Shown one piece after another: positions 1 to 64,000 of a stretch of 64,000 nucleotides of DNA. Both the position numbers and the translations under genes were made by a program. Source of the stretch: Henckelia pumila (Eukaryota > Streptophyta > Magnoliopsida > Lamiales > Gesneriaceae); the NCBI RefSeq assembly GCF_033568475.1, contig NC_133121.1, positions 24,783,374 through 24,847,373 of the forward strand, written 5' to 3'. The notes beneath the pieces are model-generated. The model saw only the letters and a list, made by a program, of their open reading frames with translations. It was not told the origin of the DNA and made no database searches. Each line of letters opens with the position of its first letter. The first letter of the stretch is position 1.

Positions 1-175
1 AATTAAGCATCAATATATTTTATATGAACATCTATGAGAAAAAAAGAAATTAACTTATCTATTATTACATATCTAAAAGTGTAAATACAAAAACATAATT
101 TTAAAATTGTGAATTAAAAATTTTGTCATTTTATTCGATATTTTATGTAAGGTTACATAAATAATATGTGTGTAT
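1..175. other. AT-rich flank with no gene
   Basis: AT-rich sequence before the LINE. I see no coding potential, RNA gene or clear repeat. It ends in a short (TAA)n run that may be part of the LINE target-site duplication, because a similar run follows the LINE 3' end near 20610-20630. Confidence 0.5.
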
Positions 176-244
176 AATAATAATAATAATAAATCCTTAC
201 AAAATATCTTTATTATTATTTTTGGTCTTGCAGTTAAAAAAAAC

Positions 245-1975
245 ATGAACGGCAACCCTAGCTTTGTTCCTGCCGGCGGGGATGGGGCTTCGGCCGATGA
301 ACCTCCGGATAAGGGGCGTATTTCTTATGCTGCTGCTTTCCTGGCTTCCTCTCCGAGGACAACTAGGAAAAGTTTTTCAGAAGGTGGAGAGGGCTCTTTA
401 CAGGCTAAGCCGATGGTCTTATATAAGAACAAGCTTGGCATTTTCTTTTCTGAGGAGGAGACTACTGTGATGGAAAAAACATATCCTCATGCATTGATCG
501 GAAAATTTTCTGGCAGTTGGGCTTCGAAGGAGAAAACGCTTCAGGCGTTTTCAGGAGTAGGGTTTTCTGGGCCATATTCCATGAAGTTTCTTCGGCCGGG
601 GTATCTCTTTATTGACTTCAAGCTCGAGGAAGATATGGCAAGATTCTGGTGGAAGGGTCGTTGGTTTCTTCAGGGGCACCTTTTTCGGGTGTTTAAATGG
701 ACATCCAAATTTGATTATCAAAAAGAAAGCTCGATCGTCCCAGTTTGGGTTAGATTTTCGGACTTGCCTATTTCCTTATTTGATAAGAAACTCCTCTTTT
801 CAGTTGCGAATTTGGTTGGGAAACCTCTGAAAATGGATGAATTAACATCCAAATCTGAAAGGCTCAAGCTGGCTAGGGTGTGCGTGGAGGTAGAACTGCT
901 GAAGCCTCGCCATGACGAAATTTACATTGGTCTGGGAGATAAGATCGTTCTTCAAAAGGTGGTTTATGAATCAATCCCTAAATATTGCAAAGATTGCTGT
1001 CATGTAGGTCATGGAGTTGATGATTGTTACGTGAATGGACGAGTTCCACGTCCACCTCCTAAAAATAATAAGCAAACAGACCTTCGTGCTGTTATTAATG
1101 AAAAGCGGATTAAGGAAACAGTTAGTTTGGAACATGCAAATGATCAGCAGGCTGGTTTCAGCGGAGACAAATCGGATGGTACTCGCTTGGTTTGGAAGGA
1201 GGTGACTTCGAAAAAAGGCAAAGCGGATTAAGGAAACAGTTCGTCCCCCTCATTCACCCCTTGGTTCTCCCTTTCTCAACGGTGCTGATCAGGTTTACTT
1301 TGGCCCTCATAGCCCTATGAGCGGTCAGCGCTCGAAGCCTTTGAATCGCTTTGACCCTCTCCTTGCATATTTATATGAGGAGGATTTGGTTCCACATGTT
1401 CTCGAATCTTCAGTCAAGGCTTCAGGGCCTGTTAATTTCCAGCTAGGTGACTCTTCTGCCATTGATCCCCTAGTGGATAACTTGGCTAATGACCCCGTGT
1501 TGGCTAGAGATTTGGTTGTCAATGGAAACCTTATTAGATCTGGGAAATTTGATGGAGTTTGGCATGGATCTTGGGTTAATGGGTTATTTATTCAAGATGG
1601 GTTGCATGAGGATAATAATGATTTGGCTTTGGTTCGTTCGGACCATTCGTTTCAAGAACTTGAGCAGCGCGGGGAGTTTTTTAGGGTGATACTAGGCCTT
1701 CAGATGGCTGTACTGACGCCTTGGTAGAGGAGATGGCTGCCCAAGGTGATTTACAAGGTTTGGCCGGCGGTTATTCAGTTGGGAAAGAGACCGAGCTTGC
1801 CATTACGATCACAGAAAATATTTCTGCTGATATGTTAAATATTTCTGCTGATAAAACTGTGAAGAGGGGGCGGGGTCGTCCTCCTAAAAGAAATAAATCG
1901 GTGCCTCCGACATTGACAAGGGAAAGTGTTCCTAATCTTGATTCGTCCCAGCCTTCCAATATTTCTCAATGTTGA
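245..1975 (+). pseudogene. LINE ORF1 (gag-like, DUF4283-type domain plus CCHC knuckle), frameshifted
   Basis: RNA-binding ORF1 protein of the plant LINE. The reading frame opens at ATG 245 and stops at 1231. It holds a DUF4283-like domain (roughly residues 60-220 from this start) and then a zinc knuckle of the form C-x2-C-x4-H-x4-C (CKDCCHVGHGVDDC, about 990-1030). The family usually has a longer, charged C-terminal tail. Here that tail continues in two other frames (1317-1727 and 1721-1975), which gives at least two frameshifts. The end near 1975 overlaps the start of ORF2 at 1969 by a few bases, as in intact plant LINEs. Confidence 0.85.
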
Positions 1976-4210
1976 ACGGGATCTTTTGGAATGTTCGTGG
2001 AATTGGAAATGCAGCAGCTCAAAGACGCATCAAGTTTTTGAAGGTTTCTAACGCTCTTCTTTTTTTAGCTGTTATTGAACCCAAGAGGCAGTTAGATCTA
2101 GAATGGAGCTCTAAAAAATTTGGTATTTCGGAGGTTATCTCTAATTGTAGCAGCAAAATATGGCTTTATTTCTCTCATCAGGTTTCGGTATTTGTGGTGG
2201 TGGATCATGAGCAATTTCTCCACGTCAAATTATCTTCTAGCCTTTTTCCAATTGATATTTATGTTTCTGTTGTCTATGCTAAATGTAATGGAACAGAAAG
2301 GCGGGATCTTTGGGATGGTCTTCTGGATTGTATTCCTCGGGATGGCTGCCCATGGGTTGTTGGCGGAGATTTTAATGTTATCAATGATCCGACAGAACAC
2401 TCTCGTGGTGTTGTCAATTGTCCAGGTGCCATGGCTGAATTTTCTGATTTTATTATTTCAGCAGGGTTGTCTGATGTTGGTTTTGTTGGTGCAAAGTTCA
2501 CTTGGACTAACAACAGTATTTGAAAGTGTTTGGATAGAGTCCTCCTTTCTTCTAATTGGGCGGAGTTCTTTAATTCTTTTAAAGTAGAGCATCTTCATCG
2601 CGGGTCTTCTGATCATTGCCCCCTTCAGATTTCGGCCCCTTTATTTCCCAGGAAGTCTGGGTCTTTTCGATTTCAGGATATCTGGTTTTCTCATCAGGGG
2701 TTTATGAAAACTGTGAGATTGAACTAGAATAATCCTTGCCCTTATATTGGTCTCAGCAGATTGGTCTTTATATTAAAGAGGCTTAAGATTCATCTCAAAT
2801 GGTGGAACAGGGATGTGTTTGGTAATGTTCATGATAATGTTAAGGTTCTTGATCTTAAAGCTTCTCAGGCTCAGGTCGATTTTGATGATAATCCTTCTGA
2901 AGAGAATCGGACAGCCCTCTCCTTGGCCCCTGCTAATCTCGCCATGGGTTTATCAGTGGAGGAGGCTTTCTGTAAGCAAAAAGCTTCTGCCAAATGGATA
3001 ATGGAGGGTGAGAAGAATACTGCTCTTTTTCATAATATGGTTAATCAGCGTCGAGTTCGTAATAAAATTTTTCGAATTTGGGATGATGGTACTGCCCTGG
3101 ATAATCCTTCTCAAATTTCAGAGTTTGGAGTTCGGTTTTTTGAGAGTTTGTTGACTGGTGAATCTTCAGCCCCTTCTGAGCCTAAGTTTGATAACATCCC
3201 GGTGTTGGTTACAAAGGAGGATAATCGTTTTCTATTAGCGCCTTTTTCTGAGAAAGAAATCCATGACTGTGTCCTATAGATTCATCCAGATAGTACTGCT
3301 GGTCCTGATGGGTTTTCAGCTGGGTTTTATAGAAACTGCTGGGAGATTGTGAAATCAGATGTTATTGATGCAGTCAGAGATTTTTGGTCTGGCTCCCCTC
3401 TGCCTAGGAGCATCACGGCTACCTCACTTATTTTAATCCCTAAGATTGGTGAAGCTCAGAGATGGTCTGATTTTAGACCAATTAGCTTATGTAATGTCAG
3501 CAATAAAATCATTACTAAGTCAATTACTCTTCGTCTGAATCAGCTCTTGCCGAAAATCATATCTCCTTCCCAGGGTGGTTTTGTTGCTGGTCGCCTTATA
3601 TCTGATAATATTCTCCTTGCTCAGGAGATGGTTCATCACTTAAATCATCAAACGAGGGGGGAAATATTATGTTGAAATTGGATATGGCTAAAGCTTATGA
3701 TAGGGTTCAGTGGAATTTCTTATATCAGATGCTTAGAGCCTTTGGTTTCTCCGAGGGTTTTTGCCAGGTTATCCTTAATTGTGTTAACAATTGCTGGTTC
3801 TTTTTTATGGTTAATGGGTCTCTGTCGGGCATCTTTCAGTCGAGAAGGGGTCTCAGGCAAGGAGATCCGATTTCTCCTTCTCTCTTCATTATTGCTGCTG
3901 AATATTTGTCTAGGGGCTTGGATAATTTATTTGCTCTGCATAGGTCACTTCATTTCAGTACAGGCTGTCCTTTCAGAATTTCTCATTTGGCGTATGCAGA
4001 TGATTTTATTATTTTTGCGAATGGCTCTATCCCAGGGATCAAGATTCTTCGGAATTTTTTATTTCATTATGAACAGTGTTTCGGTCAGCTCATTAGTAAT
4101 GCAAAGAGTGTGGTACTCACTGCCAGTAATTGTCCTCCTCAGAAGAAGGGGAAGTATCTGGAGATCACTGGCTTTGGACAGGGTTCTCTTCCAATTAAAT
4201 ATTTCGGTGC
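1969..4210 (+). pseudogene. LINE ORF2, endonuclease and reverse transcriptase part
   Basis: Endonuclease that nicks the target plus reverse transcriptase that copies the LINE RNA. From ATG 1969: endonuclease start motif FWNVRGIGN, internal GGDFNVI and terminal SDHCPL (about 2610-2635). The RT region begins near 3300 (STAGPDGFSAGF), with DFRPISLCN, LKLDMAKAYDRV, GLRQGDPISPSLF and the catalytic YADD at about 3990-4002. Damage seen: in-frame stops at about 2521 (TGA where a Trp codon is likely), 2725 (TAG) and 3277 (TAG), and a one-base frameshift in a G run near 3660. The frame runs to codon PIKYFGA, where the Athila element entered. Confidence 0.93.
4206..4210. repeat. Target-site duplication GGTGC, left copy (right copy 15976-15980)
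   Basis: GGTGC directly abuts both outer LTR ends of the Athila element. The LINE codons Phe-Gly-Ala on the left and Ala-Pro-Leu-Phe on the right join in frame across one copy. Confidence 0.95.
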
Positions 4211-5865
4211 TGCTACAACTTAAATTGTAATTCACCCAAGTGTAGGTTGTCTGCAAGTAATATACTCGTGAGTACGAGATCGATCCACGGAGAGGATGCT
4301 GTAAGTTTAATTTTAGCATGATATATTATAGATGGAAATATTATTATGAAACTTCAAATACACAAATTATAAAATTGTCAAGGTTTCAAAGGTTCATTGT
4401 TGGTTTATTTAAGATTGCTTAACAAAAATAAATAAAAGAAACTAAAATAAAAATAAACATAAGAGAATAATTAAATATTTATACAAATATATCATATAAT
4501 ATAGTTCCCACTATATTAATATCAGATTAACTGATATTTAATACATGGTACCCATAATATATATATAAATTCATAAATATAAATTGACAAAAAATTAAAT
4601 GTTAGATCAAATCACAATATTTCATTTAGAACAACCGGCAGAGCCACGCTATTGTCTAAATAAAATATATGACCTTTTTTATGTTAGATGCGGAAAAGTA
4701 AATGTTAGATGCGAGAAAGTAAATGTTAGTTGCGGAAAGGTAAATGTTAGTTGCGAAAAGTAAAAGTTAGTTGCGGAAAGTAAAAGTTAGTTCAAATCAC
4801 AATATATTATTTAGAACAACCGACAGAGTCACGCTATCGTCTAAATAATATATATGACTTTATTATAAATAGATACATATATTTATAGTATATAATTATT
4901 ATAGTATTTATTGTATCATATTTGACAACAAATCAAGGTAACCACATTCAAGGTACCAAGAATTTGATGTAAATAGATAACAACAAATCATCCAAAATTA
5001 TACCTACAAATAAAGATCAATTAGTAAAAATAAAAATAGAAAAGGAAAGAATATAAAAAATATAAACAATCTTAATTGACCAACAATGAAACCTTTTCAC
5101 CTTGACATAAAAAGATTTAGCTTTCCATGAACATGAAACTCAAGAATAAAGATAAAAGAAATTTCATACTTGAACTTGAGAAACTTGCACACTCAAACTT
5201 TTATTCTCACAGACACAATATTTATTTTACAAATGAAGAAGTATCTACACTCTTGCACACTACAAAGCTTATACAACACATCTATTTATAGGCTAAATGA
5301 GAGAAATAGTCCAAGGCTCATTAAATGTGAAATAGTAAAGTTGGTGGGTGCTTGTCTCCTTGAATGTCAATACCATGACCCAACTTTAATTGGCATGTTT
5401 GATGCCTTAGACCACCGATTCAGCCTTTCTTTTCAACATAGAACACGTAGGATATTTTGTGTAGATGTGTTTGGACATATAATTCACCTCTTTTGGGTAA
5501 AAGGTGAAATATTTATGATATTTTTACTACAAGCTGGTCATAATAAAAGTAAATCTGTCTCCATTTTGATGTTTGATTATTTTGATCATCTTAATGAGGT
5601 TTTTGGAATTTCTTGTCTTTTACAAAGTTGAAGATGCCTCTTTTGTAATTCTACAGGATTTGAGATTACTCCAATATGACCTTTGTAGCTGGAGTAATTT
5701 TATTTTTACCAAACCTGCGTAAAACATAAAATATAACATTTTTAGTAAAATATTTAAATATAAACACATAACACAAAAATAATACAACTTCATAATTTTA
5801 ATGAAACTTTAATTTTAAAACACACTTTTAAACATATAAATAATTAAAAATTTTAAGTTTCATCA
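4211..5865 (-). repeat. Athila element 3' LTR (1655 bp)
   Basis: On the element strand it runs TGATGAAACTT ... GTTGTAGCA, a TG...CA LTR. It is nearly identical to 14343-15975. A TATA-like TATAAATAG lies on the - strand at about 5282-5291. A block of about 20-bp tandem repeats (GTTAGWTGCGGAAAGTAAAT-like) fills 4682-4790 and has one more unit than in the other LTR. Confidence 0.95.
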
Positions 5866-5880
5866 CACCCCCAAACCGGC
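5866..5880 (-). other. Polypurine tract of the Athila element
   Basis: The - strand reads CCGGTTTGGGGGTG directly before the 3' LTR start TGATGAAA. This is the expected position for plus-strand priming. Confidence 0.85.
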
Positions 5881-7351
5881 TAATTACTAGTCCCTTAGTA
5901 ATAAAATATCATAAAATATCATAAAATCACAAGTTAGATTTTTATTCTTTAATATATATATTCAAATTTGCAAACTTTTGAATTTTAAAACACACTTGTG
6001 AGGAGATCATATGTTTATTTATAAATCTTATTATCAACTAATATATTAATATATAATTGGATGGGGTATACATATATATTACACACAATATCAAAATATT
6101 AAATATATATAATTTTTTTATATAAATATTTTCTAAAAACTTTGAGAATAATATAATTAAAATGATAATAGAAATCATTTTCATAACATGTATAATATCA
6201 GGAATCTTAATGTAAAAGTCTCAACTCCATATTCTCTCAGGTTAAAGTATTTTATATATAGCTGTTTTTCACTCATGGAGTTGGAAGAAAATTATACGCT
6301 CATTGAAAATGGTTAATATGTAAAGCAGACAATCAAATAACCTAATATTAAAAATAAGATAGGATAATTTACAAAGAATAAACCCATTTTATTTTTGTTT
6401 TTCTCTTCTTATTTTTTTTTTTCTCTTTTTTTTTTCATTTTTTTTATGCACTTGGCTGCGAAGTTGTTTTTACATGGCCAAATACCTCCAATAAACTATA
6501 AATATGTAACACTTTTTTTTTTCTTTTTTCTTTTTTTTCTTTTTTTTTCAAAGTTTATTTATTTATTTATGAGGTAAATCTATTAAGAATTTACCATGAG
6601 AATTATAGTAGAGATATTACATCTTTACAATCAAACTTCAAACAACTTTGCAGCCAATTTTGTATGCACATTTTTTTATATAATTTTTTTTTCAAAATGG
6701 GTTTAATCTAGCAATCAACCATTTTTTAATAATCAATAAAAGCTTATAAGTTATTTTCTCAATTCTCACCTCTCACTCACAAAATTTATGTGAGTATATA
6801 TTGCACTTTTACAAATTAATTCCTTCAATTATACATGTTATTATTCATTCAATCAATATCACTTTAACTATATAATCATAAAAGTTTTAGAAAATATGTT
6901 ATTTGAAAACACACAATTATATATTATTTATAACTTATATCCCATCAATTATATATATTCTATTAAATTGATAAAAAGAAGTGTAAACAAACATATATAC
7001 AAAAGACTTCATTTTCTTAGTAGTTTGCAATTTAAATATATATTCGGAATATTAAAATCTAATCTATTGTGATAATATGATAAATAAAAACTAATGCGTG
7101 TCAGAAGTTTTTGATTCCTTACTCTGCCATTGAAAAAGAAAAATAAATATTATTATAGCAATACTTTTTTTTTTTAAAAAAAAATTTTAATAATTTTTTT
7201 TTTTTTAGAGATAAATCCTCCCCCAAACCTGAATATGACATTGTTTTTAATTTTTTTTTTAAAGAAAAATAAAGAGTACATGATGAAAGAGATATCACCT
7301 GGAATTATTGAAGATGAGGAACAAACACAAACCATTTCATGACATGTTGAA
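5881..7351. other. Non-coding 3' region of the Athila element with a foldback
   Basis: No credible ORF. It contains long T/A runs (6407-6440, 6514-6550, 7167-7212, 7249-7264). Paired inverted segments suggest a foldback centred near 6540: TGGCTGCGAAGTTGTTTTT at 6452-6471 against AACAACTTTGCAGCCA at 6642-6657, and AAACCCATTTT at 6381-6391 against AAAATGGGTTT at 6695-6705. A purine-rich tract on the - strand near 7220 (GTTTGGGGGAGG) resembles a second polypurine tract. Confidence 0.5.
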
Positions 7352-7989
7352 TCAATGATCCAGTTTTCTTTTCTTACTGGTTGGTTGAGACCAATTGATC
7401 TTTGTTATAGCTAAATCAGGTTGATGAACAAAAGCTTGGAGATCATCAATTAATTGGTCTTCATTCGAAGCAGAGATGAGCATCCTTCGTGAATTTTCTG
7501 AAATGAAATTTTGTTCCATAGCTACATCAAGAAAAGTCAACAAACCATCATAATAGTTATTGATATTTAACAAGCCAACAGGTTTATTATGGATATTAAG
7601 TTGTGCCCAAGAAACAACATGAAAAATTTCTTCTAAAGTACCAAAACCACCAGGTAAGGCAATAAAAGCATCAGAATTTTCTATCATTTTAGTTATTCTC
7701 TCGTACATTGATGAAACTTTCAACTCTTCCCCAACCGTAACACCTGTAATATTTCCTTCAGCTAAAGCTGTAGGAATAATACCCAAAACCTGACTACCTC
7801 CAAGATGAGCTGCTGTTGAAATAGATCCCATTAACCCAATATTGCCTCCTCCGTAAACCAAGTGAATTTTTCTCTCTGCTAACTTTTTTCCAAGATTAAT
7901 TGCTGCATCAAAAAAATTTCATTCTTTCCAGTATTAGAACCACAAAAGACACAAATATTTTTCAATTTTTGTGAAGAAGATCCTGTCAT
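7352..7989 (-). pseudogene. LOG-like: LOG-type cytokinin riboside 5'-monophosphate phosphoribohydrolase, intronless copy with one frameshift
   Basis: LOG enzymes release active cytokinin base from its riboside monophosphate in the cytosol and nucleus. ATG at 7989-7987, MTGSSSQKLKNICVFCGS, then the family glycine segment VYGGGNIGLMGS and the nucleotide-binding motif PGGFGTLEE (about 7640-7666), with the conserved Arg in MYERITKM upstream and the final Glu pair present. The C-terminus is a short basic tail ending KKRKLDH, giving about 212 residues, the normal family size. The frame breaks once at a run of seven A on the + strand near 7910-7916: an eighth base would keep the family wording. No introns interrupt it, whereas plant LOG genes known to me have several. 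It sits inside an LTR element between integrase and 3' LTR. A true deletion and a sequencing homopolymer error are both possible. Confidence 0.9.
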
Positions 7990-8175
7990 GTTTTTTTTAT
8001 TTTCAAAAATATAGAGAGAGTTGAGTGATTTTATAAGGAAAACAAGGAATAAGACAGAAATAGGAATACAGATGTGAACAAAATGATGAAAATAGTAAAA
8101 AACAATAATATATAATAATAACATGCATGCGTATAAACAGTGATGTGATTGTGGCTCACAGTGTTCCTTCAATAT
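7990..8175 (-). other. Leader between the two cargo ORFs
   Basis: The 186 bases before the LOG start are AT-rich. On the - strand they contain CTTATAAAATCACTC followed by CTCTCTCTATAT, which resembles a TATA box and a pyrimidine-rich leader. This could be the native 5' flank or 5' UTR of the LOG donor. If a true promoter was captured, capture from DNA rather than mRNA would be implied, in conflict with the lack of introns. Confidence 0.35.
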
Positions 8176-8730
8176 TTATGAGTCGAGGGTTGGCTTACCA
8201 TCCAATTTTCTTATAAATTGGCAAATAGGGTCTTTTTTAGTCAGATTCCCAAGACCATTACCATGACGCTGCGCTTGGAATAGTTTCCATAATCGGAGAA
8301 GTTGAACTTGAACATCTCCACTAGAATGCGTCTCAAGAGTCAATGAGATATCATCTAATGACTCTTTACTCAGCCCATTCTTAATGAAATCAATTTTATC
8401 TTCTCTATTTGTGGAAACATATCCCAAAGATCTGCATTGTCTATTACAAGTTCATCTGGCACAATTATGACAAACATCTAACCTTTTAGCCCTTCTTTTC
8501 TTCGCATAGGTACTTTTACCTAACCCAGACATATTTTGAACAAGTAAGAATTTTGGAACTTCACTACCTAATCGAACCTTGGCTTCAATTATAAGACGAA
8601 TATCTTCCGGGATTCCTTTTTGCATAAGCATTCTCAATCTTTCACATCTGCCTTCATAAATCATTCTCAGAACTTTTTAAGAAACAGATGGAAAATATTT
8701 ACCAAGTTTTTTGATAGCTTCATCCATAAT
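8176..8730 (-). pseudogene. Basic cysteine-rich protein resembling the nucleic-acid-binding protein of flexi-like plant RNA viruses; two in-frame stops
   Basis: One reading frame of about 180 codons from ATG near 8728 to TAA at 8176-8178, broken by TAA near 8680 and TGA near 8452. Seen: a helical, charged N-terminal part, then GKSTYAKKRRAKRL (about 8490-8530) followed at once by a cysteine cluster C-x2-C-x4-C-x3-C spanning the TGA, then a REDKIDFIKNG segment and a roughly 80-residue tail. Known: the small nucleic-acid-binding proteins of carla- and vitivirus-type Betaflexiviridae have this layout of a serine/tyrosine-plus-basic run next to clustered cysteines, then a short hydrophobic segment, and several suppress RNA silencing. 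Inferred: an endogenized virus-derived ORF. The spacing of the cysteines differs from the classical carlavirus form, so a host zinc-binding protein is the alternative. Confidence 0.55.
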
Positions 8731-8835
8731 ATATATTTATATATATATATTCAATTATTTTGGGAAATTGAAATAAAACCGACTGAAAGTAGTCACGGAG
8801 TACCGTTATCCGCCACTTAACCGGGAAGTGAACTC

Positions 8836-8862
8836 AATTCTGCAAAAATAAAAAAAAAATAT
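8836..8862 (-). promoter_or_regulatory. Possible 3' splice site before the cargo ORFs
   Basis: The - strand reads a pyrimidine run (T10-A-T5) followed by GCAG and AATTGAG, a good match to a plant acceptor site. It lies about 30 bases past the integrase stop and 110 bases before the first cargo ATG. Envelope-like ORFs at this position in retroelements can be expressed from spliced RNA, so this may serve the cargo. No donor was identified. Confidence 0.4.
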
Positions 8863-8871
8863 AAGTAACAA

Positions 8872-10227
8872 TTAAGTTGGATCATATAAAGGCATAAACT
8901 CTTCATTAAGAACTTCATTTTCTATAAATGGTTTAAGTCTTTGCCCATTAACTTTAAATACATTATTATTTTTAGGATTTTTAACATCAACAGCACCATG
9001 AGGATAGACAAATTTAATAATAAATGGTCCAGACCATCGCGATCTAAGTTTTCCTGGAAACAAATGCAAGCGAGAATTATAAAGTAAAACTTTTTGTCCG
9101 ATTTCAAAAGATTTTCTCATAATATTTTTATCATGAAATGCTTTTGTTTTATCTTTATAAATCTTTGCATTTTCATATGCATCATTTCTTAATTCTTCTA
9201 GTTCATTTAATTGCAATTTTCTTAATTTAGATGCATCATCTAAATTAGTATTAAATGCTTTAATTGCCCAATAAGCTTTATGTTCAATTTCAATAGGTAG
9301 ATGACAATGCTTTCCAAAAACTAATCTATATGGTGACATCCCCAATGATGTTTTAAATGCAGTTCTATATGCCTATAATGCATCACTTAATCTTAAAGAC
9401 CAATCTTTTCGATTTGGATTGACTGTTTTTTCCAAAATTTGTTTTATTTCTTATTTGCAAGTTCAACCTTACCATTCGTTTGAGGGTGATATGTAGTAGA
9501 AACTTTATGTGTAATACCATATTTTCTTAACAACGAAGAAAATGATTTATTTATAAAATGACTTCCCCCATCACTGATTATAGCTCTAGGTATTCCAAAT
9601 CGACTAAAAATATTTTCTTTCAAAAATTTTATCACAACTTTATGATCATTACTTCTACATGCAATTGCTTCAATCCATTTTGAAACATAATCGACAACCA
9701 CTAAAATATAAGTGAATCCAAAAGATAATGGAAATGGACCCATAAAATCTATTCCCCAACTGTCAAATATTTCAATAATCATGATTGGATTTAAAGGCAT
9801 CATGTTTCGTTTTGAAATTGAACCCATTTTCTGACAATTTTCACAAGATTTTCAAAATGAATGTGTATCTTTGAATAAAGAAGGCCAATAAAATCCACAT
9901 TGAAAGATTTTTGCAGCTGTTTTCTTTGACGAAAATTGACCTCCACGTGCCTCAGAATGACAAAATTTAATGACACTACTTACCTCATTGTCGGGTATGC
10001 ATCGTCGAAAAATTTGATCAGGATAATACTTAAACAAATAAGGATCATCCCAATAAAATTGTTTGACCTCTTTCAAGAATTTATTTTTATCTTGTGAACT
10101 CCAATGAGAAGGCATTTTATTTGTCACAAGAAAATTTACAATATTAGCAAACCAAGGCATAGTAGTAGCATAAAATAGTTGATCATCCGGAAAATTTTCA
10201 TTTATTGGCATTTCATTTTGAGATGAT
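8872..10227 (-). pseudogene. Athila integrase
   Basis: Inserts the element cDNA into the genome. N-terminal zinc-binding region at about 9850-9990, where the second His of the HHCC motif reads Gln (GGQFSSKKT). The core has [10 protein letters not shown], the second acidic residue in ISDGGSHF and the Glu region in [13 protein letters not shown]. The C-terminal part ends at 8872 with no chromodomain. Breaks: in-frame TGA near 9850, frameshift near 9444, and TAG near 9375 where the family has Trp in [11 protein letters not shown]. The start is the frameshift near 10220-10270 that separates it from RNase H. Confidence 0.92.
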
Positions 10228-10923
10228 TCAGAAATTATTCTTGATAAATGATCGGCTACTACATTTTCTTTTTCTTTTTTTATCTTTTATTACAAGATCA
10301 AATTCTTGTAACAAAAAAATCCATCTTATTAATCTCGGCTTAGCATCTTGTTTATTTGATAAATATTTTATGGCAGAATGATCAGTATAAACAATAGTAG
10401 TAGAACCAATTAAATAGGATCGAAATTTATCTAATGCAAACACTACTGAAAGTAATTCTTTTTCAGTTGTTGAATAATTGATTTGAGCACTATTTAAGGT
10501 TCTACTTGCATAATAGATCACATAAGGTTTACCTTCTTTTCTTTGTCCTAACACGGCTCCTACAGCATAATCACTTGCATCACACATTAATTCAAATGGT
10601 AAAGACCAATCAGGAGGTTGTAAAATAGGTGATGTAGTTAAAAGATTAATTATCTTTTTAAAAGCAGTTTCACATTCTTGAGTCCATTCAAATTGCGCAT
10701 CTTTTGTTAAAAGATTTGAAATTGGTTTCGATATTATGCTAAAATTTTTTATAAATCTTCTATAAAATCCCGCATGACCCAAAAATGATCGAATTTCTTT
10801 GATCGTGTTTGGTGATGGTAAATTAGCAATAACATCAACCTTAGCTTTATCAACTTCAATTCCTTTTTCAGATATGACATGCCCTAACACAATTCCGGAT
10901 TTAACCATGTAGTGACATTTTTC
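10228..10923 (-). pseudogene. Athila RNase H region
   Basis: Degrades the RNA of the RNA:DNA hybrid. Starts in frame after a TGA at about 10921-10923 that replaces a Trp codon at the end of the RT. Motifs: [63 protein letters not shown] and [10 protein letters not shown], which supply the D-E-D catalytic set. A frameshift near 10265 ends the frame. Confidence 0.92.
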
Positions 10924-11783
10924 TCAATTTAAAACAAGATTTTTTTCTTCACATCTTTTTAAAACTTCTTCCAAATTTTTAAGACAGTTTTCAAATGAGT
11001 TTCCAAAAACAGTTATATCATCCATAAAAACTTCCACAAATTCTTCAATCATGTCACTAAAAATACTTAGCATGCATCTTTGAAAAGTAGCCGGGGCATT
11101 ACATAAACCAAATGGCATTCTTTTAAAAGCAAAAGTTCCGAACGAACAAGTGAAAGTAGTTTTTTCTTGATCTTCTAATGATATTGGTATTTGATAATAC
11201 CCCGAATACCCATCAAGAAAACAATAATAAGGATTACCTGCCACTTTCTCTAAAATTTGATCTAAAAATGATAACGGAAAGTGATCTTTTCTAGTTGCAT
11301 CATTTAATTTTCTATAATCAATGCACATACGCCAACTAGATAGAATCCTAGCTTGTAATAATTCTCCCTTTTCATTTTTTATAACAGTGATGCCTGATTT
11401 TTTTGGTACTACTTGTGTTGGACTTACCCATTTACTATCCGAGATTGGATAAATAATTCCGGCATCTAATAGTTTTAAAACTTCATTTTTAACAACTTCT
11501 TTCATGTGTGGATTTAATCTTCTTTGTGGTTGTTGATATGTTTTAGCATTTTCTTCCAAGTGAATTCTATGTGTGCAGATTAAAGGATTTATACCTTTTA
11601 TATCTTGCAAAGTCCATCCAATTGCATTTTTGTGTTTTTTAAGTAGTGTTATTAAATCTTCTTCTTGTTTTGGTAAGAGGGTAGAAGATATTACAATAGG
11701 ATATGTTTGATTTTCACCAAGAAAAGCATATTTTAGTTCTATTGGTAAGGGTTTTAATTCAAGTTTTGGATGATCATTTTCTT
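10924..11783 (-). pseudogene. Athila reverse transcriptase
   Basis: Copies element RNA into DNA. The clear frame starts at about 11780 with a segment matching the linker after protease and runs to the TGA at 10921. Motifs: RRLNPHMKEVV, GIIYPISDSKWVSPTQVVPKK, CIDYRKLNDATRKDHFPL, FLDGYSGYYQIPI, PFGLCNAPATFQRCM and the catalytic FMDDITVFG (about 10999-11025). It is separated from the protease frame by a frameshift near 11800. The RT catalytic core itself is undamaged. Confidence 0.93.
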
Positions 11784-12540
11784 TTACTTCTTCAAGTTCA
11801 TTAATTTAAAAACATTTTTTGAATCAAAACTTTCCACTAAACAAACTTCAGATTGTTGATTTAAGTTTTCTTGGTGTATATTTTCTTCCACGATTGTTTC
11901 TATTGCATTATCATCTTCATATTCATTAATACTTGGTTGTTTACATAAACTGAACACATTAAGTTCTAAAGTCATATTTCCAAAAGACAATTTCATTATT
12001 CCATTTCGACAATTAATTAAAGCATTTGAAGTTGCTAGAAATGGACGTCCCAATATTACTGGAATTTTGTTATGTACTTCTATTGGTTGTGTATCCAAGA
12101 CAATAAAATCCACGGGATATATGAATTTATCAACTTGAACTAATACATCTTCTACAATACCTCTAGGTATTTTGATTGACCTATCGGCTAGTAAAAGAGT
12201 AACAGATGTAGGTTTTAAATCTCCCAACTTAAGCTTTTCATAAACTGAATAAGGAATTAAATTCACACTTGCTCCCAAATCTAACAAAGCTTTTTTAATT
12301 TTATTTTTTCCAATAATACATGAAATTGTTGGACAACCGGGATCTTTATATTTCAAGGTAGAATTATTTTGAATAATAGAGCTTACTTGCTCCGTTAAGA
12401 ATGCTTTCTTCTTTACATGCAATTGTCTTTTCACAGTACATAAATCTTTTAAAAACTTTGCATAAGAAGGCACTTGTTTAATAGCATCTAATAATGGAAT
12501 ATTTATTTTTACTTGTTTAAAAACTTCATAAATATCAGAA
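11784..12540 (-). pseudogene. Athila aspartic protease
   Basis: Cuts the gag-pol polyprotein. Athila-type active-site wording LLDLGASVNLIPYSVYEKL (family form DLGAS rather than DTGA) at about 12240-12300, then LLADRSIKIPRGIVEDVLVQVD and VILGRPFLATSNA, the second conserved block. Separated from gag by a frameshift in an A run (+ strand T8) near 12545, and from RT by a frameshift near 11800. Confidence 0.9.
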
Positions 12541-14253
<1,713 letters not shown>

Positions 14254-14318
14254 AAAATTAAAAACAACATACTATTTACATAATAACATAAATAACAAAA
14301 TTAAACTTAATTTATACC

Positions 14319-14336
14319 TCCCCGGCAACGGCGCCA
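14319..14336 (-). other. Primer-binding site, tRNA-Asp type
   Basis: The - strand reads TGGCGCCGTTGCCGGGGA, complementary to the 3' end of plant tRNA-Asp(GTC). It lies six bases inside the 5' LTR, as in Athila elements. Confidence 0.93.
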
Positions 14337-14342
14337 AAAACT

Positions 14343-15975
14343 TGCTACAATTTAAATTGTAATTCACCCAAGTGTAGGTTGTCTGCAAGTAATATACTCG
14401 TGAGTACGAGATCGATCCACGAAGAGGATGCTGTAAGTTTAATTTTAGCATGATATATTATAGATGGAAATATTATTATGAAACTTCAAATACACAAATT
14501 ATAAAATTGTCAAGGTTTCAAAGGTTCATTGTTGGTTTATTTAAGATTGCTTAACAAAAATAAATAAAAGAAACTAAAATAAAAATAAACATAAGAGAAT
14601 AATTAAATATTTATATAAATATATCATATAATATAGTTCCCACTATATTAATATCAGATTAACCGATATTTAATACATGGTACTCATAATATATATATAA
14701 ATTCATAAATATAAATTGACATAAAATTAAATGTTAGATCAAATCACAATATTTTATTTAGAACAACCGGCAGAGCCACGCTATTGTCTAAATAAAATAT
14801 ATGATCTTTTTTTATGTTAGATGCGGAAAAGTAAATGTTAGATGCGAGAAAGTAAATGTTAGTTGCGGAAAGGTAAATGTTAGTTGCGGAAAGTAAAAGT
14901 TAGTTCAAATCACAATATATTATTTAGAACAACCGACAGAGTCACGCTATCGTCTAAATAATATATGACTTTATTATAAATAGATACATATATTTATAGT
15001 ATATAATTATTGTAGTATTTAGTGTATCATATTTGACAACAAATCAAGGTAACCACATTCAAGGTACCAAGCATTTGATGTAAATAGATAACAACAAATC
15101 ATCCAAAATTATACCTACAAATAAAGATCAATTAGTAAAAATAAAAATAGAAAAGGAAAGAATATACAAATATAAACAATCTTACTTGACCAACAATGAA
15201 ACTTTTTCACTTTGACATAAAAAGATTTAGCTTTCCATGAACATGAAACTAAAGAATAAAGATAAAAGAAATTTCATACTTGAACTTGAGAAACTTGCAC
15301 ACTCAAACTTTTATTCTCACACACACAATATTTATTTTACAAATGAAGAATTCTCTACACTCTTGCACACTACAAAGCTTATACAACACATCTATTTATA
15401 GTCTAAATGAGAAAAAGAGTCCAAGGCTCAATAAATGTGAAATAGTAAAGTTGGTGGGTGCTTGTCTCCTTGAATGTCAATACCATGACCCAACTTTAAT
15501 TGGCATGTTTGATGTCTTATACCACCGATTCAGCCTTTCTTTTCAACATAGAACATGTAGGATATTTTGTGTCGATGTGTTTGGACATATAATTCACCTC
15601 TTTTGGGTAAAAGGTGAAATAGTTATGATATTTTTACTACAAGCTGGTCATAATAAAAGTAAATCTGTCTCCATTTTGATGTTTGATTATTTTGATCATC
15701 TTAATGAGGTTTTTGGAATTTCTTGTCTTCTACAAAGTTGAAGATGCCTCTTTTGTAATTCTACAGGATTTGAGATTACTCTAATATGACCTTTGTAGCT
15801 TGAGTAATTTTATTTTTACCAAACCTGCGCAAAACATAAAATACAACATTTTTAGTAAAATATTTAAATATAAACACATAACACAAAAATAATACAACTT
15901 CATAATTTTAATGAAACTTTAATTTTAAAACACACTTTTAAACATATAAATAATTACAAATTTTAAGTTTCATCA
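14343..15975 (-). repeat. Athila element 5' LTR (1633 bp)
   Basis: Partner of 4211-5865, with the same TG...CA ends. Differences are about 30-35 substitutions by hand count, plus one missing tandem unit in the 14815-14905 repeat block and small indels. Directly followed by target copy GGTGC at 15976-15980. Confidence 0.95.
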
Positions 15976-16349
15976 GGTGCTCCTCTCTTTATAGGCCCGA
16001 AGAAGAGTTCTTACTTTTCGCATATTATTGTTAATGCTACTAAAAAATTGCAAGGATGGGATACACAACTTTTGTCCTTTGGTAGTAGATTGGTGCTTAT
16101 CAAAAGTGTTCTTTGCTCCATGCCTATATACCTTTTCCAAGTTATGCAGCCTCCGGGAACTATTTTGCAGAGATTTGAGATGTTATGTGCCAAATTTTTA
16201 TGGGGAGCTAAGGAGGGGAATAGAAAATTTCATTGGGTTGCTTGGAAGAATATTTGTCTTCCAGTCTCTGAAGGGGGTTTAAGTATTCGGAGACTAAAGG
16301 ACTCCTTGACGGCCTTTTCTTTTAAACTATGGTTTCGGTTCAGGTCTGT
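15976..16349 (+). pseudogene. LINE ORF2, segment after the RT core
   Basis: Continues ORF2 from 4210: GAPLFIGPKKSSYFSHIIV, then LQGWDTQLLSFGSRLVLIKS, FLWGAKEGNRKFHWVAW and EGGLSIRRLKD, the usual conserved block between RT and the zinc-binding region of plant LINEs. It stops where the solo LTR entered after KLWFRFRSV. Confidence 0.93.
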
Positions 16350-17429
16350 TGTAACACCCGGTATTTTAAATACGTAAATCTGCATGCATAATTAGGATAT
16401 TTAATTATTTAAATTTTAGATTTATGGGTTAAATAATTATGTGAATTATTTGTGCATGATTTAATTTATTCTTTTAAGCATTTAACCCATAATTAGTGAT
16501 TTTTATGATTTTTAGTATTTTAAATATTTTATCGCATAGACGGGACCGTGGACGGACGAGATGACAACTTTCTAGCCAATTAATTTCATGAGCCTTTTTA
16601 GAGCCCTAAAATATTATTTTTAGTTTTATTATCTCAAAATTTTTAGCATTTAATTTTATATAATTTTAGGAGTCCATTTTTATTCAAAATAAGCCAAAAT
16701 ATTGACTTTTTAGTATTTTTAAAATTCCCTAAATTTATAATTTCGGGATTTTCATATGTTTAACTTAAATTATCAGATTTTAACTTTTATTTAGAGTTTT
16801 AAAATTTTATGTTTTATATTTAAAACTTTTAATATCCTAAAAACCTATTTTTATTAAAATAAAAACTCTTACCTAATCTACCCCAAACCCTTAACCGATT
16901 ACCCCTCTTAGCCGCCTCCCTCTCCTCCATCTTCATCTTCTTCCTCGAACCAAAGCCAAGGTGACTCCATAGCTCGACTTCTGTAAGTTTCGAAGGGTTG
17001 TTCATCGTTCGTCGTCCCGGGAATCGTTCTAAGCGCTTCTAAACTCAAATATCGGTGAAAGGCATGATTCCTTCTCTATTTATCGTACCATATCAGTTGT
17101 TATAGTGTGTGTGTGTGTGTATGCATTGATTTTTATTTGAGTTTTCTTGTAGAAATTCAATCGGTTTTGGTGTATGCATATGGTTCTTGAAATTTTTGAT
17201 CATGTTCACGTTTTTTTCTAGCCATGGTTGTTCTAGCTGCTGGCTGAGGGTCCCTAGGTCGAGAGAGGGTGGTTTGGACTCGAGTGGTTCGAGTGATTCG
17301 AGCCAAACGAGCCCAGGTTTGGAGTTGGTGCAGATCGGCCTCCATGGGGTGCGCAGCTAGGGTTCGTGGAAGGGGGCTCGAGCTGGGTTCCTTGGGCAGC
17401 ATGGGGTCGGGGTCTTGGTTAGGTTAGGA

Positions 17430-17458
17430 CCGCCCAGACGTGGGCTACGTCTGGGCGG
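17430..17458. repeat. Perfect 12-bp inverted repeat with 5-base spacer
   Basis: CCGCCCAGACGT, spacer GGGCT, ACGTCTGGGCGG, inside the GC-rich part of the solo LTR. It could be a hairpin or a dimeric protein site. Confidence 0.9.
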
Positions 17459-17689
17459 CGGGGCTCCGGCCAGGGGTGGTCGGAGCAGGGCGGCAGCAGC
17501 CCTAGAAGGGCTGCTGCACGCGGCGGCCGAGAAGGAGAGGGGAGGGTGAGTTTCGGGTTTAGGGTTAGGGTTGGGTCCGGGTTGGGTTCTTGGGTCCGGG
17601 TCAAGTCAGTGGGTCGTGGGTCGGGTTAAGTGAGTTCGGGTCCAGGTTTGGTGGGCCGGGCTTGAGTCTTTTTATTTTTAAAATATTTT

Positions 17690-18000
17690 ATGAATTAATT
17701 GGTTTTTGGGCCAATTAATTAGAAATAAAATTATTTGGACTCCCAAATAATTTTATTTGGGCTTTTAAAATTTTAATTAAGTTAGTCCATTAATTTTATG
17801 GGCTTTTGAGCCCATAAAAGTTATTGGGCCAGTCTTTGGGCTTTTGGGCCCATTGGGCCAGTTTAAGTTGTTTTTGGGCCTAGAATGTTTTTTGGGCTTT
17901 AAATTAATTTAATTGGGCTTAGAACAATTTTATTGGGCTTAAGTATGTTATTGGGCCAGATTTAAGTAATTGGGCTTGAGTGTTAGGGCCAGCAGTCCAG
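17690..18000. promoter_or_regulatory. Cluster of TGGGCC/TTGGGC words in the solo LTR
   Basis: More than a dozen TTGGGC, TGGGCC or GGCCCA words occur in about 300 bases. TGGGCY is the known plant site II element bound by TCP factors. The role here is inferred from composition only. Confidence 0.5.
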
Positions 18001-19000
18001 TACAATCCATGAGAAATTCGCACGTGTCCTGATTATATATTTAATTATTTTTATGCATTGAAGTTATTTTAATATTAATATGTTAGTAAGAAATTAAATT
18101 AAATATATATGAAGGACACACATTTTATTTAAGTACATGCACTCATGAAATAATTTTATGCATAATTAAATGTTTAAGGTTGAGCAACAATAAAATATTT
18201 TATGTTGGAAGTTGAAGTAGTGTGACAATTTAAGGGGGATTCGTCCCCATATGTGAACTATTGAAGGGCAGTTTACTGCCAATTTAAGAGGTGATTCGTC
18301 ACCGCCACGTACGTTGGTTTCCACGCTGATCAGTATTTAATGTATGATTTAAGGTTACACTACGGATACAACCATGCGATGTTAGAAAATTAATTGCTCA
18401 ACAATGTTTATGTATTATGTTATTTAAGTTAAGTTAAGTTATGTTATGTTATGATATTTTCAAGCATGCTCATTCATGTATATGTATGTATTAGTATTTA
18501 ATTGTTTTAAATTATTTTAAACCCTTGTTATGTTAGCATGTTGGGCCTCTAGGCTCACTACACTGGTATGGTGCAGGTGAGTTTGTAGAGGAGGATGTAG
18601 CTCCTACCGGCGGTGAGGATATATGAGCGGACATGCAGTGACCCCGTGACCGTGATAGATGTCTGAGTCACATTGCATGTTTTGATTATGTCAGCACGTT
18701 ACCCATTTTATATTATTTTTCAGTGGTTGTGAGTTTTGAATATTTTATTGAATATTGTCAGTGCATGCAAACTTTAATCATTTTATTTATGCAGTATTTT
18801 TAATTAAATGTTTGACTCAGATATTTATTTTATTTAAAGAATGCAATTTTTATTTAAGTTATTTATTTATTTATTTATTTTAAATCTTTTTATTCTGTGC
18901 ATATATGTATGGGCATATATGTACATATTTTATTTAGTAAGTATAAAAAAAAAAAATTTCTGCATATTTATTTAATAATTTTAGAGTTAGGGTCGTTTCA

Positions 19001-20479
19001 TCTGTGGAGTCTTTGTGGAGTAAATTCTTGGTGACTAGATACTGTAAATTTGATCTTCCGGCAGTTGTTCAGATTAAGCCAAATATTTCTCCAACTTGGC
19101 GATGAATGATGAAAATTAAAGACAGAGCTGAACAGGAGATTGGTTGGAGGATTGGAGAGGGTCTTCTCAGCTTCTGGTTTGACTCTTGGCTTTCGGATGG
19201 CCCCATTTCTTCTCTGACTACTATTCAAGGGAATTCTTCCAGGCTTGTTGAATGGTTTTTGGAGGATCATAAATGGAATTTGGCTCGCCTCCTGTTAGTA
19301 GTTCCTCCTCATATTGCTTACAAGATTATGGATGTTCCCATTCATCCTATTTCGAGAGATGTTGCAGTTTGGAAGCCAATTCTTAACGGTAGATTTTTTG
19401 TTAAATCTGCCTGGGAGCTGGTTCGGCATCGGCACATGTAACTGGGTTGGTTTAAAGGTTGCTGGTCTAAGTTGTTTAAACCTTCTATTTCTATTTTTTG
19501 CTGGAGGTGGTTCTTTAAAAGAATTCCGGTTGATGATATTCTTCAGGCTAGGGGGATTTCTCTGGCCTCGATTTGCCAAGGGTGTTGTAACCAAGAATCT
19601 TTTGAGCATTTATTTTTTGAGTGTGACTCTGCAGTTGGTGTGTGACAATATTTTGGTCGGCTCTTCCGAGTTCAAAATTTTCAACTCTTCGCTAATTGGA
19701 AGATTTCGACTGGCTGGAGTTCGAGTGGCCACATTAGGGAGCTTATTCCTTTTTTGATTATCTGGTTTATTTGGAAGGCGAGAAATGAGCACAAACATAA
19801 GGGTTCCAGAATTTACTCGGCGAGGATTATTCTTCATATTAATGAGTTTATTCTTTCTATTAACCGAGCAGGCTTGCTGAAGGGGAGTCATTGGATTGGT
19901 TTTGAGGATGTGGCTACCTCAATGGGTATGAACTCGGCAATTTCGAGAACTACTACCATTCGTCTAGTACGATGGTTGGCTCCGGAGATTGGTGTTTTTA
20001 AACTAAATACTGATGGGTGTTCTAAAGTGGGAGGACAATCTGGCATTGGAGGCATCATCCGGGACCATCATGGGCTGACGGTTGTGGCTTTTCATGATTA
20101 TATTGGGATTGGTTCTAATATGAGAGCAGAGCTTCTAGCTATTTTAAGGGGTCTGCAGGTTTGCAAGCTGTATAATTTGTTTTCCCTTTGGCTTGAAGTC
20201 GATTCTTTAGCAGCTCTTGCTATTTTGAATGCGGATTCTTCGGCTTGGGAACTTACTGGGATTGTGACTAAAATCCAAGCTATTCTTTTGGAGTCCATGG
20301 TGCGTAAATCTCATATTTATAGGGAAGCTAACAGAGTAGAGGACGAATTAGCTAACCTTGGCTTGGCCTTGGGATCTGCCATACTACATCCGACAGATAT
20401 TTCTGGAAAACTTAGAGGGATTTGTAGACTAGATAAATCTGGTCTACCTTACATTAGAGTTAAATCTATTATTTCTTAA
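19001..20479 (+). pseudogene. LINE ORF2, zinc-binding region and RNase H
   Basis: Final part of ORF2. After a TGA near 19103 the frame carries EIGWRIGEGLLSFWFDSWLS, then a zf-RVT-like segment with FVKSAWELV, a TAA at 19439 and cysteines in an alternate frame near 19495-19625. From 19754 a clean frame of 241 codons holds FIWKARNEHKH and a plant LINE RNase H (RVT_3 type): KLNTDGCSK, RAELLAIL, EVDSLAAL and the last acidic residue in REANRVEDELANLG. It ends at TAA 20477-20479. Several frameshifts before 19754 break the link. Confidence 0.92.
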
Positions 20480-20630
20480 TTCCTGCATTTTTATTCTTGT
20501 AATTTCTTGAGAGGTCCTGGTATAGTCCCCCTCTCATGTTTTTTCCTTTTTATGGAATAAATGGGTAGGGGTCTGCCTAACCCCCCGCCACAACAGGCGG
20601 CTTTGAATAAAAAAATAATAATAATAAATG
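20480..20630 (+). other. LINE 3' UTR and A-rich tail
   Basis: Short untranslated tail ending TTTGAATAAAAAAATAATAATAATAAAT. The A-rich/(TAA)n end is typical of a plant LINE and marks its 3' limit to within about 20 bases. Confidence 0.8.
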
Positions 20631-23159
20631 AATCGATGACTTACCTTTAAATGTTTTACTTTTAAAATTTTCATTTATAACTGTTAAATTCCTTGTGTTT
20701 TTAAATTTAAACATAAACACCCATGAAAACACGTACGGATAAGGGGATGAATGCTCAAATTTGAAAACATGGGAGGTATTTGCTCAAGATTTGAAAACAC
20801 AAAGAGTTCATAGATAATTCGTTTTTCATAAGGGATTTTTTAGTAATCTTGGGATGTCACAAGGGTATGTATGCAATTATCTCATTTGAAAATATAGAGC
20901 CAAAATCATAATGTGAAAAAATAAACGGACCAAAATTGAATTTTTTTCTTTATTTCTCCATAATCATCATTGATTTATTTATATTGATGAATTTAATTTA
21001 TAATATTTAATTTTTTTAATTTCAAATTAATTATAAATTTTATATTTTTTTTTGCCTTAATTTTTTACACACATTTTCCACCAAATGTTTATGCAATTAT
21101 TTATCGACAAAAAGTTACTTCTTCAATTAATTTTTTTCTTTTTATTCTCACTTTTAAAGATATTATTAAATATACACATTTTTTTTCATAGTTTCAGTGA
21201 AAATATTTTTATTATTTTTCAAACATATATTCACTTTATATATATCAATTTTTAGATTTTAAAAGCATTATGTAGAAAATCTCCATATAATTAATCGAAA
21301 GAATATACAATCTAAGGGAAAAGTAGAAATCCATAGTGAAAAAATTAGTCATTCTATTTACAGTTTAGTTATAACAAGATAAATATATATATATTATCTT
21401 AAATAATTTTAAGGAATACATATTTTATTTTCCAACATCTAATATTTTTATGTTAATTGTTTTTCGATTTTCCTAAGAATTATGTTTCAATAAAATGTTA
21501 TATCTCTAATGCATTTTTATTATCAAATTTCTATTCAATTTTTACGTATCATTGTTTTCAAATTTTTTTATAGGTATGTCGTAACCAAATTTTATTTTCT
21601 ATTAGAATTTTTTGTTAAATAAACCCCTTTGATATATACTCATGTGTTTTAAATTTTATTTTCTTAAATTCATAGAAAATAATTCAAACCAATTCATTGA
21701 AGTTGAATTTTTATAGTTAAATAAGAGGCAAATTGACATAATATATTTTTAATAACAAATAAATTATATGAAAATAATTTATTCCTTGATTGCACTTATA
21801 TTTTAATAGTATATGATTAACTTTATAAATGATATATGATATTTTAAAAACCAATTAAAATGTTGTGGTTTAAGAGTTCAAAAAATATTATATTATTTTT
21901 TATTTTCTTTCTAATATAGCATGATTTTATTAGCATATTAAATTATGAAACTTATTCTTCATAAAATTTATGGTGATTTTCTATATCCATATATTATATT
22001 AAACACAACTTTTGTAGAAGTGTAAATATTGCTTATAAATTTTTAATGATCAGTTATTTTTATTGTGATAGTACAAAAAATATGTGAATTCTTTCTGTTG
22101 CTATATTTGTTACAATCTATATGTAATTCATTATCGATTTCAATATGATTAATTCTTCATACTAAAAATAATTATATTTTTATTAGTATCTTACTATTAT
22201 ATTATCATAATCACACAAAAAAAATTATTTTAATTTACATCATAATTCTATTTTTTTCAAGATAAAAACTCATCAATAACAATACCCATAAATATTAGTA
22301 TTAAAAATAAAAATGATTCACTTAGAACATAATCCACACAAGTTTTTTTTATTAATTTATATCATATTTTTACATTTTTCAAGACAAAAAATAATAATTA
22401 TTCATTTATAAAATTCAAAAATAGTTTATAAGAAAAAATAGATAGTAGAAAGGCATTATTTTATAATTTTCTTCTCATTATTATTTTTTTAAGAATGAAT
22501 TTAGGAATATGATGACAATCATTAAAATGTTGTATTCAATAGGTAAAAAAAAAATGCACCAAATGAATAAGCAATACATTGATTTCTACAAATTCCATAT
22601 CCCAAATTTGACCCTAAATTTTACACCATTTTTTCACACATGCCCATGCTATTAATATCAATCATTCATATTTTTTGAACAATGTAGTAAATAGACAATG
22701 AAAAAAAATTTCCCTCTATTAATACTTTTATGGTAGAAATATATATATATATATATATATATATTTGATATGGTGAGCAACCACCATGTACAGTTATGTG
22801 TGCACCGGCTGATGTGTGTGAAAATTTTTATTTAATTTTCTTATGATTTAGCCAAGTCAGTTTAAACTTATATTAAATCTTTGGCAATGAAAATTATAAT
22901 AAACAAGATAATATTTTGTAATTAAATGGTACAAAAGAAACATGAAATTTACTCAATTAATGATATTTATCGCTTGGTACGTAATATAAAACATTGATTG
23001 ATTACTCGTCCTTATTTTTTCCAATGTTTGACTCAAGTTCTCAAAATATTATTATCATTCACCGTCATCTTATCCAAATATATTGATTTATCATCTTTAT
23101 ATTAAACATCCTTCATCATCTCATCTACGAGTCAATCAATAAGAAATACACATACACAC
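20631..23159. other. AT-rich intergenic DNA
   Basis: About 2.5 kb of very AT-rich sequence without a gene, RNA gene or recognizable element. The only clear structure is a (TA)n run at 22739-22765. Confidence 0.6.
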
Positions 23160-24175
23160 AGCTGTGAACTATGTTAAGACAAAAACTTATCAAACCAAAC
23201 CGATACCAAACGGAATTGAATGACTAAAGTCCACAAGCTAAACTAATATACCTAAACAGGAACGGTCAACTAAGTTGAATTGAACTCAACTAAAACTTCT
23301 AAGGCTCCTAAACTACATGTCACCAATTAAATCCAAATAATCTTTCAAGGACATAAATCTACCTCATACAACTGGGAATGAATAGAGTTTCTGTACATAA
23401 CCAACACTGAGGAATCCAAGTTCACTACCATTTGTAGTATTGTTAGAAAGGGAGACGATGACATGGACATGACAGGAATAGCGACTACTATATTTGGAAC
23501 GGGTCTATTTTTTATTTAAAAGATTGTTACTTCAAGACTGCTATAAATAAAGTGAAAATCAGGGTAGTTAGCTCTCTCAATTCATAAAACAATATGCACA
23601 CATATTCAAATCTTCAAGGGCAAAATTGATAACAAGCAGTCAAACACACTTTACATAGATTTTATATCTAATCATCGAGGACCAATTATACTAAGAGATT
23701 TAGTTGTAAATCACTATTTTGATAGTCTATGAAATGTTTTAATTGTAAATAAGTATACAAGGAGTTTCAATTAGGCAGTGTTAAGACATAAACTGTACTA
23801 TTTTGCAAAGTGTTGTAATCTCGAAAGTTCTTCTAGTTGATATCCTTCCGAAAAGGAATAAGGAGAGACATAAGAGTTATTCAAATATCCGAACTTCCAG
23901 AAACAAATTTGCGTTCTTTATATTTCAGTTATACTTCATTTCATTCTTTATTTCATTCATCAGTTATCCTACCTTTTGAATGTTCTATCTATCAGTTAAT
24001 CTACCTTCCACACAAAATTACTTTGTTAGTCAGACTGATATTGATATACGAGAACCACAAATTCCATTTGCTAATCCAACTGAATTTATTCGAGAAAATT
24101 TCAGTGTGATTGTTTATTCAACCCCCTTTCTAACCAATCACTCAATCATATCAATTAGTATTAGAGCGGGGTTGA
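23160..24175 (+). mobile_element. Probable degenerate LTR remnant
   Basis: A TATA-like GCTATAAATAAAG at 23540-23552, a pyrimidine-rich leader region, and at 24160-24172 TATTAGAGCGGGG, which resembles the tRNA-Met primer site wording TATCAGAGC next to a TG...CA end (CAATCACTCA). No partner LTR or coding part is seen. Borders are uncertain. Confidence 0.4.
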
Positions 24176-24249
24176 TTCCCGTTTGGAACATTATTAAGTA
24201 ATGACTTTGTTACGCCTTAAACGCATACAAATCTCGTGTATGAGATTAA

Positions 24250-25382
24250 TGTTTTTAATGCATTAACAAGTCTCAAAATATTATGTTTTGATGATTACAA
24301 AATTTGGTTAATTGTTACTAATAGTTTAAAGTGAGAAATTTGCAGATAAAATTTTTTTGTATGAACAAAATTGGAAGCAAGAACCGATAATCTAAAATCA
24401 AAGAAAATAATCAAGTCTGCCCAGGTTTGGATGGTCTGAAGTGGGGTTCGGACCATCCGAAGATTTCTTAAAGAATATAAAATGCTCGGATGCAAGGCTC
24501 GAAGACCAGTTCGGACGATCCGAAGTTAGTTCGGATGGTCCGAAGATTTTCCCGGAATAAAAAATTGTTCGAAGGCACTTTCGGAGGACACGAAGGACTA
24601 CTTCGGAGGATCCAAAGTTATTTTCCGAGAGTCCGAACTTCTTTACGGCGATTGAAAGATGTTGTTGGAGAAAATCAGCCGGAATGAATTTAATGTAGCT
24701 GTTCGGACGATCCGAAGTCATTATCAGACCATCCGAATAGTACAACAACCGCAGAAATTTGAAATTCAATCAATGACGTTCGGAGGCTCCGAAGGCCGGT
24801 TCGGACGGTCCGAACAGGCCCGAATCAGCAACTATAAATTGAGGTCATTCCAAGCCATTTTCAATCATCCAATTCACTATCATCTTCTTTGCAAGCAATT
24901 TTATCTCTATCAAAGAAGTCAATCAAGATTTGTGTGATATATTCAAAAATCGATATTTGTTTGTAAAAATCATTTGTGATTTGGTTGTGCGATCATTGTA
25001 AACACTTGAGTGTAAAGCCAAGTGTGTTGTGTGATTTTTGAGGATATCCTTGCAGCTCTTAAGGCCAAGTGTATCGAGTTGTATCGGCGTGGTGATCGTG
25101 TTGTTGTTGTACGGTTATCCTTGGAGCCATCAAGGCCAAGACATTTGAAGTGCTAATGGATCATTGATTAATCGACCTTAACCAAGAAGGGGAGACGTAG
25201 ACGATTTATCGTCGAACTTTCATAAACATATCCTATCTCTTTTGTCGCTTTATTTACTTTACGCATTTATTTACCGCATTTATTTTGATTTCTTTAAGTC
25301 TTTCGCTTGCGTATTTGCATAATCTCTTTAAATTGCTAAAGTTGCCAATAGAACCTAAATCACCCCCCATTAGGTTCTAACA
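24250..25382 (+). repeat. 5' LTR of a SIRE-type Copia element
   Basis: Ends TTAGGTTCTAACA at 25382, directly before a tRNA-Met primer site. The start near 24250 (TGTTTTTAATGC, then TTTTGATGATTACAAAA) fits the family's opening wording but is not fixed by a target duplication. Contains an array of about 11 TTCGGA-N3-TCCGAA words (24421-24830) and a TATA box ACTATAAATT at 24831-24840. Confidence 0.72.
24421..24830. repeat. Array of TTCGGA-N3-TCCGAA palindromic words, Copia LTR
   Basis: Examples: TTCGGACCATCCGAAG, TTCGGACGATCCGAAG, TTCGGATGGTCCGAAG, TTCGGAGGCTCCGAAG, TTCGGACGGTCCGAAC, with several decayed copies. The spacer varies while the arms are kept. The array ends about 20 bases before the TATA box. 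Confidence 0.92.
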
Positions 25383-25384
25383 AG

Positions 25385-25397
25385 TGGTATCAGAGCC
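25385..25397 (+). other. Primer-binding site, initiator tRNA-Met type
   Basis: TGGTATCAGAGCC three bases after the LTR end, the usual Copia primer site. Confidence 0.9.
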
Positions 25398-25428
25398 ACA
25401 CTTTTTGAAAATTTTTCAAAAGATTTTA

Positions 25429-26223
25429 ATGGCAAATCTAGCGAGTGATTATGCTCAAGGGAAATCAACCAATCGTCCTCATTTTTTCAACGGCATAAAC
25501 TACGGTTATGGAAAAGATCGAATGTCCCTATATATCCAATCCGTAGATTATGATATTTGGAAAGTGACGGTGAAAGGTCCCTATACACCTATGAAAATAG
25601 TTGATGGGATTGAAGTTTCTAAAGGAATGGATGACTTTTCAAAAGAGGATATGAAATTAATCTCTCAAAATTCTAAAGCTATGAATATTTTGCATTGTTA
25701 CCTAGATATGAACGAGTAAAACCGGATCTCGATGTGCTCCTCCGCAAAAGAGATTTGGGACAAATTGAAGGTATGTCACAAGGGAACCAACCAAGTCAAG
25801 GAGACAAAGATAGATCTACAACAACTCAAATATGAGACCTTCAAGATGGAGGCCAATGAAGACATAGATACAATGTTCCGGAGGCTCACTCAAATCATCA
25901 ATGAGATAGCCCAACTTGGAGAACAATATCCATCCAAACAAGTTTGGAGGAGAGCTCTACGCGCCCTACCCAAGGAGTGGGATGCCAAGAGAACAACCAT
26001 CATTGAGTCCAACAAAGGAGACACTGCTTCCTATAATCTTGATCAACTTCATGGGACCCTAAAAACCCATGAGTTAGAAGTGTCTACAAGGAAAGAAGTG
26101 AAGAAGGAAGATGAGAAGATCAAGGTAAAGGGGATTGCCTTATCTAGCCAAGTCAAAGAAGATGATGATGATGACATAGCGCTTTTCACAAGAAAAATTC
26201 AAAAGATTCATGCGAGGAAATAA
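25429..26223 (+). pseudogene. Copia (SIRE-type) gag, truncated
   Basis: Gag capsid of the UBN2/DUF4219 kind. ATG 25429 (MANLASDYAQGKSTNRPHFF), then a DIWKVTVKGPYTP block, an in-frame TAA at 25717-25719 (MNE, stop, NRIS), SAKEIWDKLKVCHKGTNQVK, a DIDTMFRRLTQIINEI block and ALPKEWDAKRTTI. It ends at TAA 26221 because of a frameshift: the neighbouring frame continues RGNKFKKEKKSDT. No protease, integrase or RT follows. The element is cut off near 26.25 kb. Confidence 0.9.
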
Positions 26224-26249
26224 ATTCAAAAAGGAAAAGAAGTCGGACA

Positions 26250-27024
26250 CTAGGTGCTAAGTGATCTTAACTGTGTCTTTTTATTTTTAATGATTCTCTA
26301 ACAATTGCACTTATGATCTTGGGCACACCAAATATTTTTTTACAATGATAAAATTGATACCATTATTTTTTTTTTTTGAAAAATTGAACTTCATCCGGGT
26401 CATTGACGAGTAATTGAAATCATATTTACCTTGTCCTTGTCTAAGTATGCGGATTAAATGGGGTTTCTTTTCTTATAAAGAAAAATTAATTGATGTTTGA
26501 AAAATAATAATAACTCCATTCGGTTTCGGGCTAGAGATTGAAATCCTAATCGCCTAGTTTGAAACTAAGTCTGCGGATTCAATGGGGGTAATGATCCATC
26601 CGGGCTATAGACGAGGGGATTGAAATTCAAATTCTATCAAAGTTATAGCTAAGTTTGCGGGTAATTATTGAGGCTTTAAAATTATCGGGTGCAAAATCCG
26701 ACGGTGCATAATAATTTATCTCAAGGAAGGTGTGTCTTGTTAAAGGAAATTGGGAGGAATGGATGCATGTGAGTGACCTTTGTACTGATGTGTTAATAGG
26801 TTACTAAGCAGTCTTAAAATGAATTCTTAAAATTTGCATGAAACTAAAATGACAGTTCACACACGCACGTTCACACTAAACCGATGGTGTATTGTGGAGA
26901 GTAGAGGGTGTTTTAATTTGGCATGTGACTTCTCTGAGAAAAATTTCCATGAATTGTTCCTACTTTGTTGTTTGTTGCATTGTTTGTCTTGCTCGAGGCG
27001 AGCAAGATTTAAGTATGGGGGTGT
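26250..27024 (+). mobile_element. 3' internal part of an Athila-like element
   Basis: Non-coding. It ends in a polypurine tract AAGTATGGGGGTGT (27011-27024) directly before the LTR start TGATAAGTGC, the same layout as at 50.73 kb. Three diverged segments repeat the wording GACGAG/AGAG..ATTGAAAT..AAGTxTGCGG (26390-26465, 26518-26590, 26594-26665). The upstream body of the element is missing. Confidence 0.65.
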
Positions 27025-28490
27025 TGATAAGTGCATTTTGTGTGCATTATTTTATGCTATTTTTATGTCTATTTTGCATGAATTCGTATTGTCTCATTGT
27101 GTTTTTATGTGATTTATTGCATATGTGTGCATTTCATTGTCCGAGTTGATTTTTGTAGGAATTTGTGAAGAAATCATGATTTTGGGGCAAGAGAAGAGCC
27201 GCAAGAATAAATTACTGAGCAGCAATGGTCAAAAAAATTCTTTTTGATGTTAGAGAGATCCAAATCCGATCTCCACTGTTTAAAATGAATTTTAAGATGT
27301 TTTAAAGCTGTTGTTTAAATTTCGGCTCGATCCGACGGCTAGAACTCAAAATATGATTTTTTTTTAATATAAAACTGCGCTGGTTGGGATGTATGCACGA
27401 ACCCATGAACGGAGGTGGTACCGGGTCCGGACATTTCGCGAAAAAAATATTTTGGGGCAGAAAGTTGCTCGTTCGAGCGCATGTTTAGGCGCTCGAGGGA
27501 GCCTGGAACATTGTGAAAAAATAAAACAGAAGATATCTCGCTCGAGCGAGACGGCGTGCAGACTCCTTATTTTTGGAAAATCTTATTCGCGAAGGATGCA
27601 ATCTTTTGAAGATTTGGGGCGTATAAATATGTTTTTTTATCATCAGATGAAGGGTTCCAGACGTGTTCTATCATAGGAGAGGCGGCGGCTAGGGCTCGGG
27701 ATTGAAGGCTACATTCTAGTTTCTTCTCCTTTCTTCTTCTTTATTTTATTTTTGAATTATATTTTTGTTATTTGAGTAGTTTTTATTCTGCCAAGACCAC
27801 AAGATTGAGCCAAAAAATTTTATGTTGAATATTTGGATGTTTATTTAGGATTTTTGGATCTTTATTCAAATTATTGATTGTTGGATTTATATTTTGTTCT
27901 TGTGAATAATCTGATCAATTTTTTTCTTGCATGTTAATTGATTCTGAGTTGACCGATTAGGAATTGATTTTGATCACTCCAATAATTGACATATGGTTAA
28001 ACCGACTATAAATAGTATTCGGTTTCAGTATGCGATTTTAGGTGAAAACTGAATTCTCATAATTTCCAATGCATTTGAATTTGATTAGAATTATAAAAAT
28101 TAATCCGTCAATATTTGAATAGGTTTAACTGTTCTAGAAATATAATTTTAAATAAATTAGGAGAATTCGCCGTGATTTAAGATTAAACCTGGATCTTAGA
28201 TTTGCCACTTGTTTGCAAAATTTGTTTGGTATCTACGTATGTCTTAGTTGTCTCGTTTTAATTAAATTTATCTTTAAGCTATTTTATTTCTTATTTGTTT
28301 TAGTAATTACATTTTTATTTAATCCATCACATCATTTTTGTTATTTTGTTTAGATTAAGTTAAATAATTAAATCTTGAGAATTAGCTACAATCTCTGTGG
28401 GATCGATACTTGGACTCTCTGTCCATTTACTATAACTTGACCTGTTACGCTTGCGAGTATAATTTATTTAAAGCGAATTTAAGCCGGTCA
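27025..28490 (+). repeat. Athila-like 3' LTR (about 1.47 kb)
   Basis: Starts TGATAAGTGCATTTTG after the polypurine tract. It carries CGCTCGAGCG-type palindromic words (27465-27560), a TATA box GTATAAATATG at 27621, and near the end CTCTGTGGGATCGATACTTG and TACGCTTGCGAGTATAAT, the wording shared with the U5 end of the 44-52 kb Athila LTRs. The end at GGTCA 28490 is by analogy only, and no target duplication was found. Confidence 0.72.
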
Positions 28491-29056
28491 TATACACTGT
28501 ATTCCGAAAACACCTCAAACACACACTAATTATGAGGATTTCTCGGCCTATTTATAGACGGAGTTCGTAAGGTCTGAACCCTGGATCAAGTGGTCCGATC
28601 CTGCATGTACCATGTTTCGGGAAACCTGTCTTCGAAGGCTCCGAATTCGACTTTGGAAGATCCGATCACGTTCTGAAGCTCCGATATCACACTTCAGACA
28701 TTTCGATCATGCATGCATCTCATGTGTCAACAACAATTTGACACCTCACAACGCATGCGGTTCGGAAGCTCTCATCTCCCGTTCGGACGGTCCGAAATCG
28801 CCACTTGTCAAACTTCTTTTGACAACCATTGTACAGGCAGTGCATGACGTTCGGAAGGTTTGAACCCAACCCCCTACTTCCGAACCACTTCGGACGAATC
28901 CGAACTCAGATATCTAAAATTCTCGTACCATTTTCGGACATCCTGGAGTTGATGTTTCACTTGCTTTTTTAACATAATAAAACCCCTTAAATCATATTTT
29001 TCCATTTTAAACATATTTAACTATTTAATTACATAAAACGGAACTCGGGTTGCTAC
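28491..29056 (-). repeat. U3/TATA fragment of another LTR, minus strand
   Basis: On the - strand it starts TGTAGCAACCCGAG (29056) and reaches a TATA box CTATAAATAGG (28547-28557). In between is an array of TCGGA-N3-TCCGA words (28570-28925). It resembles the + strand fragment at 56523-56950 in start wording, word array and TATA spacing. The remainder of the LTR is absent. Confidence 0.65.
28570..28925. repeat. Array of TTCGGA-N3-TCCGAA palindromic words, minus-strand LTR
   Basis: Clear copies include TTCGGACGGTCCGAAA and TTCGGACGAATCCGAAC. Decayed copies include TTCGAAGGCTCCGAAT, TTTGGAAGATCCGATC and TTCTGAAGCTCCGATA. The array lies just upstream, on the - strand, of the TATA box. Confidence 0.85.
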
Positions 29057-30690
29057 AAACCAAAACAAAAAAATTTTAAAAATACAAAAAATATATAGCG
29101 TTTTCATAAACAAATAGTCACCAAAACCCATTAGATATATCATTTTACAAAAGTGGTAACCTTTTCGTAAATAAAAAATGCGGCCTAAATAATACCAAAG
29201 GATACAAAATGAGTATCATTTTAATAAATAAAAAATATCTAATTTCTAAGAAAATGCCATATAAAATGACCAATTTTCTTAATATTTTTGATGTTTTTAA
29301 TAATTAAGTTGGGATATAATCATAATTTCATCTAAATTCACCAATTAATAGGAAAATAATTAATTAAAAGGTTTCTAGTATGATAATCTAGTAAGATTAA
29401 TGAAAATTAATAATCTTACTATATAATTAATTAAGGTATAATTTCCTATTGTGAAAGCTTATCGAAATTTAGAATTATACCCCTCTTGTATCATTTTATT
29501 TGAGGATTTTCCCCCCTAAATAACTTTTATTTTAAATCTTTTAATCCTATTATTATATGTTTTCAATATTTTAATCTTATCATTAAAGAGATAAGCTAAT
29601 TAATTATTTTTGAAATGATATTTTAAATAATTAAATATCTTTTAAACTTACTTAATTTTTTTATATAGAGAAATAATGTTTATCATGTTACTTTTTGAAA
29701 TAATTACATGAAAATTAATTATCATAAAACATTTTCATATATTCAAAAAGAAATTTACATTTATAACATGCAAGGGGTGCTAATACAGAGAATATTTGAA
29801 TTTCAAAAGTATTTTTCTGATGGTTAGTCTGTGCTACACCGGGAGTGTTTCTCCCCCTATTTCAATACTATTAGATCACATGAGATTCCTATATTTTTAT
29901 GAAAATTGACATATGTGTTTATAATCCAATGGTTGATATTTGATCACATCATGGGGAAGGAGTACTCCAGGTGTACATAAAATAATCTCTTTTGTGATTT
30001 GGAATTTGGCCTACTAATTTTCTATCACTCAGAACGCGTTATAAATAAAACTTAAAGCCGTGGATAACCCAACTAGATTTGGATAAAATCCAAGAGCTTT
30101 CGTGTATTGATTTGCTAATTATTTGTTGACTAATCATGTGCGGAGGAAAAATATATATTATTTTCAATTTGATTTTTGAGCCGTGACTCGATCAATTTAG
30201 GCCATACATTAACAAATTCTTTTTTCATACCTTATCTCGAGGTTTATTCAATGCGCTCTCAAATATAAAGATTACAGGTTTTTATATCATAATTAAAAAT
30301 AACATTAATTAATTTTTTTGGAGTCGATATATAATGTATAGGAAGATGAAATATTTAATTAAAACGTCTAAAATCTAAGTTAAAAAATTCATGGAAATCA
30401 AACTTATAATTTCAATTTGTAAATATATATACTAAAATAAAGGTGACTCGCCACTAATTTCAATACCTAGTACTTTCATTTATCTAATATCTGTCACGTC
30501 TTTGACTTTCACACACTTGTAATTTAAAGTTTGGTATAATAGTCAATTATCAAAGTTTCAAACTAGTACGATTTACGTAAACTATATTGTTCACGAATCC
30601 GCTGCTACAACCTATCAATTTAATGCGCTTTTAATATTTTATAATTATAATAATATAAATATTTTATATTATAAAAATGTGATGGATTTA
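29057..30690. other. AT-rich 5' flank of the Kunitz gene
   Basis: No gene. It holds one MITE-like inverted repeat (29834-29976). The last 600 bases before 30690 are ordinary AT-rich upstream sequence. Confidence 0.6.
29834..29976. mobile_element. Small MITE-like inverted-repeat element (about 143 bp)
   Basis: The ends CTACACCGGGAGTGTTTCTCCCC and GGGGAAGGAGTACTCCAGGTGTAC are imperfect inverted repeats of about 22 bases. No clear target duplication was seen, so the class is unknown. Confidence 0.45.
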
Positions 30691-30700
30691 ACTATAAATA
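30691..30700 (+). promoter_or_regulatory. TATA box of Kunitz copy 1
   Basis: ACTATAAATA about 90 bases before the start codon, a usual plant core-promoter distance. It is absent from copy 2, whose duplication begins inside the coding region. Confidence 0.65.
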
Positions 30701-30785
30701 AACATGATCTAGATCTCCAATCCATATATTCTCCCCCGTACTTACATTTAATTGACATTGACATTGGCCGATCGTAATAGTAAAA

Positions 30786-31400
30786 ATGAAGATAAACTTG
30801 ATGATCACTCAGATTTCCATGCTGGTTTTGATGATCTTCATGATCTCCTCCACCTGTGAAGCAGCCGAACAGCCCGCTCCGGTGCTCGACACAGACGGAA
30901 AAGCCCTCCGTGCAGGCGTCGACTATTACGTACTTCCGGTCTTCCGCGGCAGGGGTGGCGGCCTCACGCTAGACAGCACCGACGAACAAAACCCTTGTCC
31001 TCTCGATGTTGTTCAAGAACAATCTGAAGTTGATCGTGGCCTTCCAGTATACTTCAAGCCCGTGAACCCCAAAAAGGGCGTCATCCGTCTAGAAACCGAC
31101 CTAAACGTCTTGTTTAATGCCTCGTCGATCTGTGTTCAGACGACGTTATGGAAGCTCGATGTCTTCGACGGGAAGTATTTCATCACGACGGGCGGAGTTG
31201 AAGGGAACCCTGGCCGTGACACCATTAGCAACTGGTTCAAGATTCAAAAGTATGACAGTGATTACAAGTTTGTTTATTGCCCGACGGTTTGCGATATCTG
31301 CAGGCCGGTATGCGGAGATGTCGGGATCTTCATCAAAGACGGGAAGAGGCGGTTGGCTTTAAGTGACGTCCCACTTAAAGTTATGTTTAAGAAGGTCTGA
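30786..31400 (+). CDS. Kunitz-type (miraculin-like) protease inhibitor, copy 1
   Basis: Single-exon gene for a secreted Kunitz (STI family) protein of 204 residues. Residues 1-26 are a signal peptide (MKINLMITQ.. to STCEA). The mature part opens with the Kunitz signature PVLDTDGKALRAGVDYYVLP (about 31-50). Cysteines: one in NPCPLDVV, one in SSICVQTT and four in YCPTVCDICRPVCGDVG, the six-cysteine set common in miraculin-like members. VVQEQSEVDRGLPVYF is the equivalent of the inhibitory loop and lacks the classic Arg/Lys-Ile trypsin pair, so trypsin inhibition is uncertain. Compared with copy 2 it lacks three residues (Glu-Ser-Thr) after VFD through a 9-base deletion. It has a TATA box and polyadenylation-like AATAAAAGAAG downstream (31520-31531). 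Such proteins act in defence against insects and pathogens. Confidence 0.93.
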   Translation: MKINLMITQISMLVLMIFMISSTCEAAEQPAPVLDTDGKALRAGVDYYVLPVFRGRGGGLTLDSTDEQNPCPLDVVQEQSEVDRGLPVYFKPVNPKKGVIRLETDLNVLFNASSICVQTTLWKLDVFDGKYFITTGGVEGNPGRDTISNWFKIQKYDSDYKFVYCPTVCDICRPVCGDVGIFIKDGKRRLALSDVPLKVMFKKV

Positions 31401-32132
31401 TCGATCGATTAGCCTGCATGCATGTTTGTGTTTGTGTGTGTGATTATATATTTATGCATTAATGATATGTAATATTGGTGATCTGCTTAATTGCTTTGTT
31501 TGGTCATGTTTGTGATAATAATAAAAGAAGCTATAAGGTCAAATATTTGATTAATGTATATATGTAATAAAAGAGTTGGCTTTCACCATGCATGCTCTGT
31601 TTTATTGGACATAATTGTCTTTGTATTGTTTGTTTCCATTCTTCGATCGGGAAGTGTTTTCCTTATTTGATATAGAAACAAACATGACTATTATCTATGA
31701 ATGTATGTAGACACAATGTTTTGGCATATATAATTAAAAGGTAATATAGTTTCATTAATTGAGTTATGTCGAAAAGATCGTTTCAAAAAATTGATCCGTG
31801 ACACTATGTCATAAGAATTTTTGTGATGATCTAATTATTTTCTTAAAATCATATTTTTCATCATCTCAGCATATTCCAACATAATTAATTGTTAATTATA
31901 TATTATTATTTTGGAGTTATTTTTTTCATCATTTAATCCATCATTTATTCTATTGTATTTATTTTAACCCAAAAGATATATATCATATCATATGAAATTT
32001 TAAATACTTTATCCATCATATTATGAAATTTTTAAATATTTATTATAAGATTAATTAGATTTTTCCAAACCAAACATGCATAAAGTTTATTTTGCTAAAA
32101 CTCCTCCACCAAAACATACAAATTCCACTAAA
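31401..32132 (+). other. 3' flank of Kunitz copy 1
   Basis: Untranslated and downstream sequence. It is repeated at 35195-35929, and part of it (31441-31615) is also recognizable at 61866-62045. Confidence 0.7.
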
Positions 32133-32140
32133 TTAAAAGT

Positions 32141-32422
32141 TGACAAAAACTCCTATGAAACGGTCTCAAGGGTCATTTTTTGAGACGGGTCTCTTATATG
32201 GGTTATTCATTAAAAAGTATTACATTTTATGCCAAAAGTATTACTTATCATTATAAATATGGGTAGGATTGACCCGTCTCACAGATGAGACCGTACGGGT
32301 CTCTTATATGGGTTATCCATTAAAAATTATTACATTTTATGCCAAAAGTATTACTTATCATTATAAATATGGGTAGGATTGACCCGTCTCACAGATGAGA
32401 CCGTCTCACATAAGTGTTACTC
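32141..32422. mobile_element. MITE inserted in unit 1 only (282 bp) with an internal tandem duplication
   Basis: Flanked by TTAAAAGT copies (32133-32140, 32423-32430). Unit 2 has the single uninterrupted sequence AATTAAAAGTTTTATAATG near 35928, an empty site. The ends are imperfect inverted repeats (CTCCTATGAAACGGTCTCA against ACTTATGTGAGACGGTCTCA). The interior carries two copies of a block of about 108 bases (32185-32293 and 32295-32401). The 8-bp target points to a hAT-type MITE. Confidence 0.85.
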
Positions 32423-32489
32423 TTAAAAGTTTTATAATGAATTGCAAGACACGTCATCATCGATTGCACGAATGGGGTTCGGTGGGTGT

Positions 32490-32956
32490 TGTTGGGTAAT
32501 AACCATATAATATAAATCCAGAATCCATCATGTTAAATTATCAAGAATGTAAACGATAAACTGAAGTGGAAGCGTACCTAAATCCATAAAAATTGGTACG
32601 TACCCATGTAGATCTGCATGGTTTGGCCTTTCGGATCAACACGATCGATTTGCCTTGAGAGTCTTTTAAATTCTCTCACTCTCTCTAACTATCGATGTAA
32701 ATAGAATAGAATGACTGCATCGTGTGATCCGGGAACCATAACCCTTTACTTATATGTAGGGATTTTATTTAATCACATCAATCAAATAGAAAAGTCCACT
32801 AGTATCTACACATTAAAGGTTCCCCTATTTGATACATTAAAGCCCAAATAACCCGAAGCCTTATTTAGATCACTTTTATGGGCTGACCTTATAATTTGAC
32901 AGCCGCAATATATAATTATTTATATATAAGCCCAACGTTGGATTTATGATCCAACA
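32490..32956 (-). repeat. Copia LTR in unit 1 (467 bp)
   Basis: On the - strand it runs TGTTGGATCATAAATCC ... ATTACCCAACA, preceded by the polypurine-like AAAGTGGGAGAT. This is the 3' LTR of a minus-strand Copia element. Confidence 0.85.
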
Positions 32957-34623
32957 ATCTCCCACTTTGGCTATATGTGAAACTTTATAATTATGTTTTG
33001 CAAAAATAACCAAATGAGATCAACTTTGCTGTCATTACCGAAATGTATCTACAACCAATATGGTCAATCAATCATACCAACATAGTATTAAAGTGACCTT
33101 TGGTACATTCATCGTAACTTGACCCATCAATAGTCACATATGCCATACAACTGAATGACATGGGTTACGATGTGGATGTGTAGCATAAAAATTTTCTGTA
33201 ATGTGATCTTAACATACCTATTTTCAACTGGTTCACCCTTAAACTTTAGTGAAATCAACCATAACAGAGTCAGAGTGTGAATTAATCAAAAAATTTATTT
33301 CTGCAGAATAACTTACATTTCCATAAACCAAAAAACCGAACATGTATATATATAAAAGCATTTAAAATTACAAACTCCCATTAAAACTGAATATTCGTAA
33401 TTGACAAAACACACAAAAAAATAATGTGCAGATAAAACATTATGGGTGATAATACCTTAGTTGGGTGATAATACCTTAGTAAGTGGATCCACAATCATGG
33501 AGTTTATATCGATGTGATTTATATACAACTATTCACTCTGAACTCTTACTTTAACAACCAAAACCTGATTGGATGCCTTATAACAAACTATAAAATCTAT
33601 TGTCATGATAAAAGAAGCTATAGTAAGGGACTTTTTAGCACTCTTTTATGTGATGACATCTTTTGCCAGTAGATTAAAATAGCCCGACATAGTTTTCATA
33701 CTATCTTGATATCCTGCAAATTAGTGTCAGTATATCAAATGATCTCAAAACCGATTTGGCCTCCGATATGTGAGCATTTAATCCTTTATTTTTCAGTAAA
33801 TTCTAATTTAATAATTTTCAATAGTCTACTCCTGAATTATTTAAATTTATATCCAACATTCCAGTCATGTATATAAATATTTTACATATAAATCTTAGCA
33901 ATGCATTAGATTCCCTATGGCTAAGTCATAGAGAATATTTTGCATTTCATTTCCTTTAAAATCATTCTTAGGAAATTGATTGAGACTAAGTTGCCTCCCT
34001 TAATTATAAGGGTATCAAATGGTTTTCATTATAAAACAAGAAAAATATATTTACTCTCATAGACCTTATGAAATGTACAATCATCAATCAAATTCATCAC
34101 AAAAGAACAAGATGTTCAAATGATGAGACGTAAAATACCATTTATTGATTGAAATGCAGTACTCATGCTAATATAATCCTGAAGAGTCCTTCAAAGAAAC
34201 CAAAGATAAAGGTTCTTTACAATTGCTTTCATGTTACTGTGTAAAATATCAATTATGACAAGACGATCCTTATATCTTTCTACATTACCTTTTGAATACT
34301 CGTGATTTTAAATATCTATTTAGAACCAATGAATTTCACATTTTAAGCAATGGAATAAGATCCCAAATGTCATTGTATTTCATAGATTTTATCTCCTTAT
34401 TATTGACATCAATCCACTTTGAGAGTTAGAACTTTTCATGACTTGACAAAAATTGATAAAATATCATTTTCTCTCATTCCAATGTTGACCATATGCTCTT
34501 GGAGAAATATAATCAAATTACCTAGGATTGCACATCTTCTCTCTCGAGTGGAACTCCATAGTGATGAGATTATTGAGATGTAAGAGCTTGTTTTTTCGGA
34601 ATATTTTTTGAATGAGAAATTTT
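32957..34623 (-). pseudogene. Decayed Copia internal sequence with RNase H relic, unit 1
   Basis: Reading the - strand around 33460-33700 gives decayed Copia RNase H wording, for example SGYFNLLAKDVIT, ASNQVLVVKVRVQSE and SMIVDPLTKVLS. Frameshifts and stops are common. It is cut at 34623 by the duplication junction. Confidence 0.7.
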
Positions 34624-34624
34624 C

Positions 34625-35194
34625 ATGATCTCCTCCACCTGTGAAGCAGCCGAACAGCCCGCTCCGGTGCTCGACACAGATGGAAAAGCCCTCCGTGCAG
34701 GCGTCGACTATTACGTACTTCCGGTCTTTCGCGGCAGGGGTGGCGGCCTCACGCTAGACAGCACCGACGAACAAAACCCTTGTCCTCTCGATGTTGTTCA
34801 AGAACAATCTGAAGTTGATCGTGGCCTTCCAGTATACTTCAAGCCCGTGAACCCCAAAAAGGGTGTCATCCGTCTAGAAACCGACCTAAACGTCTTGTTT
34901 AATGCCTCGTCGATCTGTGTTCAGACGACATTATGGAAGCTCGATGTCTTCGATGAATCCACCGGGAAGTATTTCATCACGACGGGCGGAGTTGAAGGGA
35001 ACCCTGGCCGTGACACCATTAGCAACTGGTTCAAGATTCAAAAGTATGACAGTGATTACAAGTTTGTTTATTGCCCGACGGTTTGCGATATCTGCAGGCC
35101 GGTATGCGGAGATGTCGGGATCTTCATCAAAGACGGGAAGAGGCGGTTGGCTTTAAGTGACGTCCCACTTAAAGTTATGTTTAAGAAGGTCTGA
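34625..35194 (+). CDS. Kunitz-type inhibitor copy 2, lacking the signal peptide and native promoter
   Basis: The frame is intact over 189 residues from ATG 34625, which corresponds to Met-19 of copy 1, so 18 residues with the hydrophobic core of the signal peptide are missing. The rest matches copy 1 almost perfectly, and it keeps DESTGKY where copy 1 has DGKY. All six cysteines and the Kunitz signature remain. The sequence just upstream is Copia-derived, not the copy 1 promoter. If made, the protein would probably stay in the cytosol, where its disulfides would form poorly. It may be a young pseudogene despite the open frame. Confidence 0.8.
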   Translation: MISSTCEAAEQPAPVLDTDGKALRAGVDYYVLPVFRGRGGGLTLDSTDEQNPCPLDVVQEQSEVDRGLPVYFKPVNPKKGVIRLETDLNVLFNASSICVQTTLWKLDVFDESTGKYFITTGGVEGNPGRDTISNWFKIQKYDSDYKFVYCPTVCDICRPVCGDVGIFIKDGKRRLALSDVPLKVMFKKV

Positions 35195-35989
35195 TCGATC
35201 GATTAGCCTGCATGCATGTTTGTGTTTGTGTGTGTGATTATATATTTATGCATTAATGATATGTAACATTGGTGATCTGCTTAATTGCTTTGTTTGGTCA
35301 TGTTTGTGATAATAATAAAAGCAGCTATAAGGTCAAATATTTGATTAATGTATATATGTAATAAAAGAGTTGGCTTTCACCATGCATGCTCTGTTTTATT
35401 GGACATAATTGTCTTTGTATTGTTTGTTTCCATTCTTCGATCGGGAAGTGTTTTCCTTATTTGATATAGAAATAAACATGACTATTATCTATGAATTGAT
35501 GTAGACACAATGTTTTGGCATATATAATTAAAAGGTAATATAGTTTCATTAATTGAGTTATGTCGAAAAGATCGTTTCAAAAAATTGATCCGTGACACTA
35601 TGTCATAAGAATTTTTGTGATGATCTAATTATTTTCTTAAAATCATATTTTTCATCATCTCAACATATTCCAACATAATTGATTGTTAATTATATATTAT
35701 TATTTTGGAGTTATTTTTTTCATCATTTAATCCATCATTTATTCTATTGTAATTATTTTAACCCAAAACATATATATCATATCATATGAAATTTTAAATA
35801 CTTTATCCATCATATTATGAAATTTTTAAATATTTATTATAAGATTAATTAGATTTTTCCAAACCAAACATAAAGTTTATTTTGCTAAAACTCCTCCACC
35901 AAAACATACAAATTCCACTAAATTAAAAGTTTTATAATGAATTGCAAGTCACGTCGTCATCAATTGCGCGAATGGGATTCGGTGTGTGT
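35195..35989 (+). other. 3' flank of Kunitz copy 2
   Basis: Repeat of the copy 1 downstream sequence, without the MITE. Confidence 0.7.
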
Positions 35990-36456
35990 TGTTGGGTAAT
36001 AACCATATAATATAAATCCATAATCCATCATGCTAAGTCATAAAGAATATAAACGATAAACTGTAATGGAAGCGTACCTAAATCCATAAAAATTGGTACG
36101 TACCCATGTAGATCTGCATGGTTTGGCCTTCCGGATCAACACGATCGATTTGCCTTGAGAGTATTTTAAATTCTCTCACGCTCTCTAACTATCGATGTAA
36201 ATAGAATAGAATGACTGCATCGTGTTATCCGGGAACCATAACCCTTTACTTTTATGTAGGAATTTTATTTAATCACATCAATCAAATAGAAAAGTCCACT
36301 AGTATCTACACATTAAAGGTTCCCCTATTAGATACATTAAAGCCAAAATAACCAGAAGCCTTATTTAGATCACTTTTATGGGCTGACCTTACAATTTGAC
36401 AGCCACAATACATAATTATTTATATATAAGCCCAACATTGGATTTATGATCCAACA
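35990..36456 (-). repeat. Copia LTR in unit 2 (467 bp)
   Basis: Same ends as 32490-32956 (TGTTGG ... CCAACA) and same orientation. Confidence 0.85.
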
Positions 36457-38774
36457 ATCTCCCACTTTGGCTATATGTGAAACTTTAATTTATAATTATG
36501 TTTTGCAAAAATAACCAAATAAGATCAACCTTGTTGTCATTATCGAAATGTATCTACAACCAATCCGATCCATCAATCATACCAACATAGTATTAAAGTG
36601 ACCTTTGGTGCATTCATCATAACTCGACCCATCAATGGTCAAATATGTCATACAAATGAATGACATGGGTTACGATGTGGATTTGTAGAATAAAAATTTC
36701 CTGTAATTTGATCTTAACATACCTATTTTCAACTGGTTCACCCTTAAACTTTAGTGAGATCAACCATAACAGAGTCAGAGTGTGAATTAATCAAAAAATT
36801 TATTTCTGCAGAATAACTTACATTTCCATAAACCAAAAAACCGAACATGTATTTAAAAGCATTTAAAATTACAAACTCCCATTAAAACTGAATATTCGTA
36901 ATTGAAAAAACACACAAAAAAATAATGTGCACATAAAACATTTTGGGTGATAATACCTTAGTAAGTGGATCCACAATCATGGAGTTTATACCGATGTGAT
37001 TTATAGACAACTATTCATTCTGAACTCTTACTTTAACAACCAAAACCCGATTTGATGACTTATAACAAACTATAAAATCTACTGTCATGATAAAAGAAGC
37101 TACATTAAGGGACTTTTTAGCACTCTTTCATGTGATGACATCTTCTGCCAGTAGATTAAAATAGTCCGACATAGTTTTCACACTATCTTGACATCCTGCA
37201 AATTAGTGTCGGTATATCAAATGATCTTAAAACCGATTTGGCCTCCGATATGTGAGCATTTAATCCTTTATTTTTCAGTAAATTCCATAATATCTAATTG
37301 ACTACTTTTCAATAGTCTACTCCTGAATTATTTAAATGTATATCCAACATTCTAGTCACGTATATAAATATTTTACGTATAAACCTTAGCAATGCATTAG
37401 ATTCCCTATGGCTAAGTCATAGAGAATAATTTGCTTTTCTTTTCCTTTAAAATCATTCTTAGGAAATTGATTGAGACTAAATTGTATCCCTTAATTATAA
37501 GGGTATCAAATGGTTTTCATTATAAAACAAGAAAAATATATTTACTCTGACAGACCTTATGAAATGTACAATCATCAATCAAATTCATCACAAAAGAACA
37601 AGATGTTCACATGATGAGACGTAAAATACCATTTATTTATTGAAATGCAGTACTCTTGCTAATATAATCCTGAAGAGTCCTTCAAAGAAACCAAAGAGAA
37701 AGGTTCTTTACAATTGCTTTCATGTTACTGTGTAAAACATCATTTATGACAAGACGATCCTTATATCTTTCCACATTACCTTTTGAATACTCGTGATTTT
37801 AAATATCCATTTAGAACCAATGAATTTCACATTTTAGGCAATGGAATAAGATCCCAAATGTCATTGTCTTTCATAGATTTTATCTCTTTATTATTGACAT
37901 CAATCCACTTTGAGAGTTAGAACTTTTCATGACTTGACAAAAATTGATAAAATATCATTTTCTCTCATTCCAATGTTGACCATATGCTCTTGGAGAAATA
38001 CAATCAAATTACCTAGGATTGCACGTCTTCTCTCTCGAGTGGAACTCCATAGTGACGAGGTTATTGAGATGTAAGAGCTTTTTTTTTCGGAATATTTCTT
38101 GAATGAGAAATTTTCTAAAATTGCCTTAGCGTATTGTGTTTTGAACAAGGTCAAAATAAAAATTTGATCAATGCCAATAACACTTGTGATAATATCAAAA
38201 TATTCTTCTTCAGAATACAAATTCCATAAATATATTTCCCTACAAACTCAACATCCTCAAAAAACCAAGCATTTCCCAACTTAAAATCAAATTTATTATG
38301 GGACCATAAAATTTTACCCCTTAGAACTTTAAGAGCCACTTTAATCAAACTTTGTTGATGATATATGTTGCAGTCATTAGTACTTTTCCATAAATGAGAT
38401 ATAAGAATTCATATCTAAAATAATCATTTATGAAAATTATAAAATATTGTTGATCATTACAAGAACAATACAGAATGACCTAGTACTCACAAATATCTGT
38501 ATTTATAAGTTCTAAGACGTCCAAATTCTTGTTGGCTTCAATCTCCTTTAATCGGTTCATTTTTCCTTTATACAATTAACACAAATATCAAAATATGTGA
38601 AATCTAAAGGATTGAGAACTTCGTCATACACAAGTTTTTTTATTCTCTATCTGGAGATATAACATAATATCTTATGTCAAGACATAACTGAATTCTCACT
38701 TATTTTAATTTTATCTTTGGGCCTTGTAAACTTAATTGCAGGGACTCATTAAATGAAACAATTGTATCAACTGA
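36457..38774 (-). pseudogene. Decayed Copia internal sequence, unit 2 and beyond
   Basis: Matches 32957-34623 up to 38114, then continues about 650 bases further as decayed Copia-like sequence. No intact frame. Confidence 0.6.
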
Positions 38775-39071
38775 ATAAAGATTATTGGATGAATTGCATG
38801 GTTCAAATATTTTTAGTTAAATTGATCTTAAAAGTTGTTATCATCAAATTAGAATGAGTAAAGGTGATGAGTGGAAAAGTTCTTTTAAAACTAAGTATGG
38901 ATTATATGAGTGGTTGGTTATGCCTTTTGGATTAACTAATTCACCGAGCACTTTTATGCTCTTAATGAATCATATCTTGCGTGCACACATTGGAAAATTT
39001 GTTGTAGTTTATTTTGATGATCTTCTAGTATATAGCAAGAATTTGAATGAGCATATTGAACACTTGAGAAT
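38775..39071 (+). pseudogene. Reina-like Ty3/Gypsy reverse transcriptase fragment, left part
   Basis: Reading frame with LLDELHGSNIF, a stop, [38 protein letters not shown] and the catalytic [11 protein letters not shown], ending HIEHLRI at the Tekay insertion. It continues at 56079 after one AGAAT target copy. Confidence 0.88.
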
Positions 39072-41134
39072 TGTGGGGACCTCGGGTTGCTAATCTCATC
39101 TTAGGACAATTAACGATTAATAAACAATTAATCATGTATTTAAAAGAATACTCAAACCAAATAAAAAAAAATTAAAAATATTGCACCTCGCTCGATCGGT
39201 TAAATCCTACCGATCGAGCGAGCTGGAAATCCCATTTCTCGGGTCTGAGCATATTTTGGTCTCGCTCGAGCGGTCAAATCCTACCGATCGAGCGAGCTCA
39301 AAATTTCAATTCTCTGTTTTGCATTTTTAAGGCCTCGCTCGATCGGTTAAATCCTACCGATCGAGCGGCCTCTCTGCCCAGAAAAATCTGCAGAAACACT
39401 TATGCTGTCAAGACTTGGAAAATTAATCCAAAACCAACTCAAACATGGTTTATCAATTCTGGAACATTCATATATATATATATATGAAGTCTCAAGCATC
39501 AATCCATTCGATTATTACATCAAACGAATAGTAACAAAGGCATCAAAACCATAAACTACACAAAGTGTACTTCAAGTCATAATTCTTCTACAAATTTGAT
39601 GCTAGTTCAACTATCATACATCATCTAAAACCCGAGTCCTCACTTGCTAAATCTCTCTCCCGAGCTATCAATGTCGTCGTTGACTAGCTCATGCCCCCTC
39701 TGTTGCCATGCACACATACAAAACAAAGCAACAACCGGATAAACTCCGGTGAGAAATCATTTCCAGTATAATCGACATATATAAAGCGTTAAATAAATCA
39801 TATCGACTCTATTCATAAGCGACTCAACAATAAAGAATATATCGATTAAGAATTGATTCATATAACGTCGTGTGCCATCAAGATTCGTAAACGATCTTGA
39901 CATGGATATCCATCTATCGAAATCATTTCGGATTCGAAAATAAGGTCAACCTCCGACCTTGGAATAGAACCAATTCAATAACATCTCGTATCATAATCAT
40001 ATCGACTCAAATCAAAGATCCACTACCTGGGATGGATCGACAACATCAAAATCAAATCAAAACATAAACAAGTATGTGGTTTTGGCAGGACAACTCAAGA
40101 ATAGTCGATCTTGAGTTTCAAACTCCCTAACTCGTGATGTCGTCATTATACCTTCGTATATCTCGGTTCTAACTACTTCGAATCTGAAATATAACATCAA
40201 AACATATATATCAGACTTCATTGAATCTTACCAATTCAGAATCAAATCAAAATCATCATCAGATTGTCAATCAATATTTTTTTCAAACCTCGACTTCCTC
40301 TTATTTGATTCAACTCGGCGTCTTGATTTGTTAGCCTTCAAAATCAACTGAAACTGAACAATAAAAATGCTATAACTTCATCAACATCTAAACAAACAGC
40401 TCAGCTCAGACATAGGCTATCAAAATAGTCTCAAACTCTAATCGACGGCATAGCGATTGAAACTCAGTAACCGACGAAATATCGAAATCATTTCTAATTA
40501 CTCAAATTCTTCATACGTATACTCAAGTCCATTAAACATCATCCAAATCATTTTATCAGCAGCCATAATAATATATAAACATGCTGGACTTAGGACTGAA
40601 GACATATAACATAAACTATTCAATCCGATTTTGAATATGCGAACGATAGAATGCCAAGAACAAGTTCATAATATCAGAATCTGATCTCTGCCAAATACTG
40701 ATTCCGAAACCTAACTAAAACATCACAATACTTACACGAGATCGAAGCCCTCGTTTCAAATATTCCAGAACAATTTACGGAATCAAAATCGGATAACCGA
40801 AGCAAAAGATATAAGGATTTAAAGATCAATAGCAAATGAAGAAGATGGGCTCTCGGCTTTGCTCTGTTCTTTCCTTCTTCTATTTCTGAATTTGCACGTA
40901 TTCTAGATTATTTATCAAAGAAAAAATTGGATATATTAAAGAAAAATTGCAATTTAGTCCCTGACACTTCAAAAATTACAATTCAGTCCTCGACCCTTAT
41001 TTTAATTCAATTTCAATCCTTAATAATTTAAGAATATTAGAATTTAAATCGAAACTCTAAATATTCCCAAATTAAATATACTCGGATTAAAATTAAATAA
41101 TCTCGAATTAAATTAAGTAATCCCGGGCCTTACA
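39072..41134 (-). repeat. Tekay-like 3' LTR (2063 bp)
   Basis: On the - strand it runs TGTAAGGCCCGGG ... GGTCCCCACA. Three hairpin-forming palindromes lie at 39187-39366. Nearly identical to 53989-56073. The (TA)n run at 39470-39485 is shorter than in the partner. Confidence 0.95.
39187..39366. repeat. Three CGCTCGATCGG hairpins in the Tekay-like 3' LTR
   Basis: Each reads CGCTCGATCGG (or CGCTCGAGCGG), TTAAATCCTA, CCGATCGAGCG: arms of about 11 bases and a 10-base loop. Repeated at a spacing of about 75-90 bases. The same set is at 54105-54282 in the other LTR. Confidence 0.95.
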
Positions 41135-41149
41135 TTCCTCCCCCACTAA
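41135..41149 (-). other. Polypurine tract of the Tekay-like element
   Basis: The - strand reads AGTGGGGGAGGAA directly before the 3' LTR start TGTAAGGCCC. Confidence 0.88.
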
Positions 41150-41245
41150 GATATGAGTTCGTCCTCGAATTCATAAACAGTATAGATATGCAGTCTGTAT
41201 ACTCATAAGAATAAAGAATAACAGAAAACTGAATAAGAACTCACA

Positions 41246-44200
41246 TCAGTGAAATAAGTAAGGAAATCTCTGTCTCATGTCTTCTTCAACTTTCCATGTC
41301 GCTTCTTCAACTCTGTGCCGACTCCATTGAATCATCACCAATGGAATGGTCTTCGTTCGGAGTTGCTTTTCTTTCCTATCCAGAATCTGAATCGGTTGTT
41401 CAAAATAACTCAGAGTGTCATCGAGTTCAGCTTCATCAACGTGGATAATATGCGATACATCAGGCTGATACTTCCTCAACATCGAAACATGAAAAACATC
41501 ATGAATATCGGACAAGGATGGAGGAAGAGCGAGTCGATAAGCAAGATTGCCTATCTTCTCGAGAATCTCATACGGCCCAATAAATCGTGGAGACAACTTT
41601 CCTTGCTTGCCAAATCTAACTGTGCCCCTGAATGGTGAAATCTTCAAGAACACTCTATCTCCCTGTTCAAAATATAATGGTCGTCGTCGAATATTCGCAT
41701 ATCTGGTTTGTCTATGCTGCGCTGTTCTCATTCTCTGCTGAATCAACTTCACCTTCTTAGTCATCTGTCTGATCATATCCGGTCCCAACTCAGGCACCTC
41801 CGACACATCATCCCAGTACAATGGCGATCGACACTTCTTCCCATACAACGCTTCAAATGGAGCCATCTTTATACTTGTCTGATAACTATTGTTATAAGAG
41901 AACTCCACAAGTGGTATAGAATCTTGCCATGTAACACCAAAATCAAGTATCACAGCTCTAAGCATATCCTCAAGAGTCTGAATAGTTCGTTCAGATTGAC
42001 CGTCAGTTTGAGGATGATAAGCAGTACTCAAATGTAAGCGCGTACCTAGAGCTTCCTGTAGGCTATGCCAAAAGTGCGAAGTAAATTTAGGATCTCGATC
42101 AGATTCAATCGACTTTGGCACACCGTGCAATCTTACCACTTCTCGAATATAGAGATCTGCCATTTGATCATGACGATAAGTCATTCGATAATAAATGAAG
42201 CACGCAGATTTCGTCAATCTGTCTATGATCACCCAAATAGCATCACATCCTCGGGATGCTCGTGGCAATTTTGTCACAAAGTCCATAGAAATGTGATCCC
42301 ATTTCCATTCAGGAATAGATAGACTCTGTAATAAGCCATCTGGTTTCTTTCTCTCAGCCTTCACCTGTTGGCAGTTCAAGCATTTTGATACAAATTCAGT
42401 CACATCAGACTTCATTTGTTTCCACCAGTACTGATTTTTCAAATCATTGTACATTTTCCTGCCTCCAGGGTGAATACTGAATCGACTACAATGAGCTTCC
42501 TTCAAAATATTCTGTCTCAAATCTGAAAGATCGGGAACAACAATTCGGTTATTCACATACAGAATATCATCATCACTAACATTGTATTCAGACTGATGTC
42601 CTGATCTGATCATTTCAATCGATTTCTGAACACTGAAGTCTGATTTCTGTGCGTCTTTAATTTGAATCAACAATTCAGGCTCAGCACTGATAGCATATAC
42701 TCTCATTGGTCTCCTATCTGTATCAAATATATATCCAAAAATATAGCAATCTTCAATCAAATTCGATACACCTATAGTAGACAAGGATAAAGCACATACC
42801 TTCCTACTTAGGGCATCTGCTGCTGCATTCGATTTCCCTGGATAATATTTGATTTCACAATCAAAATCTTTCAATAAATCGAGCCATCTTCTTTGTCTCG
42901 TGTTTAGATCAGATTGTGAAAACAGATACTTCAAACTCTTGTGATCAGAAAAGATTTCAAACTTTTCACCATATAAATAATGTCTCCAAATTTTTAATGC
43001 AAAGACGATGCTGCCAATTCAAGATCATGAATTGGATATCGGACTTCATGTGGTTTCAGTTGTCGAGAGGCATAAGCGACAACATGTCCTTTCTGCATTA
43101 AAACACATCCCAGACCTCGATGAGAAGCATCGCAATAAACAACAAAATCACCAGTACCTGAAGGGATTGTCAAGACTGGTGATGTAGTCAATCTTTTCTT
43201 AAACTCAAGAAAACTTGTTTCACATGCTTCAGACCACACAAACGGTGCATTCTTCTGTGTAAGCTGAGTAATAGGTTTTGCAATAGATGAGAAATCTCGG
43301 ATGAATCGACGATAATATCCTGCCAAGCCCATAAAACTTCTGGTTTCAGGCACAGATGTCGGTCGCTGCCAACTAATCACAGCTTCAACTTTACTTGGAT
43401 CAACTAAAATACCATCTCCTGATATAATATGACCCAGAAAAACCACCTGTTTCAACCAAAACTCACATTTGGATAGCTTAGCATACAGTTTTTCTTCCCT
43501 CAACGTCTTCAAAACTGTTCTCAAGTGATTAGCATGATCACACAAATTCTTAGAGTATATCAAAATATCATCGATAAATATGATCACGAAATCATCTAGA
43601 TATTTTTGAAATACTCTATTCATCAATCCCATAAAAACTGCTGGTGCATTCGTTAGACCAACAGGCATGACTATAAATTCGTAATGGCCATGCCTGGTTC
43701 TAAATGCAGTCTTAGGGATATCCTCATCTCTCACCCTCAATGGATGATAACCGGATTGTAAATCAATCTTCGAATATATTGACGAACCCTGCAATTGATC
43801 AAACAAATCATCGATACGAGGTAAAGGATAGCGATTCTTTACCGTTGCTTTGTTCAATTGTCGGTAGTCAATACACAGTCTCATTGATCCGTCTTTCTTT
43901 CTCACAAATAATACCGGAGCTACCCAGGGCGAAACACTTGTTCTGATATATCCCTTGGCCAACAATTTTTCAAGTTGGTCCTTCAACTCTTTCAACTCTA
44001 TCGGTGCCATACGATAAGGTGCTTTTGATATCGGTTGTGTACCTGGCATCAATTCTATGCTAAAATCTACCTCTCGAAACGGAGGCAATCCCGGTATCTC
44101 GTCAGGGAAAACATCAGCGAATTCACTAACCACTGGCAAGTCAGCCAATTTCGGGCTAGTCTTCAGTACATCTACTGCATAGATAAGAAATCCTTCTCCC

Positions 44201-44256
44201 CCTTTCTGTAATAAGTCAGTCATAGAAAGAACAGATGTCAAAGGAATTCTGGCTCG
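41246..44256 (-). pseudogene. Tekay-like RT, RNase H, integrase and chromodomain
   Basis: From 44256: [58 protein letters not shown] and catalytic [11 protein letters not shown]; RNase H with [17 protein letters not shown] one-base loss near 43005 breaks the frame after DLELAA, and the next frame resumes with [20 protein letters not shown]. Integrase: zinc motif with [11 protein letters not shown] and [13 protein letters not shown], core DDE in [17 protein letters not shown] and [14 protein letters not shown], then [19 protein letters not shown]. The C-terminus ([20 protein letters not shown], then [17 protein letters not shown]) is a chromodomain, which in this lineage guides insertion to marked chromatin. 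The end is TGA at 41246. Confidence 0.94.
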
Positions 44257-44261
44257 TGATC
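44257..44261. repeat. Target-site duplication TGATC, left copy (right copy 52133-52137)
   Basis: TGATC abuts both LTR ends of the nested Athila element. Removing it joins the protease part YGKGS to the RT-side part [10 protein letters not shown] of the Tekay-like polyprotein. Confidence 0.93.
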
Positions 44262-45646
44262 TGATAAGTGTATTTTATACACTTAATTTATATATGATTT
44301 TAATTGTTAAATATTTGTTTCGAGCAGATTTATGCCTGGATTTTGTTGTTTTTGTGTTTGTAGGAGAGTATGGAGAATTATTTGGAAAAGAGAATAAAAA
44401 TGATATTTGTGAGAAAATGGAGAAAGAAATTAAAAGGAGAAAAGAAAAGAATAAAAGAAAGGAAGAGAAAAGAAAGAAGAAAATAACGTACAGAAGACTT
44501 AATGGGCTTTGTAAATGGGCCAATTGGTTGGCGCTAAAACTTAGCGCTTAAGGGAAAGCTATCGCGCAAGTGTGTGAAGCGAGAGAATTGAAGCCAGAGC
44601 CCTATGCGCGCCCTCCTGGGTTTTTAAGTGCCCGCGCATCACTATCAGTGTTTTAATCGAAAAGGAAACTTTCTATTTTCTTGGGCTTTTGAGTACGCTA
44701 TAAAAAGAGATTTTTTTAGTCTGAGATGGGAAGGGCTGCCACAATATTTTACACGCACATCAGATATTGATCGTGAAGATTTCTGGGAAGAAATCTGGAG
44801 CTTTAATCTGATGAACAAAGACGGAGTTTGAAAGACCGGACACGGCGTCGACGACGGATTTGTTTCTTTTATCTTTATTTATTTAATTCTGAATATATTT
44901 TTGGATTTTTGAACATGTTTTGTTTTATTCAGAATTTTATTATGAACTAAATTTTTAGAGTCTAGAGGTCAGATGGAACCTGGTTGAGACGCTTTCATGA
45001 ATTTTTGATTTTATTGAATTGAGTTTTGTTTCTAGATTAATTGTTTTTTTATAGAATTGATTGTCTTTTCAATTATCTGATCAATAATTGATTTGTTATA
45101 TTTATTTGAAATCATTGCTTGGGAGAGGGGATTTTGAATAGGACATTAGAAACTACACTGTTAATTATTTATACAGCTCGGGAGAGTGTATGATTTTAAC
45201 AGAGCTTTTAAAAAGAACATTATTTTGTGATAGATCACTGCGATAAATTCTTAATAGGAATATTGGAATTGAATTGTAGTTGATAAACATTATTTGTTGC
45301 TCGGGAGAGGGAAATAATAAACTTAAGTGTTCTTGGCTATTAATTGACTGAAATTCATGAAGATTAATTATTTAGTATTGACTGTTGTTGAAACCAGGTG
45401 AAATCTATACCTCTAGACTATTTTTCTCTGATTGATATTATCTGAAAGTTGTGTGTGTGCTATAAAATCTTCTTGATTATTTTTATTTATTTCAAAATTC
45501 TCAAATTTTGATTTTCTAGATAAAGTTTGGACTATTCTAATTACAAGTACTAAATATTTTTATTTTACTCCCTGTGGGATCGATATCTGATTTAATCACT
45601 ATATTAAAACTTTACACTCGTACGCTTGCGAGGAATTTTCATAACA
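44262..45646 (+). repeat. Athila-2 5' LTR
   Basis: TGATAAGTGTATTTTATACAC ... TTTTCATAACA. Contains a 70-base polypurine stretch (44416-44486), GCGC-rich words (44530-44640) and a TATA box GCTATAAAAAGAG at 44698. The U5 end carries CCCTGTGGGATCGATATCTG and TACGCTTGCGAGG. Confidence 0.95.
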
Positions 45647-45652
45647 AGTTTT

Positions 45653-45670
45653 TGGCGCCGTTGCCGTGGA
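45653..45670 (+). other. Primer-binding site, tRNA-Asp type
   Basis: TGGCGCCGTTGCCGTGGA, one mismatch from the tRNA-Asp complement, six bases after the LTR. Confidence 0.92.
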
Positions 45671-45777
45671 GTAATTTTGATTATTTTTTTTAGTTTTGTT
45701 ACCAATTAGTCTAGATTTTAATTTAGAGTTTTTTTATTTTATTTTGAAGTTACTAATTAAATTCTTCTTAATTTTAA

Positions 45778-47162
45778 TTGCAGTTTATGCGACGATCTCA
45801 AAGTGCGAATTCTCTACTTTTTGATCCGGAGATCGAACGAACTGCACGTGCTTTGAGAAGAGCGAGAAGAGAAGAAATTAATAACATGGCTGAAGAGAAT
45901 GTGAATCAAGCTCCCCTGGTGCCTAGCAGAGATCACTTCAGGCCGACGATCCAGGCTCACTACTCTGGAATAGCTCGAGGAACAAAAAATGCCAACAATT
46001 TTGAGCTAAAGCCGGCCTTGATCAACATGGTTCAATCGAACCAATTTAATGGGAGTGCCACAGCTGATCCTCACTTGCATCTCAGGACCTTTTTAGAAAT
46101 TACTGATACGGTAAAATTTAACGGTGTTCCTAAGGATAGTATTCGTTTACGCTTTTTTCCATTTTTTCTCAGGGATCAAGCCAGAAGTTGGTTGCAATCA
46201 CTGCTGCTTGGAAGCATCACTACTTGGGAGGGGATGGCAGAAAAATTTTTTGCTAAATATTTTCCACCTGCCAAGTCCACCCAGTTGAAGATCGAGATCA
46301 GCACTTTCAGGAAGATGGATTCTGAACAGCTCTACGAGGCGTGGGAAAGGTACAAAGAATTACTTAGACGTTGTCCTAACCACAATTTTGCAGATTGGGA
46401 ACAGATCGAGTGGTTTTACAATGGACTGAATGCGCCTACGAGGATGAACGTGGATTCTGCTTCTGGAGGAACTATTTTTGCAAAGGACCCCGCTCAAGCC
46501 TACGATATGCTGGAACAGATGACGATCAATAGTTTCAATGGCCATCTGAGCGTATGGGAGTCAAGAAGCCAGCTGGAGTGTATGCAGTGGATCCTCTCAC
46601 ATCCATCACTGCTCAATTATCTGCACTGACTACGCAGGTAGCTTCTTTGAATAAGATTCATGTTGCAGATTCAATTGGAGTTGAGGGATCACATACACCA
46701 GAGCAAGTTAATTATATCAATCCTAATGGCTACCGAGGTTATGGAGCTTACAGAGGTAATCCGGTTCCTAATGCTTATCACCCTAGTTTGAGGAATAATG
46801 AAATTTTTTCATATGCTAACAATACTAATAAGGGTGATGGTAAGCTGTCTTTGGAGGACGTTGTTAGTACCTTTGTGCAGGAATCAGGTAAGAGGATGGC
46901 GAGAACTGAGTCTCGCCTCGACGGCTTGGAGACGCACATGGCCAACATGGGCGCGGTGTTGCAATCCATGGAGACTAGCATCGGGCAGTTGGCGAATGCA
47001 TTGAAGGATAATAATAGAGGCCAGTTTCCAAGCAACACTGAGGTGAATCCCAAGGAGCAATGCAATGCTATCACGTTGAGAAGTGAGAAGCAAGTGGATA
47101 GAGAAGAAAGCCATCCATCTAAAAGGACTGAGAAAGCTGTAGTTGAAGAGAAGGAAGTCTAG
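45778..47162 (+). pseudogene. Athila-2 gag, frameshifted
   Basis: Frame from 45778 (MRRSQSANSLLFDPEIERTA) with capsid wording FELKPALINMVQSNQFNGS, PHLHLRTFLEI, RLRFFPFFLRDQARSWLQSL and ERYKELLRRCPNHNF. It shifts frame near 46560 into GVYAVDPLTSITAQLSAL, then SMETSIGQLANALKDNNRGQ, EQCNAITLRSEKQV and a TAG at 47160-47162 before the protease part. A CCHC knuckle is not evident. Confidence 0.9.
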
Positions 47163-47975
47163 AGAAAGGAGCCTGAACTGGAGCCGAAACCGATGTACAA
47201 GCCTCCACTTTCCTACCCGCAGAGGTTCAAGAAAAAAGCTTTAGATGAGCAGTTCTCCGAATTCTTGGAGATTTTCAAAAAGATTCATATCAACATCCCC
47301 TTTGCTGAAGCTTTGGAGCAAATGACGAACTATGCGAAGTTCATCAAGGAGATGATGTCCAAGAAGAGGAGGCTGCTAGAAAACGAGGTAGTCAATCTGA
47401 CGGAAGAGTGCAGTGCGGTGCTACAAAAGAAGATGCCACAGAAACTTAAGGATCCAGGGAGTTTTACTATTCCTTGTTCTATTAGTTCTTCTTATTTTAA
47501 TAATGCACTTTGTGATTTAGGGGCCAGTATTAATTTAATGTCATTATCTATTTACAGGGCCTTGGAGTTGGGAGACATGAAATCGACTAAGATTTCATTG
47601 CAATTGGCGGATAGAAGCATTAAATATCCACTAGGAATTGTTGTAGATTTTCTAGTCAAGGTTGATAAATTTATCTTCCTTGAAGCGGATCATGGTGCTC
47701 CGCTGATTTTTGGACGTCCATTTTTGGCTACTGCTGATGCCAAAATAGATGTCAAGAAGGGTGCGTTTTCGATGGGTGTGGAAGGCGAGAGAGTGATTTT
47801 CAACTTATTCACGAAAGCACCCAATCCACCCATTGAAGAATTGTGTTTAATCGAGCCGGTTGTAAAGTTGGAAGCGCCAAATTTATCATCAAAGAAGGCC
47901 AAGAAAAAAAGAGAAAAATTTAAAAGGCGGTTCGTGGAATTTATTTGGCGAGTAAAAGAAAAAGGGAAGCCTTAA
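47163..47975 (+). CDS. Athila-2 aspartic protease, end of the coding region
   Basis: Continues in the gag frame after the TAG at 47160. Protease block: ALCDLGASINLMSLSIYRAL, ISLQLADRSIKYPLGIV and LIFGRPFLATADAKI, the same DLGAS-type active site as the 11.8-12.5 kb element. It ends with a lysine-rich tail (KKAKKKREKFKRRF to EKGKP) and TAA 47973-47975. No pol domains follow. The lysine-rich tail may derive from the far end of a longer ancestor through a pol deletion. Confidence 0.88.
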   Translation, partial: RKEPELEPKPMYKPPLSYPQRFKKKALDEQFSEFLEIFKKIHINIPFAEALEQMTNYAKFIKEMMSKKRRLLENEVVNLTEECSAVLQKKMPQKLKDPGSFTIPCSISSSYFNNALCDLGASINLMSLSIYRALELGDMKSTKISLQLADRSIKYPLGIVVDFLVKVDKFIFLEADHGAPLIFGRPFLATADAKIDVKKGAFSMGVEGERVIFNLFTKAPNPPIEELCLIEPVVKLEAPNLSSKKAKKKREKFKRRFVEFIWRVKEKGKP

Positions 47976-48159
47976 TACCGGTGAAAGTCGGGCTGACGAC
48001 TTTAAATCAAGCGCTACTTGGGAGGCAACCCAAGCATTTTATTTTATTTGCTTTTATTTTCAGTTTAATTAATTTTTGTTATTTAAAAGTTTTTTTTTAT
48101 TTTTTATATTTTTCAATTTTTTAAGTTTAATTTTTCTTAATTTTCAATTTTTTTCAGGC

Positions 48160-48850
48160 TCCAAAAATTCTCAATACCGAGCAAGCGGCGCGCCCGCGCC
48201 TTACCTGGGCGAAATTGGCGATGATTTGCGAATTAAAGGCGCGCCCGCGTCATTATCTCGAGCGCCCGCGCCTCCTCACCGCATGAAGCTTAGCCATTAG
48301 CGCATCTTCTTTGCGCAATCGCGCATCTGCACCGCGCGGCCACAAAGCGCAAACGCGCAACTTAAAGTGCGCAAGACCAGCGCAAACAAGACACCAACAA
48401 CGCAGAATCTAGCACTATCACGCATCATCACCGAAGCGCCAACGATTCCCATCTGCGCCTCTTCTAAGCGCAATCGCGCTAACCAAGCCATCATCTGCGC
48501 TGCCATAGGCGCTATCGCGCCACTTCAGCCCCAACAGCACAGCAAATCTCCCTATCAGCAACTTTTCTGCGCAACGTCAAGAGCAAACACGCATCGCCAT
48601 TTCCAGCAGCTCTTCCATGCGATCGAGATTGCATCATAAGCTTTCCCTTACCATGCGCTAACAACCTCTTGAAGGGCGCCAACCATCCTCAGCAGCGCTT
48701 AACAGTGCGCTAACGCGCATGAATCTCCCCATTTGCGCATCACAAGACATCCAAGGCGTAACAGTGTTCCTGCACCGCGCAAGAATTCCAGCTGCTACTA
48801 TCCATGCGCGAACGAGCTCTACAACATCAGCAACTCCGTGAGCCAACGAT
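48160..48850. repeat. GCGC-word-rich region in Athila-2
   Basis: An unusually CpG-rich stretch in an AT-rich element, with dozens of GCGC, GCGCAT and CGCGCC words at irregular spacing. Not a simple tandem repeat. The open frames across it (for example 48367-48639) have no recognizable motif. Confidence 0.85.
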
Positions 48851-49301
48851 CTCCTAGCTGATGCAGTTTAATGAGCAATCACGCCTCTCCATCAATTCTC
48901 ATGGCTCATCTATGCGCACTCCCTCTTTGTCCCTATACATTACGAGTTCTATTTTGCTTGCTTTGAGCTTTACGTTTGTGTTTTAATTGTGTGCATGTCT
49001 TATTTTTCAGGTTAATATGGACGTTCATGTTGTGTTTTATCTATCTATGCACCATTTTCCCCTGATGGTTTATTTGGTGGAGTATGAGAAGTCGAAAAAA
49101 AAATTTCTATCCATGGAGATCGAGATGATGACATCGAGTACTGATGCTCGGTGTCGAAGGTACGCGTCCCGTGTCCCTTGTTATTTGTATTGTTTTAATC
49201 ATTAGGGACAATGATTATATTAAGTTTGGGGGGATGAATCATTTTGTGCAATGATTTAGTTGATTAGTTGAGTTTTATCGTGTGCTTCATAGATAAAATG
49301 T

Positions 49302-49339
49302 TGAGTTGAGTTGAGTTGAGTTGAGTTGAGTTGAGTTGA
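49302..49339 (+). repeat. (GAGTT)n pentanucleotide repeat
   Basis: About seven units of TTGAG/GAGTT in a row. Confidence 0.95.
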
Positions 49340-50732
49340 AAAGAAGTCGAGAAAGAAATGGATGCATGGCTGAAAAATTTTTGTTTTGTGCTATAACTAA
49401 AATCCATGATTGTCTGTCTATCTGACAAATATTTTTGAAAAAATGAAACCAAGTGAATGAACTATTTCTTATATACTCTGTTATTAATACTTGAATCTGA
49501 TTTTTGAAACATACAGACATAGATATGATTGAGGCATTGTTTGGATTTTTTGGGCCTGATTTTATTGAAAAAATTTATCCTTATTTGCCTATTTGAGCTT
49601 ACACGTTTATTAGTACATTGAGGTACGGAATAATCTAAAATTCTTGTTGGAAAATCATCGTTAACTGCTGATGATTATCTTTTCTGCACTGATCGATATT
49701 TGTATGAATTAATTATGGATTGAGACTTGTCTAGAACTAGTTCAAACACTCTTCGAGGCGAAATACGGGCAAAACTGAGATTAGGAATGATTTAAGCGAT
49801 TTTTCTGAATTCGTTTGAGCTTTTCAAGCTACCCATTAATACATGTTATCCCTAGTACCTTATTTGAGCTTTATTGAAAATCGAATGGCATGCGTGTAAA
49901 CGTGTGAATAAACCCCCATTCGTCATTATTTCAAGGTCCTACATTGACTACCTAATTAGCTTATACACTAATTCCTACCTTTAAGGGAGTAATTTGAATG
50001 TTAAATTGTTTTATGCTCCTAGTTGATATTTGTGAAAATGGAATGGTGTGGTGGATGAATTGAAAAGATGAAAAGAGGTAGTAGAAAGAAAAACAAATTG
50101 AAAAAGTTGTTAAAAAAGTTGACAAATCAAAAATTTGTGAAAGAATTAAGTGTTAAAGTGTGAAAGAAAAGGATTTGAAATTAGAGTTTAAGCATGAATA
50201 TAAATTATTCCTTAATTTGAATTCTTATCCTTTATTTATAGCCATGAGCCAGACCTTACATTATAAGCTGAATAAGTCCTATTGACCGAGTCTCAGTTGC
50301 CCAATATACTAGTGGAGAAGAGTTGCGAGAATTTAGCCTATGGACTGTTGATTGATGCTTTTAATGATTATGAATTTTGATCGAAACATGCACACACGCT
50401 TATTCGTTTTATTTACCTGATTGTGAGTGTTTTTGATAGATATCCTTGATTTGATCCTATTCTACCCTGAAAATTCCTCATGATCTATGAATGTTTGAAT
50501 TGAACTTGGATAAGGGTGTTTTGAACTTGAGTTGCGGAGATTGTGAGTTTATGAGGTTATTTTGTTATGGCTGAAAAATTTCAAGTGTTAAGTGGGTGTG
50601 ACATTATTGGATTTGAATTTATTGTTGAGGTCATTGCTCCATAATATTTATTGACTATTCTTGTTGGTTTGATAGAATGAGTTTTTAGAGATTATTTGTT
50701 TTGAATAGTTTTGCTCGGGACTAGCAAAAGTC

Positions 50733-50748
50733 TAAGTTTGGGGGTATT
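50733..50748 (+). other. Polypurine tract of Athila-2
   Basis: TAAGTTTGGGGGTATT directly before the 3' LTR start TGATAAGTG. Confidence 0.85.
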
Positions 50749-52132
50749 TGATAAGTGTATTTTATACACTTAATTTATATATGATTTTAATTGTTAAATA
50801 TTTGTTTCGAGCAGATTTATGCCTGGATTTTATTGTTTTTGTGTTTGTAGAAGAGTATGGAGATTTATTTGGAAAAGAGAATAAAAATGATATTTGTGAG
50901 AAAATGGAGAAAGAAATTAAAAGGAGAAAAGAAAAGAATAAAAGAAAGGAAGAGAAAAGAAAGAAGAAAAGAACGTACAGAAGACTTAATGTGCTTTGTA
51001 AATGGGCCAATTGGTTGGCGCTAAAACTTAGCGCTTAAGGGAAAGCTATCGCGCAAGTGTGTGAAGCGAGAGAATTGAAGCCAGAGCCCTATGCGCGCCC
51101 TCCTGGGTTTTTAAGTGCCCGAGCGTCGCTATCAGTGTTTTAATCGGAAAAGAAACTTTCTATTATCTTGGGCTTTTGAGTACGCTATAAAAAGAGATTT
51201 TTTTAGTCTGAGATGGGAAGGGCCGCCACAATATTTTACACGCACATCAGAGATTGATCGTGAAGATTTCTGGGAAGAAATCTGGAGCTTTAATCTGAAG
51301 AACAAAGACGGATTTTGATAGACCGGACACGGCGTCGACGACGGATTTGTTTTTTTTATCTTTATTTATTTATTTATGAATATATGTTTGGATTTTTGAA
51401 CATGTTTTGTTTTATTCAAAATTTTATTATGAACTAAATTTTTAGAGTCTAGAGGTCAGATGGAACCTGGTTGAGACGCTTTCATGAATTTTTTATTTTA
51501 TTGAATTGAGTTTTGTTTCTAGATTAATTGTTTTTTCTAGAATTGATTGTTTTTTCAATTATCTGATCAATAATTGATTTGTTATATTTATTTGAAATCA
51601 TTGCTCGGGAGAGGAAATTTTGAATAGGACATTAGAAACTACACTGTTAATTATTTATACAGCTCGGGAGAGTGTATGATTTTAACAGAGCTTTTAAAAA
51701 GAACATTGTTTTGTGATAGATCACTGCGATAAATTCTTAATAGGAATATTGGAATTGAATTGTAGTTGATAAACATTATTTATTGCTCGGGAGAGGAAAA
51801 TAATAAACTTAAGTGTTCTTGGCTATTAATTGACTGAAATTCATGAAGATTAATTATTTAGGATTGACTGTTGTTGAAACCAGGTGAAATCTATACCTCT
51901 AGACCATTTTTCTCTGATTGATATTATCTGAAAGTTGTGTGCGTGCTATAAAATCTTCTTGATTATTTTTATTTATTTCAAAATTCTCAAATTTTGATTT
52001 TCTAGATAAATTTTGGACTATTCTATTTACAAGTACTAAATATTTTCATTTTACTCCATGTGGGATCGATATCTGATTTAATCACTATATTAAAACTTGA
52101 CACTCGTACGCTTGTGAGGAATTTTCATAACA
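50749..52132 (+). repeat. Athila-2 3' LTR
   Basis: Partner of 44262-45646, 1384 bp, with the same polypurine stretch, GCGC words and TATA box. Followed by target copy TGATC at 52133-52137. Confidence 0.95.
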
Positions 52133-52137
52133 TGATC

Positions 52138-53662
52138 CCTTACCATAAAATTTCCATTCATCAGCCATATCAAGTCTGAATCTTACAATCTTCTGAAAAC
52201 AGTCAACTGTAGCTCTGTACTTGGTTAGCATATCGATACCGATAATACAATCAAAATCAGACAAACCGAGTACAACACAATCAACCTCAATCTCATGACC
52301 CTCAGACTGTAATATACAATTTCTTACAGACTTCACTGATATGATACCTCTTCCCAACGGAGATGAAATAGATGCTACAGTAGCTAAAGGTTCAACAGGA
52401 AACTCGTGTAATGCAACAAATTGCTCAGAAATAAATGTGTGTGATGCACCAGTATCAAATAAGACATAGGCAGGATAACCATAAAGGAAACAGTTACCTG
52501 TAATCACATCATTAGGCGCCGCTTGTGCTTGCTCCTCAGTCAATGCAAACACCCTAGCCTGCTGCCTTGGAGGTTGATTCACTGACTGATCTCCACCTCC
52601 TCCTACTCTACCATGTGCTGCTGGTTGTGGTTGAAATGAATGCACAGAATATCCTGATTGAGCCACTAGTCTCGATGATCCAGTACCCTGTGCACATCCA
52701 GAACCACGCTGTGGGCAGACTCGTGCAAAATGACCTGTCTGATTGCAAATGTGACAAGTACCAAAAACTCCTCGGCATTGTTCACTAGTATGACGTCCTC
52801 CACACTTGGTACAGTATACTTCAGACCTCTGTCCAACTCTCGACTGTTTGGATCCACTTGAACTAGAAGAGCTACCACCTGGACGCTTAAACTGTTTGCT
52901 TTTGCCCTTAAAGAAATTTTTCTTACCACTACTACTACCTCCAACATCAAATCGAGGTGGTGGTGGAATCTGTGGCTGCTCTTGCGGTTGTCTCATTGGC
53001 TGTGGCACAAACTGTGCTCCTCGTTGCCTCAGTATTCCTGCTTCAGCCCCCTTTGCACGATTCAGAGCATCGGCAAAGTTATTCGGTCATCCCGAATTGA
53101 CAAGAGTGAACACGTCAGGATTCAAGTCATTGATGAATTGATCGGCTTGAGCTTCATCACTAACAGCAATATGTGGAGCAAACTTCAACAAGCTAGTGAA
53201 CTTTGCAACATATTCTTCGATATTTAACTGTCCCTGTTGCAAACTTGCAAACTCTACCCCTTTGTCCTTTCGATAAGAAACATGAAAGAACCGTTGATAG
53301 AAAGCAGTTCGAAATACTAACCAGGTAATAACAGTACCTTGCTGTTCAAACGCTCTCTTCGTCACTATCCACCAACTCTTTGCAAGGCCATGTAGTTGAT
53401 GAATCACCAGTCTCACACGAAGATCATCATTATAGTCAAGGAATTCAAATAACTGCTCGATATCCTCAAGCCAATTCTCACACTCAACAGAATTTTCAGT
53501 TCCTTGCAACGTTGGTGGTTTAAATGACTGGAATCGTTTCAGAAGTTTCTCCATCGGATTAGCATCACCAAACACATCAGCACAAGTACTACTCTGTCCA
53601 TGTTCAGGTGTTGTCACTGGTATCTGTGCAGCATTAGTCTGCTCTGGCTGATTCATTGCCAA
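52138..53662 (-). pseudogene. Tekay-like gag and aspartic protease
   Basis: From ATG 53662: MAMNQPEQTNAAQ, capsid wording PMEKLLKRFQSFKPPTLQG, WLEDIEQLFEFLDYNDDLRV and FYQRFFHVSYRKDKGVEF. An in-frame TGA near 53084 replaces a Trp codon (LVNSG, stop, PNNFADAL). Nucleocapsid knuckles CTKCGGRHTSEQC and CHICNQTGHFARVC follow (both C-x2-C-x4-H-x4-C). Protease active site FDTGASHTFIS at about 52440-52470, then DFDCIIGIDML. It ends YGKGS at 52138, where Athila-2 entered; the rest is at 44256 and below. Confidence 0.93.
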
Positions 53663-53970
53663 AGTCTGTCTAGTAGTCGGTGCTGGTCAGGGAGGCATAT
53701 CTGATAATCAAACAGATTAGTGTACAATTCATCATCATATCATAACACAAGTCTGTTTCAGTCCCTCCTCTAATAAGCACACAATGCCTTCTCAAGAGAT
53801 CGAGTTCTGATTTAATTGCAGTCTAACATGCTTCCACTGATATCAGATAACAGATAACATGAAAATCTTAAAGCTGTAAATCAATTCAGATAATAAACAT
53901 GCTTCAAGAATAAATCAGAATAGAAGACTCGATCTACCCCGCTCATCTATTCTCAGTCCGAGAAACTTAA

Positions 53971-53983
53971 AGCTTTGATACCA
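53971..53983 (-). other. Primer-binding site of the Tekay-like element, tRNA-Met-like
   Basis: The - strand reads TGGTATCAAAGCT five bases inside the 5' LTR, one base off the usual TGGTATCAGAGC. Confidence 0.8.
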
Positions 53984-53988
53984 CCTGT

Positions 53989-54378
53989 TGTAGGGACCTC
54001 GGGTTGCTAATCTCATCTTAGGAAAATTAACGATTAATAAACAATTAATCATGTATTTAAAAGAATACTCAAACCAAATAAAAAAAAAATTTAAATATTG
54101 CACCTCGCTCGATCGGTTAAATCCTACCGATCGAGCGAGCTGGAAATCCCATTTCTCGGGTCTGAGCATATTTTGGTCTCGCTCGAGCGGTCAAATCCTA
54201 CCGATCGAGCGAGCTCAACAATTCTTTTTTTTGCATTTTTAAGGCCTCGCTCGATCGGTTAAATCCTACCGATCGAGCGGCCTCTCTGCCCAGAAAAATC
54301 TGCAGAAACACTTATGTTGTCAAGACTTGGAAAATTAATCCAAAACCAACTCAAACATGGTTTATCAATTCTGGAACA

Positions 54379-54418
<40 letters not shown>

Positions 54419-56073
54419 GTCTCAAGCATCAATTCATGTGATTATTACATCAAACGAATAGTAACAAAGCATCAAAACCATAAGCTACACAAAGTGTACT
54501 TCAAGTCATAATTCTTCTACAAATTTGATGCTAGTCCAACTATCATGCATCATCTAAAACCCGAGTCCTCACTTGCTAAATCTCGCTCCCAAGCTATCAA
54601 TATCGTCGTTGACTAGCTCCTGCCCCCTCTGTTGCCATGCACACATACAAAATAAAGCAACAGCCGGATAAACTCCGGTGAGAAATCATTCCAAGTATAA
54701 TCGACATATATAAAGCGTTAAATAAATCATATCGACTCTATTTATAATTGACTCAACAATAGAGTAAATAATGCATATATCGATTAAGAATTGATTCATA
54801 TAACGTCGTGTGCCATCAAGATTCGTAAACGATCTTGACATGGATATCCATCTATCGAAATCATTTCGGATTCGAAAATAAGGTCAACCTCCGACCTTGG
54901 CATAGAACCAATTCAATAACATCTCGTATCATAATCATATCGACTCAAATCAAAGATCCACTACCTGGGATGGATCGACAACATCAAAATCAAATCAAAA
55001 AATAAACAAGTATGTGGTTTTGGCGGGACAACTCAAGAATAGTCGATCTTGAGTTTCAAACTCCCTAACTCGTGATGTCGTCATTATACCTTCGTATATC
55101 TCAGTTCAGACTACTTCGAATCTGAAATATAACATCAAAACATATATATCAGAATTCATTCAATCTTACCAATTCAAAATCGAAACAAAATCATCATCAG
55201 ATCGTCAATCAATATTTTTTTCAAACCTCGACTTCCTCTTATTTGATTCAACTCGGCGTCTTGATTTGTTAGCCTTCAAAATCAACTGAAACTGAACAAT
55301 AAAAATTCTATAACACCATCAACATCTAAACAAACAGCTCAGCTCAGACATAGGCTATCAAAATATTCTCAAAACTCTAATCGACGGCATAGCGATTGAA
55401 ACTCGGTAACCGACGAAATATCGAAATCATTTCTAATTACTCAAATTCTTCATACGTATACTCAAGTCCATAAAACATCATCCAAATCATTTTATCAGCA
55501 GCCATAATAATAGATAAACATGCTGGACTCGTGACTGAAGAAATATAACATAAACTATTCAATCCGGTTTTGAATATACGAACGATAGAATGCCAAGAAC
55601 AAGTTCATAATATCAGAATCTGATCTCTGCCAAATACTGATTCTGAAACCTAAATAAAACATCACAATACTTACACAAGATCGAAGCCCTCGTCGCAAGG
55701 ATTCCAAAACAATTTACGGAATCAAAATCGGATAACCGAAGCAAAAGATACAAGGATTTAAAGATCAATAGCAAATGAAGAAGATGGGCTCTCGGCTTTG
55801 CTCTGTTCTTTCCTTCTTCTATTTCTGAATTTTCATGTATGCTAGCGTAGTCATCAAAGACAAAATTGGATATATTCAAGAAAAATTGCAATTTAGTCCC
55901 TGACACTTCAAAAATTGCAATTCAGTTCTCGGCCCTTATTTTAATTCAATTTCAATCCTAAATAATTTAAGAATATTAGAATTTAAATCGAAACTCTAAA
56001 TATTCCCAAATTAAATATACTCGGATTAAAATTAAATAATCTCGGATTAAATTAAGTAATCTCGGGCCTTACA
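53989..56073 (-). repeat. Tekay-like 5' LTR (2085 bp)
   Basis: Partner of 39072-41134. The three CGCTCGATCGG hairpins are at 54105-54282, and the (TA)n run at 54383-54415 is longer than in the other LTR. Followed by target copy AGAAT at 56074-56078. Confidence 0.95.
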
Positions 56074-56078
56074 AGAAT

Positions 56079-56522
56079 TGTACTAATCACACTAAGAGCT
56101 GGACATTTATATGCTAACTTGAAAAAGTGCGTATTTTGTAAACAAGAACTTGTGTTTCTTGGTTTTGTGGTAAGTGCACAAGGGGTGCGAGTTGATGGAA
56201 AAAATGTAAGTGCTATTCTAGATTGGCCAATGCCTACTTCTATTGGTCAACTTTGAAGTTTTCATGGACTTTCAAGCTTCTACATGAGGTTTGTAAAAGA
56301 TTTCAGCACTATAGCGGCACCTATGACTATGGTGATCAAGAAGAACGTTCCATTCTATTGGGACGAGGAGCAAGAGAAGTCTTTCAATAATATAAGCAAA
56401 AAATAATTAATGCTCCTTTACTTGTTTTACCTGATTTTGCTAATACTTTTGAAATTGAATGTGATGCATCAGTTGTAGTAATTGAAGGTGTTTTGGTGCA
56501 AGGAGGAAGGTCAGTTGCTTAC
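56079..56522 (+). pseudogene. Reina-like RT/RNase H fragment, right part
   Basis: Continues from 39071: VLITLRAGHLYANLKKCVFC, ELVFLGFVVSAQGVRVDGK, a stop, then [20 protein letters not shown] and, after a frameshift, an RNase H start with GGRSVAYCS. It stops at 56522, where a further LTR begins (TGTAGTAACCCGG). Confidence 0.88.
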
Positions 56523-56950
56523 TGTAGTAACCCGGTCCCATTTTACAAAGATTAATAGGTTAAACATGATTAAAGGATTTTAATATGATCAAATTGACCA
56601 AAAAATCAGATCCAGAATGTCCAATAATAGTTAGTGGACTTAATTGTGCTCTGGTAGTTCGGATGGTCCGAACCACATAGCTTATGAGGATCGGATGGTC
56701 CGAAGTGTTCGGAAGCTCCGATCGTTCCCAGCCAGGTGTCCAAGGGTGAGGTCAGCGTGATGACATCATTAGGGTTGATCGGTGCTCCGATCTGAGTACG
56801 GAAGTTCCGAACTAGAGCCTAGTGACACTTGTCGAAAACTCGTTACACGTGGTGTTTGATGCAGATCAGAAGCTCCGAAGGTGCTGATCGGAAGCTCCGA
56901 TCTTGGCCTATAAATATGGGGTACGAGAGGCCATTTTCTTGCACCATTTC
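56523..56950 (+). repeat. U3/TATA part of an LTR inserted in the Reina-like fragment
   Basis: Starts TGTAGTAACCCGGTCCC. Carries seven TCGGA-N3-TCCGA words (56655-56910) and a TATA box CCTATAAATATGG at 56907-56919. Similar to the - strand fragment at 28491-29056. Interrupted at 56951 by another LTR start, and I could not find its continuation. Confidence 0.7.
56650..56910. repeat. Array of TCGGA-N3-TCCGA palindromic words
   Basis: Seven copies, for example TTCGGATGGTCCGAAC, TTCGGAAGCTCCGATC, GATCGGTGCTCCGATC, TACGGAAGTTCCGAAC and ATCGGAAGCTCCGATC. The last copy ends about 7 bases before the TATA box. Confidence 0.93.
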
Positions 56951-58900
56951 TGTAAGGCTCGGGATTATTTAATTTTAATTCGAGAATATTTAATTTGGGA
57001 ATATTTGAAGTTTAGAATTAAATTCTAATATTCTTAAATGAATAAGGATTGAAATTGAATTAAATAGCTTTTCAAGGGACTGATTTGCAAATAGTGGAAA
57101 ATTGAGGGGCTAAAATGCAATTTTCAGATTTAGTAGAAGACACATGGCTTATTTATGGAATTGAACGTGTATTTGCATCAAATTCATCAGATTTGCAGCA
57201 ACAAAAATCTAGAGAAGAGGGAAAGAAGAACTCAAGCCATATTTTCATCTTAAATCTTCATTATCTCAAGATCCGACCAACCGATTTTCATTCCGGGATT
57301 AGTTCTACGATCCTCTCTTCACAAGCTTCGATTTTGTGTAAGTATTTTGATGATTCAATATGTTTTAAGATTTGGTATGTGGGGAAATCAGATTATGTTT
57401 ATAGATATGTGTTAGTGAGACTACACGTATTGTTTTATTAAAAACCAAATCGAAGAAGGGATGTCGTTTGTATGTGATATGAAATAACAGCAAGTATTTA
57501 GAAATTTATAGCTGCTGATATGCTGGTATATTGATGTATTTTTCTGGTATATCATGTATTTGAAGTTGGTTGGGATGTAAGATTGATTAGATTTCAGTTT
57601 CGGTTACCGATTCCGTATCGTTACGCCGCCAGTTCAAGATTTGCTAGAATTTGCATCAACTTGATTGAGTTGTGTTAGCTGTGAGTTCTTGCTGTTGTTT
57701 CTCAATTATATATGTTGTGATTTTAGATTAGAACAAGGGACATCGAACTCGAAAAGTCCAACTTCGAATCGGGTTAGACAAGAACAAGGTTTGAAACCAA
57801 TTGACTTTGAAGAATTGAGTTGGAAAGTTGAGCAAATTTTAAGATATGTTCTTGATGTTATGTTTTCAGATTTGAAGTACTTTCAGACTCGACAAATAAA
57901 GGTATAAATCGATACAACCTTGAAAAGACAGAATATTCGAGATAGATACAATTCTCGAATTCCCTTAAACCACATACTTATATGCCTAGTTGATTTACTT
58001 GTTTGTATGCATACTTGACCTTGCTTGTTTAGCATGAATTGTATGTATGGCTTTGGCTTGTTATATATTGATTTGCATTAGTTTTGTATGCAATCCTTTT
58101 GAGCCAAAACCAACACGCATAGAGGGCCTCGCGGCCTAGATTGCAATTGACGTTTGGTAAGTTGTAGTAAGTGGCAAGGGATATAGATTTAATCCTAGAG
58201 CTAGATGACTTACCATAATTGTACCAAAGTCAGGGGATTTAAGATGTTTGACCCACCTCGAGAGGGAGAGTCGGTGGTTAGTTAAATATTTTATTCCCCG
58301 GGATCCCAAGAACCAAGAACTCTTTGTTTCAGACTTGATATCCTTTTCTTTGAAACATGCATTGTGTTTTTGTTTAAGCCTTATAGCATGTTCATATCGT
58401 TTATACTGGGAATTATGTTTCTCACCGAAATTATCCGGCTATTGCTTTGTTTGTATGTGTGTATGGCAATAGGTGGGGCAAGATCGAGTCAACAACGACA
58501 AGGATAGATCGAGATAAAGCTTAGCATGTGAGGACTCGGGTTTTTAAGCAAGGGAACATGTATTATGAATTGTGTAATGTTAGAAAGAAACAAGAGTTTT
58601 GTATATATGTTGTACTCGTTGAATACTAGAGTATAAGCTTGATTTTCTTGTAGTAGTATCACTAGATGAATGTGATATAGACTTATGAACATATGTAGAT
58701 CTTGTTCTTGGTATTGATACATGTTTTAGACTTGTAAAATATGGATTAGAATGGATTGGAATGATCAATTTTTGCAGCTGGAAACAGGGGAAAGAGTCTG
58801 CTCAGAGTTGTGCTCGGTCTGTTCTTTTTGGCAGAATCGTGTTTAAGCAAATTATTTCAAAACAAGTTGTTAGATCAGTTTAGTTATAACAGAAACTGAG
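56951..58900 (+). repeat. Diverged Tekay-family LTR fragment, plus strand
   Basis: Starts TGTAAGGCTCGGGATTATTTAATTTTAAT, clearly related to the - strand LTRs at 39-41 and 54-56 kb, and shares later segments: CAACGACGACAAGGATAG-like, and GTGAGGACTCGGGTTTT at 58527-58543. The 3' end is lost or diverged near 58.9 kb. Confidence 0.75.
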
Positions 58901-58929
58901 GAAGCTTTTTTGACTGGGGGCTTAAATTT

Positions 58930-59815
58930 TGAAGTTTCTTGCGCACGAATTAAAGACCGGAAAAGAGCTTTTCATGAGATAATATATTTTATAAGAGAAC
59001 AGGTGAGGAACCTGGGAGGACTTTGGATGATTTTTCAACAGCGGTTAGGAGAAAGCTGACTCACGCACCATAGCTGAGATCTTTCTTCTTCTTCTTTTAT
59101 TTATTTTATTTCATGCATTCAAACATAATATTTTTGTCTAATTTTGATTTTATTGAGTTGTTTTATTTTTTACTAGAGTCGTGATAGAGCCAAACTATTA
59201 TCGTTGTTTGCATATTAGATCAATTCATATTTAGGTTTATTTTTCGTTATTGATTGACGTTTGCTTAAATTTATTACATTTAATCTGGTCAATTTGTTGC
59301 ATATGTGTTATTTGATCTCGACTCAAAAGAGGAAAAAAATTGCTTCAAAACATATATATTGATCAACATATGGTTAAACTTACTAGAAATGATATTCGAT
59401 TTTAGTTATGCAACATCATGCGAAAACTGGGATTCAACAGTTGTGAATGTGTTTTTGTTTAATTAAATGTAATTAGAAATAATTGGATTGATAAATAAAA
59501 ATAAGATTATTAATATAAATAAATCAATAATTAAAATAAAAATTTTGTCGACATTTAATAGATTAAATCTAATACGTGAAAATAATTGATATTTGATCGA
59601 TACATTTGTATATTTCGGATCATTTTCTTGAAATTTGATTTTTTTTTCTAAGTTTAATCCTTCATTTAATTTAATTGCAGCTTTGATTTAGAATAATTTA
59701 GTTAATTTTGATTAGTTTAAATATTCATAAAAATCATTTTTTTATTTATGTTAGATTAAATTAATAATGTATGTCTTAGTAATTAGATAATCTTCTATGT
59801 AAGAACGACTTAAAC
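58930..59815 (+). repeat. Diverged Athila-like LTR (U5) fragment
   Basis: Resembles 27.70-28.40 kb: CTTTCTTCTTCTTCTTTTATT, then GATCAACATATGGTTAAACT, a decayed TAGAAATGATATTCGATTTTAG, and GCGAAAACTGGGATTC. No primer site or coding part remains. Confidence 0.55.
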
Positions 59816-60181
59816 TCAATCAAACTTTATTATAACAAGTCACCATGGCATACGCGATGCGTGTCCCGTAAATATATAATTTGGTAAAGACTCCAACTTG
59901 ATAAAGGTGCCGACAGAGGAAATTTGAGTTTGACGGAGAAAAAAAATGGAAGAGGGGGAAGGAGGTTAGAGGGAAAATCGATGAAAAAGTGGGAGGAAAT
60001 GAGACATAGAGAGAGTTTTTTTTAGTTAGTGTGGGGTATGGGGGTATAATGGAAAAATTTAAAAAAATTACCATGACACCAAAAACAATTTTTATAAGCC
60101 ACGCACACTTAATAATATAGTATAGATTTGACTTAATGAATTTGTTAGGATTCTCAACCGAAATCGTCGCTCAATTCTATA
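59816..60181. other. Non-coding sequence
   Basis: No supported gene. A purine-rich stretch at 59930-60030 produces a pseudo-ORF on the - strand. Confidence 0.5.
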
Positions 60182-60786
60182 CAGTGTTCTAAAAAGCTTG
60201 ATTAAGTCTCGCTTAATCTCGCTTAAGCTTGAAGCTTCACCAAAACGCTTCGCTTCGGCTAAAAGCGGTAAAAAAAACAATCAGACATAAGTTGACCATG
60301 TCAAGTGTCGTTAAATACGCTTAAATGTGGCTTTTCTAAAAACCAAAATTAATTAATAATACAAAAATAGATAATAAATTAGCGATTTTATTAGTGAATG
60401 ATTGTTAGCAATGTTAAAAATGAACAATATTGTATGGTTAAGTGTTACGATGATATAAATGCAGTACATATTGAGAATTTTACAGGTAATGTTTTAAATT
60501 AAACAAATTAATTTAGTTTATGTTCGATGACACGAGATATGAAATGAATGATGAAATAAATTAAATTAGAATATCAAAAAGAATTAATGCATTACACTTG
60601 AACTTATTATATTTATTTATTATTTAATCAGTTAAATTGTTTTAGATGACTAAAATTATAGTTTCAATTAAAAACGTTTTTTTACGCTTAAGAGTATGCT
60701 TAAGCTCGTAGTAATTGCGCTTAAGCTTAAAAAGCTTAAAGCTTGGCTTGCACGCTTCGACACGCTTCATGCTTTTTAGAACCTTG
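60182..60786. mobile_element. hAT-type MITE (605 bp)
   Basis: Terminal inverted repeats CAGTGTTCTAAAAAGC and, reversed, CAAGGTTCTAAAAAGC. Flanked by the 8-base duplication ATTCTATA/ATTCTAGA (60174-60181, 60787-60794, 7 of 8 match). The ends are rich in AAGCTT and CGCTTAAGC palindromes. No transposase. Confidence 0.85.
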
Positions 60787-61865
60787 ATTCTAGATATGTC
60801 ATTTCACAAGCTTATGGATCAGTAACGAGATATGCATAAAGGATTCGGGATTTTGTGAATGATGGTGATGAGAGAGTGATTGATATTTTTAAGCATTTTA
60901 GCTTGAATGAAAAACATTTAACTGCAATACACAAATCAGGAAGGATAAAGTTACTTATTATTTTTATGGTAAAATTAAATAAAAAGAAAATATAAAAGAA
61001 AAAATAGAAGGGACAGCTTATTGATAATAATATATTTATTCGATTACATATCTGAATCAGCTTGATCAATTGTATTGAAGTTTGGTTTTCTTCCCGGTGC
61101 TCTCTATCGCATCCCATAATTTTCAGTTTACTTGAGATTGGGGGTTTATGATAGAGTATGACGTATTTTTTAAGCCCAATTTGTAATTAGTTAATCCAAT
61201 TATTAGATTTTGGGTCAAACAATTAAAATTAGATTATATTTCCAATTACTTGCGTAGTAACTGAGATCAAATATGAGCCCAAAGTGTGCCCATATATTTC
61301 AATCTCACAAATTATCCTAAAATCACTATAATAATTCACATCACATCCTTTTCAAGTTATATTATCGATTTATGTTTTAAAAGCTTTCTAATTTCTTTGT
61401 TACACATTTTGAGGTGATCACTAACTTGTGTCTCCAGCGACTCTAAATTTTTTTGTAACATAGGTGACAACCTCAAAATTCATAAGTGAGAATGCTGAAG
61501 GAGTTCTCTTCCTTGGATTGTCGTGTTCATTCGGACAGACTGATCACAAAGATCCGTTGCATGAAATTGCAACTTCTCTTGTTAATTAACGCCAAACTTA
61601 TAAAATTTTGTCGTTAATATTATTTAGTTACAAAATCTTAATGTTTGTGGTTGATTTCGAAAAACAATTTAATTTTCGTCCCTATTTTTCTTTTCTTTTT
61701 TTTATGATTTGTTTGATTTAATTTTTTTTAATTAACAGATTTTGCCAATCATTGTGGTTTGACTGAAATTTAGATCTCATTTTTTGGGATTAAATTGTTA
61801 GAAAACTAGTTTTCAAAAAGACCAATTCCGAAAAATTATTTGAACGAGTTCCATCCGATAAATCA
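60787..61865. other. AT-rich intergenic DNA
   Basis: I see no gene or clear repeat here. Confidence 0.5.
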
Positions 61866-62045
61866 TGTTTGTAATTATATATGGATTGTTATGTAATATT
61901 AATTGGTTTCTGGTAGCTTTGTTTGGTTATGTTTGTGAAAATAAAAGGCAGCTGTAAGGTTGATTGCATATTTCGATTATATGAAATAAAAGAGCTGTCT
62001 TTCACATGCAGTACTTTCAACTTTGTTTTTTATTTGGACATGATT
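61866..62045 (+). repeat. Relic of the Kunitz gene 3' flank (third copy)
   Basis: Similar to 31441-31615 and 35235-35410: GCTTTGTTTGGTTATGTTTGTG, AATAAAAGGCAGCTGTAAGG, AATAAAAGAGCTGTCTTTCAC and TTATTTGGACATGATTG. No Kunitz coding sequence precedes it. Confidence 0.75.
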
Positions 62046-62085
62046 GACACCCGAACGGAGCCATAGGTGGCCGTGGGTACGATCA

Positions 62086-62287
62086 TTTTTTTTTTTTTTT
62101 TTTTACGAAACTTGATCATAGACTCGAGACAAGTTTATCTCGAACAGAAGAATTACAAAAAAAACTTTTAAATCTATCTAAATAAATTAAAAAAAAATTA
62201 TCCGCAACCAGCGAAAATCAATCTTAAGAACAACTGATCTCATAACTTCGACCTTAACCATTGGGCTAAGGCATCATCGGCAGGTGC
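62086..62287 (-). mobile_element. Probable tRNA-derived SINE
   Basis: On the - strand a box A-like TAGCCCAATGGTT (62257-62269) near the head, a body of about 180 bases, and a 19-base A tail (+ strand T19 at 62086-62104). Flanking CGATCAT and CGGTCAT may be a decayed target duplication. Box B is weak. Confidence 0.45.
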
Positions 62288-63884
62288 GGTCATCTTCTTA
62301 ACTCTTTTCTCAGAAGAAAACTATCCGCTCATTCGATCAATGGATCGACTTTGTTACATAAAAAATCTTTTAAACTTATTATTTTATTTTAATAGTGTTT
62401 TGAAATATAACAATAATAAAATTTCGTTCATCTTAATAGAATTTTCTGACTTCATTCCTGATTTGTTCTCATTTTCCGAACTGTTTTCATTCCCTAACTA
62501 AAATTCTACAAGAAACGGACGACTTGAGGCTTCTCTAACGGTACTCCATGACGAAAGATTTCTTCAAGATAGAAGATTGATTTTGTTTTAACCTAACTCT
62601 GTTTCCAACCCATATCCTCTAAATATTACTAAATACTTCATTTTTTTTAATTTTTTCATTTCCAAATACATATATACGTAATTAAATAATTATATAACAT
62701 ATTTTTCAACTGAATTAATTTGATAAGCTTGACATAAATCGAATAATGTATTAATAATTATGTATTAAATTATTAAACATGAAACAAGTAAATAAAAAAT
62801 TTATTTTATGGTCTTGTTCATTATTTTCATTTGTTGTTTATTATAAATATTAAAATTATAATTAATTATTGAAATAAATAAAACACTTCAAATAAATTAA
62901 AAGGAAATAAAAAAAATTGAACACTAAAATTAATTTTAAAAATTTTAAAAAATGAAATGGACCAAAAAATAAAATATATATATATGAAATGACCATTTTG
63001 TAATTTTTGATGATGACATTTTTGTAATTAATGACATCTTATATTTTGTGCTCTATATCTACAGTAATCTTACAAACTCTCCAAAATAGAGAGTTGAAAT
63101 AGAATTGGGTTGGACTGGTATCGCTCTTTATTATAGAGGAGGGTTATAGAGGAGGGTTGGAGATGACCTATGTGCTAAAAGTCTTCCTACAAAATTACCT
63201 AATAGTCTTTTTTATTTTTTTATTTGTCTATTTCATTTTTTTTTACTATTTTTCACCCCTTTAATTAATTTTACTGTTAAATTTTGTCCATTTTTAATTA
63301 ATTTCAAGTATGTAATACTTTATACAATTTATTACAAATATTTATCAAATTAAGTTCGATTTAGTAATACATTACGTAATTTCTTAATTATATATCTTAC
63401 TATCTTATAAAGTTTTAGCACTTTGGCCCAATTTAGTTACAGTAATTTCGAATTCCATATATAACCCTAAAAGTAATATTTTCCCAATTTTACCCCAACA
63501 TTAGATGCAATCATGCAATTAGAAATTTCATTTTATGTACTTTTTAATATTTTTAACACATCTCAATATCAATCTTTCTCTATGTGTTTCTCAACTAATA
63601 TCTAAAGATATTGTAGCAAATAATTTTTTAAATATATTTAACCAGCATTAAACATAGAAATTATATTTAAAACAATTATTTTAAAAATATAAAATATATT
63701 TGAACAACAAATAATATGTGTATATATATATATATATATTATATACACGTAATGTGTGTGCCACGCTGGAATGAAATTATAGAAAAATGGAAATTTTGGT
63801 AACATTTAGAATATATGTGTTGAATAAAAGATTTTTAAAATTAGAGAATGTTAATCGCAACTTTGGATTTAATCTGTCACCAAT
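62288..63884. other. AT-rich intergenic DNA with minor repeats
   Basis: No supported gene. Contains a decayed MITE-like patch (CTCCAAAATAGAGAG, with a duplicated TATAGAGGAGGGT at 63133-63157) and a (TA)n run at 63717-63738. Confidence 0.5.
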
Positions 63885-64000
63885 AGAACTGTCAAACGGG
63901 CCAACCCATGATAGGGCGGGCCGGCCCACCAAAAACCCATCTTTTGGCGAGTCGATGGCCGGCCGACCCACCATCCTGACGGGCTGGAAATACTCAACCC
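63885..64000. mobile_element. Edge of a GGCCGGCC-rich repeat, cut by the window end
   Basis: AACTGTCAAACGGGCCAACCC, then GGCGGGCCGGCCCACC and GATGGCCGGCCGACCCACC. A GC-rich, palindromic start in AT-rich DNA that resembles the termini of common plant hAT-type repeats. The other end is not in the window. Confidence 0.35.

Follow-up and report, generated by a model that had tools for sequence, protein, structure and literature searches.

An Athila-like retrotransposon family with a nucleic-acid-binding protein gene of plant-virus type and a LOG gene behind the integrase

In Athila4 and Calypso elements, the slot between the integrase and the 3′ LTR is occupied by an env-like ORF. Two Athila-like plant gypsy elements with a LOGL4-like ORF were reportedly described by Steinbauerova et al. 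in 2011; the element described here is Athila-like too. In the text section of a survey that deals with such elements, LTR elements from two Citrus species and, with a filter off, from P. trichocarpa are recorded as having a LOG (YgdH) ORF, and the work of Steinbauerova et al. 2011 is cited (PMC9289625). These are plant gypsy elements with a LOG-family ORF, as in our case, but that section names no viral nucleic-acid-binding protein (NABP), whereas here LOG follows a NABP gene under selection, and the two modules recombine independently. In its part on Phalaenopsis, the same survey presents another additional ORF, of a kind that flexiviruses also have, kept in a plant gypsy family, an AlkB-type RNA demethylase (PMC9289625); it is a different enzyme, recorded there in two Phalaenopsis species only, while named matches of our NABP come from four plant genera. 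The env-like ORFs of Athila and Bagy2 share the slot between integrase and 3′ LTR, and the passage on the post-pol ORF of barley Bagy2 reports its expression by splicing (PMC7264820); env-like products are transmembrane proteins, whereas the present product is of the cysteine-finger, nucleic-acid-binding type. Finally, extra ORFs of Tekay elements in sunflower, maize and sorghum, some of them DRBM-like, have been proposed to modulate RNA silencing, as is suggested here for another lineage and another fold, and the relevant part of that work reports no viral profile match (PMC11728184). Among the matches listed in a search of open-licence PMC full text, judged by title and start of the abstract, there was no NABP gene in plant retrotransposons and no NABP-LOG pair. 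The preliminary description of our locus had known of no described element with such a pair, and these listings brought up none, while the LOG component in plant LTR elements had already been published, as the survey section mentioned above attests (PMC9289625).

The window, that is, the whole stretch of 64,000 nucleotides of Henckelia pumila DNA that was analysed, contains the following features (position, strand, description):

4206-4210: target site duplication (TSD) GGTGC, low-coordinate copy
4211-15975, minus: complete gypsy-type, Athila-like LTR element, 11,765 bp
4211-5865, minus: 3′ LTR
7352-7989, minus: intronless LOG gene (cytokinin riboside 5′-monophosphate phosphoribohydrolase; Pfam and PDB match), frameshift near 7890-7918
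7997-8745, minus: segment (NABP and spacer to the LOG start) exchanged in one subfamily, edges approximate (identity by bin, BLAST)
8176-8727, minus: NABP-like gene (flexivirus nucleic-acid-binding protein type; Pfam), stops at 8679-8677 and 8454-8452
8840-8860, minus: pyrimidine tract and GCAG, splice-acceptor-like, just behind the integrase stop
8872-10211, minus: integrase in open pieces (rve core 70.5 bits), stop at 8874-8872
10228-11610, minus: two open pieces with reverse transcriptase and RNase H (RVT_1 91.2 bits, RT_RNaseH 126 bits)
11784-12473, minus: aspartic protease region (Asp_protease_2 26.8 bits)
12541-14253, minus: gag frames (Retrotrans_gag 33.8 bits in 12544-13725)
14343-15975, minus: 5′ LTR; next to it in the element's reading direction comes the primer-binding-site-like stretch TGGCGCCGTTGCCGGGGA
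15976-15980: TSD GGTGC, high-coordinate copy

The Pfam order gag, protease, reverse transcriptase, RNase H and integrase, enclosed by LTRs and a 5-bp TSD, fits an Athila-lineage Ty3/gypsy element with a fragmented pol; the H2C2 zinc finger of the integrase scored 23.2 bits, below the cut-off of 25.5, and the C-terminal part of the integrase had no Pfam match. We take the stretch TGGCGCCGTTGCCGGGGA to be typical of Athila/Tat, and in the frames scanned, which cover part of the gaps in the broken pol, no second RNase H of the Tat/Ogre type was seen. Both the likeness of the primer site and the absence of a second RNase H from these frames would be in keeping with Athila. The two LTRs differ at 34 of 1656 aligned columns (Jukes-Cantor K 0.0208), which at usual plant rates corresponds to about 0.8-1.5 million years. 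When the flanks are joined with one TSD retained, the reconstructed empty site holds a 332-codon open frame spanning the junction, and the left flank also codes for a reverse transcriptase (RVT_1 71.7 bits), so that the insertion is into an older LINE, and both additional ORFs belong to the mobile unit and moved with it. The preliminary description had placed both genes on the coding strand of an Athila-like element, inside the mobile unit, and the TSD and the empty site bear this out.

It had also called the cysteine-rich ORF virus-like. Viral Pfam models do match it, making it a NABP of the plant-virus type: the piece at 8452-8676 (minus) reached 27.2 bits with Carla_C4 (PF01623, cut-off 20.9) and narrowly missed the cut-off of Viral_NABP (PF05515, 22.9 bits against 23.0), while the Pfam scan of the second piece on its own (8179-8451, minus) gave no convincing match. 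A naturally open copy scored above both cut-offs (PF01623 23.1, PF05515 25.9), and all 12 rows of the NABP profile alignment (A2) matched Viral_NABP (best 6.3e-9) as well as Carla_C4 (best 2.2e-7), the matches covering the basic and finger part in the one member displayed. With the NABPs of carlaviruses, mandariviruses and trichoviruses (PF01623, PF05515), the element protein thus shares the profile match, a cysteine finger behind a basic stretch of KKRRAK type, and the last position in the coding region. It differs in its length (about 182-183 aa; 183 aa in natural open copies), in a conserved C-terminal part of its own, and presumably in the finger, whose spacing, C-x2-C-x4-C-x3-C in 96 of 119 new relatives among the matches listed, would not be the carlavirus one. 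Furthermore, a flexivirus NABP is an RNA-virus gene beside the coat protein, whereas the element NABP is encoded in a retrotransposon and has no adjoining coat or movement genes. The predicted structure is a weak model (mean pLDDT 59.6), and of the 22 matches from the viral fold search with it none reached E <= 0.001, the best having E 0.39 and a TM-score of 0.12. The two top-ranked, non-significant structures came from Fig latent virus 1 (an RNA silencing suppressor) and Cherry mottle leaf virus (a 15 kDa protein); we take both viruses to be flexiviruses and the two proteins to be of the NABP class; ranks 1, 2 and 6 were all plant-virus proteins of this class, but at TM-scores of 0.12-0.17 the fold search does not count as structural support. 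The NABP profile found no relative in the IMG/VR scan, and the NABP piece found there a single weak match of 24 residues (L031).

The identity of the other gene is straightforward, as the piece at 7355-7918 (minus) matches Lysine_decarbox with 133 bits and Arabidopsis At2g37210 (PDB 2a33) with E 2.9e-55, and the PGGxGTxxE motif, which together with the domain marks LOG, is present in this piece and in 110 of the 120 LOG matches listed. In natural open copies LOG is one uninterrupted frame of 212 aa. Cellular LOG genes have introns, and one sequence pattern used for an intron comparison gave 0 matches to host cellular LOG genes; most simply, the intronless element LOG was taken up from a cellular mRNA. 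In a tree rooted on just two certain cellular outgroup rows, the LOG matches lie far from Arabidopsis LOG3/LOG8 (drawn branch length 0.38 to either side of the root, support 100/100). Near the C-terminus, 95 of the 120 LOG matches listed (P0001-P0120) have a basic stretch and a LxLxL tail, e.g. KKRKLDLTLRL, which resembles a nuclear signal combined with an EAR-type repressor motif; the family of the host genome ends in KKRKLDH. The two ORFs of the preliminary description are therefore both present, yet the window copy is not intact, since its NABP holds in-frame stops and its LOG is split over two frames.

The host genome assembly searched comprises 884.66 Mb in 133 contigs. A NABP query of 541 nt gave at least 419 first-look candidates, and 40 of 40 scored were at least 97% identical; PF01623 gave at least 382 candidates, and 150 of 150 scored lay above the cut-off, the lowest barely, while among 14 control genomes there was a match in 1 and none above the cut-off. 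The host genome accordingly has NABP over the Pfam cut-off at no fewer than 150 places, 86 of them in frames of at least 180 aa and 15 with a stop inside the match. Among the 30 best-matching loci (L001-L030, window included; not a random sample), LOG was present in all and the integrase was found in 29; with thresholds of at least 180 codons for NABP and at least 210 codons for LOG, NABP was open in 25 and LOG in 21. Open frames at this rate are not in themselves proof of selection, as many would stay open by chance at a divergence of about 1-2%. In the divergent loci L032-L061, LOG was found in 24 of 30, the integrase in 24 of 30 and all three genes within about 1.5 kb in 18 of 30. LTRs examined in 10 other copies revealed five perfect TSDs and two with one mismatch, each of its own sequence, with K of 0.009-0.023 for six LTR pairs; in three of the 10, one LTR was absent from the stretch examined. 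TSDs of their own indicate separate transpositions that carried the NABP-LOG pair. The pair thus recurs in other copies of the family, where the preliminary description would have taken a family without both ORFs as evidence against itself.

Some copies show additional rearrangements. L049 (G000:C3:91899649) and L050 (C3:135791487), 99.7% identical, each contain two NABP-LOG units in head-to-head orientation, which form an inverted repeat of 2.9 kb whose arms are 88.6% identical, so that a transcript would be a long hairpin. Three NABP copies follow in a row about 21.46 kb apart (G000:C72:3250748, 3272211 and 3293662), and two more lie 10.26 kb apart (G000:C1:137199848 and 137210109); this spacing suggests local tandem duplication of element-bearing stretches.

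Outside the host genome, the 74-aa NABP piece found 58 relatives and the 12-row profile 951 (both at E <= 10). All 120 of the latter that are listed carry PF01623, their commonest length is 182 aa (47 of 119), and those listed with a species name belong to Populus, Xanthoceras, Acer and Rhamnella. One relative, L082 (DAIEQH010000041.1), is a contig of 3330 bp in which a 496-aa open frame with RNase H and integrase of plant-element type is directly followed by an open NABP 67% identical to the host-genome family, with no LOG in the remaining 986 nt behind it. The record is filed under a Candidatus Nomurabacteria MAG, and by its content looks like plant contamination of that bacterial MAG. The order integrase, NABP, LOG, which the preliminary description had proposed to seek elsewhere, is found in full in host copies, while the record from another plant has its first two members without LOG. 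The absence of LOG from L082, and within about 1.5 kb in 6 of the 30 divergent loci, means that LOG is dispensable. In the LOG search, 7771 of 8000 scored candidates matched, and among the 120 matches listed Reevesia, Diplodiscus, Populus and Paulownia are each represented by several distinct loci, whose number and likeness suggest that they are element copies. Equal contig sizes are suggestive of NABP and LOG on one contig for P0004/P0220 (8723), P0039/P0188 (4511) and P0017/P0297 (1524); P0071/P0251 also share a contig size, which at 585 is too small for both genes.

Selection was assessed at two depths. Between L082 and five host-genome copies, the dN/dS of NABP was 0.31-0.33 in 5 of 5 comparisons (dS 0.71-1.26), and that of the integrase 0.23-0.25 in 4 of 4 (dS 0.93-1.05). 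Between two subfamilies of the host genome, A and B, median dN/dS was 0.37 for NABP (0.30-0.55; 88 pairs), 0.27 for LOG (0.11-0.77; 48 pairs) and 0.34 for the integrase (0.14-0.73; 56 pairs), where the first 8 open A copies were paired with 11 (NABP), 6 (LOG) and 7 (integrase) open copies of B, to the exclusion of other A copies and of B rows lacking an open frame, and the pairs are not independent. These ratios indicate that NABP is under purifying selection and is kept much like the integrase. For LOG the evidence of selection is weaker, coming from one within-genome comparison with a dS of 0.076 and a range of 0.11-0.77.

The same two subfamilies differ in a way that sets NABP apart from its neighbours. 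Median dS between A and B is 1.14 for NABP, 0.18 for the integrase and 0.08 for LOG, and identity in 60-nt bins falls to 38-82% inside approximately 8745-7990, being mostly 91-100% on either side, in 5 of 5 subfamily-B copies chosen; exceptions outside the segment are bin 9000 (78-83% in 4 of 5), the end bin 9540 (69%) and places near 7140 and 6960 (83-88% in some). The high edge lies within 8700-8760 according to the bins, and the low edge at 7997 according to BLAST with copy L043, eight bases ahead of the LOG start. In the NABP tree, B groups with P0297, from another source, and with a third type, L049, whose row is only 30% filled, apart from A (support 100/100), while in the LOG tree A and B stand together (support 100/100) and P0017 elsewhere. 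The high dS of NABP, the sharp edges and the discordant trees imply that a block reaching from shortly before the NABP start as far as the LOG start was replaced. One subfamily thus has an old, divergent version of the NABP segment alone, and template switching between co-packaged RNAs would be the simplest way to such an exchange. LOG itself may have been lost from L039, L048 and L058, where the NABP stop is followed after about 15 nt by the last LOG codon and onward sequence at 84.6-88.3% identity, a junction that fits such a loss. The two cargo genes of the preliminary description are therefore not a fixed unit, since NABP is also found without LOG and is swapped independently of it.

Taken as a whole, we consider it probable that an Athila-like family possesses an accessory module behind the integrase, made up of a long-resident, selected NABP and, in part of the family, LOG, which may serve counter-defence and cytokinin activation by the mechanism outlined here. 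What the analysis establishes is the position of the module, its mobility with the element, its many copies and frequent open frames, the purifying selection on NABP and the modular exchange. In the working model, the LTR promoter would give rise to a genomic RNA, and splicing to the conserved acceptor-like site behind the integrase stop would yield a subgenomic mRNA whose first AUG is that of NABP. All 30 loci L001-L030, the window locus among them, have the pyrimidine tract and GCAG behind the integrase stop, and in the window there is no ATG between the acceptor-like site and the NABP start. Among 16 divergent loci with hand-set coordinates, the site is present in 13 and lost in 3; automatic anchoring reached one divergent locus, L061, which has no tract. 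By homology, NABP could bind RNA or DNA and blunt the RNA silencing of the element, or could work in the nucleus; the cysteine-rich proteins of carlaviruses are stated, in the relevant part of the source, to act commonly as silencing suppressors (PMC12172455). LOG, again judged by its homologs, would free active cytokinin in the cell that transcribes the element, and local cytokinin could keep that cell dividing or meristematic, with better odds of new insertions entering the germ line. Such a model connects a little-understood plant retrotransposon ORF behind the integrase with well-studied viral silencing suppressors, and so opens the function of this ORF to direct tests. If LOG is active, the mobile element would be exploiting a growth hormone to spread itself.

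Alternatively, both genes could have been transduced by chance and be copied on because they are harmless, without a function for the element. The window copy is broken in both genes, LOG is missing in 6 of the 30 divergent loci, and plant LTR elements often capture genes according to the part of the literature that deals with this, in which a high share of the genes captured in sorghum is nevertheless called functional (PMC7264820). This explanation seems unlikely to us and is already weakened for NABP, whose dN/dS of about 0.3 over dS 0.7-1.3 is close to that of the integrase, whose length of 182 aa recurs in 47 of 119 matches listed from other sources, and whose segment was swapped with the neighbours unchanged. 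Less probable still is that LOG acts as a shield, its likeness to an essential host gene limiting silencing, or as an RNA decoy, hairpin copies yielding siRNAs. The inverted repeat of L049/L050 would suit a decoy, but 21 of 30 loci have kept an open LOG protein frame, and the distance of LOG from Arabidopsis LOG3/LOG8, compared here in place of the host LOG, leaves little siRNA cross-talk with such host genes to be expected. A misassembly, or a one-off late insertion into the window copy, had nothing in its favour and was rejected with near certainty, given at least 150 NABP places, own TSDs in other copies, and integrase followed by NABP in the record of another plant.

The origin of NABP is a separate matter, for which two readings deserve attention. 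NABP could be native to Athila-like elements as their post-integrase ORF, the flexiviruses having taken it from plants or the likeness being partly convergent, in which case there would be no viral cargo. Its relatives number in the hundreds, and those with a species name among the 120 listed are all plants; the profile found no IMG/VR relative, no structural match was significant, and the finger spacing would differ from the carlavirus one. Against this, each of the 12 members is matched by both viral Pfam models, and the two best-ranked structures, though non-significant, come from Fig latent virus 1 and Cherry mottle leaf virus. We regard a native NABP as a real possibility, if short of an even chance. 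With similar reserve, we tentatively put forward a broader version of the reading preferred above, an endogenous retroelement lineage with a virus-grade module, in which NABP has been selected across several eudicot families and exchanged as a cassette between lineages, and LOG added in some; it would be the plant equivalent of retroviruses equipped with counter-defence genes and a growth-promoting host gene. The likeness between the element and viral proteins suggests that genes have passed between RNA viruses and retrotransposons, in one direction or the other.

Besides the module, the window holds several other features. A match to snoR71 (Rfam RF00097) lies antisense to the element gag at 13571-13681 (plus), with 45.5 bits against a gathering score of 40, and a long ATT repeat at 14055-14160 gives an asparagine run in the gag frame. 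Further gypsy-type pieces, comprising reverse transcriptase, integrase with a Tf2-1-like SH3 domain, gag and protease, are scattered over both strands at 41246-53008.
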